Under the pieces are notes generated by a model that was not told the origin of the DNA, searched no databases, and saw only the letters and a list, made by a program, of their open reading frames with translations. The translations under genes were made by a program, and so were the position numbers. This document shows, piece after piece, positions 1 through 48,599 of a DNA stretch of 48,599 nucleotides. Each line of letters begins with the position of its first letter. The first letter of the stretch is position 1. This DNA comes from a virus: the IMG/VR virus record IMGVR_UViG_3300023222_000213, positions 1 through 48,599 of that record; one strand, given 5' to 3'.

Positions 1-144
1 TGATGAGAACTCGGCTTATAACATTAGAATAGCTCCGGTTTTTATGTTTGTAAATCATTCGTTGTTTTTAAACTCTTTGATGTTGGGCAAAGATATAACC
101 ACAGATAAATACCGCAACCAAGGCTCACTGGTTAATAAAGATTT
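1..144. repeat. Terminal direct repeat, left copy (circular closure)
   Basis: These 144 bases are identical to bases 48456-48599. The reading frame of the tail gene that runs off the right end continues without a break into position 2 here. The simplest reading is an assembly overlap of a circular or circularly permuted molecule, so the unique length is 48,455 bp. A true short terminal repeat of the packaged DNA is less likely because the repeat lies inside a coding sequence. Confidence 0.95.
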
Positions 145-475
145 TGAGGCTAGTATAGATGCAGCTTTTGTTTGTCAAGATCCAGATGGAGCAGTGCGAA
201 CATCCATAGGAGATATTTTAATTGAGGATATTAATTCTGGACTGAGGCTTTTTGAACCTTCCAAACATAGATTCCAAAAGGCTATGACAAACACACAAAT
301 AAATGAGCTTATTGATAAACTGACTGCCCAAACAACTCCTGATTACGGATATTTAACATACACAGATGAAAATAATAATATAGAGAAGGGATGGCCACTT
401 TCCATCAAATGGAACGTAGCAACCGAAATAGCGAAATTTGAAACGGTCGAAAGAAGTGACACCTTATTACCATAA
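1..475 (+). CDS. Large tail protein, C-terminal part (continues from 46666)
   Basis: This is the 3' end of the gene starting at 46666. Joined across the terminal repeat, the codon phase at position 2 matches and the product is 754 residues, stopping at 473-475. An internal ATG at 44 should not be taken as the start. The gene lies directly after the tape measure, the usual place of the distal tail or baseplate hub protein. I see no catalytic motif. See the entry at 46666 for the main part. Confidence 0.85.
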   Translation, partial: DENSAYNIRIAPVFMFVNHSLFLNSLMLGKDITTDKYRNQGSLVNKDFEASIDAAFVCQDPDGAVRTSIGDILIEDINSGLRLFEPSKHRFQKAMTNTQINELIDKLTAQTTPDYGYLTYTDENNNIEKGWPLSIKWNVATEIAKFETVERSDTLLP

Positions 476-478
476 AAT

Positions 479-673
479 ATGGCAACGTTAACGAAAAGGA
501 CATCAAATGTTTTTCTGAGATTTTCGAGATTTTCAGAGCCTTTTACTCTGGCAAATTTACAAGCACTAGGACTTCCACCAGTAGACATTCCGGTGACTCA
601 ACTAACCCTGACAGAAGAAGGAGACACTATTTTAACCGAAGAGGGAGATAGTGTAATAACCGAGGACAATTAA
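479..673 (+). CDS. Small tail-module protein with acidic repeated C-terminus
   Basis: A 64-residue protein starting 3 bp after the stop of the large tail protein and ending 12 bp before a fibre gene. The C-terminal third repeats the unit LTEEGD(T/S)xxTE about three times, after a short basic N-terminus rich in Phe and Arg. It is not recognised as a named family. Position suggests a small virion or fibre-assembly component. Function unknown. Confidence 0.65.
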   Translation: MATLTKRTSNVFLRFSRFSEPFTLANLQALGLPPVDIPVTQLTLTEEGDTILTEEGDSVITEDN

Positions 674-685
674 ACAAAAAAGACA

Positions 686-1465
686 ATGGCAGATAAAAAA
701 ATAAGCGCTTTTACCACATTTACCACATTGGCACTAGGGGATTTTATACCTTTTGACAACATCGATGAAGGAAACGCTACCAGAAACGCCAAGATAACGC
801 TGGCCAATTTTGCAGTTGTCGTTGAAACAGAAATGACCTCTGGTCAAACGGCAAGAGCGATTCCAAGAGTAAACACAGCAGGACTTGCTTACGAAGACAC
901 CAGCATTCTAAGTAACACCAACCCACAGGTGACATCTTCAGATGACAACAGAATGTTTGAGCTCAGATCAGAATCTACCCCTGTTACTGAAGATCATCCT
1001 CCGCACCAAGATGACAGAGAGTCAACGATAGCAATCTTTGGAGACACAACAGGCGCGGATGAGCCAGGATTACATTTAATTTCTAACAGAGTGGGAATCC
1101 GAGGGAGCCATATTTGTTTTATAGCAATAGGTGGAGGTTCAAACGATAGGGTTTTTATTCTAAATCAAAATTCTACCGACGAAACGCTGGAATTTGCTTA
1201 TGGCCAAGCCAACGTAGACAATTGGAGACCAGCGGGAGACAGCCTGACTAGCTATGCTCAAAATTTTGCTCTCCACGCAGACAGTCAAATTGCTTTTGGA
1301 GGTAGTGGATCATTTGGATCGGCTGTGGGGGTCTGCCTATTTATTAAAGACATAACTACAGCGCCGAGTGGGACACCTTCGGGCGGAGGAACACTTTACT
1401 CTGAGGCAGGCGCTTTAAAATGGAAGGGATCAAGTGGAACAGTAACAACACTAGGAGTAGCATAA
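686..1465 (+). CDS. Putative tail fibre protein
   Basis: The 259-residue product begins MADKKISAF and continues with a segment like the N-terminal attachment modules of phage fibres (residues 1-45). The middle is low in Cys and rich in Gly, Asn and Ser, as in beta-structured fibre shafts. The last 35 residues carry the SGTPSGGGTLYSE...LKWKGSSGTVTTLG signature that often ends phage fibre or receptor-binding proteins. It probably sits at the tail tip with its neighbours. Its stop codon overlaps the next start (taATG). Confidence 0.7.
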   Translation: MADKKISAFTTFTTLALGDFIPFDNIDEGNATRNAKITLANFAVVVETEMTSGQTARAIPRVNTAGLAYEDTSILSNTNPQVTSSDDNRMFELRSESTPVTEDHPPHQDDRESTIAIFGDTTGADEPGLHLISNRVGIRGSHICFIAIGGGSNDRVFILNQNSTDETLEFAYGQANVDNWRPAGDSLTSYAQNFALHADSQIAFGGSGSFGSAVGVCLFIKDITTAPSGTPSGGGTLYSEAGALKWKGSSGTVTTLGVA

Positions 1466-1683
1466 TGGATGAAATAATAATAAAATTACCAAAGGGGAAA
1501 AAGCAAGTGATTTGCGATGCCATGTGGGGGAGATTCCACGACTCCAAGAATAACGGGAAAGACGAAACTCCTGAAGAATTAACAGTGAGAATGCTTAGAA
1601 ACACTTTAATAGAAACACTTTATCAAGTGGAAGCAAATAAGAGAAAAAAAGAACTCGAAGATCAAGGACTTAAAATGGAATAA
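1465..1683 (+). CDS. Small charged protein of the tail module
   Basis: A 72-residue, highly charged, Lys/Glu-rich protein beginning MDEIIIKLPKGKKQ. The start at 1465 overlaps the fibre stop by one base, which is preferred over an in-frame ATG at 1420 that would overlap the fibre by 46 bp. Its own stop overlaps the next ATG by one base. The C-terminal half is predicted helical. Family not recognised. It may be a fibre-assembly helper because of its position. Confidence 0.65.
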   Translation: MDEIIIKLPKGKKQVICDAMWGRFHDSKNNGKDETPEELTVRMLRNTLIETLYQVEANKRKKELEDQGLKME

Positions 1684-2429
1684 TGGCGGACTTTTCAGAT
1701 ATAAATTATAAAACCATTTTTCTTGCAGGAGATTCAATTTCCTGGTATGCCAATCTAGATACACTGGAAACCAACGCTAATTTCTCGTCCTGGGACATAT
1801 ATATTGTCCATGCCGACTCCTTTATTAAAGCCCTGGTCACCCTAGGAATTAACATCCAAAAAGACATAATAAGTGGATCTGATTACAGATTTTTTGCTCA
1901 AGACTGGACCTTCCCATCGACAATAGGGATAGGATGTTACAGAATCGTAATAGAAGACACTTCAGATGGAAATTTGCTTTATATATCAAATGAAATCGAG
2001 GTAATTACAGATGTCACAGACACACTTTTGATTAGATACCGCAATGCCAAGAATATCCAAAATTTCAATTATGAAAAATTTACAACCCTTTATAATGTAG
2101 TACGAGTCCCGTTGATAAAACGAAAGTCCCAAAGACCTATAACATCAGAAGGCTACGACACTATTAATGGGGCTTTTCAAAGAGTAAGGACCGCCATTAC
2201 AAAAAGCTATGAATTTTTAACAGACTGGTTTGATGAGGAGGCCCATGATGCGCTAGACATAGCTACCTTGCACAGCACTTTCGAAGTATTTGAAAATGAA
2301 GAATGGGTAGCCTACAACCGCCCAAGCGGATCAGACTATCAAGCAAATTTTGAAGAGGAATACCCTCTTATTGAAGCCAGCATAAGACTTGAGCAGTCAG
2401 ACTTCTCAAGTACAAATAAAGCGTTATGA
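1683..2429 (+). CDS. Putative virion structural protein (tail/baseplate)
   Basis: A 248-residue acidic protein, beta-rich in the first 110 residues (ADFSDINYKTIFLAGD...) and more helical later. The start overlaps the previous stop by one base and the end overlaps the portal ATG (ATGA). It lies between fibre and portal genes and has no signal peptide or membrane segment. I do not recognise the family. A baseplate upper protein-like role is inference from position only. Confidence 0.6.
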   Translation: MADFSDINYKTIFLAGDSISWYANLDTLETNANFSSWDIYIVHADSFIKALVTLGINIQKDIISGSDYRFFAQDWTFPSTIGIGCYRIVIEDTSDGNLLYISNEIEVITDVTDTLLIRYRNAKNIQNFNYEKFTTLYNVVRVPLIKRKSQRPITSEGYDTINGAFQRVRTAITKSYEFLTDWFDEEAHDALDIATLHSTFEVFENEEWVAYNRPSGSDYQANFEEEYPLIEASIRLEQSDFSSTNKAL

Positions 2430-4234
2430 TACCCGCATTTAACACCAAAGAATTTGATAAATACCTGGAAGATATAGGAAAAGGCAACATACGCCACATC
2501 TTTTATGAGGTGACATCTACTCACGAAGAGGACATGGGGGTTCATGTAGAAGGGACTGTCCCTGAGAAGTTGCTTGACAAAGTGCGTCCTAACGAGCATC
2601 CTGATAGCAAGAAATACCGAAAGGACATTTGGGAATCTGTGACAGTAGGCGGCAGCCAGAAAATCATCAACACTGTCAACAAGATCTTCAATAAAAGGTT
2701 CTTTAAGATCGAGTTTCCCGAAATGCCGAAGACCATCAAGGAAGAGGAAAACCTAGCCACATACACCCGCGAAGAGTTTCCCGGTTATCTGGACATAATG
2801 AACTTCATCAAAGAGACCTTCACTAAAAAGGATTTCGCAGACCCTAACTCACTTTTGTTTGTAGGGCCAAAGAGTTTCGAAGTAGAAGAGACGGAAAGAT
2901 TTGAGCCTATATCTATCATTTATAAAGCCTCCCAGGTAGTTGACTTCCAAGAAGAGGTATATTATACATTGCTCTTAGATCCCAAAACTATTAAGATAAT
3001 TACCTGGCAGACCATAAGGATCTATAAACTGATAGTAAAGAAGCAGGAGGAAAGGTGGGAGCTATTTTTCGAACACCCACACAAGATGGGCAAGACTCCA
3101 GCCTTCAGGCTAGGGGGAATCATTAAAGGAAACAAAATACCTTATTGGTTCTGGTCTTTCATCGGAGGTGTATTGCCTCATTGGAATAGGGTTGTCACCC
3201 TCACAAGCGACTTAGATGCGAATTATATCTCTCATCTATTTATGGAAAGGTGGGAGTGGGACGTAGAGTGCGATGAATGCGATGGCGACGGATTTGTGTC
3301 TAGGACCATTAACTTACCTGGTGGCGAAACAGACACAGATAAAGTTCAATGCCAAAAATGTAACGGCACCGGCAGCCAGGGAAAAAGTGCCTATGGTGTT
3401 ACCAAGGTGCGATCAGAAGCCATTAATCCAGATAAGCCCATACCTACGCCTCCGATCGAATACATAATAAAGCCTACGGAAATTGTCGGCATCATAGAAA
3501 ACAGGATAGAGAAAGAAGAAGAAAGGGGCTTTAGCTCTGTGAACATGGAGATATTAAATAACGTTCCTGCCCCTGAATCGGGGATTGCCAAAGCCATAGA
3601 CCGCCAGGATTTAGATGCTTTTCTGATGCGGTACTCGATGCACATATTTAAGGTGATACTTCCTAAACTCTTTGAGTATATCACCTGGTGGAGGTACGGT
3701 GAAACCTTAAATTGGAACGAGAAAGAAATCCTTAAGGTTCAGCCGTTGATAGAGCCCATGAAAGATGCTGATTTCTCTGTCCTTTCGCTTCAATATCTTA
3801 CAGAAGAATTTAAGGCAGCATCGGGCGGAAGCGGCACCCAGGGAGGCTCAAAAGTATCGAGCAACTACCTAAGAGAGCTGGAGGTAGAAATAGTAAATGC
3901 ACGGTTTTCGGGGAATGAATTCGAGAGGAAGAAAAACCTTGTCATAGTAAGGCTCCAGCCATTCCCAGGACGCAATGACGACAACCGCCTGACCTTGCAA
4001 AGCTTGCCAGGGGTTAAAGAGTGGCAGATCCACAAATCCATATTTATAGACGAATTGGTGCAGAGGGCCATCGAAGAGAACGAAGATTTTTTAGAGATGG
4101 AGCTTAAAGAACAAAGAGAGATTGTTGACAAACTAGCGCAAGAGGACTTCCCCGAAACTACCACAGTAGAGGTAGAGCCCACCACCATTACAGAGGTTAA
4201 AGAACCCGTAGAGCCAGAGGAAGAACCAGAATGA
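2426..4234 (+). CDS. Portal protein with an inserted DnaJ-type zinc finger
   Basis: The 602-residue product has the size of a portal and is followed by a MuF-like head protein, scaffold and capsid genes, the usual portal setting. An alpha/beta N-terminal domain (1-270) is followed by a four-Cys module, CxxCxGxG at 282-289 and CxxCxGxG at 309-316, then a helical core and an acidic Pro/Glu-rich tail from about 580. Two CxxCxGxG units resemble one half of the DnaJ cysteine-rich domain and should bind one zinc ion. The portal call is by context and general sequence character. The zinc module is read directly. Confidence 0.7.
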   Translation: MIPAFNTKEFDKYLEDIGKGNIRHIFYEVTSTHEEDMGVHVEGTVPEKLLDKVRPNEHPDSKKYRKDIWESVTVGGSQKIINTVNKIFNKRFFKIEFPEMPKTIKEEENLATYTREEFPGYLDIMNFIKETFTKKDFADPNSLLFVGPKSFEVEETERFEPISIIYKASQVVDFQEEVYYTLLLDPKTIKIITWQTIRIYKLIVKKQEERWELFFEHPHKMGKTPAFRLGGIIKGNKIPYWFWSFIGGVLPHWNRVVTLTSDLDANYISHLFMERWEWDVECDECDGDGFVSRTINLPGGETDTDKVQCQKCNGTGSQGKSAYGVTKVRSEAINPDKPIPTPPIEYIIKPTEIVGIIENRIEKEEERGFSSVNMEILNNVPAPESGIAKAIDRQDLDAFLMRYSMHIFKVILPKLFEYITWWRYGETLNWNEKEILKVQPLIEPMKDADFSVLSLQYLTEEFKAASGGSGTQGGSKVSSNYLRELEVEIVNARFSGNEFERKKNLVIVRLQPFPGRNDDNRLTLQSLPGVKEWQIHKSIFIDELVQRAIEENEDFLEMELKEQREIVDKLAQEDFPETTTVEVEPTTITEVKEPVEPEEEPE

Positions 4235-5109
4235 CCCCAGGTGAAGTCTACACAAGCATTGAAAGTCTGATTGGTGATAAAACCGCAATATTTGATAAAG
4301 GAACAGTTACCACAGAACGCGCAATGTGGGTTGTGGTCTTTAATGCTATCAGAGGTCTTGATACTGACAACCAGGGGAATATCTTACCCAACAGCAACAA
4401 CCTCAGAAAACTCCGTACCCTACAGGGAACCGCCAAGAGGGGCATCATTACAAAAAACTACAGAAAAAAGGTAAATGGATTTCTAGCAGGCTTCCAGGAG
4501 CTAAAGGATATTTCTGACAAGTATTTCAGCCAGGACGTAGATTTCAACCCCAACAAGCATGTCTTTAAAGCAAATCTTAATTCCAGCATAGAAGCTACTA
4601 AAAACAGTCTTTTGGAAGCTGGCATATCAGAGAACGTCATTAAGCCGGTAGAAAATATTCTAAAGCAGAATATCACCGCAGGAGGGTCAATAGTAGACCT
4701 CACCGACAGTTTAAGGGCCGAGATATTGGGCGATTCACAAACCCAGGGAAGGCTTCAACGCTATTCGGGACAAATAACAAACGACGCTTTAAATCAGTAT
4801 AACGCCAACCACACTTTATCTGTGGCAAATGATCTGGGTCTGGAATTTTACACCTATCAGGGACTGATTCAAACCAATTCCAGGGATTATTGTAAACGCA
4901 GGGTGTCGGAGGGCCGGTGGTTCCACATCAAAGAAATAAAAAAAACAGCCTCCGAGGTTTGGGCAGGCAAGATGAAATCCACCACCCCAAGCACCATTTT
5001 GGTCAACAGAGGAGGGTTTAACTGCCTTCATCAATATATTCCGGTATCTACCTCCGGTGTGCCTCGCAGGGTTATCCAAAGAGTGAGAAGTAAAGGTCTT
5101 ATACAGTAG
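4231..5109 (+). CDS. MuF-like phage head morphogenesis (minor head) protein
   Basis: The 292-residue product carries at its C-terminus the Mu gpF/SPP1 gp7 minor-head signature: a TNSRDYCKRR segment near residue 220, then W...GK and a GGFNCLHQYIPV block near 265-280 with conserved Cys and His. The N-terminal two-thirds are helical. The start overlaps the portal stop (ATGA), and portal plus MuF pairs are co-packaged in proheads. It probably binds the portal inside the capsid. Confidence 0.75.
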   Translation: MTPGEVYTSIESLIGDKTAIFDKGTVTTERAMWVVVFNAIRGLDTDNQGNILPNSNNLRKLRTLQGTAKRGIITKNYRKKVNGFLAGFQELKDISDKYFSQDVDFNPNKHVFKANLNSSIEATKNSLLEAGISENVIKPVENILKQNITAGGSIVDLTDSLRAEILGDSQTQGRLQRYSGQITNDALNQYNANHTLSVANDLGLEFYTYQGLIQTNSRDYCKRRVSEGRWFHIKEIKKTASEVWAGKMKSTTPSTILVNRGGFNCLHQYIPVSTSGVPRRVIQRVRSKGLIQ

Positions 5110-5129
5110 ATTAATAAAACCAACAATTT

Positions 5130-5161
5130 TTGGCTTTATCAACAAAATATTGGTATATTCA
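5130..5161 (+). promoter_or_regulatory. Possible weak Bacteroidetes-type promoter before the scaffold/capsid genes
   Basis: In the 65-bp gap after the MuF gene a TTG at 5130-5132 lies 21 bp before TATATTCA at 5154-5161, which resembles the -33/-7 promoter (TTG, TAnnTTTG) with two mismatches in the -7 box. The motif TCAACAAAA occurs twice in the gap (5138-5146 and 5159-5167). This could boost expression of the abundantly needed scaffold and capsid proteins. Weak evidence. Confidence 0.25.
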
Positions 5162-5174
5162 ACAAAAATTAGAT

Positions 5175-5450
5175 ATGCCCAAGAAACAACCCAAGGCAGC
5201 AGCTCCGAAGGCCCCTTCAAAAGTAGAACAAGTACAACTCCCGCCAAGACATTTATCAGAAGACAACCAGTTTCAGAGGGGTCACGATTATAGGGTGACG
5301 GTTAACGGCCACCCGAGATGGCTCACAAAAGGGTCTATTGAAACAGCAATCCAACGGGGCCAGGATGTGGAGGTACCAAAGGGTTCTTCGTATGTAGTCC
5401 CAGGGTATTTGAGCCAAAAATCTAACTGTCGCGGGTGCGGTAAACGATGA
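5175..5450 (+). CDS. Small basic head-module protein with C-terminal CxxC
   Basis: A 91-residue protein. The ATG at 5175 (MPKKQPKAAAPKAP) is preferred over the in-frame ATG at 5130 because the upstream segment is AT-rich and promoter-like. The N-terminus is Lys/Ala/Pro-rich and probably disordered. The C-terminus ends NCRGCGKR, a lone CxxC. The stop overlaps the scaffold start (ATGA). Family not recognised. It could be a small capsid or scaffold accessory protein. Confidence 0.6.
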   Translation: MPKKQPKAAAPKAPSKVEQVQLPPRHLSEDNQFQRGHDYRVTVNGHPRWLTKGSIETAIQRGQDVEVPKGSSYVVPGYLSQKSNCRGCGKR

Positions 5451-6295
5451 AGAAAGTAAAAGACATATTAAAACTTCTTTCAGCTCAAATTACCAGCAAT
5501 GAATTAAGCACTATTGCTGGGGCTTCTAACCTTGAGGAGGTAGAAGTCACAGATGACGGGTACAAGGAAATCAAAGAGCAGGTAAGTTCGCTAATGACCC
5601 TCGAAGCTGCCACTCACAACCCTGAAGTGGAGAAAGAAATCCTTAAAATCAAAGAACCCGAAATTAAGAACCAGACCCTATTTAGCGTAGAGAAGCGCCT
5701 CAAGGCTTTCGCAAAGATTGTAGGCTTTGATCTGGAGGACAAAGAAAAGGCACACGAAATTTTAGACATATTCGACCTGAAGGTAAAAGACCTTTTGAGC
5801 AAAGGTGCGGATGAGGACACATTGAAATTAATTGCTGCTCAAAAAGATGAAATAACCGATTTAAATAATCAAGTGCTCAACACCCAAAAAGAAGGTGATG
5901 AAAAACTTGAGGTACAAAAAATAGAATCTTCACAGAGGGAGCTAAAATCACAATTTATGCTCCAGGCTAAAAGCCGCAATTGGGCCGATGCTTACAAGGG
6001 CGATGAATTTAATGGAATCGTCCTGGAAAAAGTATGGAACACAGTAAACAGCAAGGCCACACTAACAAAAAAAGATGGGGTTATAGTTCCTATGCAAAAA
6101 GATAACCCAGAAAAAGAACTTTTTATTGGGAACAAAAAAGTCACGTTCCAGGATCTCATAGATCCAGAGTTTGAGCCGTATTTGAAAAAGTCCGACCCAG
6201 GAGGCACAGGCCAAGGGGAGGAAACCAAGACCGACACATCTGAAGATACGCAGGCAGTAAAGTCAGCACGTCAGATGCAGAAGGTATTCGGCTAA
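5447..6295 (+). CDS. Putative capsid scaffolding protein
   Basis: The 282-residue product is acidic and rich in Lys/Glu/Gln with a long predicted coiled coil (about residues 115-165), a globular part with FIGNKKVTFQDLIDPEF (about 220-240), and a disordered Gly/Thr/Asp C-terminal tail. A coiled-coil protein directly before the major capsid gene is the standard position of a scaffold. The call rests on composition and position, without a recognised family motif. Confidence 0.65.
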   Translation: MKKVKDILKLLSAQITSNELSTIAGASNLEEVEVTDDGYKEIKEQVSSLMTLEAATHNPEVEKEILKIKEPEIKNQTLFSVEKRLKAFAKIVGFDLEDKEKAHEILDIFDLKVKDLLSKGADEDTLKLIAAQKDEITDLNNQVLNTQKEGDEKLEVQKIESSQRELKSQFMLQAKSRNWADAYKGDEFNGIVLEKVWNTVNSKATLTKKDGVIVPMQKDNPEKELFIGNKKVTFQDLIDPEFEPYLKKSDPGGTGQGEETKTDTSEDTQAVKSARQMQKVFG

Positions 6296-6320
6296 ACCTT
6301 AATTAGAACATTATGGAACA

Positions 6321-7409
6321 ATGGCTGTCAATTTATCGCTCACCGAGGCGCTACAATCGGTACAAAAAATGCTCGCAGAGGTCGTCACAGTAAACGACCC
6401 CACCAATTACGACAAACTCATAGGCACCCTCAACTGGCTTTTTTCTCCCTCCAACGGGAAGTCAATTCAGGCCACTATGGTTAAGACTGCAAACTCAAGC
6501 AAGTACAGACCCGTAGAAATTCGATACCTATCCAAAAAGGGGACAGGGGATCTTGTAACCTCTGATGCTTCCGCATCATGTACCAAGACTGATACCAGAC
6601 GGGAATTGATACAAACCTTGAATCCTACGCTATACGTAGAAGACAAATTCACTATTGATGAAGAAATAATCCGGGAAGGCACTATGGAGCAATTGCGCGC
6701 CAGGCTCGACCGAGAGATAAGGGACGCACAGCGCAATGCGCGGGAAGACATGAACCGCCAACTATTCAACGCCTATGCTTCTAGCTTCGGGGCCAACCCA
6801 TCAGGTAATTCAGGTGCAGGCATCGGGGTAGGAGCCTATCAAGACCTTGAATTAATCCTTACCGCAGGAACTGTAAGCGCTAATAATTTTGACCAGATCA
6901 CAAACGAGATGGAAGACAATTTCATGCGTGGAGTTGTGGGAATCCTGGGACTGGGGAATGCACGGAGATACATGAACCGCTTGGCGGTAGGCAACATTGC
7001 CGACGGTGGCTTTGATGTGAGAGAGATCGCTTCTGAATTTGGCATGGCCTTATTTAAAGACCACTTCACCACAGAAGTGTTAGGAGTGGCCAACAGGGTA
7101 TTGGCTGTTAATGCCGGTATCTCCAATTTCTTCAATTACAACCTGTTTAAAGGGTCAGATTTTGAAAATCCTTCTCCCCTTGGTGGTGTAAGAACCACGA
7201 TGAGGGATGCGGTATTCCCTTTTGACTGGGACTTCATCTTGAAGTATGACGATGAGTGCGACACCGGTAACGGATTACAGGGCGCATGGACAGGAAGGAT
7301 CTTAACTTATTTCGACCTGTGGCAAGCACCAGATACCGCGTTTGGCGAGCCTTACGGCGACCTGGTAGACTTCAACGGAGTTGTTGGGTATAACATAACT
7401 CAAGCCTGA
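6321..7409 (+). CDS. Major capsid protein
   Basis: The 362-residue product has the size and alpha/beta composition of HK97-fold capsid subunits, with a long charged helix (about residues 120-150, RLDREIRDAQRNARED) like the spine helix, and no signal or membrane segment. It follows the scaffold-like gene and is the best capsid candidate between portal and tail genes. The stop overlaps the next start (TGATGAG). Confidence 0.75.
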   Translation: MAVNLSLTEALQSVQKMLAEVVTVNDPTNYDKLIGTLNWLFSPSNGKSIQATMVKTANSSKYRPVEIRYLSKKGTGDLVTSDASASCTKTDTRRELIQTLNPTLYVEDKFTIDEEIIREGTMEQLRARLDREIRDAQRNAREDMNRQLFNAYASSFGANPSGNSGAGIGVGAYQDLELILTAGTVSANNFDQITNEMEDNFMRGVVGILGLGNARRYMNRLAVGNIADGGFDVREIASEFGMALFKDHFTTEVLGVANRVLAVNAGISNFFNYNLFKGSDFENPSPLGGVRTTMRDAVFPFDWDFILKYDDECDTGNGLQGAWTGRILTYFDLWQAPDTAFGEPYGDLVDFNGVVGYNITQA

Positions 7410-7936
7410 TGAGTAATTGTAGACCATCAATTCCCAATTACGTTCTCACGGACTGTGTTGACGAGATTGGGCGCGTGGTTGCTGTTGCTTTTATCCACAA
7501 AGACATTCATGCGTCGATTTATGCAAACCCATCGAATGCGACTTTATGGACAGACGGCAGCTATCAGGCGGACCTCCATGTTTTTAAGGAGGTGAGAGGG
7601 ACATACTCTGGTGGGCAGCCCACGGAAATTCCGGGGCTGGGAACCCAAAGCACCAGGGTAATAAATGCGGAGCACACTGCAGAAATCTCTATCGAAGGGG
7701 TAAAAGGAAATGAAACCTTCTGGAACGAGATTTCCAAGTCACACGAATACAGGGTGGCGCTGGTTATCGGGGGGAACTATGACCTCCTTCTGATAAACAA
7801 TAAGGACTGCTCTATTTTCGCTAATGTCCCGGTCGAGGAAGGACTGGACAGCGAGGTTTTATGGAAAGCCATGATTAAATGGCGAGACAGAGAAAACCCG
7901 AAAACATCAGATGTGCCAGCAGGCATATTTGAATGA
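7409..7936 (+). CDS. Virion structural protein directly after the capsid gene
   Basis: A 175-residue protein overlapping the capsid stop by one base. It is predicted beta-rich, with charged edges and no membrane segment. Position fits a head-tail connector, decoration protein or major tail tube subunit. Its tight coupling to the capsid gene and the terminator-like hairpin right behind it suggest high expression as the last gene of the head unit. Family not recognised. Confidence 0.6.
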   Translation: MSNCRPSIPNYVLTDCVDEIGRVVAVAFIHKDIHASIYANPSNATLWTDGSYQADLHVFKEVRGTYSGGQPTEIPGLGTQSTRVINAEHTAEISIEGVKGNETFWNEISKSHEYRVALVIGGNYDLLLINNKDCSIFANVPVEEGLDSEVLWKAMIKWRDRENPKTSDVPAGIFE

Positions 7937-7942
7937 TATGCA

Positions 7943-7974
7943 AGAAGCCCCTTGTTAAAAAGCAGGGGGCTTTT
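7943..7974 (+). terminator. Rho-independent terminator-like hairpin after the capsid unit
   Basis: AAGCCCC (7945-7951) pairs with GGGGCTT (7966-7972). With flanking A-U and G-U pairs the stem is about 10 bp with a 12-base loop and a short T run. It starts 7 bases after the stop at 7936. Full or partial termination here would separate strong capsid transcription from the glycan island. An in-frame ATG at 7933 runs through the hairpin, so part of it could be translated instead. Confidence 0.6.
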
Positions 7975-8007
7975 GTGCGTAAAGCTGTTTACCAAAGATT
8001 GGAAAGG

Positions 8008-8598
8008 GTGATAAATATAAAGCTCTCTATTCTTATTTGTACCATCCCGGAAAGAACCAATCTTTTGTCAGGTCTATTGACAGACCTAAACTATCAAATC
8101 CAATCCCTGCCGGTAGAATACATCTATCTGGGAGACAACAAGCGACGGAGCATCGGAAGCAAGAGGAACGACCTCTTAAGTCTTGCCCAGGGTGAATGGA
8201 TAAGGTTTGTAGATGATGACGATTCTATTTATGATGACGACATCAAAACGGTCCTTAGGCTTATCGAAGAACATCCAGATAAGAAGGTCATTTGCTTCAG
8301 TGGTACCCAGAATGAAGACAAAAAACCCACGTTAGATTTCCGCTTTGACCGCAAGTATGGAATAAACCACCGCACACACCACAACGGGAAGCAAGTGCGG
8401 GGCATGATACCCAACCATCTGTGTGTCTGGAAAAAAGATGTAGCCCTTTTAGAGAAGTTTCCGGATGTCAACCTTTCTGAAGATCACCGCTGGGCCAAGG
8501 CCATGCTCCAACATTATACCGAGCAGGACCAAATTATCACAGAGGACTATTTATACCACTATGAATTTAACCGGGAGGTGTCTGAATGCAGAAGGTAA
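8008..8598 (+). CDS. Glycosyltransferase family 2-like (GT-A)
   Basis: From the GTG at 8008 the product has 196 residues and begins INIKLSILICTIPERTN, the normal start of a GT-A domain. The metal/nucleotide-sugar site is RFVDDDDS near residues 67-73. An alternative ATG at 7933, overlapping the previous stop, would add 25 residues encoded by the terminator hairpin and unlike the family N-terminus. First gene of the glycan island. Expected to move a sugar from a nucleotide donor to an unknown acceptor in the host cytoplasm. Confidence 0.7.
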   Translation: MINIKLSILICTIPERTNLLSGLLTDLNYQIQSLPVEYIYLGDNKRRSIGSKRNDLLSLAQGEWIRFVDDDDSIYDDDIKTVLRLIEEHPDKKVICFSGTQNEDKKPTLDFRFDRKYGINHRTHHNGKQVRGMIPNHLCVWKKDVALLEKFPDVNLSEDHRWAKAMLQHYTEQDQIITEDYLYHYEFNREVSECRR

Positions 8599-9236
8599 AT
8601 TTATTTACGTGCCACTTCAAGCACCGCAACAAACAACGCCAAAGAGAGCTGGATTTTTGTCTGGAGAAAAACAAGTCCAATCCACTAATAGACAAGATTT
8701 ATCTGTTTAGCGAGCGCCCTCATTACCGCGACTTTTTTAACCAAACAACTGCATATCCTAATGATATCAACATTCTGGCGAATGCCGATATTTATTTTAA
8801 CGATACCATAAAATACCTGCAATTCATAAAACCCAATCAATGTTTCGCTATCACCCGGTGGGAAGAACACAACAGGAAGGCAGTAAGGTTTGAAGAAAGG
8901 CATGTCAAGAACAAAAACGCACAGGCAAAACACAGCCAGGATGTATGGGTTTTCATGGGCGCTGTAAAAAACAGGCTGCAAGGCAACTTTTATATGGGAA
9001 TCCCCGGATGTGATAATCGGATCGCCTGGGAGATTTCAAACCTGTATCAAATTTTTAATCCTTGTGAAACAATACAGTGTATCCATAAACACCAAAATCC
9101 AGAACGAAAATATAATATTCCCAAAGGATCACCAGACCGGATTCCCAGACCCTGGAAATTGGTGAATCCTTGTAGTATCACACTAGAAGGGATTATTTCC
9201 AGTCACATTAATTTAAAATACAGGAGGGCTGTATGA
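8586..9236 (+). CDS. Glycosyltransferase-associated protein, donor and acceptor unknown
   Basis: A 216-residue protein beginning MQKVNLFTCHFKH. The middle has NILANADIYFNDT and, near 115-145, the block SQDVWVFMGAV...NFYMGIPGCDNRIAWE, followed by IHKHQNPERKY near 165-175. This SQDxW...PGCDNR...HxHxxxxRxY pattern recurs in uncharacterised proteins near glycosyltransferases. I infer a sugar-transfer role. The reaction is unknown. Start overlaps the previous gene by 13 bp and the end overlaps the next start by 4 bp. Confidence 0.6.
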   Translation: MQKVNLFTCHFKHRNKQRQRELDFCLEKNKSNPLIDKIYLFSERPHYRDFFNQTTAYPNDINILANADIYFNDTIKYLQFIKPNQCFAITRWEEHNRKAVRFEERHVKNKNAQAKHSQDVWVFMGAVKNRLQGNFYMGIPGCDNRIAWEISNLYQIFNPCETIQCIHKHQNPERKYNIPKGSPDRIPRPWKLVNPCSITLEGIISSHINLKYRRAV

Positions 9237-10174
9237 AACTACTTCACATCGGCTTAATGGCAAACGGTAAAAACGAAGGGCTCTCTAAGGCTTTCAGATC
9301 AGCATGTAATAAATATTACGAGGTTAATCCTGGCGATAGTGCTTTAGAAGGCAAACTAAGCCAGATAGATTTTCTGCCAGATATTGTTTTCTGCCAGATC
9401 CAGTCCGAGAAACTTCAGGACCGTGACACTTGCGATGTACTGGGCCGTCATCTGGACCTGATGCGCCAAAAAGGGAGCTATGTTATTAACTGGACCGGAG
9501 ATATAAGATACGGCATACCCCCCTGGATGGTACGATTTGGCAATCATGTAGATCTTACTTGTTTCTCCAACGAAAGAGATATAAAGGAATTTGGCGGGCC
9601 TTCAGCTTTTTTACAAATAGGGGTAGACGCGGAGATATTTAACTCAACCGGAGAACCTAAAGCCGACAGGGAAATCGTTTTTATGGCCAATCACTATGGA
9701 AACCAGTTCCCACTAGGGGGCTTTAGAAAGAATATGACAGAAGCGCTTAAAAGACGATACGGGGCAAGATTCGGACTCTATGGCAACTTCCCCGGCGCTG
9801 ATGGAAACTATAACGTCCAGAATGACGATGTGCAGTACTGGCAAGGTGAAGAAGCAGCTATTTACAGGGGTTGCAGGATAGCTATTTCTATCAGTAATTA
9901 TCAGGTAGAAAGATACACTTCCGACAGGCTAATTAGAATTTTGGGATGTGGAGCTTTTTGTTTGGCACACTGGTATCCTAAGATCGAAGAGGAATTCCCT
10001 GAAGTGGTGACTTTCAATACCTTACAGGAGCTTTTTGAGAAATGTGATTACTATCTTCAGAACCCAAAAGAGGCACTAAAAATCGCGGATAAATGCGCGG
10101 AAAGAGTTAAATTACACCATACTTATGACGCTATGGTTAGAGACATTTTTAACCTCGTAAAAGTAGCTGTATGA
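9233..10174 (+). CDS. GT-B glycosyltransferase (family 1-like, CgeB/YkvP type)
   Basis: A 313-residue protein with a two-domain GT-B layout. The C-terminal domain holds the typical donor-binding stretch ERYTSDRLIRILGCGAFCL near 228-245 followed by HWYPKIEEEFP. This matches the short CgeB/YkvP-like glycosyltransferase family. GT-B enzymes use nucleotide sugars without a DxD metal site. Overlaps both neighbours by 4 bp, so it is co-translated with them. Confidence 0.75.
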   Translation: MKLLHIGLMANGKNEGLSKAFRSACNKYYEVNPGDSALEGKLSQIDFLPDIVFCQIQSEKLQDRDTCDVLGRHLDLMRQKGSYVINWTGDIRYGIPPWMVRFGNHVDLTCFSNERDIKEFGGPSAFLQIGVDAEIFNSTGEPKADREIVFMANHYGNQFPLGGFRKNMTEALKRRYGARFGLYGNFPGADGNYNVQNDDVQYWQGEEAAIYRGCRIAISISNYQVERYTSDRLIRILGCGAFCLAHWYPKIEEEFPEVVTFNTLQELFEKCDYYLQNPKEALKIADKCAERVKLHHTYDAMVRDIFNLVKVAV

Positions 10175-10917
10175 GGGTTGCTGCTTACATTGCTTTGCAT
10201 TACGGAAAAGACTACCTCCCATATGCCATAAAATCAGTTATCAACAGCGTAGATAAGCTAATAGTCCTTTACGCTTCACGCCCAAGCTATGGACACGCCA
10301 ACAGCTTACCCTGTCCTGAGACCGAAGAAGAACTAAGACAGATAGCCAGAGACCAGGCTGGAGATAAATTACAGTGGGTAAACATCCGCCACACCCACAT
10401 GGAAGGAGACCATAGGAACCAGGCGTTTGCACATTCTAATGGCTTTGATATTCTGGCGGTTGTGGATTCTGATGAGGTATGGGATCCTGAAGCATTCAAT
10501 ATCGCGGTAGAGTTTTCCGCAAAATCACAAGCTTTTAATATAGGAGCTAACCATTCAGGCTGGTTCCACTTCTGGCGGTCTTTTAACGAATACTGCCAAG
10601 ATGGTTTTTGCCCTATCAGGTTCCATAACCTCAAGGGGCATAGAGGCATGACAGATATTAATTGCCCGTCTAAGATTTATCATTTTGGCTACGCTCAGAA
10701 ACTAGGATTGATGGACTATAAATGGAGCTGTCACGGCCACCAGGACGAGCTAAGAACAGGATGGAAGAAAACGTTTCTAAACTATGAAAAAGGTAAAGAC
10801 AAGTGGCTTCACCCTGTCAGCGAGCAGATATGGCACGAAACACAAGATTTCAACAAAGAGACATTTCCGGACTTCATGAAGGATCACCCGTTTTATAATT
10901 TAGATAGGATAGAATGA
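10171..10917 (+). CDS. GT-A glycosyltransferase-like protein
   Basis: A 248-residue protein starting MRVAAYIALHYGKDYLPYAI with a Rossmann-like N-terminus and a probable DxD-type site in VVDSDEVWDP near residue 100. His-rich C-terminal half (FHFWRSF, YHFGYA, HGHQDEL). The pattern (Y)xxxLxxAIxSVxxxVDxxxV is typical of family 2-type enzymes that act on glycans. Overlaps both neighbours by 4 bp. Acceptor unknown. Confidence 0.65.
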   Translation: MRVAAYIALHYGKDYLPYAIKSVINSVDKLIVLYASRPSYGHANSLPCPETEEELRQIARDQAGDKLQWVNIRHTHMEGDHRNQAFAHSNGFDILAVVDSDEVWDPEAFNIAVEFSAKSQAFNIGANHSGWFHFWRSFNEYCQDGFCPIRFHNLKGHRGMTDINCPSKIYHFGYAQKLGLMDYKWSCHGHQDELRTGWKKTFLNYEKGKDKWLHPVSEQIWHETQDFNKETFPDFMKDHPFYNLDRIE

Positions 10918-11699
10918 TCTCAGGCTTTACATACATCCATAATGCTTTAAAAGCTGGCATCCCGATAAGAGAATCTATCAAGGCCGTGCTGACTTATGTT
11001 GATGAAGTGGTGGTGGTAGATGCAGAGAGTAATGACGGGACCAGAGAGGCGATATTAAAGATGTGCACATATTCCTGCCAAAAAAACTATCTTGAAATGG
11101 AGACTTTAAAACCACTTAGAATCATAGATGCCAAGTGGGGAACCGATGGAGGCGAAACTTTAAAGAGGCTCCATGCAATGAATATAGAATGTAAGGGAGA
11201 TGTGATAGTTCACTTTGAGGCGGACGAGGTTTTTGATGATAAACTGATATCAATTATTAAAGATTGTTACCAAGATGACGATTTTGGCGGTTATCAAGTT
11301 TATAGACTGCAAGTAGAACAAAATTTCCAGCGCATTAGATGGCACCCTGAATTAGTTCACAGGGTTTTTAAAAAAGGAACAATAACGAAGAATGGGCATA
11401 CAACAAATAGCCCCTCAAACTCATATATGCCTGCTAAATGTGGCTTTCTCTGGGATGTAACCAACTGCTTCCGAGATAACTGGCTTGCAAGGGTAGACCA
11501 ACAAGCTAAACTCAGGAGCGGAACTGAAACCCCTGAAACCAATTACAGAATGGTCCCGCTTCATTTTAATGAACCAATTGAACTAACAAGAGAACAGGCC
11601 ATTGAAAGACTGAAAGAGCCTCATTGGACTTGGGCTGAGACACCTTTAAATATTCCAGAAATCTTAAAGCCTCTTGTGGGGCGAGTGTGCTATGGGTAA
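10914..11699 (+). CDS. Glycosyltransferase family 2-like
   Basis: A 261-residue GT-A protein: FTYIHNALKAG...ESIKAVLTYVDEVVVVDAESNDGT (residues 5-45) is a classical GT2 start, and HFEADEVF near 103 is the metal/donor site. The C-terminus (NIPEILKPLVGRV) is clearly related to that of the gene at 14556 (NIPQIMRPLVGQK), so the two are paralogues. Its stop lies 8 bp inside an inserted HNH gene, and its 3' end was probably altered by that insertion. Confidence 0.75.
   Translation: MISGFTYIHNALKAGIPIRESIKAVLTYVDEVVVVDAESNDGTREAILKMCTYSCQKNYLEMETLKPLRIIDAKWGTDGGETLKRLHAMNIECKGDVIVHFEADEVFDDKLISIIKDCYQDDDFGGYQVYRLQVEQNFQRIRWHPELVHRVFKKGTITKNGHTTNSPSNSYMPAKCGFLWDVTNCFRDNWLARVDQQAKLRSGTETPETNYRMVPLHFNEPIELTREQAIERLKEPHWTWAETPLNIPEILKPLVGRVCYG
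11691..11696 (+). repeat. 6-bp repeat flanking HNH gene, left copy
   Basis: TATGGG here and again at 12185-12190. Both copies contain the start ATG, of the HNH gene on the left and of the next glycosyltransferase on the right. Removing 494 bp between them joins the two glycosyltransferase genes with the downstream start intact. Short enough to be chance alone, but the same arrangement is seen around the second HNH gene and the sulfotransferase. Confidence 0.45.
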
Positions 11700-12201
11700 G
11701 AAAATTTGGAGAGACATATTGGGTTACAAAGGCGTTTATCAAATAAATGATCTCGCATTCGTAAAATCATTAAAAAGACCCAGAGGAAAAAGAGACAAAA
11801 TAATTTCAAGTTGTGTTGCTCAAACTGGATATAAAACAGTGGTGCTTTTTAAAAATTCAGTGCGAAAAATCTATTTATTACATCGGCTTATTGCTATGGC
11901 GTTTATTCCAAATCCAGAGAATAAACCGTGTATTAACCATAAGGACGGTAATAAATTAAATAATTCACTTGATAATCTTGAATGGTGTACTAGGGCTGAG
12001 AATAATCAGCATGCTTTTAGAAATGGACTGATTAATAAAAGTGGCGAGAAATGTAATCTCTCAAAACTCAAGTCTTATCAGGTTTTAGAAATTAGAAAAC
12101 TACTCAAAAAGTATAAACAAAAAGATATAGCACGGAAATTTCATATAGATCAATCTACAGTCAGCTATATAAAAACAAAAAGATTATGGGCGCATCTGTA
12201 G
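11692..12201 (+). CDS. Free-standing HNH homing endonuclease (NUMOD4-HNH-HTH)
   Basis: A 169-residue protein. WRDILGYKGVYQIND at the N-terminus is a NUMOD4 module, and LHRLIAMAFIPNPENKPCINH...GNKLNNSLDNLEW carries the HNH metal-binding and catalytic residues (about 65-105). A C-terminal resolvase-like helix-turn-helix (KYKQKDIARKFHIDQSTVSYI) gives DNA specificity. It cuts phage-related DNA to spread itself. It interrupts the glycan island, is more AT-rich than the flanking genes, and overlaps the next gene by 16 bp. Start at 11692 overlaps the previous gene by 8 bp. Confidence 0.85.
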   Translation: MGKKIWRDILGYKGVYQINDLAFVKSLKRPRGKRDKIISSCVAQTGYKTVVLFKNSVRKIYLLHRLIAMAFIPNPENKPCINHKDGNKLNNSLDNLEWCTRAENNQHAFRNGLINKSGEKCNLSKLKSYQVLEIRKLLKKYKQKDIARKFHIDQSTVSYIKTKRLWAHL

Positions 12202-12893
12202 ACTTCGCTACATATTGCTGTAAGAAGGATATTAATAAACTCCATGATAATTTTTCGGATCATGTGAAATCACACGGCTATGAATTTGATAACATTCATT
12301 TGATTTATCAAAGATGTCTTCCAGATGTTGGGCGACTATTATTAAATATGCTGCCTGGTGTTTATAAACATTTTATAGAAGACACGAGTTACCCGACAAT
12401 CCTTTTAAGAAACTGCATCAATCCAGACAACAAGGAAGCCGACGAATACACTCACGGATGGGACCACTCACATTACTGGCGCCACCACGTCGTCAACCAT
12501 TTAGTAGCCTTAGAACAAAGCACAGCAGATTACATAGTCCTTTCTGATGCAGACTGTTACATAAAAAGCCAACCCAACGGACAATCCTGGGTAACCGCAG
12601 GAATCGAAGTGCTAAAAGCCAATAAGAGTATTTTAGTTGTTTCCCCTGGTGACGGTTCTGGCAGCAAGCATTTCAAAACCCAAAACATGAGCCAGCAAAT
12701 GTTCCTTTGTGAAAGGGAGAGATTAAAAAATATTGACTTCGATCTTCCATTCACAGGCTTTAAAGACGGTGGCCCCATGCAGGAGTATTACTTCATGCTG
12801 GAGGGAAGGATCGGGCGGTACATGGAAAAGAATAATTTGTACAGGCACATACTTGGTGACAGGTTTAGATATTGGCATTTGCAATGGCATTAA
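12186..12893 (+). CDS. GT-A glycosyltransferase-like protein
   Basis: A 235-residue protein with a probable DxD site in YIVLSDADCYI near residues 117-127 and no signal peptide. Other conserved-looking parts are DHSHYWRHHVVNHL (about 90-105) and FTGFKDGGPMQEYY near 195. This DADC context is seen in uncharacterised cytoplasmic glycosyltransferases. The ATG at 12186 lies in the right copy of the HNH-flanking repeat. The 3' end overlaps the epimerase gene by 10 bp. Confidence 0.6.
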   Translation: MGASVDFATYCCKKDINKLHDNFSDHVKSHGYEFDNIHLIYQRCLPDVGRLLLNMLPGVYKHFIEDTSYPTILLRNCINPDNKEADEYTHGWDHSHYWRHHVVNHLVALEQSTADYIVLSDADCYIKSQPNGQSWVTAGIEVLKANKSILVVSPGDGSGSKHFKTQNMSQQMFLCERERLKNIDFDLPFTGFKDGGPMQEYYFMLEGRIGRYMEKNNLYRHILGDRFRYWHLQWH

Positions 12894-13771
12894 AAATAGT
12901 TATAACAGGAGGCTCTGGGCTTTTGGGCAAATATCTGCTTAAAACGCAGCCGATGATCTCTCCCGCCGAGGGATGTTTTGAGCCAGAATATGAGATAACA
13001 CCCTGCTACAGGAACAACAAGATTGACGGCATTAAACTTGATGTATCAAACTTTTCAAATGTTATTGATGTGCTCTTTACAATACAGCCCGATATAATTA
13101 TCCATTGTGCTTGTAACGGAGATGTGGACAACGTAGAAGAACACCCGTCTGAGGCGGTAAAGGCTGATCTTTTGGGGGTGATTCATTTAAAGGACTTCGC
13201 CGAAAAAATGCGATGCAAGTTAATCATCATTTCGAGCAATGCGGTTTTTGATGGTGACAATCCCCCTTACTCTGAGGACTCACCAAGGAATCCGGTTAAT
13301 TTTTATGGCAAGATCAAATCTTTGGCTGATGATATTATAATGAAAAGCTCTTGTGAATGGATGATCGTCAGACCTATTTTTATGTATGGCTGGCCCAATG
13401 AAGGAGGAAGGGAAAACTGGGCGACTAAGATTATCAAGAGTTTGAAAGACGGGAAAGAATTACGGTTAGTCACGGACTCTTTTACACAGCCTACATATGC
13501 GGGAGATGTTGCGGAAGATATCTGGAGTCTAATTAAGCACGATTGGAATAGGGTTTATAATGTAGCCTCAAAAGAAAAAAGCACTATTTTTAATTTTGGC
13601 TTGAGAGTTGCTGATATATTCAACCTTGATTATAATAAAATAAACAGGGCCAAGCTAAAAGATTTTAAAACTATAGCGCCGCGACCGATAGACACTACAT
13701 TTGAAGTTAGCGATTACGGGCCGGTAGCAATTGAAGAAGGACTTCAAAAAATGAAAGATGAAAATAACTAA
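12884..13771 (+). CDS. NAD(P)-dependent sugar-nucleotide epimerase/reductase (RmlD-like SDR)
   Basis: The 295-residue product (start 12884, MALKIVITGG) is an extended short-chain dehydrogenase: the NAD(P) motif GGSGLLG at 9-15, IISSNAVFDG at 116-124, and the catalytic YxxxK as Y141-GKI-K145. The sequence order resembles dTDP-4-dehydrorhamnose reductase and related epimerases. It would make or modify the activated sugar used by the neighbouring transferases. No complete nucleotide-sugar pathway is present, so the substrate must come from the host. Confidence 0.8.
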   Translation: MALKIVITGGSGLLGKYLLKTQPMISPAEGCFEPEYEITPCYRNNKIDGIKLDVSNFSNVIDVLFTIQPDIIIHCACNGDVDNVEEHPSEAVKADLLGVIHLKDFAEKMRCKLIIISSNAVFDGDNPPYSEDSPRNPVNFYGKIKSLADDIIMKSSCEWMIVRPIFMYGWPNEGGRENWATKIIKSLKDGKELRLVTDSFTQPTYAGDVAEDIWSLIKHDWNRVYNVASKEKSTIFNFGLRVADIFNLDYNKINRAKLKDFKTIAPRPIDTTFEVSDYGPVAIEEGLQKMKDENN

Positions 13772-13919
13772 AAAACAGATTGAATTTCTTGAAACTATCT
13801 TGACGATAGAATTATATAAAGACCATAGATTGGAACCTGAAAGAAATCATTATTGCACAAACCCTGAAGAAACAAGGGACAGAGCCATTGAAAAAATAAT
13901 AAAATTTTATGATTCCTAA
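13758..13919 (+). CDS. Small helical protein, unknown
   Basis: A 53-residue protein (MKITKKQIEFLETILTIELY) overlapping the end of the epimerase gene by 14 bp and ending in the left copy of the 17-bp repeat. Charged and mostly helical, with one Cys. No family recognised. Its last codons overlap the remnant start of an interrupted glycosyltransferase (13909-13932). Confidence 0.5.
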   Translation: MKITKKQIEFLETILTIELYKDHRLEPERNHYCTNPEETRDRAIEKIIKFYDS

Positions 13920-13932
13920 AATCTCTATATGA
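13909..13932 (+). pseudogene. Remnant 5' end of a GT2 gene (MIPKISI then stop)
   Basis: ATG at 13909 opens a frame reading MIPKISI and stopping at 13930-13932. The intact glycosyltransferase at 14556 begins MELPKISIC in the same repeated DNA (CCTAAAATCTCTATATG). This looks like the original start of that gene, left behind when the sulfotransferase gene was inserted after codon 7. Confidence 0.55.
13915..13931 (+). repeat. 17-bp direct repeat flanking the sulfotransferase gene, left copy
   Basis: CCTAAAATCTCTATATG occurs here and at 14565-14581, exactly flanking the sulfotransferase-like gene; the copies are 650 bp apart. In the right copy it encodes PKISI of a glycosyltransferase. In the left copy the same codons end at once in a stop. 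This is the mark of an insertion with duplicated target sequence or of recombination through short homology. Confidence 0.85.
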
Positions 13933-14556
13933 ATGATAGTTAACTATAAAGCAAAACAATGCTTCATACATCTTCCTAAGTCGGGGGGGACATCTGTAAT
14001 GCAAAGGCTTTTAGATAAAAAAAATTGGCATTCTTTATTTGACGCACACGATAAGACACGAGATTTTAGAGAGCTTGATGGCTTCGAATTTACAGCAATA
14101 ATAAGAGAGCCTGACGATTGGTACAAAAGCATGTATACTTATTCTGAACTTACAGGATTGCCAGAGAAGTATATTTTCAGCAAGATAGGCGGAGTTGTTT
14201 ATTTATGGCAAAGGGCTTCTAGGGTTTGGAGAAGTGACTTCTCAATATGGCAGGAAAATGCAGAAAATATGAAATGGAAATTCCATTCTTTATTGCATAA
14301 TTACATTTCTACTTTTAGAACCCTTGGAGATAGTTCTAATGAATATGGCTGGTATACAAACAGATTAAAATATCAATTAGACGGATTAACGAATCTCCAC
14401 TTATTCAAGTATGAAAATATCGACATGGTTTTTGAAAAATATAAAATAGCCCAATTGGTAACTAATGTTACAACACTTCATGTTGATTTTAAAAATTGTA
14501 AATCAGATTTATCAAGAGACGAATATGCGGTCTATTTACATAAAAATGCGATATAA
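13933..14556 (+). CDS. Sulfotransferase-like protein
   Basis: A 207-residue protein. FIHLPKSGGTSVM (residues 11-23) is the 5'-phosphosulfate-binding loop of PAPS-dependent sulfotransferases (HxPKxGGTS), and TAIIREPDDWYKSMY (54-68) matches the 3'-phosphate-binding strand and helix (IxREPxxxxxS). It would transfer sulfate from PAPS to a sugar or other hydroxyl group. It is AT-rich compared with its neighbours and flanked by a 17-bp direct repeat, both signs of recent acquisition. Its stop overlaps the next ATG (taATGG). Confidence 0.75.
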   Translation: MIVNYKAKQCFIHLPKSGGTSVMQRLLDKKNWHSLFDAHDKTRDFRELDGFEFTAIIREPDDWYKSMYTYSELTGLPEKYIFSKIGGVVYLWQRASRVWRSDFSIWQENAENMKWKFHSLLHNYISTFRTLGDSSNEYGWYTNRLKYQLDGLTNLHLFKYENIDMVFEKYKIAQLVTNVTTLHVDFKNCKSDLSRDEYAVYLHKNAI

Positions 14557-15512
14557 TGGAACTACCTAAAATCTCTATATGCGTATTTATCAAAGACAAC
14601 AACCAGGGAGCCTACGGGCTGTGGGAATCAATGGCTACTCTTATGCCTTTTGCAGACGAATATTTTGTTCTTGACCTGGGATCAACTGACGGAACATATG
14701 AAATTCTGAAAGACCTAGCTTCGAAGAATCCAAAGATAAGATTGGAGCAAGGAGAGTTCCCAGTTAATCCTGTGACCGATTTGATTGATGCGGGAAGTTT
14801 TGCGGAGATTCCAAACGCCATGATACCGACTTGCAGAAATGATCTTGTATTATACTATCAGGCCGATGAGATCTGGCATGAAGATCTACTTAAACTGATG
14901 GTGGAGAGACTTGAAAATAAAAAAAGCTTCAAGGGGCTTTCTTTCTGGCGCTATCAGTTAAAAGATAATTTCCAGTATATTAAATGGCTTCCTCATGTTG
15001 TCCATCGGATAGGCCATAAAAATGATTTTGTTTTTGTAGAGGACGGCATGAACACAAAAGAAGCGTGGACCGTTGAGATGGTGTCAAACTATGATGGCGG
15101 ATGGTTTACCAGGTGGGGAGCAGAATTTTCAAAAGGTAGAAAAGAAGCTATTGACGAAAACGGCAACCCTCATATTTACGGGAAAGACTTTCGCGAAATC
15201 ACCGAAGGCAAAGAGGCGACCGAAATGCCAACCCATGAAATGATATTGGATATTTCATCTATCGGTGGATTCCTGGATAACATCAAAGAAAAAAACAAAC
15301 ACCATGCACCTTATTGGAGGACCAATCCTAATTCTATTAATATAGATGGTCAGTTCTTTAATTTGGAAGGATGGTATAAACAGCAATCTAATAATCCCGA
15401 TTGGACCAAACCCGACTCTCCTTTTAATATACCTCAGATAATGCGACCTTTGGTAGGACAAAAGACTTACCCCGTAAGGCAGAATATTTTAGATAAAATA
15501 ATAAACTCATGA
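14556..15512 (+). CDS. Glycosyltransferase family 2-like
   Basis: A 318-residue GT-A protein: ISICVFIKDNNQ...WESMATLMPFADEYFVLDLGSTDGTYEIL (6-50) is a GT2 nucleotide-binding start and YYQADEIWHED near 107-117 is the DxD-like site. The C-terminus SPFNIPQIMRPLVGQK resembles the gene at 10914, showing duplication within the island. Its first codons lie in the right copy of the 17-bp repeat, so its present N-terminus (MEL) was rebuilt after the insertion upstream. Confidence 0.8.
   Translation: MELPKISICVFIKDNNQGAYGLWESMATLMPFADEYFVLDLGSTDGTYEILKDLASKNPKIRLEQGEFPVNPVTDLIDAGSFAEIPNAMIPTCRNDLVLYYQADEIWHEDLLKLMVERLENKKSFKGLSFWRYQLKDNFQYIKWLPHVVHRIGHKNDFVFVEDGMNTKEAWTVEMVSNYDGGWFTRWGAEFSKGRKEAIDENGNPHIYGKDFREITEGKEATEMPTHEMILDISSIGGFLDNIKEKNKHHAPYWRTNPNSINIDGQFFNLEGWYKQQSNNPDWTKPDSPFNIPQIMRPLVGQKTYPVRQNILDKIINS
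14565..14581 (+). repeat. 17-bp direct repeat flanking the sulfotransferase gene, right copy
   Basis: Second copy of CCTAAAATCTCTATATG, here codons 4-8 of the functional glycosyltransferase (PKISI, with the last base in the Cys codon). See the left copy at 13915-13931. Confidence 0.85.
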
Positions 15513-15694
15513 AAGATAATGGAATTCAATTACTGAAAAAGTATATGGCACAAGTTATAGACAATGAAGGAGTTGCTTATGTTCCAAACATAAATGGTTA
15601 TCAAAGAATGGGGGCGCCGGAATTCACGCGAGAAGAAATTGTCATATTAGAGAAACTTGAAGAAGAAATACAAAAAGAAAATAGTGAAATTTAA
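15509..15694 (+). CDS. Small hypothetical protein of the glycan island
   Basis: A 61-residue protein (MKDNGIQLLKKYMAQVIDNE) overlapping the previous stop by 4 bp (ATGA). The C-terminal half is a charged helix. No recognised family. Confidence 0.5.
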   Translation: MKDNGIQLLKKYMAQVIDNEGVAYVPNINGYQRMGAPEFTREEIVILEKLEEEIQKENSEI

Positions 15695-16352
15695 CCTAAA
15701 GGATATTGAAAAAATGATTCAGGAGTTTGAGCCAGAGCCAACTGGTAATGAATTCCTAGATCAGAGATTCGAGGAAAGTAATTGCCATCCTTATTACCGC
15801 TTCTTTTATCAGTTTGCAAAGAGGTTTAAACCTGAGGTTATTGTGGAGCTTGGAAGCTGGCAGGGAACTTCGGCAGCGCATTTTGCGGGGGGAAGCCCTG
15901 AGAGTTTAGTGATAACCATTGACCATCATACCGACCCAGGAGATGAGGAAAATAGGCTAAAGACTGTTTGGGCATCTAATGAATTTATTAATATGCACTA
16001 TTTCCAGGGTTGGACCTGCACACAATTATATCAAGAAGAAAAATTTAATCATTTTGATGTAGTATCATCTAAAGACGCATTTCCGTGGATTATCAAAATG
16101 TTAGATAATCGAAAAATAGACGTTTTATTTATTGATTCCTGGCACCGATACGACCAAGCCAAAAAAGACTGGGAAGCCTACGAACCTCTTTTAAATTCCT
16201 CGTCACTTGTGATTTGTGATGACATTCTAGAAGGAACACCAGGATCAGGAATCGACAATATGGTTAAATTCTGGGAAGAACTACCAGATGAGAAATTTTT
16301 AAACGGAAACCTTCATCTAGGTTATCCGATGGGATTTTTGAAATGGACATAG
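15684..16352 (+). CDS. Class I SAM-dependent methyltransferase (Methyltransf_24/CmcI-like)
   Basis: From GTG 15684 the product has 222 residues; a TTG at 15657 would add nine. VIVELGSWQGTSAAHFA near 55-70 is the SAM-binding motif I, IDHHTDP holds the acidic residue after strand 2, and KIDVLFIDSWHRYDQAKKDWEAY near 150-172 with VICDDI matches O-methyltransferases and rhamnosyl/cephalosporin-type relatives. It is paralogous to the next gene. A sugar O-methyltransferase role fits the island but is inference. Confidence 0.75.
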   Translation: MKFNLKDIEKMIQEFEPEPTGNEFLDQRFEESNCHPYYRFFYQFAKRFKPEVIVELGSWQGTSAAHFAGGSPESLVITIDHHTDPGDEENRLKTVWASNEFINMHYFQGWTCTQLYQEEKFNHFDVVSSKDAFPWIIKMLDNRKIDVLFIDSWHRYDQAKKDWEAYEPLLNSSSLVICDDILEGTPGSGIDNMVKFWEELPDEKFLNGNLHLGYPMGFLKWT

Positions 16353-16942
16353 AAACACTAAAAAGATTAGCCGAAGAAGCACTAGCGGAAGAGGTTTATC
16401 CTAACCCGATGTTTCCACCGTCGAAGTATTACCGTTTCTTAAAGCTCTTAGCCCATGAGATGCAGCCGAAGTTGAGCGTTGAATTAGGGGTTTGTGGGGG
16501 CGGAGGGAGTTTGCATTTAGCTTTGGGGTGGTCAGAAGGGAAAGTTATAGGAGTAGATTTAGTGCCAGATCATGAAGAACATATTGAATATATGAAAAAA
16601 AATTATTATAATTTTGAATTTTGGATTCAAGATTCTGTAGAGGCTGCTCCATTTATTTTCAGGGATGAAGGCAAGGTAAAAATAGACATTTTATTCATTG
16701 ACACTACGCACACCTATGAAAGAACGCTAAATGAGTTCAAAGCCTACAAACCGTTCTTAAGCAAAAGAGCTGTTGTTTGCTTTGATGATTTGTTCCGGCC
16801 CGGCATGGAGGAAGCTTGGGACAAGATGCCAGGAGAAAAGGTAAGGCTTGACGTTTTACACGACGGGCAGTACCCAGAAGGAGGAGGATTTGGTGCTGTA
16901 TTACCCTTCAAAAACGTTGCTAAATCGACCGTAAATAGTTAA
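16343..16942 (+). CDS. Class I SAM-dependent methyltransferase (Methyltransf_24-like)
   Basis: A 199-residue paralogue of the gene before it: LSVELGVCGGGGSLHLALGW near 43-62 is motif I, VIGVDLVPDHE follows, and KIDILFIDTTHTYERTLNEF near 118-138 with VVCFDDL is the acidic metal/SAM region. Ten-base overlap with the upstream gene. Together they could methylate two positions of a phage-built glycan. Confidence 0.75.
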   Translation: MDIETLKRLAEEALAEEVYPNPMFPPSKYYRFLKLLAHEMQPKLSVELGVCGGGGSLHLALGWSEGKVIGVDLVPDHEEHIEYMKKNYYNFEFWIQDSVEAAPFIFRDEGKVKIDILFIDTTHTYERTLNEFKAYKPFLSKRAVVCFDDLFRPGMEEAWDKMPGEKVRLDVLHDGQYPEGGGFGAVLPFKNVAKSTVNS

Positions 16943-16953
16943 ATTTATACCTA

Positions 16954-17178
16954 ATGATAAAGAAAACCAATAAAGGCACTACGATGGACACCGGGGATGT
17001 GATGGCTGAGAAAATAACCGACACTCTACCAGGGATAGATCAGGAAAAATTAGTGGCAGAAACAAAAAAAGCTACTGATCTAGCAAAAGTGGAAAAGGTC
17101 AAGATAAAAAAGCCAGACGCTAAACCTGTGGGGACATGGTATATTTCAGGGAACTATAAAAGATTCACAAATGGATAA
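16954..17178 (+). CDS. Small Lys-rich hypothetical protein
   Basis: A 74-residue protein with a highly charged, probably disordered middle (KVEKVKIKKPDAK) and a more ordered C-terminus, VGTWYISGNYKRFTNG. A second in-frame ATG at 16984 is an alternative start. Overlaps the next gene by 8 bp. No family recognised. Confidence 0.5.
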   Translation: MIKKTNKGTTMDTGDVMAEKITDTLPGIDQEKLVAETKKATDLAKVEKVKIKKPDAKPVGTWYISGNYKRFTNG

Positions 17179-17425
17179 GCCGCATTTTAAGTATCGGACA
17201 TATAAAGGAGAAGGATATTTAGTTGATTCTGAATTAGAAGAAATTGTTCTTAAAACAGACGATGGAAGGAATATGTATGTTGGGAAATATGGTGAGTTCC
17301 GTTATAAAATAGATGGGCCTCAAGAAGGATATGTATTGCATCAACCACCAACAGCTATATTTTATAGAGAACAATATCCTGAAAAATATGTTAATGATCC
17401 AAGATTCAAAACATGCCTAACATAG
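17171..17425 (+). CDS. Small hypothetical protein of the glycan island
   Basis: An 84-residue, probably beta-structured protein rich in Tyr, Lys and Glu (FKYRTYKGEGYLVD, MYVGKYGEFRYKID). Thirteen-base overlap with the following transferase-like gene. AT-rich compared with that gene. Family not recognised. Confidence 0.5.
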   Translation: MDKPHFKYRTYKGEGYLVDSELEEIVLKTDDGRNMYVGKYGEFRYKIDGPQEGYVLHQPPTAIFYREQYPEKYVNDPRFKTCLT

Positions 17426-17994
17426 CTGTCATAGTTGAAAGCAGGAAACTTCCTAACCTGGACCTGGTAATTCAGGACCACATGAAATATCTACCAGGAT
17501 GGGAATACGACATAGTAGACGATAAAGATATGTCCAATCCATTCTGGCACTATAACGGCCTTCTTACCTCCATAGATTTTTGGCAGGAATACATTGACTT
17601 CGAAAGAGTTTTAATCTTCCAGCACGACTCAAGATTGTTAAGAGAAGGAGTGGAGGAGTTTATGGAATGGGATTACGTAGGATCTCCCTGGTATGATGGC
17701 GCACCCTGGGCGCACCCTCTAAGGAAAGGCGGGAACGGAGGGCTTAGTTTAAGGAACCCCAGGGTTATGACAGATACCATAAATTCCAAAAAATGGTATC
17801 ACACATATGGCAATGAAGACGTTTATTTTGTTAAATATATCGAACAGGCAGGCGGGAAATTAGCACCCTATGAAGTGTGCAAGAAATTCGCTTGTGAAAC
17901 AGTTTTTGAATTAAATACTTTTGGTTATCATCAGATCGAATCTTATATGTCACCCCAACAGGTGAAGAAAATCAGACTTCAGTATGTTGCATAG
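17413..17994 (+). CDS. DUF5672-type putative glycosyltransferase
   Basis: A 193-residue protein with the characteristic order FERVLIFQHDSRLLREG (55-72), WDYVGSPWYDGAPW (about 80-93), GGNGGLSLRN (about 100), NEDVYFVKY (about 127) and KFACETVF...FGYHQI near the end. These match DUF5672, a family placed with GT-A-type transferases. HDSR may serve as the DxD-like site. Last glycosylation-type gene of the island. Its TAG stop overlaps the GTG of a structural gene, so the island is translationally joined to the late operon. Confidence 0.75.
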   Translation: MPNIAVIVESRKLPNLDLVIQDHMKYLPGWEYDIVDDKDMSNPFWHYNGLLTSIDFWQEYIDFERVLIFQHDSRLLREGVEEFMEWDYVGSPWYDGAPWAHPLRKGGNGGLSLRNPRVMTDTINSKKWYHTYGNEDVYFVKYIEQAGGKLAPYEVCKKFACETVFELNTFGYHQIESYMSPQQVKKIRLQYVA

Positions 17995-18407
17995 TGTCAT
18001 TAAAAATATATAAGTCCTTCAATGTTCTTGTGCATGACGACAGCTCAGAGGACAAGGTTTACCACTACCCTATCGGGCATATGTGGTTTTCCTTTGACCA
18101 GATAAAAAAAACATTCTCCGTTCACCTCCTGAACCCGGAGGTACTCATAGCCAACGAACTTCTTTATACAGCATTCCAGAAAATTGATGGCGAAGCCTTT
18201 GTCAGCGATACGACTGTCATGGATTACCTTGATGATTTAATCGCAAGAGTTAACAAAGACTATGCTATTGAAGTGGTCAGTTCTGGCGGGCAAAGTCGGG
18301 TACTCACCGCAAACGCAGGGGATGAAACATTAAAAAAATTGTCATTAGAATTAGAAAAAATGAATATGCATTTGTCGTTAATGACCGATGAAACAATTGA
18401 AAGTTAA
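17994..18407 (+). CDS. Putative virion or head-tail protein
   Basis: A 137-residue protein with a GTG start overlapping the previous TAG by one base. Mixed alpha/beta (SLKIYKSFNVLVHDD, GHMWFSFDQI), ending in a helical Lys/Glu/Met-rich tail. It resumes the structural run after the island, and I see no enzyme motif. Position suggests a neck or virion protein. Confidence 0.5.
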   Translation: MSLKIYKSFNVLVHDDSSEDKVYHYPIGHMWFSFDQIKKTFSVHLLNPEVLIANELLYTAFQKIDGEAFVSDTTVMDYLDDLIARVNKDYAIEVVSSGGQSRVLTANAGDETLKKLSLELEKMNMHLSLMTDETIES

Positions 18408-18418
18408 ATAAATAGATC

Positions 18419-18967
18419 ATGGGACAACAAATAGATGACGGTAAAGGACGTGGATTCTTGGCCGAAGTAAATCCAGAACAGGAATTAGTAGTAAGATCAA
18501 TCACCGAATCTGAGATAGAACATGCTTCTGCAACGGCAGGGAATGCTTATAGCTGGGATTCAGGGATCAGAGATATAGACGCAGGGGACACTATGTTATT
18601 TGTGATGAACACAGGTGATACTCCTTTAATCCTGGATAGATTGGTGGTCAATGGAAGCAATGTAATTTGTGCTTGGGAAATATTAATAGGCGCGGAGACC
18701 ACCACACCGTCAGGAACCGATGTGATTGGGACCAATCTTAATGAAATATTTAGTACTAAACTTGCTGACGCATCAGCTTTTTATGATGAAACCGCAGTAG
18801 CAGACGGCAATATAGTTGACAGGATCACCACCGGCGCTAACGGGCATCACATCCATGATCTAACAGGGATGATTCTTGGTAAGAATCACTATGTCCAGAT
18901 AAACCAGGAAACTGAAAGCACATCTGGAAGCGTAATACTCCATGGTCATTACGAGAATCCTTCATGA
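18419..18967 (+). CDS. Putative virion decoration-type protein
   Basis: A 182-residue, Gly/Thr/Asp-rich beta-type protein beginning MGQQIDDGKGRGFLAEVNPE. The order (R)SITESEIEHASATAGNAYSW, DAGDTMLF, then SGSVILHGHYE at the end resembles virion proteins found widely in marine phages. Overlaps the next gene by 4 bp. Precise role unknown. Confidence 0.55.
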   Translation: MGQQIDDGKGRGFLAEVNPEQELVVRSITESEIEHASATAGNAYSWDSGIRDIDAGDTMLFVMNTGDTPLILDRLVVNGSNVICAWEILIGAETTTPSGTDVIGTNLNEIFSTKLADASAFYDETAVADGNIVDRITTGANGHHIHDLTGMILGKNHYVQINQETESTSGSVILHGHYENPS

Positions 18968-19383
18968 TAACCGTCTCATTAGGACATAATGGAATAAAAG
19001 CAAAGGTCACTAAATCAGGTGAACTGGTAATTGCGCCCTTGTCTTATGATGAAACTAAGTTTAATGAACTAGCGGAAACTAATACTGCGTACAATTTTTA
19101 TCTTCCTGTGTCTGAAAAGCAATTTGTTATCACTTCTATGCTCGCTTATGGTGACAAACAGGTGTCATCTAATACTAACGCAACGGTAGAAGTCTATGAA
19201 GCCTCAGATTCGGACGCGACAACAGTTGATAAATGCCTGGTTAAATTTGAGATCGGACAGAATCAGGCAATACCCTTTACTCCATTACGGGTGCTTGTTA
19301 ATCCAGGAAAATGGATAAACGCAAAAACGGATGATGACGATGTACACATGACAATTATGGGATATTACATATCTAAATTATGA
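18964..19383 (+). CDS. Putative virion beta-sandwich protein
   Basis: A 139-residue protein with beta-strand-rich pattern (NFYLPVSEKQFVITSMLAYG, ATVEVYEASD, VHMTIMGYYI). Coupled by 4-bp overlaps to genes on both sides. It probably forms a unit with the previous protein, such as a decoration or tail-tip pair. No family assigned. Confidence 0.55.
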   Translation: MITVSLGHNGIKAKVTKSGELVIAPLSYDETKFNELAETNTAYNFYLPVSEKQFVITSMLAYGDKQVSSNTNATVEVYEASDSDATTVDKCLVKFEIGQNQAIPFTPLRVLVNPGKWINAKTDDDDVHMTIMGYYISKL

Positions 19384-20345
19384 TTACCTGCTTAGACAAC
19401 CTGATAGGAGTTCGAGACCTGGCAACTTACAACCAGCCAGACACAGGATTTTTCATTAATGACCTCCCCGGAATAACTACCCAAAAGCTAGAGGACATAG
19501 GTGATCAGGAGGATCACTATGAGCCGAGACTGGCCTGGGAGGACATCTTAGACCGGGCATCAAGGAAATTCGAGGATGATGTAAAAACCCGCATGATGCC
19601 CTATTTTAAGAACTACTCTTATAAGGGGCATTCTATTACGGGCCAAATAGATGTTGACAACATCACTTTAGCGACTGAAGCATTTTATAGTGGATGGTGG
19701 TTCGATCTGGCTAACATGGATGAAAACCTTTCTTTGGTTTTAGAGACAGCAAACATTCATATTGTCTCAGGATCAAATTTTGAGATAAAAGTCTTTGATG
19801 CCATCACTGGGGAAACACTTAACACAATAGGATACGCGGCCACCTTGGGACTAAATGAATACCGGATCTTGGTAAAGCTTCCTCTTTGGAAGTACAGAAA
19901 GATATTTGTGGGTTATGATGCGAACGCTATTAGTGTCAAGCAAGTGGATAGGTTTGACAGAAACCTGGGAACAGTCTCGGCAAATCATGTAAGCAAAACA
20001 GCTTCCGTGACAGAGGGAAATATCACTTCCTCCAATACCGGCTTGATGTTAACTTATAACGTGGAGTGTTCGGTAGATAATTTTATCTGCCAAAGGATTG
20101 ACCTTTTTAAAAACCCCATCCTTTACAAACATGGCATAGAATTCTGCAATGAGCAAATATATTCGGACCGCATCAACCGATGGACATTATTAAATGTCGA
20201 GGAAGCAAAAGACCTAAAGGAGAATCTTTTAGTTCCGGAGTATGAACAAATGATGGATAACATTTTCAGAGATATTAGGGTGCGAGATCGGGGCGAATGC
20301 TTCGAGTGCGCCAAGCCAGTAACATATAAAACTTTTTTACCATGA
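19380..20345 (+). CDS. Putative virion structural protein (neck/tail)
   Basis: A 321-residue protein: helical N-terminus, a beta-rich centre that looks like a carbohydrate- or protein-binding sandwich (GWWFDLANMDENLSLVLETA, 110-200), and a helical C-terminus with two Cys (ECFEC). Four-base overlap at both ends. Located between decoration-type proteins and a tail-completion-like gene. Family not recognised. Confidence 0.55.
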   Translation: MITCLDNLIGVRDLATYNQPDTGFFINDLPGITTQKLEDIGDQEDHYEPRLAWEDILDRASRKFEDDVKTRMMPYFKNYSYKGHSITGQIDVDNITLATEAFYSGWWFDLANMDENLSLVLETANIHIVSGSNFEIKVFDAITGETLNTIGYAATLGLNEYRILVKLPLWKYRKIFVGYDANAISVKQVDRFDRNLGTVSANHVSKTASVTEGNITSSNTGLMLTYNVECSVDNFICQRIDLFKNPILYKHGIEFCNEQIYSDRINRWTLLNVEEAKDLKENLLVPEYEQMMDNIFRDIRVRDRGECFECAKPVTYKTFLP

Positions 20346-20398
20346 AAAATCAAGGAGGGGGCTGCGGTTGCGGTGGACGAGCTAAAAAGACATATTAA
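20342..20398 (+). CDS. 18-residue Cys/Gly-rich microprotein
   Basis: ATG at 20342 overlaps the previous stop in the ATGA manner used throughout this genome and opens the 18-residue frame MKNQGGGCGCGGRAKKTY. The CGCG core and basic tail recall the C-terminal CRGCGKR of the protein at 5175. The next gene starts inside it in another frame. It could be a real microprotein or only a translational link to that gene. Confidence 0.4.
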   Translation: MKNQGGGCGCGGRAKKTY

Positions 20399-20789
20399 GC
20401 AACTAGAGACTATTCTTAACACTCAGAAGGTGGAAAGAGAGGTATTGACGACTATGCTGGCTATAACTGAGGACAGAATCTTTACGCGTGGGCTGGATTC
20501 CAAGAATCAGACTATAGGGAAGTACTCAGAAGAATACACAAAGTTAAGAGCTAAGAAAGGTCTCGGAGGCAGCGATAAAGTTGTCCTTCAGTTTTCCCAG
20601 CAGATGCGGAATGATTTTTCTGTAATAATAGGAACAGAAACAGGACTAGGCTTTAAGAATGACACCAATTTCGATAAGTCGTTTTTCGTTGAAGACACCT
20701 ATGACAAAGATATATTTTCACACACAGCCTCAGAGGTTAAACTTGCATTAAAATTATATGGAGAGATCGCTGGACGCATTGTTAACTGA
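20373..20789 (+). CDS. Putative tail completion protein (gpG/HK97 gp10-like)
   Basis: A 138-residue protein starting at GTG 20373 with a purine-rich AAGGAGG at 20352-20358, one of few such sites here. The pattern IFTRGLDSKNQTIGKYSEEYTKL...VLQFSQQMRNDFS is like tail-completion/neck proteins, where xxGxxWxxLSxxYxxxK is followed by LxxSGxMxxS. An in-frame ATG at 20453 is a less likely start. The role would be to join the tail to the head. Confidence 0.55.
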   Translation: MDELKRHIKQLETILNTQKVEREVLTTMLAITEDRIFTRGLDSKNQTIGKYSEEYTKLRAKKGLGGSDKVVLQFSQQMRNDFSVIIGTETGLGFKNDTNFDKSFFVEDTYDKDIFSHTASEVKLALKLYGEIAGRIVN

Positions 20790-21303
20790 CATCAACAACA
20801 CTATTAAAACCGTGTCGTTTGGGGCAGATATTACTACGTTCAATCTTTGCTATCAGCAGACAAAGGACGAAAAGACCTTTCCCCTTTTAAATAAAGGAGG
20901 GAGCCCCAACGCCGAAGGTGATATAATCCACTGGGACGACAGATCCCCTCTAAGAGCTTATCATAGACTGATAGCACCTATTGAACAGGAGACAGACCCA
21001 TCTAGGGGGCTGGGGAAGAACCCCCACAGAAGAAGAAGCTATCCGATGAGGGCGGTATTTATCGGCACCAGAAAGTTTTTAACATCCGCTGGTTATGAAG
21101 ATAACGAGAACTTCGCAAGGGATATAAGCAATGTCTTCCCTCCGGTATTAAGCGGAAATGAAACGATAGAAATACAAAACATGGAGGTCGATAAAAACAC
21201 GGTTTACGAAGAAGAGTACGAGGGCGTTGACCTCACAAAGTTGAGTCTTGATGGAATTGCATTCTGGATAGACTATACCATAAAAGGGAAAATATGTATT
21301 TAA
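20758..21303 (+). CDS. Putative tail/neck protein
   Basis: A 181-residue protein overlapping the previous gene by 32 bp. Beta-rich with conserved-looking HWDDRSPLRAYHRL (about 60-75) and PMRAVFIGTRKF (about 96). Position after a tail-completion-like gene fits a tail terminator or tail-tube partner. No family recognised. Confidence 0.5.
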   Translation: MERSLDALLTDINNTIKTVSFGADITTFNLCYQQTKDEKTFPLLNKGGSPNAEGDIIHWDDRSPLRAYHRLIAPIEQETDPSRGLGKNPHRRRSYPMRAVFIGTRKFLTSAGYEDNENFARDISNVFPPVLSGNETIEIQNMEVDKNTVYEEEYEGVDLTKLSLDGIAFWIDYTIKGKICI

Positions 21304-22008
21304 ATGGGACTATTATATGCAATTGAAAACAGTGGATTGGCCGATTGGTGGTGGAGAGATTCTACATCAAGCGTGGCGGCTTATCTAACTGATTCTATTA
21401 ATTCTTATGCATCTGGCGCTGCAAGTAACTACTCAGTCACAGGATCGGATATTGACGAATGGTATGATGAGCAGAATATAGGGACTTCGGCACAGGCGCT
21501 TACCGCTACAACAACCCAAAGACCTGTTCTAACAGCAGAAAATGCGGCTGATTTTGATGGGATTAATGACAATATGATATTTCCTAACCAGATAGCAACA
21601 GGAGTGGCGTTTTCTATGATTTGGGTTCTCACGTGGGAGGCTGTCAATTCCATTCTTTCTTCACAAGGGAGTGCCGACCATATACAGCTTAGACCTCCGA
21701 GTACTTTTAGAGTCAGACATTCCTCCTCAAATACCAATGCAACCATAAGAACACTGGTAAACGGCACCAAATACATAGTAGGGATTACACACCCCGCCAC
21801 TAACTCTTTCAGGGCTTTTATTAATGATGATGCACCGGTAGCTAACTCAGGAGCTTATAATTCTCCAGGGTTTGCCAGACTAGCAGAGACTGGTTCATCA
21901 TCACATCAGGGGCTAATTGAGCATGTAATACCCTACAATGTAGTTCTTTCAGATGCTATAATGGCGGCCAATATCGCAGAATTAAATGCCAAATATTCAA
22001 TTTTTTAA
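21304..22008 (+). CDS. LamG-like tail fibre or appendage protein
   Basis: A 234-residue protein whose core reads like a concanavalin/laminin G-type domain: TQRPVLTAENAADFDGINDNMIF (about 78-100), FSMIWVLTWEAVNS, then strands and the closing LAETGSSSHQGLIEHVIPYNVVLSDA (about 195-220). Such domains bind glycans or peptidoglycan on fibres. It is followed without a gap by a large spike that has a similar N-terminal domain. Confidence 0.65.
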   Translation: MGLLYAIENSGLADWWWRDSTSSVAAYLTDSINSYASGAASNYSVTGSDIDEWYDEQNIGTSAQALTATTTQRPVLTAENAADFDGINDNMIFPNQIATGVAFSMIWVLTWEAVNSILSSQGSADHIQLRPPSTFRVRHSSSNTNATIRTLVNGTKYIVGITHPATNSFRAFINDDAPVANSGAYNSPGFARLAETGSSSHQGLIEHVIPYNVVLSDAIMAANIAELNAKYSIF

Positions 22009-24905
22009 TGCATCCCGCGATAAAACCCATCGCACACGCCATGAAATTCAGAAGGCATGCCTGTTGTTTGCCGCCTTGCTCTTCTGGTCGAAAAGCTTCG
22101 GCAGCCCCGGAAACTCCGACACCTGATCCTGTCAATCCGGCAATATCGTGGCTTGAAAATAATGCTTTAGCTGACTTTAATCCTGAGTCCATTGCCTCCA
22201 TTCCTTCTACCTTCAATTCTTACGTAGGAGAAGATGTTTCCTCATGGGCAGACGAAACAGGGGATTATGTGCTTAACGATTCTTCGCCTGTTTCCACTCC
22301 GGCAAAGGTTGCTCTAAATTCTTATGCTCCGCCTGATCAGGGAGCCTTTGAAGAAGGGTCTGACATTAAAATGATCCGGGATGAACTGGCGATGGCTCTA
22401 ACCTGGAAAGAAACTGGCGGCGGACATTGGGACGGATCGGAAATCTTTGACAATGCTTTTGAGCTTTGGACCATGGTGTCCTTAAGAGATGGTAGACCAA
22501 ACACAAGGGTAGAGCTTTGCGGTGTGGTAGATACTGCAGATATAAACATCAGGGTAAGGTTTTCCATCGAGGCCAGCGGTAAGCTTCTTTTTCAGATAGG
22601 AAATACGACAGACGGAAGGATTTCCTTTCAGACCACAGCAGCAGTATTTGATAACGGCAATCATGGATTTAGGGCCGTGGTGTTTAAGTGGGACCGCACA
22701 ACGCCCAAGATTTACGTGGACTTTGTAGAGGAGCCCGGGACTTTTACTTTTGGAACTTCTGACCAGATCAATTACGGAGCAGGATTTTCCAGTGCTGACG
22801 AAATTTTAATAGGCTCTTTACATAACCAGGGGTCGATAATATCAAACTCTAATTCAGGAAGCACGAAAATAAAAAGAATGTGGTTTATCCCTCATCCGCC
22901 TGATCAGGAAATGAGGAATGACCTTGCTGTATTAATTCAGGGAAGCACCTGGAACGAGGATGCTATACAAATATACGGAGGCTCCGGCGCCTGTCAAAAG
23001 AACGGCGTGAAAGCGTACAGGTCTTTCTCTATGAAAGGGGTCACCGGACCCAGAACGATTACTTTTACTAACGCCGAAGGAGGCTTAAGCATGTCTCCAT
23101 CTTCTTTGGACTTCACCGTATTAAACCAGGAGACACCACAGAAAATAGAAATAACAGCCGTAAATGATACGGTGAAAACAGGCGTTAAATACGAAACCCT
23201 TACAGCTACTTCCGGAGCAGACACTAAGAGCGTCATCATACGAGTGTTCGATCAGGTGTCAAGACTAGCTACGGACCCCTGGGAGATATGGTACAACGAT
23301 CATCCTTTTTATGACAGGTTCCATTTCAAGACAGCAGCCGGAGGGGTGACCCATAAGAATCTTAAAAAGACTTTGACTTTTAATACAACAACTCTCCCGA
23401 CAGCAGAACCGGAGGCAGTAGAGACGGACTGGGCCGGAACCGATGGCACTTTTGATAGTGAATGGAGAACAGGGCTAACGCCTGTGATGGCAAGCGTAGA
23501 TCGCTATGAGGTTCAAATAGATCATCCAACATTTGGCGGGTTTTTTAAAATGTTTACTTATCATGTAAAACCATCGGCCGCCAGGGTTGGAACTTTAGCG
23601 GTTTATTTTCATGGTCACGACTCTGAAGCAGATTCAGAAGTGCTTACCGGCGCTTATCTGGAAAATGGGTTCGATGTACTTATCCAAAACATGCCCTTAC
23701 AAGGGCCAAACATTGCACCTGCCGGCTCGGGAATAGGATCGCACAATGATATGATTGATGCAGAGGAAAAAACATCTCCTTATTTTCATCCTCACAGCGT
23801 TTATACAGAGGCTATGATCAGAACCATTGTAAAAGTAGAGAGCCTGTTAAGCTTTACAAGCCGGTTCTGCGCAGGTACTTCAGGTGGAGGATTACAAAGC
23901 ATGCACATAGCTGGTTTATGGCCGGAGAAATTTGACTTCATACAGTGCATGCTTTCTTCTCAGCCATTTCCTTTTGACAGGCTCCCGGATACACCTGTGG
24001 GTTTTGATTGGGAGGATGAGCTTCCTAACGTCCCCCCAGGTACCATTGAGCCAAGACTAAGTGCGTGGCCCATATCTATGGCTGTAGATACCACCGCCCA
24101 GGTGTCTAATCTTGACAACATGATGATCATGGCAGCCCACGGAAAAAAGGCTTTCTTCTGGGGGCATCAGGAGGATGCAGGGACCGGGTTACCGGGTCTT
24201 TCTTTACACCAGGCCAAGTACTTTTTTAACAAGTGGGCTACGGATATGGGTGGAGAGTTTGATTACATTGAAGATTCGGTAAACCAGGACGATGGAGAAC
24301 ATGCGCCAAGCCTTGCAGCCATCAAACATATCTTAGAACAGGCGGGACTCACGGTAAATATTCGAGAGGTTAGGCTGGATTTTGGCGGTGGTACTTTAGA
24401 AACTGCATGGAACAACATCAATGACGGGACAGCCACCACAGTTTACAGTAACTTAACGGATGACATAGGCGGCAACTCAGGACTTTCTCTAACTATTGGC
24501 AGTGTAGGATTTACTGCCAACGCCACCGGAGGGAGTACCACAGGAGACGACTCTGGAGTGATGCCAGACGATGTACTGTTAGATAATTTTACTACCGACA
24601 CCACAGGAGACGACATCACATTAGGAGGACTCAATAATCTTAAAAGGTATCATATTGAATTTACAGGATCAGGGGCAGACACCTTAGAGATTTTGGCGAC
24701 CTGTAAACATATTGCAGCTGGAATCCCCGATGTACCGGGCAAGACCGGCACCCATGAGGTGGCCACACAGACCAACACCTCTCTGAGTGAAAGATTCGAT
24801 GGATTGGTGCCTTTGAGTGGCGATATAATATTAAAGGTCAGGGCCAAGTCAGGAAGCACGAACGGAGTGTTAAGCGGGGCGATCATTACTTATTTAGACT
24901 ATTGA
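22008..24905 (+). CDS. Tail spike with alpha/beta-hydrolase (esterase-like) domain
   Basis: A 965-residue protein. Residues 1-50 are Cys- and Pro-rich. About 60-320 resemble a LamG-like sandwich, and about 330-415 an Ig-like linker. About 500-790 form an alpha/beta-hydrolase with VYFHGHDSE at 532-539, the nucleophile elbow GTSGGG (Ser625) and a candidate catalytic His765 in GEHAP. About 800-965 is a beta-type C-terminal domain. It may deacylate or otherwise de-esterify host surface polysaccharide during adsorption. It sits between fibre and lysis genes, where host-range proteins are common. The catalytic acid is not certain. Confidence 0.7.
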   Translation: MHPAIKPIAHAMKFRRHACCLPPCSSGRKASAAPETPTPDPVNPAISWLENNALADFNPESIASIPSTFNSYVGEDVSSWADETGDYVLNDSSPVSTPAKVALNSYAPPDQGAFEEGSDIKMIRDELAMALTWKETGGGHWDGSEIFDNAFELWTMVSLRDGRPNTRVELCGVVDTADINIRVRFSIEASGKLLFQIGNTTDGRISFQTTAAVFDNGNHGFRAVVFKWDRTTPKIYVDFVEEPGTFTFGTSDQINYGAGFSSADEILIGSLHNQGSIISNSNSGSTKIKRMWFIPHPPDQEMRNDLAVLIQGSTWNEDAIQIYGGSGACQKNGVKAYRSFSMKGVTGPRTITFTNAEGGLSMSPSSLDFTVLNQETPQKIEITAVNDTVKTGVKYETLTATSGADTKSVIIRVFDQVSRLATDPWEIWYNDHPFYDRFHFKTAAGGVTHKNLKKTLTFNTTTLPTAEPEAVETDWAGTDGTFDSEWRTGLTPVMASVDRYEVQIDHPTFGGFFKMFTYHVKPSAARVGTLAVYFHGHDSEADSEVLTGAYLENGFDVLIQNMPLQGPNIAPAGSGIGSHNDMIDAEEKTSPYFHPHSVYTEAMIRTIVKVESLLSFTSRFCAGTSGGGLQSMHIAGLWPEKFDFIQCMLSSQPFPFDRLPDTPVGFDWEDELPNVPPGTIEPRLSAWPISMAVDTTAQVSNLDNMMIMAAHGKKAFFWGHQEDAGTGLPGLSLHQAKYFFNKWATDMGGEFDYIEDSVNQDDGEHAPSLAAIKHILEQAGLTVNIREVRLDFGGGTLETAWNNINDGTATTVYSNLTDDIGGNSGLSLTIGSVGFTANATGGSTTGDDSGVMPDDVLLDNFTTDTTGDDITLGGLNNLKRYHIEFTGSGADTLEILATCKHIAAGIPDVPGKTGTHEVATQTNTSLSERFDGLVPLSGDIILKVRAKSGSTNGVLSGAIITYLDY

Positions 24906-24932
24906 TAACATGGAAAACTACAAGAATTTTTG
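24902..24932 (+). promoter_or_regulatory. Candidate Bacteroidetes-type promoter for the lysis cassette
   Basis: TTG at 24902-24904 is followed after 20 bp by AATTTTTG at 24925-24932, one mismatch from the TAnnTTTG -7 box with correct spacing. It lies directly before the lysis-type genes in a 39-bp gap. Confidence 0.4.
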
Positions 24933-24944
24933 TATTTTTAATAC

Positions 24945-25034
24945 ATGGAAATAGGAGTCGGAGGACAGCTATTGTTGGCACTTGCAGTGGTTCTGGCAAT
25001 ACGGTGGATCATCCTATCACTACAAATACGTTAA
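24945..25034 (+). CDS. 29-residue single-pass membrane protein
   Basis: MEIGVGGQLLLALAVVLA then IRWIILSLQIR: nearly the whole protein is one hydrophobic helix ending in a basic stretch. The stop abuts the next ATG at 25035 without a gap. Position at the head of the lysis cassette suggests a small holin or holin-regulating peptide. Confidence 0.5.
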   Translation: MEIGVGGQLLLALAVVLAIRWIILSLQIR

Positions 25035-25397
25035 ATGGAATTATTTGAATCCATAGGATCAATGATTTTAACGCTTTGGGAGAAAGACCCTTTGGCGTTT
25101 ATAACCCTTTTAGGTGTGGCAATATATTTTGGTGTCAAATGGGCGCTAAAGAAAAAGGAAGCCGTAGAGGACGAAGTAGTCAAGCTATATGAATTAGACC
25201 AGGCCCAGCAGCAGAAAATTGATAAAATGTTCAACGCGCTTTTTGGTGATCCGGATATTCCAGGAGATAAAGGTATAAAGCAGAAGTTTGACGACTTCCA
25301 AAAGAAGTTTGATTTGCACACACAGACCCACATAGGAGTAAAAGAGGAAGCCATTAAAGCAGCCAAGGAGTACATAGACGCAAGACTTAAAAAATGA
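25035..25397 (+). CDS. Membrane-anchored coiled-coil protein, possible holin
   Basis: A 120-residue protein with one N-terminal membrane segment (PLAFITLLGVAIYFGVKWAL, about 19-38) followed by a Lys/Glu-rich helical domain. It overlaps the DUF5675 gene by 4 bp. Single-pass proteins of this design beside an endolysin candidate are often holins or holin-like. Confidence 0.5.
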   Translation: MELFESIGSMILTLWEKDPLAFITLLGVAIYFGVKWALKKKEAVEDEVVKLYELDQAQQQKIDKMFNALFGDPDIPGDKGIKQKFDDFQKKFDLHTQTHIGVKEEAIKAAKEYIDARLKK

Positions 25398-25876
25398 AAA
25401 TAACCCACTACAGACTCGACAACAATCAGACCTCTTGCAGGGGGGTGATTTATATTGATGATACTCTTTTTGGATTTGTCATGGAAGATCCGGTGAGGAC
25501 CAAGAAAATAAAGGACGTTACTGCTATCCCGGCAGGTAAATACGAGATAATATACCAGGAGAATATCACCCCAAAGACCCAGGCATATCGGCAAAAGTAC
25601 GATTGGTTTGGCAAGCATTTAATGTTAAAGGATATACCCAACTATAAAACGGTATACGATCATATCGGAAACTACCCTACCAATACCGAGGGGTGCAGAT
25701 TGATAAATAATATTATGACGGCCAACGATGTAAAACAACTAGGGCAAAGTACCCCAACTTTCAAGAGGTACTATCTAAAGGTTACGGCAGCCCTGGACAG
25801 AGGCGATAAAGTAGAAACCGAAATAATCAACCTGTTCGAACAGGTCGGGCAGAAAATCATAAACGAATCAGAATGA
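25394..25876 (+). CDS. DUF5675 family protein, putative lysis enzyme
   Basis: A 160-residue protein with the DUF5675 pattern: GFVMEDPVR (about 28-36), IPAGKYEIIYQ (45-55), KHLMLKDIPNY (73-83) and DHIGNYPTNTEGCRL (88-102) with the conserved His, Asp/Asn and Cys. The His...TxGC arrangement resembles L,D-transpeptidase/YkuD-type folds. It is the only endolysin candidate in the genome and lies between two membrane-protein genes. Activity not demonstrated by sequence alone. Confidence 0.65.
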   Translation: MKITHYRLDNNQTSCRGVIYIDDTLFGFVMEDPVRTKKIKDVTAIPAGKYEIIYQENITPKTQAYRQKYDWFGKHLMLKDIPNYKTVYDHIGNYPTNTEGCRLINNIMTANDVKQLGQSTPTFKRYYLKVTAALDRGDKVETEIINLFEQVGQKIINESE

Positions 25877-26073
25877 AAAAATTATTTAAATCAAAATTTG
25901 TAAAAGGGCTAATATCAGAGATCCCCTTTGTGGGGGCGGCCCTTGCTAACATTGAGTCCAAAGATTCCGGCGAGGGTAAAACTGACAAGCAAAGATTAGC
26001 AGGCCAGATCACGGCCCTGATAGTTGCTGTTCTTACCTTGCTTGAAACTTTTGGAGTTATAGACGCATTCTAA
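25873..26073 (+). CDS. Putative holin-like membrane protein
   Basis: A 66-residue protein: a basic N-terminus, a first amphipathic segment (GLISEIPFVGAALANI), a charged linker and a membrane helix, ITALIVAVLTLLETFGVIDAF. It ends the late operon, coupled by a 4-bp overlap to the DUF5675 gene. Size and topology fit a small holin. Confidence 0.55.
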   Translation: MKKLFKSKFVKGLISEIPFVGAALANIESKDSGEGKTDKQRLAGQITALIVAVLTLLETFGVIDAF

Positions 26074-26078
26074 GAACT

Positions 26079-26146
26079 GGGCAGGCGCTTGGTTTGTGTG
26101 CGAGTACAAAAATGAAGTTTAACCAAAATTTCAAGTGCGCTTGCCC
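26079..26146. terminator. Long imperfect inverted repeat at the end of the late operon
   Basis: GGGCAGGCGCTTG (26079-26091) pairs with CAAGTGCGCTTGCCC (26132-26146) through 13 bp with one G-U pair and a 2-base bulge. An alternative inner stem is TTGGTT (26089-26094) with AACCAA (26121-26126). It begins 6 bp after the last late stop. Probably a transcription terminator, though the T run is poor. A protein-binding palindrome is also possible. Confidence 0.5.
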
Positions 26147-26155
26147 TTGATTTTG

Positions 26156-26163
26156 TATATTTG
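26156..26163 (+). promoter_or_regulatory. Perfect -7 box (TATATTTG)
   Basis: An exact match to TAnnTTTG 5 bp before the ATG at 26168. No convincing TTG 19-21 bp upstream. It would drive the 54-residue gene and the structured RNA candidate behind it. Confidence 0.45.
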
Positions 26164-26167
26164 AGAT

Positions 26168-26332
26168 ATGAAAGAAAGCACTTGGTTGAGATTCACCTTG
26201 CAAGCTAGGATGGCTACAAAGGCAGTGGCGGCTTTATCAGAAGCCTTAAACAATCTTGGATTTGAACCAGGCCCAGTGTCACCCAAATTAGGAGCTGAGG
26301 CATTTGAATACTCAGAAAAATATCAAAACTAG
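26168..26332 (+). CDS. 54-residue hypothetical protein
   Basis: Starts MKESTWLRFTLQARMATKAV directly behind a perfect -7 box. Amphipathic helix in the first half, then GFEPGPVSPKLG. No family recognised. It lies between the late operon and the integrase, so it may act in lysogeny or be a small expressed prophage gene. Confidence 0.5.
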   Translation: MKESTWLRFTLQARMATKAVAALSEALNNLGFEPGPVSPKLGAEAFEYSEKYQN

Positions 26333-26336
26333 ATTA

Positions 26337-26437
26337 GGTAAAGTCCCTTGAGGAGAACATAAGCCCCGGCCCCGATCGTAAGACGGATAAGCCGAAACAG
26401 TTGGCCAAAGTTCGATGCTAACTTGAGGGGTTTTTCC
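26337..26437 (+). ncRNA. Candidate structured RNA, three helices closed by a terminator-like stem
   Basis: GC-rich block in AT-rich surroundings. P1: 26337-26349 with 26426-26437, about 11 pairs with a T bulge and one T-T mismatch, ending in TTTTT. P2: CGGC 26367-26370 with GCCG 26391-26394, holding CCG 26372-26374 with CGG 26384-26386. P3: GTTGGC 26400-26405 with GCTAAC 26417-26422, 11-base loop. No matching known family comes to mind. Orientation + is inferred from the T run. Confidence 0.5.
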
Positions 26438-26516
26438 ATAATAAACTTTAGGCCCCAAAACTTTAATAATGGAATCTATAATAAACTTTGTTGTTCATTT
26501 TTTGTAAATTGAGGTC

Positions 26517-26651
26517 ATGGATGAAAAAGAAAAGAAATTAAGACAATTAGCGAAACTTATCAAAGATGGTAACGCGGGTGTTGATAGAAATGGCAACTTA
26601 GTCGATATTAGGTCTAATCCCGATACAGTTAAGGTTCGTAAACACAGTTAA
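26517..26651 (+). CDS. 44-residue charged hypothetical protein
   Basis: MDEKEKKLRQLAKLIKDGNA followed by GVDRNGNLVDIRS. It converges on the integrase and overlaps its stop by 4 bp. Upstream the motif ATAATAAACTTT occurs twice (26438-26449 and 26479-26490). Its similarity to small Bacteroidetes prophage proteins is only by character. Function unknown. Confidence 0.4.
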   Translation: MDEKEKKLRQLAKLIKDGNAGVDRNGNLVDIRSNPDTVKVRKHS

Positions 26652-27907
26652 GACATTAAAGACGAATAACCCTCTGGCCTCACCTCATTAATAACCCTTA
26701 GTTTGACCTGGCTGTCAATCTTGCGGTAGTGTTCTAAGACTTCGCGCCCTTTGTGGCCTGTAAACTCCATTATAATAGCGTCAGAGTACCCTAAAGAGGC
26801 CAATATAGATATAAAGGTCTTCCGCATGTACTTAGTGGATATGTGATCACAGAGCTTTATTTTTACCTTGATGCCTTTGGCTGAATCTCCGCGAAATTCC
26901 GTGACGTTCTCCACCCGGTCAAGACCTGCTATTTTAGCAAGCTTTTTAAGACGTATGTTAAAGACCTGCTCGACTGGAAGATCCGGAAGCCGACCCCCGT
27001 ACTTTTCAAGAACAGGAACTACGTAGTGAGGGCTCAAAGGATTCGACACAAACCCTCCTGTTTTCTTTTGGTCAAACTCTACTTTATCGGGTTTATAGGA
27101 ATCTTCGTCAAGATCCTTTAAGTCTGATATCCTTGGCCCCCCCATCATGGTGCCTACTACAAAAGCATCGCGTATTAATGAGTAGCTTTTTACCTTGTTA
27201 GCAAGCCCTGCCTTAGTAAGATCAAAATAATACAGGTGATCGAATTCCTTTTTAGTTAGGGCGATTACATCGGGGATGCTCCTGGTCCGGTAGGGGAATT
27301 TGTAGTATTGGAAGTTGAGGTCAACCGGCAGGCCACTATCATCCAGCCATCTGCCGAATTGCTTCATATGTTTAACCACTTTTTTTAAATTAGTGTGGGT
27401 ATAGTTCTTCTTTTCACCCTCATAGATATACCCTGCATCGAACATATAACCTATAAAGGCTTTAATGAAATCCTTAGAAAACTGTTTCTTGAAATTGTAT
27501 TTTGTGGCTTTCTTGAAATCTTCCATCCGCTGGCCAGTAACCCTATAAGCTGTGTGGGGATATTCTTCTAAAAAGAGGCGGTATAATAGTAATGTGTTTG
27601 ATGACTTCTTAGGCGTTGGCCTGGTCTTTAGGTTGTTATTAATAACCGGGACGCTAAACTCGGTCCTATTTACCACACACCTTTGATGAAGCTCATGGAG
27701 TTTGCCCAGCACCATATGTAGCTGGGTGTTTATCCTTTCTTTGTCCCGGCCCTTTGCTTTTTGTAGCTGGTGGTCCCAATCATGTGGATGTACTTTAATT
27801 CCTGGGTGGTAAGGAACTTGATTTGAATTGTGATATATTGTAATTCTTAATGGACACTGACCCTTGGAATTGGGCCTGTTTTTGATAATGTAGATCTTGT
27901 ATTTCAC
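26648..27907 (-). CDS. int: Tyrosine recombinase, phage integrase
   Basis: A 419-residue integrase of the Bacteroidetes type: an N-terminal arm-binding domain (1-85), a SAM-like core-binding domain (about 105-210) and the catalytic domain (about 218-405). Catalytic residues: Arg259 in GGPRISDL, Lys282 in the KKTGG hairpin, Lys359-x-x-Arg362 where the first position is usually His, His385 in TGHKG and nucleophile Tyr394 in EHYRK. It integrates and, with help, excises the prophage. Paired arm-type repeats lie directly upstream of its start. Confidence 0.92.
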   Translation of the reverse strand: MKYKIYIIKNRPNSKGQCPLRITIYHNSNQVPYHPGIKVHPHDWDHQLQKAKGRDKERINTQLHMVLGKLHELHQRCVVNRTEFSVPVINNNLKTRPTPKKSSNTLLLYRLFLEEYPHTAYRVTGQRMEDFKKATKYNFKKQFSKDFIKAFIGYMFDAGYIYEGEKKNYTHTNLKKVVKHMKQFGRWLDDSGLPVDLNFQYYKFPYRTRSIPDVIALTKKEFDHLYYFDLTKAGLANKVKSYSLIRDAFVVGTMMGGPRISDLKDLDEDSYKPDKVEFDQKKTGGFVSNPLSPHYVVPVLEKYGGRLPDLPVEQVFNIRLKKLAKIAGLDRVENVTEFRGDSAKGIKVKIKLCDHISTKYMRKTFISILASLGYSDAIIMEFTGHKGREVLEHYRKIDSQVKLRVINEVRPEGYSSLMS

Positions 27908-27910
27908 AAA

Positions 27911-28148
27911 GTATAAAGGACAGTATAAGAGATAAAGGTACTAATCAGGAATTAAAAAGGAATTAAAGAAGTATTAAAATATAGCTTTTATCTCATAATT
28001 AACTGGTTGGTAGGTGGTTGGGAACTTATTGGGGACTGCATGGGAACTATTGTTCATGAGCTGAGAGGACCGCTAACGTCTTCATAACCTCTTGTTTATC
28101 AGTAAGTTACATGGATTTTATTTTTTGTATAAAGAAGTGTATAAAGGA
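27911..28148. other. Probable attP region with paired arm-type repeats
   Basis: A gene-free 241-bp stretch between the integrase start and the lipoprotein. GTATAAAGGA (27911-27920) and GTATAAGAGA (27923-27932) lie 12 bp apart at the left. GTATAAAGAA (28127-28136) and GTATAAAGGA (28139-28148) lie 12 bp apart at the right. Repeated direct sites flanking a core are the hallmark of tyrosine-integrase attP. GGAATTAAA is also repeated (27948-27956 and 27959-27967). The core crossover site cannot be fixed without the host attB. Confidence 0.6.
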
Positions 28149-28343
28149 TCAGAATTTTATTCTTGCTCCATATGCAGGAAGGAATATTCCTAGTGCTACC
28201 ATTACAGTAAAGGTGATTCGTTCGGCACGATCCTTTTTAGTTTCCTCTGCTTTGGGTACTCTTTTAATCTGGTAGCTTTGAGACTGACGCACAGAACATG
28301 AGCAAAAAGCGATCAGAGCTAAGAACAAAATTAACTTTCTCAT
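28149..28343 (-). CDS. Small prophage lipoprotein
   Basis: A 64-residue protein with a signal peptide (MRKLILFLALIAFCSCS) and an imperfect lipobox, most likely modified at Cys16. The middle is basic (KRVPKAEETKKDRAER) and the C-terminus is a membrane-like segment, ITFTVMVALGIFLPAYG. It is transcribed on the lysogeny strand behind a perfect -7 box, so it is a candidate for surface alteration or superinfection exclusion in the lysogen. Confidence 0.6.
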   Translation of the reverse strand: MRKLILFLALIAFCSCSVRQSQSYQIKRVPKAEETKKDRAERITFTVMVALGIFLPAYGARIKF

Positions 28344-28353
28344 GATTTTTTGA

Positions 28354-28361
28354 CAAATTTA
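28354..28361 (-). promoter_or_regulatory. Perfect -7 box for the lipoprotein gene
   Basis: On the - strand TAAATTTG matches TAnnTTTG exactly, 10 bp before the lipoprotein ATG at 28343, giving a very short leader. No clear TTG at the -33 distance. Confidence 0.5.
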
Positions 28362-28435
28362 ATTTTAAAACAACCTTAGTAATATTTAATTGGAATAAGT
28401 AATAATAATGTCATTATAAGTTCTGTTATTAAAGT

Positions 28436-28540
28436 TCAATTTTTTCCTTTAATATTCAATATCTTTTCTATCGAAACGCTGGTCACTATATTAATCACCT
28501 CTTTGATTTCTGCTTTCATTTCAAGCATTATCACGACCAT
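28436..28540 (-). CDS. 34-residue hypothetical peptide
   Basis: Frame MVVIMLEMKAEIKEVINIVT and a basic end, overlapping the small frame before it. Hydrophobic and helical. It may be a spurious frame in an AT-rich region, with support only from its chained start. Confidence 0.25.
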   Translation of the reverse strand: MVVIMLEMKAEIKEVINIVTSVSIEKILNIKGKN

Positions 28541-28592
28541 GATAAATCACCGCAAATTTAAAGCCAAGCTCTCTGAAATCATTGACCATCAT
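28521..28592 (-). CDS. 23-residue hypothetical peptide after the repressor
   Basis: ATG at 28592 overlaps the TAA stop of the repressor (TAATGATG), followed by MMVNDFRELGFKFAVIYHGR and a stop at 28521-28523. The one-base stop/start overlap is like that of real genes here, but the frame is very short. Confidence 0.25.
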   Translation of the reverse strand: MMVNDFRELGFKFAVIYHGRDNA

Positions 28593-28933
28593 TAGAGGCT
28601 TTCTTTCAAAACAGATATTTTCTCCAATAGGCTGATGTACTTATTCTTTGTTTCTTCAAGCTCCTTTTTAATTTTCTCATAATCGGCCGGATATTCTTTC
28701 GCGCCTTTAAGCACTGGTCCTTCGTCTCTAAGGAACCATTCGGCGGAAATTTCAGGATGTATTTCAAGTATTTTTTGAGCAATATCTACACCCCATTTGT
28801 CTTTTCCCTCATCTATCACATTATATATGTTTTCGGCTCTTTTCCACCCCATTGCCTTGGCTAATCTGCTAGGTGTTTGTCCGTAATATTTTTTAATTAT
28901 TTCTGTAACCCTCTGACTGATAGTGGTTTCCAT
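28592..28933 (-). CDS. XRE-type lysogeny repressor
   Basis: A 113-residue DNA-binding protein. ISQRVTEIIKKYYGQTPSRLAKAMGWKRAENIYNVIDEGK (5-44) is a helix-turn-helix, and IAQKILEIHPEISAEWFLRDEGP (51-73) is the signature of Bacteroidetes phage CI-like regulators. A C-terminal coiled coil (80-113) should dimerise it. It is divergent from the early operon with palindromes in the 103-bp gap between. It has no peptidase domain, so induction is not by LexA-type self-cleavage. Confidence 0.8.
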   Translation of the reverse strand: METTISQRVTEIIKKYYGQTPSRLAKAMGWKRAENIYNVIDEGKDKWGVDIAQKILEIHPEISAEWFLRDEGPVLKGAKEYPADYEKIKKELEETKNKYISLLEKISVLKESL

Positions 28934-28945
28934 AGAATTAAACCA

Positions 28946-28978
28946 ATTATTTTTAAAATAATACCAACTATATTTGGT
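28946..28978 (+). promoter_or_regulatory. Lysogeny switch: early promoter box with two palindromes
   Basis: A perfect 17-bp palindrome ATTATTTTTAAAATAAT (28946-28962) is followed directly by ACCAA-CTATAT-TTGGT (28963-28978), which covers the exact -7 box TATATTTG (28969-28976) of the rightward early promoter. On the other strand TATAGTTG (28966-28973) is one mismatch from a leftward -7 box. These fit repressor operators over divergent promoters. Confidence 0.6.
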
Positions 28979-28993
28979 TGTTATGAATTATAG

Positions 28994-29021
28994 TTGTAAT
29001 GTTGTAGTGTATTGTAATAAC
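28994..29021 (+). repeat. Repeated TTGTAAT sites in the early leader
   Basis: TTGTAAT at 28994-29000 and 29012-29018. The longer ATTGTAATAAC at 29011-29021 recurs exactly at 29231-29241, after the first early gene. TTGTTAT (28979-28985) is also an inverted partner of ATAACAA (29017-29023). Candidate operators for the repressor or a Cro-like protein. Confidence 0.4.
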
Positions 29022-29036
29022 AAGTTACTAAAAATC

Positions 29037-29231
29037 ATGAATCCAGAAAAGATTACTTCTCATACTATTTTCTTCGAGCCACTGGCGATGCTGGATGTCA
29101 AAGAGTATCAACGACTTAAGGAGGAGCACGAGGGCAAAAGACCCAGCGTAGTGAAGGCGATAAACGAGATGGCTCCAATTGCTTTGAAATCATACAAGGC
29201 AAACCTAATTAAACCAGAATTACAAAAATAA
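29037..29231 (+). CDS. First early gene, possible regulator
   Basis: From ATG 29037 the product has 64 residues (MNPEKITSHTIFFEPLAMLD). An in-frame ATG at 28983 would add 18 residues that overlap the operator-like DNA. VKEYQRLKEEHEGKRPSVVKAINEM is predicted helical. First gene under the early promoter, where cro or excisionase usually sits, but no definite helix-turn-helix is seen. Confidence 0.5.
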   Translation: MNPEKITSHTIFFEPLAMLDVKEYQRLKEEHEGKRPSVVKAINEMAPIALKSYKANLIKPELQK

Positions 29232-29255
29232 TTGTAATAACTCTTTACCTAACTG

Positions 29256-29552
29256 ATGCAAGAAATCATGGCAAATTCAACAAAAGAGGACTTAGGGATT
29301 ACGAAAGGTGAATGGAAATTGAACCCGCTTAATTGGCATCAGGTGTGCATAAATCCCAATGATGCATTAAAAACCTCAATTATTGCTATGGTTTACGGTG
29401 GTGATAAAGAGCACGAAGCCAACGCCAAGCTAATAGCCTCCGCACCTGATTTGCTTTGGGCATTGCAAGTAATTGTTTCAGACCATAGGAACAAGCTCAA
29501 TATAACGGATAGGGCAGTAGCGCAAAAAGCCATCCAAAAAGCCACCTCTTAA
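29256..29552 (+). CDS. Early phage protein of the EANAKLIASAPDLL type
   Basis: A 98-residue protein. The segment EANAKLIASAPDLLWALQ (residues 54-71) is widespread in small proteins of phages from many hosts and has no assigned function. An ATG at 29268 is an alternative start. Confidence 0.6.
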   Translation: MQEIMANSTKEDLGITKGEWKLNPLNWHQVCINPNDALKTSIIAMVYGGDKEHEANAKLIASAPDLLWALQVIVSDHRNKLNITDRAVAQKAIQKATS

Positions 29553-29553
29553 A

Positions 29554-29769
29554 ATGCACATAACCCCACAAGACAGAGAGAAGCTAAAGCCCTGGCTAGA
29601 TGATGACTTCAAAGAGAAGATATCCGAGCAACTAGAGTGCCACCGCAAAACCGTTGAGAGGGTTTTAAATAATGGGGTCAAGAATGAGGAGGTAGTAAAA
29701 GCCATAAGAACAATGGCAAAGACCAATAAGAGCATTTATGATTTCGAACCTGAACCAATTGAATCATGA
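29554..29769 (+). CDS. Small helix-turn-helix-like protein
   Basis: A 71-residue protein with FKEKISEQLECHRKTVERVLNNGVKNEEVVKAI, which reads as a helix-turn-helix plus recognition helix (about 18-50). It resembles short regulators in Bacteroidetes prophages. It may be an early regulator. Overlaps the next start (ATGA). Confidence 0.5.
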   Translation: MHITPQDREKLKPWLDDDFKEKISEQLECHRKTVERVLNNGVKNEEVVKAIRTMAKTNKSIYDFEPEPIES

Positions 29770-30017
29770 AAACTACAATTACAATTCCAAAGAAAATTAT
29801 AGAATTGAAAGATCAGGAAATTGGCCGATTAGAAAAGCTAAACAAGGAACTAGTAGAGGCTTTGGAAGAGATGGTAAAAGTACAAAACCCTAAACGTATT
29901 GATTTTGATAAAGGCACAATTGGGCAAAGGACTACAAGTGATTCTCTTCATGCTGGCGATAATTTTGATGCTGCTATTATACAATGTATTCAAGCCCTTA
30001 AAAAAGCCAAATCATGA
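29766..30017 (+). CDS. Coiled-coil hypothetical protein
   Basis: An 83-residue protein with a coiled coil, IIELKDQEIGRLEKLNKELVE (about 12-32), then a short variable part. Its TGA stop lies in the 9-bp repeat at the left edge of the inserted HNH gene and is the same with or without the insert. No family assigned. Confidence 0.5.
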   Translation: MKTTITIPKKIIELKDQEIGRLEKLNKELVEALEEMVKVQNPKRIDFDKGTIGQRTTSDSLHAGDNFDAAIIQCIQALKKAKS

Positions 30018-30021
30018 ACTT
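30013..30021 (+). repeat. 9-bp repeat flanking second HNH gene, left copy
   Basis: CATGAACTT here and at 30522-30530, each including a start ATG. Removing the 509 bp from one copy to the other rejoins the neighbours with an ATGA overlap and leaves both reading frames intact. Confidence 0.6.
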
Positions 30022-30526
30022 CAGCGCAGAAATATGGAGACCAGTAAGGGGATATGAGAGGCTCTACGAAGTGTCGAGCAAGGGAAATATAAGGTCATTA
30101 GATAGGCTTGTTGATGGGGTCAATCATTCACATAGATTAATCAAAGGAAAGAGCCTTAAACCAGGTGACACAAGGGGGTATTTAAGGGTTGTGTTGTGCA
30201 ATAATGGTAATTCTAGAAATTGGTCTGTTCACTTACTGGTTTGGGATGCGTTTGGCTCTAACCCTAGAAATGGAAGATTGTTACAGGTGGATCACATTGA
30301 TGACAATAAAAAAAACAATGGCATTATTAATCTACAACTTCTTAATCCACAGCAGAATGCAAGCAAAAGCGCTCCGTTGCCTTCTTCTGGATTTAGGGGT
30401 GTTTATAAAAGCCACAATGGATGGCAAGCCAAAATTAGAAGAAATGGGAATGTTATCCATCTCGGAACCTATTTAAGACCTGAGCAAGCTGTAAATCGAA
30501 TCTTAACAGAAAAATATAAGACATGA
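30014..30526 (+). CDS. HNH homing endonuclease with AP2-like DNA-binding domain
   Basis: A 170-residue protein: NUMOD4 module at the N-terminus (EIWRPVRGYERLYEVSSKG), HNH core with LLQVDHIDDNKKNNGIINLQLL (about 93-114), and a C-terminal AP2-like domain (GFRGVYKSHNGWQAKIRRNG, LGTYLRPEQA, about 127-160). The domain order is that of mobile nucleases in phages. It is inserted exactly at the start of the next gene and flanked by CATGAACTT repeats. Confidence 0.85.
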   Translation: MNFSAEIWRPVRGYERLYEVSSKGNIRSLDRLVDGVNHSHRLIKGKSLKPGDTRGYLRVVLCNNGNSRNWSVHLLVWDAFGSNPRNGRLLQVDHIDDNKKNNGIINLQLLNPQQNASKSAPLPSSGFRGVYKSHNGWQAKIRRNGNVIHLGTYLRPEQAVNRILTEKYKT

Positions 30527-30762
30527 ACTTAACTGAACTCGAACTCAAAGACCTTCACGACACCTACTTCCAAAAGATAATAAAGTTAGAAGCCGGGGAG
30601 ATTATACCCCCAGAATACCGGGAAGAAAAGCTCAATCTTTTCAAAAGCATCTTGGAGGAAGTTGACCAGGAATTAAATGACATCGCCTCAGAGCAAAGTG
30701 AAAGCTGCTGGACTTCCGAAGTAGAAAAAGGATACAACCCTATTTATCCGAATCTGAGATGA
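30523..30762 (+). CDS. Small acidic early protein
   Basis: A 79-residue protein (MNLTELELKDLHDTYFQKII), helical and Glu-rich. It starts in the right copy of the HNH-flanking repeat and overlaps the next start by 4 bp. Family not recognised. Confidence 0.5.
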   Translation: MNLTELELKDLHDTYFQKIIKLEAGEIIPPEYREEKLNLFKSILEEVDQELNDIASEQSESCWTSEVEKGYNPIYPNLR

Positions 30763-30950
30763 GGAGAATATTCAATATATGGTTAAAGGAGCAGAAGCCG
30801 AGCAAGTTCATTTTAACCCACCCGGCAGAGGCCACAACATCATTCAATCTCTGGGTGGGCTCGGCGCTGCTCTATGACAAAAGGCGGTTTACCTTCTTCG
30901 CATTTACCAAAAAGCACACTATCAAGAAGTGGTTAGCAATTAGCAATTAA
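30759..30950 (+). CDS. Small basic early protein
   Basis: A 63-residue basic protein (MRRIFNIWLKEQKPSKFILT) rich in Phe, Lys and Thr. No recognised motif. Coupled to the previous gene by an ATGA overlap. Confidence 0.45.
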   Translation: MRRIFNIWLKEQKPSKFILTHPAEATTSFNLWVGSALLYDKRRFTFFAFTKKHTIKKWLAISN

Positions 30951-30956
30951 ACAATT

Positions 30957-31283
30957 ATGGAAACTAAAGAAAAACACCCCCTATTAAAAGAACTAGAAAT
31001 ATCGAGCGAAGTAGAAATCAGTGTCGAGCAAAGGCACATAGACCAGGGGCAGAAAAATGTGAGGCTGGTTAAATATTCCGCGCCTAATTTTGACTATGGT
31101 AATTCCTGCGCCATTTATTTGTCCATAGAAGAATATTTTGGCAAAGTTCAGATGGTGGGGTATGATTCAATTGAGTTTTTGGACGGCACTAAAATAGATA
31201 TTCCTCCTGAGGCTGATGTATTCATTCGTAAACACGACAGCCTCAGGCCAGTCAAGCCCTTCAAATTCAAGATTAAGCTATGA
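30957..31283 (+). CDS. Early hypothetical protein
   Basis: A 108-residue protein with a beta-rich middle (VRLVKYSAPNFDYGNSCAIY, VQMVGYDSIEFLDGTKI). No catalytic motif seen. Overlaps the next gene by 4 bp. Confidence 0.5.
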   Translation: METKEKHPLLKELEISSEVEISVEQRHIDQGQKNVRLVKYSAPNFDYGNSCAIYLSIEEYFGKVQMVGYDSIEFLDGTKIDIPPEADVFIRKHDSLRPVKPFKFKIKL

Positions 31284-31486
31284 AACTCAAAAGAGAGGTA
31301 AGCGAAATAAACCTACAGCTTTTTCTAGGAGACATTGAATACGCCACTAAAAAGCTTAAGGAAAAAAGCTCAAGCAAATTCCAGGCAAATTTCAGTGCAG
31401 AATTTTGGGCCAGTTATATAGAAGAAAAGACCAACAAATTCAGAGACCAAAACGCCATTCGAAAAGCAAAATTAGTTAGCCCCTAA
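31280..31486 (+). CDS. Early hypothetical protein
   Basis: A 68-residue helical, Lys/Ser-rich protein (MKLKREVSEINLQLFLGDIE). No family recognised. Confidence 0.45.
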   Translation: MKLKREVSEINLQLFLGDIEYATKKLKEKSSSKFQANFSAEFWASYIEEKTNKFRDQNAIRKAKLVSP

Positions 31487-31498
31487 TCAATAGATTAA

Positions 31499-31684
31499 AT
31501 GAGTAACCCCCATTCCATAAAAGAAACCCGCGAAACAGCCATGTTAAGAATGATAGAAGTGATGGGAGTAAATGAAATGGCAAAACAGATGGGAATTAAG
31601 GAGATTAATTATGAATCAGACTTTATCAGCTTCCGATATGTTGGCCAGCTATATAAACTAACCCTAAGACCTGTCACCCGATGA
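31499..31684 (+). CDS. Early hypothetical protein
   Basis: A 61-residue protein (ETAMLRMIEVMGVNEMAKQM) with a helix-turn-helix-like first half and a short beta end. Overlaps the nuclease-like gene by 4 bp. The role is unknown. Confidence 0.45.
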   Translation: MSNPHSIKETRETAMLRMIEVMGVNEMAKQMGIKEINYESDFISFRYVGQLYKLTLRPVTR

Positions 31685-32097
31685 GCAGCCGCACCATACA
31701 GAAAAACGTAGTCCACGACTGCATGCGCCGGGGCAACAAGATAGCTATAGAAAATATCTATTACTGGCCGTGGGAGTGCGACGTACTGGCCCTGACCAAA
31801 TCTCAGTACCTATATGAGTATGAGGTTAAAATAAGCCGCAGCGACTTCATGGCTGACTTTAAAAAGACTGAAAAGCATCGAGAAACCTCTAATGGACAGG
31901 GGGCCAACTATTTCTATTATGTTACCCCTGAGGGATTGGTCAAGTCTGATGAGGTACCCGAACATGCAGGACTAAAGGTGAAAACTAAGTGGGGGAATTT
32001 GCGAACGGTCAAGAAGGCCCCAATGCTCCACAACGAAAAAGTGAATGGCCAGTTCTGGGAAAAAATTGCAATGAAACTATTCTGGAAAACAGTATAA
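31681..32097 (+). CDS. PD-(D/E)XK nuclease-like protein (MmcB-like)
   Basis: A 138-residue protein. WECDVLALTKSQYLYEYEVKISRSDFMADF (31-60) carries the D...ExK arrangement of PD-(D/E)XK nucleases, with Asp34 and Glu48-x-Lys50. Related phage and bacterial proteins act in DNA repair or recombination. The next two genes encode annealing protein and exonuclease, which supports a recombination role. Confidence 0.6.
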   Translation: MSSRTIQKNVVHDCMRRGNKIAIENIYYWPWECDVLALTKSQYLYEYEVKISRSDFMADFKKTEKHRETSNGQGANYFYYVTPEGLVKSDEVPEHAGLKVKTKWGNLRTVKKAPMLHNEKVNGQFWEKIAMKLFWKTV

Positions 32098-32107
32098 AAA
32101 CTGAGTT

Positions 32108-32650
32108 ATGAAAGAAATTGACCTTAAGAAACTAGCCGACACCATGCCGTGTAAATGGAGGGTTCAACATACCAAGAACGGCAAGTGCATTTGTGTTCCC
32201 TATATCGATGCACGACAGGCCCAAACCAGACTGGATGAAGTTTGTGGAGTTGAGGGATGGCAGAGCAAACACCATGAAGTAAAAGGCAATCTTTTCTGTG
32301 AGGTAGGAATCAATACCTCGGTAGGCTGGATTTGGAAAAGTGATGTAGGCAAGGAATCTAATATAGAAAAGGAAAAAGGGGAGAGCTCGGACAGCTTTAA
32401 AAGAGCTTGTGTAATGTGGGGCATTGGGAGGTTCTTATACGAGAAACAACCCCGAATAATTGAGGCTAGGAAGTATGAAAACAACGGAAAAATGTATCCG
32501 TATTCGCCAGAAAAGAAATCACTGATTTTCGACAACGAAACCCTAACCAAATACATCAATTGGCTTGAGGAAAAAGAAGCCCAGGCCAAAGCAAAGCAGA
32601 AAAAAGAACAAGATAAAATTAAATCAATGCCACAATATGAAGGAGCTTGA
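32108..32650 (+). CDS. Rad52-like single-strand annealing protein
   Basis: A 180-residue protein with the Rad52/22 core: YIDARQAQTRLDEVCGVEGWQ (34-54), a beta hairpin (GNLFCEVGINTSVGWIWKSD) and the C-terminal signature KGESSDSFKRACVMWGIGRFLY (89-110). It anneals complementary single strands in phage recombination. It is paired with a YqaJ exonuclease that starts inside its last codons, the classical two-component recombinase layout. Confidence 0.85.
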   Translation: MKEIDLKKLADTMPCKWRVQHTKNGKCICVPYIDARQAQTRLDEVCGVEGWQSKHHEVKGNLFCEVGINTSVGWIWKSDVGKESNIEKEKGESSDSFKRACVMWGIGRFLYEKQPRIIEARKYENNGKMYPYSPEKKSLIFDNETLTKYINWLEEKEAQAKAKQKKEQDKIKSMPQYEGA

Positions 32651-33281
32651 TAAGGTATTTGACCTAAATATTGAGCCAGCACTCCAAGGAACCCCAGAGT
32701 GGCACCAGGAACGTCTTAAGAGGCTCACAGCCTCGCGCTTTGGCGATATGATGAAAGAGGGCAAGGGAGAAGAGAGATTTGGCATGCTGGCTAAAAAGTA
32801 TGTCTACGAGAAGATCGCCGAACACTTAAGCGGAACACCACATATAATCAGCGCCAAGCCAATGGAGTGGGGCACCGATCATGAAGAAGAAGCCCGTAAT
32901 CTTTACATAGAAATCAAGAAAGTGGAGGTTGTTCAATGCGGCTTTTTATCCTACGAAGAAATTGCCGGGGGCAGCCCAGACGGGCTAGTTGGAGAGAATG
33001 GGATTATTGAAATTAAGTGCCCATTTAATCCTGCCAACCATGTAGCAACACTGATAACAAACGAGGTGACCGACAATCACTTATTCCAGTGCCAAGGGAA
33101 CCTAATGATAACCGACCGAAAGTGGTGCGACTATATCAGCTATGACCCCAGGATCAACGAGGAAAAACTAAGACTGCATGTCATTCGGATCAATCGAAAT
33201 GACCAAGTTATCGAGGCTATCCAGGAGCGCATCAAAGAAGTGAGCGAATATATCGACAATCTATTAATGGAGCTAGCATGA
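32637..33281 (+). CDS. YqaJ/lambda-type recombination exonuclease
   Basis: A 214-residue nuclease. GTPEWHQERLKRLTASRFGD (18-37) is the YqaJ N-terminal motif. Catalytic residues are Glu85 or neighbours in HEEEARNLY, Asp115 in GGSPDGLV and Glu125-x-Lys127 in IIEIKCPF. It resects double-strand ends 5' to 3' to feed the Rad52-like protein. Start at 32637 (14-bp overlap) rather than an in-frame TTG at 32565. Confidence 0.9.
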   Translation: MKELDKVFDLNIEPALQGTPEWHQERLKRLTASRFGDMMKEGKGEERFGMLAKKYVYEKIAEHLSGTPHIISAKPMEWGTDHEEEARNLYIEIKKVEVVQCGFLSYEEIAGGSPDGLVGENGIIEIKCPFNPANHVATLITNEVTDNHLFQCQGNLMITDRKWCDYISYDPRINEEKLRLHVIRINRNDQVIEAIQERIKEVSEYIDNLLMELA

Positions 33282-33550
33282 GCAAAGCAGTAAAATATTT
33301 AGAGGATTCTTCTTTTTGGTACACAAACGCAGATAATAAAGTGTGCCTAAAAAAAAATGCTGAAAAAGCCCTTGAGATCCAAAAGGCAGAGGTAATAGAA
33401 TGTTTAAAAAATGGAATGCCCAGCAACTGGTTGGACCCAATTTTAACAGGACCAGATTATAATCTAAATATCCCTGCTGATTGCTCAGATATAATAGGGC
33501 TCATGGATGCATTAAGAAAAAGGCTAATTAAAAAAATAGAAAATTTATGA
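33278..33550 (+). CDS. Early hypothetical protein
   Basis: A 90-residue protein (SKAVKYLEDSSFWYTNADNK) of mixed charge, coupled by ATGA overlap to the exonuclease. It may assist recombination. No family recognised. Confidence 0.5.
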   Translation: MSKAVKYLEDSSFWYTNADNKVCLKKNAEKALEIQKAEVIECLKNGMPSNWLDPILTGPDYNLNIPADCSDIIGLMDALRKRLIKKIENL

Positions 33551-33576
33551 TATTCATGTTAGGTGGTTTGGTTGAG

Positions 33577-33645
33577 TAGCAAGATCAGCCGGGGGGCGGA
33601 CATTTTAAGATAGCTCTAAAGGTAGAAGCTCCCTGGCCCTTGCTA
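33577..33645 (+). promoter_or_regulatory. Strong stem-loop before the C5 methyltransferase gene
   Basis: TAGCAAG (33577-33583) pairs with CTTGCTA (33639-33645), and GCCGGGGGGC (33588-33597) with GCTCCCTGGC (33628-33637): 17 pairs with two G-U and a small internal loop, capped by a 30-base AT-rich loop. It ends 10 bp before the ATG at 33656. It may control translation of the methyltransferase, bind its product, or attenuate transcription. Confidence 0.55.
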
Positions 33646-33655
33646 GAAAAGATGG

Positions 33656-34561
33656 ATGACACACGGACAATTATTTGGAGGAATAGCAGGTTTCGGTTTA
33701 GCTGCTCAATGGGCAGGAATAACGAACACATGGTACAACGAGATAGATCCTTATTGCTGTGATGTTGTTCGGGCAAGAATTGAAGATGGAAGTTTCAAAG
33801 ACAAGTTTCAGGTAATTGAAGGAGACATTAGAAATATCGGAAAGCACAACCTCAAGCCAGTTGACATTATTTCAGGAGGGTTCCCTTGTCAGCCCTTCAG
33901 TGTCGCAGGTAAAAGGAAGGGAAAGGCAGATGACCGTTATCTCTGGCCTGAAATGCTTAGAGTTATCCAAGAGCTTAAACCGGCCTTTGTTGTTGGCGAA
34001 AATGTTCCTAACCTCATCAACCTGGGCCTCGATGAATGCCTCGCTGACCTGGAGAATGAAGGGTATACGACAGAACAATTTATTATTCCAGCTAGTGCGG
34101 TTGGAGCATGGCACCAGCGAGATAGAATTTGGATTGTTGCCTACTCCAAATGCACAAATGGGCAGCTGTACAGAAAAAGCCCATGTGGAAAACTGGAATT
34201 GGAACAAAACACACTTCCGGAGAAACGATGGCTCCAAGGTTCAAACTCAGCTAACGGATTGGGTAAAGATGTATCCGACACCAACGGCCAGAGATTACCG
34301 AAGCCAACACGCGCAGGAGTCGGAAGCATTCAAGAACAGACAAAATCATTCCAGAGGAGTGAACCTGGTAGAACAACTACAAAGGGATGGGATTACTGGC
34401 AAACTGAACCCAACGTGGGTAGAGTGGCTGATGGGATACCCCGAAGGATGGACCGAATTAAAGCCCTCGGAAACGCCATCGTCCCACAAGCAGCACTCCC
34501 ATTTTTCAAAGCAATAAAACGATATGACACCCAATTTAAGACTCGCAATTATGAAAGTTAA
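33656..34561 (+). CDS. C5-cytosine DNA methyltransferase
   Basis: A 301-residue enzyme: motif I GQLFGGIAGFGLAA (4-17), motif IV GGFPCQPFS with catalytic Cys78, motif VI GENV with Glu115, motif VIII QRDRIW (154-159) and motifs IX/X ending RIKALGNAIVP (267-277). It methylates phage or host DNA, probably as protection against restriction. The region between motifs VIII and IX is short and the DNA there also encodes a second long frame. No partner restriction enzyme nearby. Confidence 0.9.
   Translation: MTHGQLFGGIAGFGLAAQWAGITNTWYNEIDPYCCDVVRARIEDGSFKDKFQVIEGDIRNIGKHNLKPVDIISGGFPCQPFSVAGKRKGKADDRYLWPEMLRVIQELKPAFVVGENVPNLINLGLDECLADLENEGYTTEQFIIPASAVGAWHQRDRIWIVAYSKCTNGQLYRKSPCGKLELEQNTLPEKRWLQGSNSANGLGKDVSDTNGQRLPKPTRAGVGSIQEQTKSFQRSEPGRTTTKGWDYWQTEPNVGRVADGIPRRMDRIKALGNAIVPQAALPFFKAIKRYDTQFKTRNYES
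33816..34517 (+). CDS. Overprinted 233-residue frame within the C5 methyltransferase
   Basis: A 233-codon frame, shifted by one base, lies wholly inside the methyltransferase gene. Its product contains SSTWASMNASLTWRMKG (about 67-83), GLLPTPNA (about 107) and YPTPTARDY, then KLNPTWVEWLMGYPEGWTEL (about 193-212). These are blocks I know from phage methyltransferase-associated proteins, and the last overlaps the codons for GRVADGIP...KALGNAIVP in the main frame. That suggests dual coding conserved in the family. The ATG is inside the main gene and no separate start signal is evident. Confidence 0.5.
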   Translation: MKETLEISESTTSSQLTLFQEGSLVSPSVSQVKGRERQMTVISGLKCLELSKSLNRPLLLAKMFLTSSTWASMNASLTWRMKGIRQNNLLFQLVRLEHGTSEIEFGLLPTPNAQMGSCTEKAHVENWNWNKTHFRRNDGSKVQTQLTDWVKMYPTPTARDYRSQHAQESEAFKNRQNHSRGVNLVEQLQRDGITGKLNPTWVEWLMGYPEGWTELKPSETPSSHKQHSHFSKQ

Positions 34562-34703
34562 AAGCCCTATAAAGACAATAGAAAATTGGTTTGAAAGTGT
34601 AGACCATGACACTAAGATGCTTTGTGCATTTGCTACAATAATATGCATAGCTACTTTGATGTCTCTGGCTATAGTGTGGGGATTTTTAATCGTGATTGGA
34701 TGA
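34551..34703 (+). CDS. 50-residue single-pass membrane protein
   Basis: Starts MKVKSPIKTIENWFESVDHD and ends in a membrane helix, LCAFATIICIATLMSLAIVW plus GFLIVIG. Overlaps the C5 methyltransferase stop by 11 bp and the next ATG by 4 bp (ATGA), good support for a real gene. Function unknown. Confidence 0.6.
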   Translation: MKVKSPIKTIENWFESVDHDTKMLCAFATIICIATLMSLAIVWGFLIVIG

Positions 34704-35251
34704 AATACGGGCCTCAAACATATTTATGGGAACCTCATTTGCTTGCTGCAGACGTAGTGTATACGCCAGATTTTGTGGCTAAGCATATAGTCAAATATTT
34801 AAAGCCAAGCGGCAAATGTTTGGACCCATGTAAGGGGGACGGAGCTTTTTATCAATACCTGCCTCCAGGATCAGATTATTGCGAGATAAGAGATGGAAAA
34901 GACTTTATGTCGTATACCGGAAATATTGATTGGGTTATTGGTAATCCACCGTATAGCATTTTCGAAAATTTCCTCCGTCAAGCATTTTATATCTCCCAAA
35001 ACGTCAGTTATCTGGTGCCAACAAACAAGATATTCCAAAGGCAAATAATCATGCGTCTTATTAACGAGTATGGGGGAATCAAGAGTATGATAATCTACGG
35101 CTCAGGATCAATTATAGGTTTCCCGTTTGGTTTCAGTGTGGGAAACTTTCATTTCCAAAAGGACTATAAGGGCAAGTGTGAGATAGTCATGGGCATTAGT
35201 TCAATTACAAATGAAAGTAAGATAAAAAATCAAACCAAGATGGAGTTATGA
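34700..35251 (+). CDS. N6-adenine DNA methyltransferase-like protein
   Basis: A 183-residue enzyme. YTPDFVAKHIVKYL (21-34), motif I CLDPCKGDGAFYQYL (40-54) and motif IV IDWVIGNPPYSIF (76-88) with NPPY at 82-85 mark an amino-methyltransferase. The ATG at 34700 makes an ATGA overlap with the small membrane protein, so it is preferred over the ATG at 34622. Likely anti-restriction role. Confidence 0.8.
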   Translation: MKYGPQTYLWEPHLLAADVVYTPDFVAKHIVKYLKPSGKCLDPCKGDGAFYQYLPPGSDYCEIRDGKDFMSYTGNIDWVIGNPPYSIFENFLRQAFYISQNVSYLVPTNKIFQRQIIMRLINEYGGIKSMIIYGSGSIIGFPFGFSVGNFHFQKDYKGKCEIVMGISSITNESKIKNQTKMEL

Positions 35252-35415
35252 AACCAAGACACTCAAATTTCAAGAACCTCCGGATAAAGCTTTCTGATGC
35301 AGTAGGCGGCAGACTAGGAAAGTCTAATATCAAAAAGCAGGATTTCGGACATTGGTTTAACGCTGATTATCTACGCAAGTACTTAATTTTTAGCCCAATA
35401 AAGAATAAAGCATAG
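35248..35415 (+). CDS. Small basic early protein
   Basis: A 55-residue basic protein (MKPRHSNFKNLRIKLSDAVG) overlapping the methyltransferase stop by 4 bp. Possibly DNA-binding by charge only. Family not recognised. Confidence 0.5.
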   Translation: MKPRHSNFKNLRIKLSDAVGGRLGKSNIKKQDFGHWFNADYLRKYLIFSPIKNKA

Positions 35416-35431
35416 GTTATGAAAGAGCAGT

Positions 35432-36211
35432 ATGGCAAGAAAGGAAAGAAATAATATTGACTACTTCCCGCATCCGGTAACTCATGGTAAGAAAATGTTT
35501 TATCTGAGGTCAAAATATGGCAATGACGGATACGCTATTTGGTTCCGTCTGTTAGAGGAATTAGGAAAGGCTGACTACCACTATTTAGACCTTAAAGATG
35601 AAGTGCAAATTATGTACTTGAGTAGTGAGTTCGCTGTATCTGAGGATGTGCTAAAAGAGGTGATAAAAATACTGGTCCGATTCAATGAGTTTGATAGATA
35701 TCTTTGGGAAAAAGACTCAATACTTTTCAATGAAAAATTTGTGGAGAGCATAGAGGATGCCTATAAGAAAAGGAATAATCCATGCATAACAAAAAAATCA
35801 TTACTAGGGAAGTTACTGGCAAACGGGAGACTTAAAGAGGCAAAGCGGCTCCCTAAATCAAGTAAAAGGCCACCTAAAGTATCCGGTAATCCACAAAGGA
35901 TAGTAAAGGATATAAAAGAAGAGGATACTAAACTTAAAGTAAAGGATAGGATAGGATATTTACGCACCCAAATAACCGATGTTTTAATTTTTTCTACTGG
36001 AAGAGAATTCGGATTAACGGCAGAGGAAATTTTTGAACAAAAAGAAAAATGGCTGGAGGCGCGGGCCGGCCACGAGTTCAATGACAAGGGGCACATCATC
36101 AATTCATTCCGTGCATGGATGAAAGAGTACAAAGGCACACGGAAAAAATCTGGTAAGTCGGTAGTTGATGGCGCTATTGCCGAAATGGAAAAGTTAGAAA
36201 ATGAAAACTGA
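35432..36211 (+). CDS. Lin1244/Lin1753-type replication organiser-like protein
   Basis: A 259-residue protein: NIDYFPHPVTHGKKMFYLRSKYGNDGYAIWFRLLEELGKA (8-47) is the Lin1244/Lin1753 (DUF4373) N-terminal domain, a winged-helix-type fold found in phage replisome organisers. A Lys/Arg-rich linker and a helical C-terminal part follow. It probably opens or marks the phage replication origin. No helicase gene is recognised, so the host helicase would be recruited. Confidence 0.7.
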   Translation: MARKERNNIDYFPHPVTHGKKMFYLRSKYGNDGYAIWFRLLEELGKADYHYLDLKDEVQIMYLSSEFAVSEDVLKEVIKILVRFNEFDRYLWEKDSILFNEKFVESIEDAYKKRNNPCITKKSLLGKLLANGRLKEAKRLPKSSKRPPKVSGNPQRIVKDIKEEDTKLKVKDRIGYLRTQITDVLIFSTGREFGLTAEEIFEQKEKWLEARAGHEFNDKGHIINSFRAWMKEYKGTRKKSGKSVVDGAIAEMEKLENEN

Positions 36212-36695
36212 ACAATCAATACCAATCATCCAAAAAGCCTACGAGCGCCTAGAGATTCTTACGGGCCTCCATCAATGGGAGAAAGTCAACGAAGAAACGC
36301 AGCAGCTTCTTTTGATCGAGATGGCCAAGGTGTGCAAACGGTTCGGATGGCTCACACCAGAAACCCTAACGGCGATCCTGGACCGTGGCATGATAGGAGC
36401 TTATGGCGACATTACAGGATTACACCCAGTGAGCCTGAACACCTGGCTAATGAATATGAAAAAAACCACCTACGGCGATAGCCAGAACCTGAAAACAGCG
36501 GAACAGATCAAAGAGGAAAAAGAACATTCGGAAAAGATGCGACTATGGGTAGAAGCCAAAAGAAAGAAAGATGGCCCGGATTGGTATAAGCAAGAATTAG
36601 AGATAGAAAAGAAGAGAGCCAAGGCAAACCCCTCAAAAGCCAAAGGCATGGGTGAAAGGTTAAAAGAACAAATCTACGGACTGAAACCAAAATAG
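36201..36695 (+). CDS. Possible replication accessory protein
   Basis: A 164-residue helical protein. LHPVSLNTWLMNMKKTTYGD near 75-95 and the Lys-rich end resemble proteins next to replication organisers in Bacteroidetes phages. It could be a helicase loader-like partner. Overlaps the previous gene by 11 bp. Confidence 0.5.
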   Translation: MKTEQSIPIIQKAYERLEILTGLHQWEKVNEETQQLLLIEMAKVCKRFGWLTPETLTAILDRGMIGAYGDITGLHPVSLNTWLMNMKKTTYGDSQNLKTAEQIKEEKEHSEKMRLWVEAKRKKDGPDWYKQELEIEKKRAKANPSKAKGMGERLKEQIYGLKPK

Positions 36696-36719
36696 TGTTT
36701 ACTCAAAATCATAAATAAG

Positions 36720-36977
36720 ATGAAAACAATTAAGACAATCGGATCAAGAACAAGTGATGATCTAAAATTTTATTACTGGCCAAGTCCGGAAAACGAAAAG
36801 GACGAACCAGAACCAATTATTTTAGATGAGGCCGATATAGATGAATTAGTTAAGAGGCCAAAGTTCAAAAAAGAGCTATTGGATTCTATTAATTGTTTTG
36901 TGGCCGATATTCAGCAATCTGTGGGTGACGATTTAAAAGATATTTGGGATAGACTGGATAAAATAGAAAACTTTTAA
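36720..36977 (+). CDS. Early hypothetical protein
   Basis: An 85-residue acidic protein (MKTIKTIGSRTSDDLKFYYW) with a helical C-terminal half. No known motif. Confidence 0.45.
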   Translation: MKTIKTIGSRTSDDLKFYYWPSPENEKDEPEPIILDEADIDELVKRPKFKKELLDSINCFVADIQQSVGDDLKDIWDRLDKIENF

Positions 36978-36991
36978 CACCTACTCAGATT

Positions 36992-37171
36992 ATGGAAAAC
37001 TCAGGACCGATAGGAAAGACACTTGAAAAGCTAGACAGCCTTTTCGACTTCGGGCACGTCCATAAATTCGGGGCCTCACAATGGTTAATAATTAGAGAGA
37101 TAGTTGTGGCCGCGATAGCCTTCTATGAGAAAGAAAAAGAGGATGCTGGCACAAGGAATTTAAAGAATTAG
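36992..37171 (+). CDS. 59-residue early hypothetical protein
   Basis: MENSGPIGKTLEKLDSLFDF then WLIIREIVVAAIAFYEKEKE; amphipathic helices, possibly peripheral to the membrane. Four bp before the next gene. No family recognised. Confidence 0.45.
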   Translation: MENSGPIGKTLEKLDSLFDFGHVHKFGASQWLIIREIVVAAIAFYEKEKEDAGTRNLKN

Positions 37172-37175
37172 TGAA

Positions 37176-37430
37176 ATGAACCATACAGCTTACCCAAATT
37201 CAAATCAAGTAGCATGCAATAGATGCGGAGGTTTATTAACAGGCAGTTTAAGGCACACTGGCGATTATTATTGCACTTGCCATAACAATGAGTACAAGAT
37301 GAAGCAAAAATTCCTCTCCCTCATAGACTCCATGCCAACCAGGAGGATACGATTCCCATTTATACTTAGCGAGGAAAAAGAAGTAATCTCAAAAGACGAG
37401 TTAAAAAAACTAATTGAAAAAGAGCTGTAA
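37176..37430 (+). CDS. Small putative zinc-ribbon protein
   Basis: An 84-residue protein with ACNRCGG at 13-19 and YYCTCHN at 31-37, two Cys pairs that could bind zinc, then a helical C-terminus. Its stop overlaps the MerR-like gene start (taATG). The function is unknown. Confidence 0.5.
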   Translation: MNHTAYPNSNQVACNRCGGLLTGSLRHTGDYYCTCHNNEYKMKQKFLSLIDSMPTRRIRFPFILSEEKEVISKDELKKLIEKEL

Positions 37431-37729
37431 TGCTTCATAAGGAAAAACCCATAGAAAAAAGGTATTTATTGGTAGGCGAAGTTTGTAAAGCTATCAATAT
37501 CAGTCTATACATGTTCGGGCATAGGAAACTAATCACTCCAGAGGCCATTCGTTTGTGGGAAAAGGAATTTGATATTTGTCCTAACAGAGGAGCACACAGG
37601 GGATATGGATTTGAAAGGCATTACACGGCAGCACAATCTAATCATCTTTTGAAGATTGCAAAGCTGCTTAAAATAGAGGGCTACACAATTAAGGGGGCAA
37701 AACGACAGCTAAAATTAACTCCAAAATGA
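37430..37729 (+). CDS. MerR-like helix-turn-helix regulator
   Basis: A 99-residue protein: KRYLLVGEVCKAINISLYMF (10-29), AIRLWEKEFDICPNRGA (39-55), RHYTAAQSNHLLKIAKLLKIEGYTIKGAKRQL (63-94). This is the winged MerR-type fold (activation helix, wing, and GYTIKGAK end) with no effector domain. Located at the turn from early to middle genes. It may control transcription of the following genes. Confidence 0.65.
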   Translation: MLHKEKPIEKRYLLVGEVCKAINISLYMFGHRKLITPEAIRLWEKEFDICPNRGAHRGYGFERHYTAAQSNHLLKIAKLLKIEGYTIKGAKRQLKLTPK

Positions 37730-37790
37730 AGGCCAAAACATTGCATAACTCGCTGAATTTAAGTAAATTAAGGTTACAATCAATCTTAAT

Positions 37791-37952
37791 ATGCGAAAGA
37801 CATTTATCAAGTTTGCAGGTCTTTTCGTTGCAGCTTTGGCAATCAGCGCTCTACTACATTCATGCTTTGACGAGCCACCTGATCCAGCTAAAGCACCAAC
37901 CGAAAAGAAATCTGACAGCGTACCTGGAGGTGGTGGCAATCCGCCTCAGTAA
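37791..37952 (+). CDS. 53-residue lipoprotein
   Basis: Signal peptide MRKTFIKFAGLFVAALAISA and lipobox LHSC with Cys25, then a short Pro-, Lys- and Gly-rich tail ending GGGGNPPQ. It is read in another frame than a longer uninterrupted frame starting at 37726; the lipoprotein is preferred here because it has a complete export signal. It may work at the cell surface with the membrane protein that follows. Confidence 0.6.
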   Translation: MRKTFIKFAGLFVAALAISALLHSCFDEPPDPAKAPTEKKSDSVPGGGGNPPQ

Positions 37953-37986
37953 TTGGGGTAAACCAATACTTCAGGACCGCAAATTT

Positions 37987-38514
37987 ATGATAGGAGTTAT
38001 CCTATTTGTGCTGTCATATTACGCTACAAACCTTTGGATGCACTTCCCTGAAAGACTCGGAGCAACATCAGAATATAACCAGTGGGACCAAAACGCAGTA
38101 TGGACTACAGCCATTTGTTTTAGCTATACTTTTTTAGCGGCCACTCTTTTTATCTACTCCCCCGAATCAGATAAGAGAGTAAGGCTACTAGCTTTGGCCT
38201 GGATTTATTATTATGGGATCTTCAACACGTTTCAGACTATCCCAGGGTGGAATACTTCGCTTGTGTTGAAGGTTCTCACCGAGGCTGGGGCTTTTACTAT
38301 GCTGGCGGCTTTAATCGCTTACGCGCGAAAGAAAGCCCACCAGGAAGTCCAGGAAAAAGTAAGCTTCATAAACCACCACTTAAGGGACAAGACCGCCCGG
38401 ATAAAAGGAGTAAGAAAAATCAATATTCCACCTTCTTACCAAGGCCAGATAATTGACCGAGAGGCCAAGGAGCTAGACCGAAATTTTGACACTTTAACAG
38501 AAATGATAAAATGA
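37987..38514 (+). CDS. Multi-pass membrane protein
   Basis: From ATG 37987 the product has 175 residues (MIGVILFVLSYYATNLWMHF) with about four membrane helices (AVWTTAICFSYTFLAATLFIY, RVRLLALAWIYYYGIF, LVLKVLTEAGAFTMLAALIA) and a basic C-terminal cytoplasmic part. The frame stays open back to 37726, but that part overlaps the lipoprotein gene. Function unknown. Confidence 0.55.
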   Translation: MIGVILFVLSYYATNLWMHFPERLGATSEYNQWDQNAVWTTAICFSYTFLAATLFIYSPESDKRVRLLALAWIYYYGIFNTFQTIPGWNTSLVLKVLTEAGAFTMLAALIAYARKKAHQEVQEKVSFINHHLRDKTARIKGVRKINIPPSYQGQIIDREAKELDRNFDTLTEMIK

Positions 38515-38768
38515 AAGATGACGGCGTCTTAAAAAGGTTTATGCAAGAGTTTTTCCCATACCGGGAGTTTAAAAAAATTGGATTCTTCACTGATGAGATG
38601 AAAGGTGATTACTTAGCGCAGGCAAAAAGAGTGTGTGAGTTTTTCGGTTATGAAACAGTATACGAGTATGGGGCAAAAGAAGTCCGGGCACACATATCCT
38701 ACGGCGAACCTAATCACAGGCCGATCGGAGAACCTTTTTGGACCGTTTTTCCAAGTATATATGATTGA
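38511..38768 (+). CDS. Hypothetical protein
   Basis: An 85-residue protein (KDDGVLKRFMQEFFPYREFK) with aromatic-rich segments; ATGA overlap with the previous gene. No family recognised. Confidence 0.45.
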   Translation: MKDDGVLKRFMQEFFPYREFKKIGFFTDEMKGDYLAQAKRVCEFFGYETVYEYGAKEVRAHISYGEPNHRPIGEPFWTVFPSIYD

Positions 38769-38793
38769 ATTTAACCAAACTAACTGAAATGCT

Positions 38794-39090
38794 ATGATGA
38801 AAAAGGCCAAGCGTTACGAAATTGATTCATTTGAGAAATTGTGCAACATAGTTTCAGAAGAAAACCTTGAGCGCATATCTACGGACTTGTGCTTGTGGTT
38901 AGCATATCATGTTGAAATGATGAAAACATTGAGGAAGAAACATTCTAAAGAGACTAAAGGCAAAACTAACTCTGAAATAGGGCAGTCATTTTTTATATGG
39001 ATTGATGATGGCAAACACGACTTTAAGAACGTTTTGGTTAAGAACAAAAGCACTGGCGAAATCAGCAAGATAAGCTTTAAGAAAAAATAA
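38794..39090 (+). CDS. Hypothetical protein
   Basis: A 98-residue, mostly helical and charged protein with an end like FIWIDDGKHDFKNVLVKN. No motif recognised. Confidence 0.45.
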   Translation: MMKKAKRYEIDSFEKLCNIVSEENLERISTDLCLWLAYHVEMMKTLRKKHSKETKGKTNSEIGQSFFIWIDDGKHDFKNVLVKNKSTGEISKISFKKK

Positions 39091-39104
39091 CCAAGTCAAC
39101 CTAA

Positions 39105-39380
39105 ATGATAGAACAAATGAAAATACATTCTTCAACGTTGGAAAAATTCCCTAGATGTGCAAAGCATTTTCCTACTCATGCATTGAGTGAAGGAATGGCT
39201 GAATCCAATCACGATCAAAGTTTAAAAAAATTGGACGAAAGAGGGGGAATGGGGACACATGAAATATTGGCCAATCTGTTTAAGCAACCTATTTCATGGA
39301 CAAAAAATAATCCAGAATGTGAAAGACAAGTGAAACTAATAAATGCCATAACTAATTTTTGGATTAATTCAAATGCTTAA
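39105..39380 (+). CDS. Hypothetical protein
   Basis: A 91-residue protein with several His and Glu residues (KFPRCAKHFPTHALSEGMAE). An ATG at 39117 is an alternative start. No family assigned. Confidence 0.45.
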   Translation: MIEQMKIHSSTLEKFPRCAKHFPTHALSEGMAESNHDQSLKKLDERGGMGTHEILANLFKQPISWTKNNPECERQVKLINAITNFWINSNA

Positions 39381-39405
39381 CTCCTAATCATTCTAAAGCA
39401 GAGGT

Positions 39406-39645
39406 ATGATAAACATTAAATCAAAAATCGCCATCAGCCACAGGAAGGGCAATATATCAATCGGAGACATTGGACAGACTCAATTATCATATTTGAATGA
39501 TGAAATAATGGAACAAATACCCATTTGGTTTGAAAAACACCGCCGAGAGTTTTACTGGTACCCTGTTTGGATAATTAAAACAAATATCAATTCCCCCGAA
39601 CTTCTAACCCCCAACGATAAAACTATCACCACCATGAATATTTAA
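39406..39645 (+). CDS. Hypothetical protein
   Basis: A 79-residue protein (INIKSKIAISHRKGNISIGD) with an IPIWFEKHRREFYWYPVW aromatic stretch. AT-rich. No function suggested. Confidence 0.4.
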   Translation: MINIKSKIAISHRKGNISIGDIGQTQLSYLNDEIMEQIPIWFEKHRREFYWYPVWIIKTNINSPELLTPNDKTITTMNI

Positions 39646-39690
39646 GATCTATCTTCAAATGCCCAGATTGTGGACTCGAACATTATTAAT

Positions 39691-40014
39691 ATGAAAAACA
39701 AATCTAACACCCAAGACAATAAGCCCTCTAGTGAGGAACGAGAAGGTTTTAGACAACATGGATTGAGTGAAGCCACGATGGACAAACTATCCCAATCCCC
39801 CTCACCAAGTAGCAAAGAAAATGAATTAAACGAGGAATTGGAAGGTTTATTAGAAAGATGGAGACACGCAAGAAATAGGTCTGCCGTTCTCCATGTAAAG
39901 TCAACAATATTGAATCATGTCCAATCCCTCCTAAACCTCAATAAGGAGCTAATAGGTAAATTAAAAGTAGCAGAAAAAGCAGCATGGATTGAAAAAAACG
40001 AACCAAAAATCTAA
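39691..40014 (+). CDS. Hypothetical protein with coiled coil
   Basis: From ATG 39691 a 107-residue protein; GTG 39670 would add seven residues. Ser/Glu-rich disordered start, then a coiled coil (ENELNEELEGLLERW, NLNKELIGKLKVAEKAAW). Its stop overlaps the next ATG (taATG). Confidence 0.5.
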   Translation: MKNKSNTQDNKPSSEEREGFRQHGLSEATMDKLSQSPSPSSKENELNEELEGLLERWRHARNRSAVLHVKSTILNHVQSLLNLNKELIGKLKVAEKAAWIEKNEPKI

Positions 40015-40400
40015 TGCCTAATCATATAAAGCCAGAAGAACTAAGAATCGGAAACTTGTTTTGGTTCAAAGAGCCAATTGAACCAGCACATATTGTCGTG
40101 TCAGAAATTAATAAAACGTCAGTAGTTTTTGATTATAACAATTTACCATTGTCTTTATCATTCAGCCAGTTTAAGCCCATACTCCTCACTCTTGAATGGC
40201 TCGAAAGGTTTGGGTTTGAGAAGAAACCAAAGTCAGAGTGGTATAAAATGGGTTCTTACAGAGTCAGGGACTTTAGAGGTGTTTATCCTTTCTGTCTTAG
40301 GACTACAGGCGCGTTTTTATCAGAAACTTGTCTTTGCGAGATTCAGTATGTCCACCAGCTCCAAAACCTTGTTTATGCATTAACAGCCAAAGAACTTTAA
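40014..40400 (+). CDS. ELRIGNLF-type phage protein
   Basis: A 128-residue protein with KPEELRIGNLFWF at the start, FKPILLTLEWLERFGFEKK in the middle and IQYVHQLQNLVYALTAKEL at the end. This start and end pairing is frequent in small proteins of Bacteroidetes phages and conserved mobile elements. Function unknown. Confidence 0.65.
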   Translation: MPNHIKPEELRIGNLFWFKEPIEPAHIVVSEINKTSVVFDYNNLPLSLSFSQFKPILLTLEWLERFGFEKKPKSEWYKMGSYRVRDFRGVYPFCLRTTGAFLSETCLCEIQYVHQLQNLVYALTAKEL

Positions 40401-40479
40401 CTAAAGCCAGAAGAATGATACCTGAAGCATTTTATGGAAATAATTCGTACTTTTATTTGTTCAGATCAATTTAAAAACA

Positions 40480-40746
40480 ATGCCATTCGAGCCAGGACAA
40501 AGCGGTAATCCTAATGGAAGGCCACCAGGCGTAGCCGATAAGCGTACCTTGAAATGGGAAGCAATAGGTCAATATCTACTGGAGGGAGGCGCAGAGAGGT
40601 ACCTAGATCACATTAAGACCCTCAAAGATGAACGATTTGCAGAAGAGTTTAGGGCTATCCTTGAATATTTTAAACCCAAGCAGCAAAGAACGGAATTCAA
40701 GGAGATAGACAAGCCAGTAACTCAGATTCAATTTTTGGATGAATGA
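40480..40746 (+). CDS. Terminase small subunit-like protein (DUF5681-type)
   Basis: An 88-residue protein beginning FEPGQSGNPNGRPPGVADKR (residues 3-22), the DUF5681 signature of proteins placed next to large terminases. Directly followed, with a 4-bp overlap, by the large subunit. Its presumed job is recognition of the packaging site. A near-match to a -7 box (TTTATTTG, 40452-40459) lies in the 80-bp gap upstream, so a late promoter could start here. Confidence 0.7.
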   Translation: MPFEPGQSGNPNGRPPGVADKRTLKWEAIGQYLLEGGAERYLDHIKTLKDERFAEEFRAILEYFKPKQQRTEFKEIDKPVTQIQFLDE

Positions 40747-42005
40747 AAGTTCAAGTTAAACGGAATAAAGTCTATGCCCCTCTTTTCAAAGATCAAACCA
40801 AATATTTAAATATCTATGGGTCCGCCGGTTCTGGAAAGTCTATCTTCGTTACCCAAAAGCTCTTAAGGAGATGCCTTTCCGAGACCCCTCATAAGATTTT
40901 GATAATACGCAAGATCGCCAACACCATTAAAGACTCGGTTTATGCCGAGCTGATCTCAAGGATCCAGTCCTGGAAAATAGGCTACAAGGTAAGGGTCAAT
41001 AAGACTGACAAGACATTCTACTTCGACAACGGCAATATAATCCTCTGTAAGGGCCTGGACGAGCCTGAGAAGATGAAATCCATAGAAGGTATAACCAGCA
41101 CATGGATAGAGGAAGCCACCGAGCTAAGTGAAGAAGACTTTGACCAAGTAATACTGAGGGTTCGCGGAATTAAGAACAACTATGTGCAGCACATCCTAAG
41201 CTATAACCCCATAGATGAGAACCACTGGCTTAAGAGAAGATTCTTCGACGACACCGCATGGGCCAACGATCAGATAACAACTCTAAAGACCACTTATCTG
41301 GATAACCGGTTTATTGATGAAGAATATAAAGATTATCTTATGTCGTTAAAAGAAACCAATCCGCTGTATTACCAAGTTTATTGCATGGGCGAGTGGGGAG
41401 TAGTAGACACTTCCAATAAGTTTCTTTTCCAATTCAACCAAGACAATCACGTAGGGAACCATGAATTAGACGAGACTATCGCCACAAGGCTGAGCTTTGA
41501 CTTTAACATAGACCCGTTTGCTGTAACTATTTACCAGAAGCCAGGCCCTAAAACCATAAGGGTAGTTGACAAAATCCGTCTCCCTAATAGCGACATAGAG
41601 CAGGTGTGCGACCAGATCTTAGGAAAGTTCGGCGAGCAGCACTTCATTGTAACGGGTGATGTCAGCGGCAAATCACGGACAGGGGTAGTTAGGGGCAAGC
41701 GGTCCTACTGGCAGGTTATTAAGCATCGGCTAAAACTCAGCGACCACCAAATAAGACTACGCGGAAAGAACCTTGATTTGCTTGAATCGCGCATTTTGTG
41801 TAACTTAGCACTATCAAACCTGGACATTTCTATAGACAAAAAGCTCACCGAATTGATTAACGATTGCAAGTACGCCAAGGTAGACGATTACGGTATTTTG
41901 GTCAAAGACCGGAAGGATAATAAAAACGACTTCCTTGATAATTTCAGGTATTTGCTTGATGCTGAGTTTCCGGATATTATCGTTAAACCCAAGAAGTATG
42001 CATAA
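40743..42005 (+). CDS. Terminase large subunit
   Basis: A 420-residue packaging motor: Walker A GSAGSGKS (26-33), adenine/arm region IIRKIANTIKDSVY, Walker B TWIEEATEL (121-129), C-motif LSYNP near 163, and a RuvC-like nuclease with SFDFNIDPF near 248, VTGDVSGKSR near 302 and DFLDNFRYLLDAEF near the end. This is the Terminase_3/PBSX-like type. It cuts and pumps DNA into proheads. Confidence 0.92.
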   Translation: MKVQVKRNKVYAPLFKDQTKYLNIYGSAGSGKSIFVTQKLLRRCLSETPHKILIIRKIANTIKDSVYAELISRIQSWKIGYKVRVNKTDKTFYFDNGNIILCKGLDEPEKMKSIEGITSTWIEEATELSEEDFDQVILRVRGIKNNYVQHILSYNPIDENHWLKRRFFDDTAWANDQITTLKTTYLDNRFIDEEYKDYLMSLKETNPLYYQVYCMGEWGVVDTSNKFLFQFNQDNHVGNHELDETIATRLSFDFNIDPFAVTIYQKPGPKTIRVVDKIRLPNSDIEQVCDQILGKFGEQHFIVTGDVSGKSRTGVVRGKRSYWQVIKHRLKLSDHQIRLRGKNLDLLESRILCNLALSNLDISIDKKLTELINDCKYAKVDDYGILVKDRKDNKNDFLDNFRYLLDAEFPDIIVKPKKYA

Positions 42006-42150
42006 ACCTTGGCAATACATGACGCTTGATGAAAAGAGGGAGCACAATAGAAGGCTTGATAAATACATTCAGGAAACAGAAGAATTAGTAAACAAAGCCT
42101 GCCGAAAGTTTAACAAAACAAAGAAGTTGTCTCAGGATTTAGGCGTTTAG
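41998..42150 (+). CDS. Small helical protein
   Basis: A 50-residue, charged, helical protein (MHKPWQYMTLDEKREHNRRL) overlapping the terminase end by 8 bp. The ATG at 41998 is preferred over an upstream in-frame TTG. No family recognised. Confidence 0.5.
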   Translation: MHKPWQYMTLDEKREHNRRLDKYIQETEELVNKACRKFNKTKKLSQDLGV

Positions 42151-42178
42151 ACCAAAAAACATTGTAATATTCTAAGAT

Positions 42179-42352
42179 ATGGCAAATATTAATAGAAACC
42201 GAATTAGAGAGCTTATTAAATTGAACAAGGATTATTTGAAAACTGTCCAAGAAGATGTTAAGATGAGCTATGAACAGGAGACAGATTGGATTGCTTTACA
42301 AGATAAGCTAAGTGGCAAAATAGAAGCTTTGGAAGACTTGCTAAATGATTGA
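42179..42352 (+). CDS. 57-residue coiled-coil protein
   Basis: MANINRNRIRELIKLNKDYL and QDKLSGKIEALEDLLND; likely a helical hairpin. Overlaps the next gene by 8 bp. No family recognised. Confidence 0.5.
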   Translation: MANINRNRIRELIKLNKDYLKTVQEDVKMSYEQETDWIALQDKLSGKIEALEDLLND

Positions 42353-42677
42353 AATCTTCCTCATAAACTCTCTTATCATCTTCGGGGTTTACGCCTCTAC
42401 CGGAGAGGGGATGATATTGGGCTTTGTGCAGAAGTGGACTAAACAAACAGAAAATAAAATGAAGTTTGTTGGTGGCAATCATCACCACCTAGAATATGAC
42501 ACATGGACGAAACCACTTTGGAACTGCCCTTCTTGCATGGCTTCAGTATGGGGAACAGCAGGATTTATCTTTACAGGTTTAAACTGGTGGTGGTGGCCGG
42601 TGTGGGTTTTTGCTTTGAGCGGATTTAATTATTTGGTATCTAAACTGATAAACAAATCTAAACTGATAAACAAATGA
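42345..42677 (+). CDS. Membrane protein with WNCPSCMASVWG motif
   Basis: A 110-residue protein: N-terminal membrane segment (IEIFLINSLIIFGVYAS), the block WNCPSCMASVWG (59-70) before a second segment, and a Trp-rich third part (NWWWWPVWVFALSGF). The C-terminus ends in a tandem repeat (INKSKLINK) made by an 18-bp duplication. The CxxC near the membrane resembles DUF1360-like proteins. Function unknown. Confidence 0.55.
   Translation: MIEIFLINSLIIFGVYASTGEGMILGFVQKWTKQTENKMKFVGGNHHHLEYDTWTKPLWNCPSCMASVWGTAGFIFTGLNWWWWPVWVFALSGFNYLVSKLINKSKLINK
42638..42673 (+). repeat. 18-bp tandem duplication
   Basis: ATCTAAACTGATAAACAA occurs twice in direct succession (42638-42655 and 42656-42673). The second copy runs into the ATG of the next gene at 42674. 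It lengthens the membrane protein's C-terminus by six residues and moves the start of the next gene. Confidence 0.9.
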
Positions 42678-42859
42678 AATACCAAGTCACAGTAGAAAAA
42701 ACAAAGACCGGATATTCTGCATTTGTCCTAAATTTCCACGATGTATGTGCTACGGTCGGAATATCTCACCACGAAATCATCGAAAATATCGCAGAGGCGA
42801 TTAATTTGTACAATGGAAATGACGAATGCAATGAAGAAGACATTGAATTAGTGACATGA
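42674..42859 (+). CDS. HicB-like protein without HicA partner
   Basis: A 61-residue protein: KYQVTVEKTKTGYSAFVLNF...VGISHHEIIENIAEAINLY has the HicB partial RNase H-like fold (beta-beta-beta-alpha). No hicA gene and no DNA-binding tail. It may be an orphan antitoxin or a repurposed module. Start directly behind the tandem duplication; 4-bp overlap downstream. Confidence 0.65.
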   Translation: MKYQVTVEKTKTGYSAFVLNFHDVCATVGISHHEIIENIAEAINLYNGNDECNEEDIELVT

Positions 42860-43116
42860 ACATCGACGGAATACTTTCTCAATTAGGTCCATCAATATTT
42901 GGCTATATCTGGATAGGGTTATGGATAGTAGTCGTGGTATTTAATACAGTTCTTTTCATAACAACGCCTAGGGAAGAAGTAAATTTTTATGAAACCGCGA
43001 TGTATTACCTAGCATCTCCGTTTTTGGCTCTTATGATAATGGGGTTAGGCATACCGATTCTTTGTGTTGGTGGGCCTATTTGGTTGCTGATGCAAGTCTT
43101 AAAACTAGCAAAATGA
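42856..43116 (+). CDS. Two-segment membrane protein
   Basis: An 86-residue protein with membrane segments FGYIWIGLWIVVVVFNTVLF (about 14-33) and SPFLALMIMGLGIPILCVGG (about 53-72). ATGA overlaps with both neighbours. Possibly holin-like or involved in host membrane takeover. Unknown. Confidence 0.55.
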   Translation: MNIDGILSQLGPSIFGYIWIGLWIVVVVFNTVLFITTPREEVNFYETAMYYLASPFLALMIMGLGIPILCVGGPIWLLMQVLKLAK

Positions 43117-43289
43117 AACTAGGCCCCTACCAAATAATTAAGATAATGTTTCAAGAGATAAAGGAACACAGCCGCTTAATGAAAGTGATGAAAGCCGACC
43201 TAAAGGACTGGAAGAAAAACCGCGAGCCTCAAATGAAAATAATGGTTGAAAAAATCAAAGAATTATGCTCCCATTCGGTTACCAAATAA
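43113..43289 (+). CDS. Small charged helical protein
   Basis: A 58-residue Lys/Glu/Met-rich protein (MKLGPYQIIKIMFQEIKEHS). ATG 43113 forms an ATGA overlap with the membrane protein, so it is preferred over the in-frame start at 43062. Overlaps the chaperone gene by 25 bp. Confidence 0.5.
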   Translation: MKLGPYQIIKIMFQEIKEHSRLMKVMKADLKDWKKNREPQMKIMVEKIKELCSHSVTK

Positions 43290-43867
43290 CCATTTCCCGC
43301 TTAAAGAAAACCGTTGATGTCAACGAGCTTCACCCCGAACTAAAAGCGCCTATTGAGAAGGCTTTCAAGATCAAAGATATCCAATACTGGACCTTCAAGA
43401 ACACAATGGACATGCCCGCTAAGAGGTACTCCAAGATGAATGAGTTTATCCGGGAAGCCGAAATGCGGATGACATCAGAAGAATTAATCCACTACCTGGA
43501 CATTACAGATAAAGCCATCAACAAAGGAGACATCACGCTAGTAGTTAAGATGCTCGGAGCTATCAGGATATGCACTGAGCAGTTCATTGAGACAGATACT
43601 TTTTATAGGTTGTTCTCAAATGTATTTTTTACAATCGATGAAGACCTCACTGATTATGATTATGATTTCAACGAGGCAAAAATAGAGTTATTTAAAAGTG
43701 AGCCTATTGAGGATTTTTTTTTCAAAAAGCCAGTGAAAGAATATTTGCCTCAGATAGATATATCGAAGGAAGATTTAAAAACCTTTTCAAAACAAACAAA
43801 AGTAAAAAACGCCTACGTGGAACGAGTAAAATCCGAAATTTTGAAAAGATTGGAAGAGACTGGCTAA
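43265..43867 (+). CDS. Tail assembly chaperone, short (G-like) product
   Basis: A 200-residue protein two genes before the tape measure, the standard place of the tail assembly chaperone. Mixed helical protein with acidic middle (TIDEDLTDYDYDFNEAKIEL). The gene carries a canonical -1 frameshift site near its 3' end, and the -1 frame stays open to 44010. It is needed to fold and wrap the tape measure during tail building. Confidence 0.75.
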   Translation: MLPFGYQITISRLKKTVDVNELHPELKAPIEKAFKIKDIQYWTFKNTMDMPAKRYSKMNEFIREAEMRMTSEELIHYLDITDKAINKGDITLVVKMLGAIRICTEQFIETDTFYRLFSNVFFTIDEDLTDYDYDFNEAKIELFKSEPIEDFFFKKPVKEYLPQIDISKEDLKTFSKQTKVKNAYVERVKSEILKRLEETG

Positions 43868-44010
43868 AAAATTATTGGCAGGTGTGCGACCTTGACCCGG
43901 TAAAAGAGCGCACAATAGCTAGATATTCGGTCAATAATTATTATCTTTATATGGAGATTTTATACAATGAATCCAAAAGACGAGAAGCAGCAGGCAAAAA
44001 AAAGAGATGA
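43265..44010 (+). CDS. Tail assembly chaperone, -1 frameshift (GT-like) product
   Basis: If ribosomes slip at A AAA AAC (43804-43810) after codon 182, they read 66 further codons in the -1 frame (including KIGRDWLKNYWQVCDLD, then YSVNNYYLYMEILYNESK) and stop at 44008-44010. Total 248 residues. The -1 stop overlaps the next ATG as ATGA, the usual gene link here, which supports real coding in that frame. A second slippery run, T TTT TTC at 43717-43723, also leads into this frame. Confidence 0.75.
43804..43810 (+). promoter_or_regulatory. -1 ribosomal slippery site A AAA AAC
   Basis: In the zero frame the codons are GTA AAA AAC, so the heptamer X XXY YYZ is in the correct phase. The -1 frame is closed by a TGA at 43708-43710 and open from 43711 on, so slippage must happen between there and 43867. 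Confidence 0.7.
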
Positions 44011-44246
44011 AATTAGCAACACTCAAGGTTTACGAATTTTTATATAACTCCATGATAGAAGAAAGTGCGTACACAACCATGAGTATACATATAACCAGGG
44101 AAGGGGCAGAGAAATCAATGAAAGCACACCAAAAAAAGGAGAAAGAGGATTGGATCAGTTTTTATAGCGAAATGAAAGAAAAGCCCCCTTGCAAATTTAA
44201 TAAATTTAAAGACTGGAGAATACAAAGAAGACATGTTTTAGAATAA
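44007..44246 (+). CDS. Small basic protein before the tape measure
   Basis: A 79-residue, Lys/Glu-rich protein (MKLATLKVYEFLYNSMIEES). Start overlaps the -1 frame stop of the chaperone (ATGA). Unknown function; possibly tail-related by position. Confidence 0.5.
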   Translation: MKLATLKVYEFLYNSMIEESAYTTMSIHITREGAEKSMKAHQKKEKEDWISFYSEMKEKPPCKFNKFKDWRIQRRHVLE

Positions 44247-44257
44247 CAAGAATTACA

Positions 44258-44425
44258 ATGATAGCATCATTACATAACCTACAGGAAGTGGCAGTCATTT
44301 TAAAAGAACTCAAAGAATTGACATCAACAAGCTATGATGGCAAAGTTCAAAAATTGTCAACTGAGTTAATAATTGAAATACTGGAAAACCTAAAAGAGCC
44401 TGAAACCAATAAGCAGGTCGCCTAA
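44258..44425 (+). CDS. 55-residue helical protein
   Basis: MIASLHNLQEVAVILKELKE then STELIIEILENLKEPE. Leucine-rich amphipathic helices. Followed by a tiny frame at 44426-44512 that overlaps the tape measure start and is probably not a gene. Confidence 0.5.
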   Translation: MIASLHNLQEVAVILKELKELTSTSYDGKVQKLSTELIIEILENLKEPETNKQVA

Positions 44426-44462
44426 ATGATACTCAATCACAATCTTTCTACATGGCCGCAAG

Positions 44463-44486
44463 GCATACCCAAACCCAAAGGTATGC
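44463..44486 (+). promoter_or_regulatory. Perfect 7-bp hairpin just before the tape measure start
   Basis: GCATACC (44463-44469) pairs with GGTATGC (44480-44486) with a 10-base loop, ending 3 bases before ATG 44490. It would lie in the ribosome landing area and could limit tape measure synthesis. Confidence 0.5.
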
Positions 44487-44489
44487 TAG

Positions 44490-46673
44490 ATGGCCAACAA
44501 CATAAGGTTTAATTACGAGATCAACGAGCAGGAGATCGCCAAGACTCTTGCACTCACCAAAAAGCTCAACAAGGAGAACAACCTCGCACAAAAAGAGTTA
44601 ACCCAACTCAAAGCCAAGTACGCAGGCGTAAACAGCCAATTAGCCATAACCAACAGAAGGCTGGCCGGCATGAGTGGCCAATTAAAAGCCACCAGCACCG
44701 CTGCCTCCGGACTAAGGACGGCGCTAATAGGAACATTCAGTGCAGCGGGAGCAGTATTGGCCATAGGTACAATAACCAGATTACTAGCGAAATTTGGGAA
44801 AGAGATGTCAAGGGTCAAGGCCCTCACTTCCGCCACTACCGAAGAATTTAAAAAACTCAATGAATTAGCGATAACATTAGGGAAGAATACAATTTTTACT
44901 GCAACCCAGGCTGCCGAAGGGATGGCCTTTTTAGCACAAGCAGGATTTACCACCAAAGAAATATTTGCCTCAATGAAGGACACGCTGGATCTGGCAGCAG
45001 CAGCACAAATAGATTTAGGGTCTGCCGCTGATATAGTTACAAACATCATGCGTGGGTTCGGTTTAGAAGCTGATGAATTAACGGAAGCAGTGAATGTATT
45101 ATCTGCCCAATTCACTTCCTCAAACACTGATTTGTTGCAATTAGGAGAAGCAATGAAATTTGTAGCTCCTGTTGCAAAAGGATTCGGGCAAGATATAGCT
45201 TCTACCTCTGCTGCACTTGGATTTTTGGCAGATGCAGGATTGCAGGCATCAATAGGCGGAACAGGATTAAGAAAAATATTGACAACACTGGCAATTTCGA
45301 CCAAGAAATTAGGGATCGAAACGTTTGATACCGCCACCAAACAAATGAAACCACTAGCTGACATCATAGAGCTTTTGGAAGAACGAACATTTTCCGCAGG
45401 AGAAGAATATTTGATTTTTGGTCAACGTGGAGGACCAGCGTTACAAGTATTGCTGGAACGTGGATCAGAAGCATTGAGGGAACAAACTAGAGAAATTAAT
45501 AATGCTAAGTCAGCGGCTTTCCTTGCCATAGAGCAAATGGATAATCTTGCTGGTGATTTGAACCAACTAGCCGCTGGAGCGGAATCTGCGGCACTAGAGC
45601 AAGGGTTTTTAAATACTGCGCTAAGATTTCTTATACAATTAGGAAAGCAATCGATTCGTCCACTAACCACTATGTTTTCCATACAATCTCAAATAGAAAG
45701 AAGAACCAAGGAGTCAGCCGAAAGCCAAGAACGATATAACATTCTGTTAGAGGAATGGAGAAGGATTGCAAAAGAAGTAACAGTAGAAGAGGCCCCAGAA
45801 CTTACAGGGGCGTTTTTTGATTTGGGATTAAAGGCAGAAAAGTCTGGTGTTTCTGTAAAAGGATTAAAAGATGAGTTAAGCGGACTAAAAATTGCTTTTG
45901 AAGAAGCTCTTACTGATGATGAAAGAGAAGTTTTTGCTGAGAACATAAAAAAAGTTACAGCAGAGATCAACAAATTAAGAGAACCGCTAAAACTAATTCC
46001 AGAAGATATAGCCAGGACGATAGAATCAATAGCCGAATTAAGCAAAAAAGGCATAGGAATTGAAGGAGGCGTGGATCCAATTGATGTTTTAGAAACCGAA
46101 ATAGCGGCAAGGGAGAACTTGGTTGAGTTAAAAAAGGACGAAGTATCACTAGGGCAAGAGTTGTTGCTAGTAACCATTGAAAGTGTCGCTGCTTCGTTAG
46201 CCGCAGGAGAAAGTGCAGCAAATGCAATAAGGAGAGTAATCAAAGGGTTGTTTTCAGAATTAATTAGTAGAGCCATATTAGCTGCATTCACTCCGCCTAC
46301 GCCATTTTCTTTTGTCTTGGCAGGATCTTTTGCAGGATTAGCTACAGGACTTTTTGACAAGTTTGTGCCCAAGTTCCACGAAGGAGGATACACGGGTGAT
46401 GGAAGCGGAGAGTTTGACGCAAAACTCAAAAGGAGAGAATTTGTAATAAAAGAATCAGCAATATCACACTATGGGTTGCCCATGATTGAAGACATCAACA
46501 ATATGGACTTTAGCCCAGTGGTACTTGGTCCAGATATGACCCCAATAGCTAAAGCGATAGAGAATCAACCAAGGAATTTTATCAGTGTAGATGAAAACGG
46601 CTGGATGTTACGTCAGCAGAAAGGCAACGCAATGGCCATAAAGAAAGCTAAAAGATTTTCGATGAATGGGTAA
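44490..46673 (+). CDS. Tail tape measure protein (TP901-like)
   Basis: A 727-residue protein. A coiled coil (1-60) is followed by a hydrophobic segment (GTFSAAGAVLAIGTITRLLA, about 79-98) and the TP901-type core: KLNELAITLGKNTIFTATQAAEGMAFLAQAGF (125-156), GSAADIVTNIMRGFGL, FVAPVAKGFGQDIASTSAALGFLADAGLQ. Two C-terminal hydrophobic stretches (about 590-625) follow. Length sets tail length. At the usual 1.5 A per residue this gives a tail of roughly 110 nm. Supports siphovirus morphology. Confidence 0.9.
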   Translation: MANNIRFNYEINEQEIAKTLALTKKLNKENNLAQKELTQLKAKYAGVNSQLAITNRRLAGMSGQLKATSTAASGLRTALIGTFSAAGAVLAIGTITRLLAKFGKEMSRVKALTSATTEEFKKLNELAITLGKNTIFTATQAAEGMAFLAQAGFTTKEIFASMKDTLDLAAAAQIDLGSAADIVTNIMRGFGLEADELTEAVNVLSAQFTSSNTDLLQLGEAMKFVAPVAKGFGQDIASTSAALGFLADAGLQASIGGTGLRKILTTLAISTKKLGIETFDTATKQMKPLADIIELLEERTFSAGEEYLIFGQRGGPALQVLLERGSEALREQTREINNAKSAAFLAIEQMDNLAGDLNQLAAGAESAALEQGFLNTALRFLIQLGKQSIRPLTTMFSIQSQIERRTKESAESQERYNILLEEWRRIAKEVTVEEAPELTGAFFDLGLKAEKSGVSVKGLKDELSGLKIAFEEALTDDEREVFAENIKKVTAEINKLREPLKLIPEDIARTIESIAELSKKGIGIEGGVDPIDVLETEIAARENLVELKKDEVSLGQELLLVTIESVAASLAAGESAANAIRRVIKGLFSELISRAILAAFTPPTPFSFVLAGSFAGLATGLFDKFVPKFHEGGYTGDGSGEFDAKLKRREFVIKESAISHYGLPMIEDINNMDFSPVVLGPDMTPIAKAIENQPRNFISVDENGWMLRQQKGNAMAIKKAKRFSMNG

Positions 46674-48599
46674 TCAAGAATTTACTTTCAGGTTAACGCC
46701 AAACAATGTAGCGCAAGACGCTATTTCAATACCTGAGCCAGAAGGGTTTAAATCTTTTGAAAGTGAGATCAAAAGAGATGAAAAGACCCACGGTGTTTTT
46801 TATAAATTCACATCAGGCACACTAAAGTTAGGGTTTATCGGTGATGGAAGGCAAATGCTAGAAGATCAATTTCAGCTTAACGGTTACGATGCCGACGTTC
46901 TATTGACCGTTCTTCTTATAGACGGATCGCAGTTGTTTAAAGGGAATGCCATCTTCTCTAATAGAGAATTAACTACAGATTATTTCAGAGTGGATTTTGA
47001 GGATGTCACATTTATAACCAAACTCAAAGACAGGTTTGGAATCAAAATTAGCTTGGGCGCTACCGAAGACTTGGACGGCGTTGCTATTTCCAGTGTTATA
47101 ACTTCATACAGTTCTACCTATAATAATTTAAGGAGAAAAACGGCATATCAAGCAGAATACCGCAATGGTGGCGATTCTGCTGTTAAGGAAGATATTGATT
47201 CTCCGGTATCCTCTGGATCTGACCCTGTAACAAGGTATTGGATACCAGATTTCGAGAATCCTTTAATAGAGGACTTGCTTGAGAAAACAAGTTTAACACA
47301 AACCACAATTTGGCAGTCTGGCGCTCCTGGTAGCTCTAATAATTTTTTCACTATCGCCAAATCTGGAGATTTAACATTTTCTGCACCACAATTTAAGCAC
47401 CAGATGCAGTTTAATGCAGTGTGTAGTTCTGGGGGGAATATTGTCGCCGTTAGCTATACCTGGGCATTAGAACACTATAGGGGAGGGGTATTACAAACAA
47501 CGTACGACAATGGCACAGGGGGGCTAGGTAATTGGGGGATGAGTGCTGCTAATACGGGACCAGTCACTTGCCCCACCACAGATTCACACGACGAAGGACT
47601 TAGGACAGCAGATTTGGCCAGTATTACTTTTGCTGTAGCTCAGGATGATACACTGGTTTTTTATATTAAAGCGATTGCTGATGATATAGGTGGCAGCACC
47701 GTTAATGTAACTTTTAATTTAGACATCTATGAAAGTGCAAACATTAAACTTGTTGTGTTGGATGCATCCAGAAATTACACGGTAAAAAATTATTTATTGT
47801 TCGATGTACTTGAGAGGATGGTGAGAATTTTAACAGGAAAAGACTCCGCTGTGGAGTCTGATTTTTATAAACTTACCGATCACGGAGCGGCATCAGATGG
47901 ATGCGCGGGATTGAGGATGATTACATCAGGATACCATATACACGGATTAACAGAAACCGATCAAGCACCAGAATTAAGCATGGCAGAGCTTTCAAACAGT
48001 TTGCAATCAATTGATAACATAGGTTGGGGTGTAGATGACCCCGGCAACCCAACACTAAGGATAGAGCCTATGGAGCATTTCTACGCCGACAATCAAATAG
48101 AGAATCTTGGAAGTGTAGATGATTTTACAGCAGAGATTTACGAGGAGCTTGAGTTCAATCAATTTGAAGTAGGATACAATAAATTCTCAGAAGGTGACGA
48201 TGAAGCACAGGGAGATGGGGATGACTTCTTAACCAGATCCGAATATTTGCTCCCACTTGAAAGGGTGTCTGGCAAAGTTTCAAGAATAAGCAAATTAATT
48301 GCTTCGGGCCATTTAATAACAACTGGGTTTACAAAAAGAGGTAATGGAAAGTCATGGAGACACGACGAAGACACCTTCATTGTAGTAGTAGAGCGTAGCG
48401 GAGGTAACTTTATTCCAGAGAACGCAGAGAATGTTTCTAGCGTTTTAGGGCTTGATGATGAGAACTCGGCTTATAACATTAGAATAGCTCCGGTTTTTAT
48501 GTTTGTAAATCATTCGTTGTTTTTAAACTCTTTGATGTTGGGCAAAGATATAACCACAGATAAATACCGCAACCAAGGCTCACTGGTTAATAAAGATTT
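46666..48599 (+). CDS. Large tail protein, N-terminal part (continues at 1-475)
   Basis: ATG 46666 overlaps the tape measure stop by 8 bp. The frame is open to the end of the window and continues at position 2 of the window, giving 754 residues. Beta-rich N-terminal region (MGNQEFTFRLTPNN, FYKFTSGTLKLGFIG), a Gly/Ser/Thr-rich middle and a mixed C-terminal half (NPTLRIEPMEHFYADNQIEN). Directly after the tape measure one expects the distal tail/hub protein, and the size fits a baseplate hub. No catalytic motif. Confidence 0.75.
   Translation, partial: MGNQEFTFRLTPNNVAQDAISIPEPEGFKSFESEIKRDEKTHGVFYKFTSGTLKLGFIGDGRQMLEDQFQLNGYDADVLLTVLLIDGSQLFKGNAIFSNRELTTDYFRVDFEDVTFITKLKDRFGIKISLGATEDLDGVAISSVITSYSSTYNNLRRKTAYQAEYRNGGDSAVKEDIDSPVSSGSDPVTRYWIPDFENPLIEDLLEKTSLTQTTIWQSGAPGSSNNFFTIAKSGDLTFSAPQFKHQMQFNAVCSSGGNIVAVSYTWALEHYRGGVLQTTYDNGTGGLGNWGMSAANTGPVTCPTTDSHDEGLRTADLASITFAVAQDDTLVFYIKAIADDIGGSTVNVTFNLDIYESANIKLVVLDASRNYTVKNYLLFDVLERMVRILTGKDSAVESDFYKLTDHGAASDGCAGLRMITSGYHIHGLTETDQAPELSMAELSNSLQSIDNIGWGVDDPGNPTLRIEPMEHFYADNQIENLGSVDDFTAEIYEELEFNQFEVGYNKFSEGDDEAQGDGDDFLTRSEYLLPLERVSGKVSRISKLIASGHLITTGFTKRGNGKSWRHDEDTFIVVVERSGGNFIPENAENVSSVLGLDDENSAYNIRIAPVFMFVNHSLFLNSLMLGKDITTDKYRNQGSLVNKD
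48456..48599. repeat. Terminal direct repeat, right copy
   Basis: Exact copy of bases 1-144. See the left copy. Any annotation should count this region once. Confidence 0.95.

Follow-up and report, generated by a model that had tools for sequence, protein, structure and literature searches.

The window, a 48,599-nucleotide virus record of IMG/VR (IMGVR_UViG_3300023222_000213), contains a gene island of 10,062 bp (positions 7933-17994) that is likely to be a late-expressed virion glycan operon, whose soluble cytoplasmic enzymes would assemble an oligosaccharide on one of the structural proteins of the phage. To judge from the enzymes encoded, the product is probably an O-methylated 6-deoxyhexose oligosaccharide on the phage's own virion. 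We infer the timing of expression, the acceptor, the identity of the sugar and the effect, which could be shielding, adsorption, stability or receptor mimicry.

Exact direct repeats of 144 bp at both ends show the record to be a complete phage genome of 48.6 kb. This uncultivated virus infects bacteria and is temperate. The integrase gene is located at 26648-27907, and the integrase arm domain (PF17293) and a DUF5675 protein suggest Bacteroidota as the likely host phylum.

The island starts with an ATG at 7933, with an alternative in-frame GTG at 8008, and is 98.3% coding. All genes of the island and its upstream anchors, and the repeats described below, are on the + strand. A putative capsid/tail-tube gene pair precedes the island and the next virion genes follow it. 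The preliminary description placed the island inside the virion gene block, joined by overlap to the next structural gene and occupying about a fifth of the genome. This picture holds: the chain that begins at 7933 runs into gene P, which starts at the position where gene O ends (17994, a 1-bp overlap), and the island makes up 20.8% of the 48,455-bp unit genome. Overlaps of 1-16 bp, said to chain the genes, are found at most junctions, but small-ORF junctions have gaps of 4, 11 and 20 bp. Neither promoter-like sites (45 versus 45.4) nor terminator-like sites (18 versus 17.8) across the island are in excess over shuffled sequences. An RmlD-like gene and two methyltransferase genes are present as described, but a homing-type endonuclease gene between E and F, with HNH_3 and NUMOD4 domains (11689-12201; PF13392, 7e-12; PF07463, 9e-7), had been left out. 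The small ORFs M and N (16954-17425) have no Pfam match and no assigned function. No transmembrane segment was found in any island protein at a hydrophobic segment cut-off of 1.6, in a scan in which three control proteins from the same genome do score, and the island genes include no flippase (Polysacc_synt) and no lipid-carrier transferase.

Of the eight genes originally called transferase-like, five are supported as glycosyltransferases and three more are likely, but B and F match no family above cut-off. The Glycos_transf_2 profile (PF00535) scores above its cut-off for the GT2 genes A (7933-8598; 1.8e-8, also phrog_14775, 1.3e-25), E (10914-11699; 9.4e-7) and I (14556-15512; 2.4e-7), and below it for the GT2-like gene D (10171-10917; 21.4 bits versus 23.3) and for F (12186-12893; E 0.12). 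Gene C (9233-10174) is a Glyco_trans_1_2 glycosyltransferase (PF13524, 1.5e-20), and gene O (17413-17994) is a DUF5672 transferase-like gene (PF18922, 7.7e-31). The profile of D, whose alignment has 18 members, matches the flagellin glycosyltransferase GmaR (E 8e-4). Gene B (8586-9236) belongs to a conserved family with an NADIYF motif and no Pfam match above cut-off; relatives are found in three contigs (L002, L014 and L018) and in Synechococcus phage S-SKS1. Gene F (alignment of 16 members) has a conserved DxDC motif, and no relative was found in 398 genomes, all of them from Pseudomonadota; a cellular source among Bacteroidota, the likely host phylum, is conceivable. Comparison of the B and F profiles with the PDB gave nothing meaningful, and both are likely transferase-like by their acidic D-type motifs and synteny only.

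Gene G (12884-13771) is a member of the RmlD family of NAD(P)-dependent reductases/epimerases by its match to RmlD_sub_bind (PF04321; 4.2e-42, 144.6 bits versus a cut-off of 27). Its GxxGxxG and YxxxK motifs are GGSGLLG and YGKIK, and its best PDB match is the dTDP-4-dehydrorhamnose reductase 3sc6 (5.7e-24). Its score of 147 bits against the NCBIfam rmlD equivalog (TIGR01214) is below the cut-off of 224 that would predict the same substrate. Genes K (15657-16352, true start uncertain) and L (16343-16942) encode predicted methyltransferases of the Methyltransf_24 (PF13578; 5.2e-13 and 4.3e-13) and RMNT/CmcI-like type (PF04989; 1.2e-5 and 3.4e-6). For the latter profile, they score 25.6 and 27.4 bits against a cut-off of 23.2, and PF13578 scores higher. 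RmlC-like genes are present in eight of 14 phage records, seven of them above cut-off; an RmlA-type gene is in only one, as a weak match.

Two genes upstream of the island encode candidate glycan acceptors. The putative major capsid protein (6321-7409, 362 aa) matches no family or PDB profile, so its name stays positional, based on the gene order portal-MuF-scaffold-MCP. It is 73% and 60% identical to its counterparts in L002 and L025, and hhalign matches it to the protein in the capsid position of L014 (96.5%). Searches of named phages by nucleotide sequence and by capsid protein gave no match. The next gene (7409-7936) encodes a putative tail-tube protein, whose AlphaFold model (pLDDT 58, pTM 0.62) has mostly tail-tube, Hcp and neck proteins as its top structural matches (Z 6-8). 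This gene adjoins the transferase cluster in the window, L002, L025 and L014. Virion glycosylation of the mycobacteriophage type may depend on a Ser/Thr-rich C-terminal acceptor tail on the capsid or tail tube. The C-termini of both candidates are not Ser/Thr-rich, and Ser/Thr-rich stretches occur internally in other virion proteins.

About 19 further contigs of uncultivated phages share the core gene order D-C-E-F-G-I-K-L, mostly directly 3' of the inferred capsid gene, with core proteins that are 35-70% identical. Gene E has 19 related loci in IMG/VR, and gene I is 68-71% identical in L025 and L019. The carriers have capsid proteins of two families without detectable homology (hhalign probability 0.1), and their portals have no BLAST similarity. 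None of the core genes tested was found in 50,697 phage records. In the second lineage, distances among D and G proteins track those of the capsid protein (rho 0.86 and 0.90), whereas E and F track the other core genes poorly, perhaps by local exchange or by differences in rate. In L014 and L018, genes B, C, D and O are likewise among virion genes. The related contigs are possibly incomplete, and the absence of a flippase is weak for each one.

In the proposed pathway, host RmlA and RmlB, plus host RmlC in the case of the window phage, would supply activated dTDP-4-keto-6-deoxyhexose, and phage G would complete the sugar, as its family and the RmlC genes of relatives suggest. A protein glycosyltransferase, for which the GmaR-like D is the candidate, would attach the first sugar to a protein of the virion. 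The most likely target is the product of one of the two upstream neighbour genes, the capsid or the tail-tube protein. The products of E, F, I, C, A, B and O, with families assigned for five genes, would extend the chain, presumably in this order. The RMNT/CmcI-like K and L would O-methylate it, and in the window phage only, H might conceivably add sulfate from host PAPS.

Alternately, the enzymes might remodel the host surface, with a late alteration of lipopolysaccharide or capsule that keeps progeny from being trapped by debris or excludes superinfecting phages. All of the enzyme families of the island also occur in surface-polysaccharide clusters, soluble enzymes could alter a lipid-linked host glycan as well, and the window phage has an integrase. 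Moreover, modification of the O-chain has been ascribed to transferases that pelagimyophages encode in their variable regions (PMC7029224). However, the island is not next to the integrase gene and keeps its co-linearity with head genes across two capsid lineages, and late expression would leave little time to rebuild a surface. Also, no Phage_integrase match was found in 13 relatives tested, a result that is weak for each contig if incomplete. The preliminary description had named both virion decoration and host-surface remodelling, the latter as something to be expected of lysogenic rather than late genes. Decoration of the virion, as predicted from the genes, is favored because the island has no membrane proteins or flippases and its relatives have no integrase match; its position points the same way, as does its recurrence, in head lineages unrelated to each other, beside the inferred capsid gene. 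Remodelling of the host surface is considered unlikely.

Two further readings are less probable still. The operon might make a product that is free of the virion, either a glycan that is soluble or secreted or a small metabolite that carries sugar, such as a decoy or a signalling molecule. The proposed acceptors are candidates, and eight transferases are many for modifying one protein, but the consistent position of the island beside inferred capsid and tail-tube genes makes a free product quite improbable. Modification of phage DNA to give hypermodified, glycosylated bases is the least probable reading. Phage glycosyltransferases that act on DNA are well known, as cited in PMC12619734, and a C5 cytosine methylase is encoded in the window (33656-34561). 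That gene, however, is 16 kb from the island and has other neighbours, no base hydroxymethylase was found in the subset of window genes scanned, and oligosaccharides would fit the location among virion genes, the RmlD and the RMNT-like methyltransferases.

Temperate phages also encode glycosyltransferases in serotype-converting Gtr modules, which are typically found near attP with membrane proteins of the GtrA/GtrB type; the island, in contrast, has no membrane protein. Another likeness is found in the mycobacteriophage Corndog (cluster O), in which genes for an O-methyltransferase, two glycosyltransferases and an N-acetylglucosaminyltransferase are inside the virion operon, and modification of the capsid was proposed (PMC4351075). 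The Corndog block has four genes and, as described, no sugar-nucleotide enzyme, whereas the island has twelve or more, and B, C, E, F, H, L and O have no match in mycobacteriophage records. According to PMC12619734 (citing Freeman 2023), mycobacteriophage glycans are on capsid and tail-tube subunits, comparable to the putative pair that the island follows. That glycosylation was observed, whereas here it is inferred from genes, and the candidate acceptors have no Ser/Thr-rich C-terminal tail. Chlorovirus and Megavirinae have their own transferases and sugar-synthesis enzymes, linked to particle decoration (PMC5408694, PMC10117803), but they are giant viruses of eukaryotes. In S-SKS1, the B homologue (32% identity) is directly 3' of a nucleotide-sugar epimerase gene. 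The S-SKS1 cluster differs in having transaldolase and isomerase genes and no annotated capsid neighbour, and the other core genes tested have no match in this phage.

Glycosylation of phage virions is known from few cultured groups, with small sets of transferases. The island represents a far larger pathway, whose gene order is kept across phages without detectable common capsid ancestry. If virions are decorated, glycan coats would be a widespread and overlooked layer of environmental phage particles and would matter for how these adsorb, decay and are recognized. The core operon would then offer defined genes and acceptors for testing.

Gene H (13933-14556) is the sulfotransferase-like gene of the island. 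PAPS-dependent sulfotransferases carry 5' and 3' PAPS-binding motifs, and H has both in order (HLPKSGGT and REPDDWYKSMY), which occurs in none of 5000 shuffles. The original sulfotransferase call is consistent with these motifs, but H has no Pfam, NCBIfam, PHROG or PDB profile match; Sulfotransfer_2 (PF03567) gave none at E 1 in a scan of the genome itself and none by hmmscan to E 10. Among named proteins, its best relative belongs to Sulfotransfer_2 (residues 5-70; E 3e-7 as a single pair, E 5 against the database). A single-sequence AlphaFold model (pLDDT 34) is uninformative as to fold. No relatives of H were found in IMG/VR or phage records, and its motif is missing from all other loci fetched.

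A sulfated, methylated glycan had been proposed as new. Methylation combined with glycan modification by genes of the structural block was proposed earlier, for Corndog (PMC4351075), and the sulfation part of the claim hangs on one weakly supported inserted gene in this genome only. No paper on phage sulfotransferases was found in the literature searched, largely without subscription journals. A bolder reading is conceivable, if doubtful: the eight core genes might be an old mobile operon, confined to uncultivated tailed phages of unrelated capsid lineages, that makes an O-methylated 6-deoxyhexose glycan on capsid or tail proteins and is diversified by plug-ins that entered between core genes, such as H, giving the first sulfated phage virion glycan.

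Gene H is an insertion private to this phage; it interrupts gene I at its 5' end and lies between exact copies of the 17-bp repeat CCTAAAATCTCTATATG. The right copy (14565-14581) is within the start of gene I, and the left copy (13915-13931) encodes MIPKISI followed by a stop codon. The gene I protein of L025 begins with MIPKISICVF, and the left copy is what is left of the start that gene I had originally.

The glycan-gene island (genes A to O; 7933-17994) is found among virion genes: from 2426 the order is portal, MuF-like, small, scaffold-like and capsid-like (6321..7409) genes, a putative tail-tube gene (7409..7936, here 7409), the island, and more virion-type genes. The portal and capsid names are based on order and size, because neither protein is labeled by profile libraries or PDB profiles. 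The single IMG/VR virus record carries exact 144-bp direct terminal repeats and is therefore regarded as complete. Its TerL (40743-42005; Terminase_3, 7e-51), tape measure (44490-46673), and tyrosine integrase with an Arm-DNA-bind_5 domain (26648-27907) imply a temperate tailed phage, whose host is probably a member of Bacteroidota. A DUF5675 protein is encoded at 25394-25876, upstream of the integrase region.

The island is 98% coding, gene junctions throughout 6321-20345 overlap or leave gaps of at most 20 bp, and promoter-like and terminator-like sites show no excess over shuffled sequence. Genes A, E, and I (GT2) and C (Glyco_trans_1_2) score above Pfam cut-offs; D is slightly under the GT2 cut-off, and its profile matches GmaR, a flagellin glycosyltransferase. 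Gene O matches DUF5672, and B and F represent conserved families with acidic D-type motifs and no known fold. An HNH/NUMOD4 gene lies between E and F.

The gene order D-C-E-F-G-I-K-L, or core, recurs in about 19 other contigs (G+C 36-59%). Among related IMG/VR loci, L025 reads MCP-7409-A-B-C-D-E-F-G-I-K-L, where MCP is the putative major capsid protein gene, L002 reads MCP-7409-A-B-C-D-x-E, and L019 reads A-B-C-D-F-G-E-I-K-L-O with an extra GDP-mannose 4,6-dehydratase. A second group (L015-L017, L021, L028-L031, L033, L035-L038) has, to the extent that each contig reaches, D-C2-E-F-G-I-K-L behind a capsid-position gene of its own, with small differences (C2 ahead of D in L029; G not seen in L037). 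The core is also present in L023, L024, and L027, whose fetched stretches contain no capsid gene. In L014 and L018, B-C-D-O occurs amid virion genes together with other transferases and a methyltransferase; L018 is a stretch of phage DNA that was assigned to the bin of a Methylococcaceae MAG. The final 0.2 kb of L002 (15318-15556) holds a fragment of G, an epimerase gene, on the opposite strand interrupting E, and resembles the end of a chimeric contig. Between their core genes, L015, L017, L037, and L038 contain sequences similar to homing-type endonucleases of the HNH and GIY-YIG kinds, which may contribute to the spread or reshuffling of island genes.

The two capsid families show no profile-profile match (probability 0.1), and the portals of the two capsid groups do not match by BLAST. 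Within the second group, distances for D and G track those of the capsid protein (rho 0.86 and 0.90), and those for E and F do not. Among 50,697 phage records, C, E, L, and both capsid proteins have no matches at E 1e-5, and F has none at E 1e-2; the only matches for B are S-SKS1 and large uncultured phage records, and O has a match in one large uncultured phage record. A profile of F recovers the gene from 12 of the 14 locus-bearing records and gives no hit across a sample of 398 Pseudomonadota genomes.

Gene G is RmlD-like; its best solved relative is dTDP-4-dehydrorhamnose reductase, and it falls under the rmlD equivalog cut-off. An RmlD/GDP-mannose-dehydratase-type gene occurs in 13 of 14 phage records, an RmlC-like epimerase in eight (above the cut-off in seven; located between TerL and portal in several; none in the window), and an RmlA-type gene in one, as a weak match. 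Genes K and L each have matches to Methyltransf_24 and to the rhamnosyl O-methyltransferase/CmcI family. Together, these gene contents point to a dTDP-6-deoxyhexose such as rhamnose, which would be started by the host, finished by the phage, and later O-methylated.

The sulfotransferase-like gene H contains both PAPS-loop motifs in order, as do none of 5000 shuffles. It has no profile match, and its closest named protein, a Sulfotransfer_2 protein encoded on a Leisingera plasmid, aligns across both motifs at a database E of 5. In L025, gene I directly follows G. The window has H placed between the present gene I and an orphaned gene-I start, which encodes MIPKISI and then a stop, the same as the beginning of L025 gene I, and an exact 17-bp repeat occurs at 13915-13931 and 14565-14581. 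Gene H was therefore an insertion near the start of gene I, at its 5' end. If sulfation does take place, it would be a private add-on and not a core step.

In Corndog-type mycobacteriophages, an O-methyltransferase and three transferase genes occupy the portal-protease interval, and capsid modification was suggested (PMC4351075). The subunits of both capsid and tail tube carry glycans in mycobacteriophages, according to the citation of Freeman 2023 in PMC12619734. Because of these precedents, the island is best viewed as a larger form of known phage glycan systems. It includes sugar-nucleotide enzymes and is kept across capsid lineages, and its tested core genes are missing from collected phages. 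The preliminary description proposed a sulfated, methylated phage glycan as novel; this was too strong for methylation. A sulfated phage glycan would be without precedent in the literature searched.

The glycan would probably be attached to a cytoplasmic acceptor that is part of the virion, which is the best reading. The main rival, a change to the host surface, is unlikely: transmembrane stretches are missing from all island proteins, no flippase is found in the window or 13 relatives, and searches for an integrase gave no hit in those relatives, most of which are possibly incomplete. The constant place beside capsid-position genes likewise favors a virion acceptor.

The 7409 protein is likely a tail tube. 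Modeled together with relatives from L002 and L014 (pLDDT 58, pTM 0.62), it has mostly tail-tube, Hcp, and neck proteins as structural neighbors; their Z scores of 6-8 are of a size that a common arrangement can produce. The corresponding L014 gene (3377-3901) still adjoins a glycosyltransferase cluster, with other head genes permuted. A 430-450 aa protein (L016:4138-5505; relatives in L007, L009, L011, L012, and L020), found near B homologues and also within an island, is possibly a head or fiber protein. In the window's virion region, a Ser/Thr-rich 234-aa protein precedes a 965-aa protein (22008-24905), which contains an esterase-like GTSGGG motif and has no Pfam match; the two (21304-24905) are possible receptor-binding or glycan-processing tail proteins.
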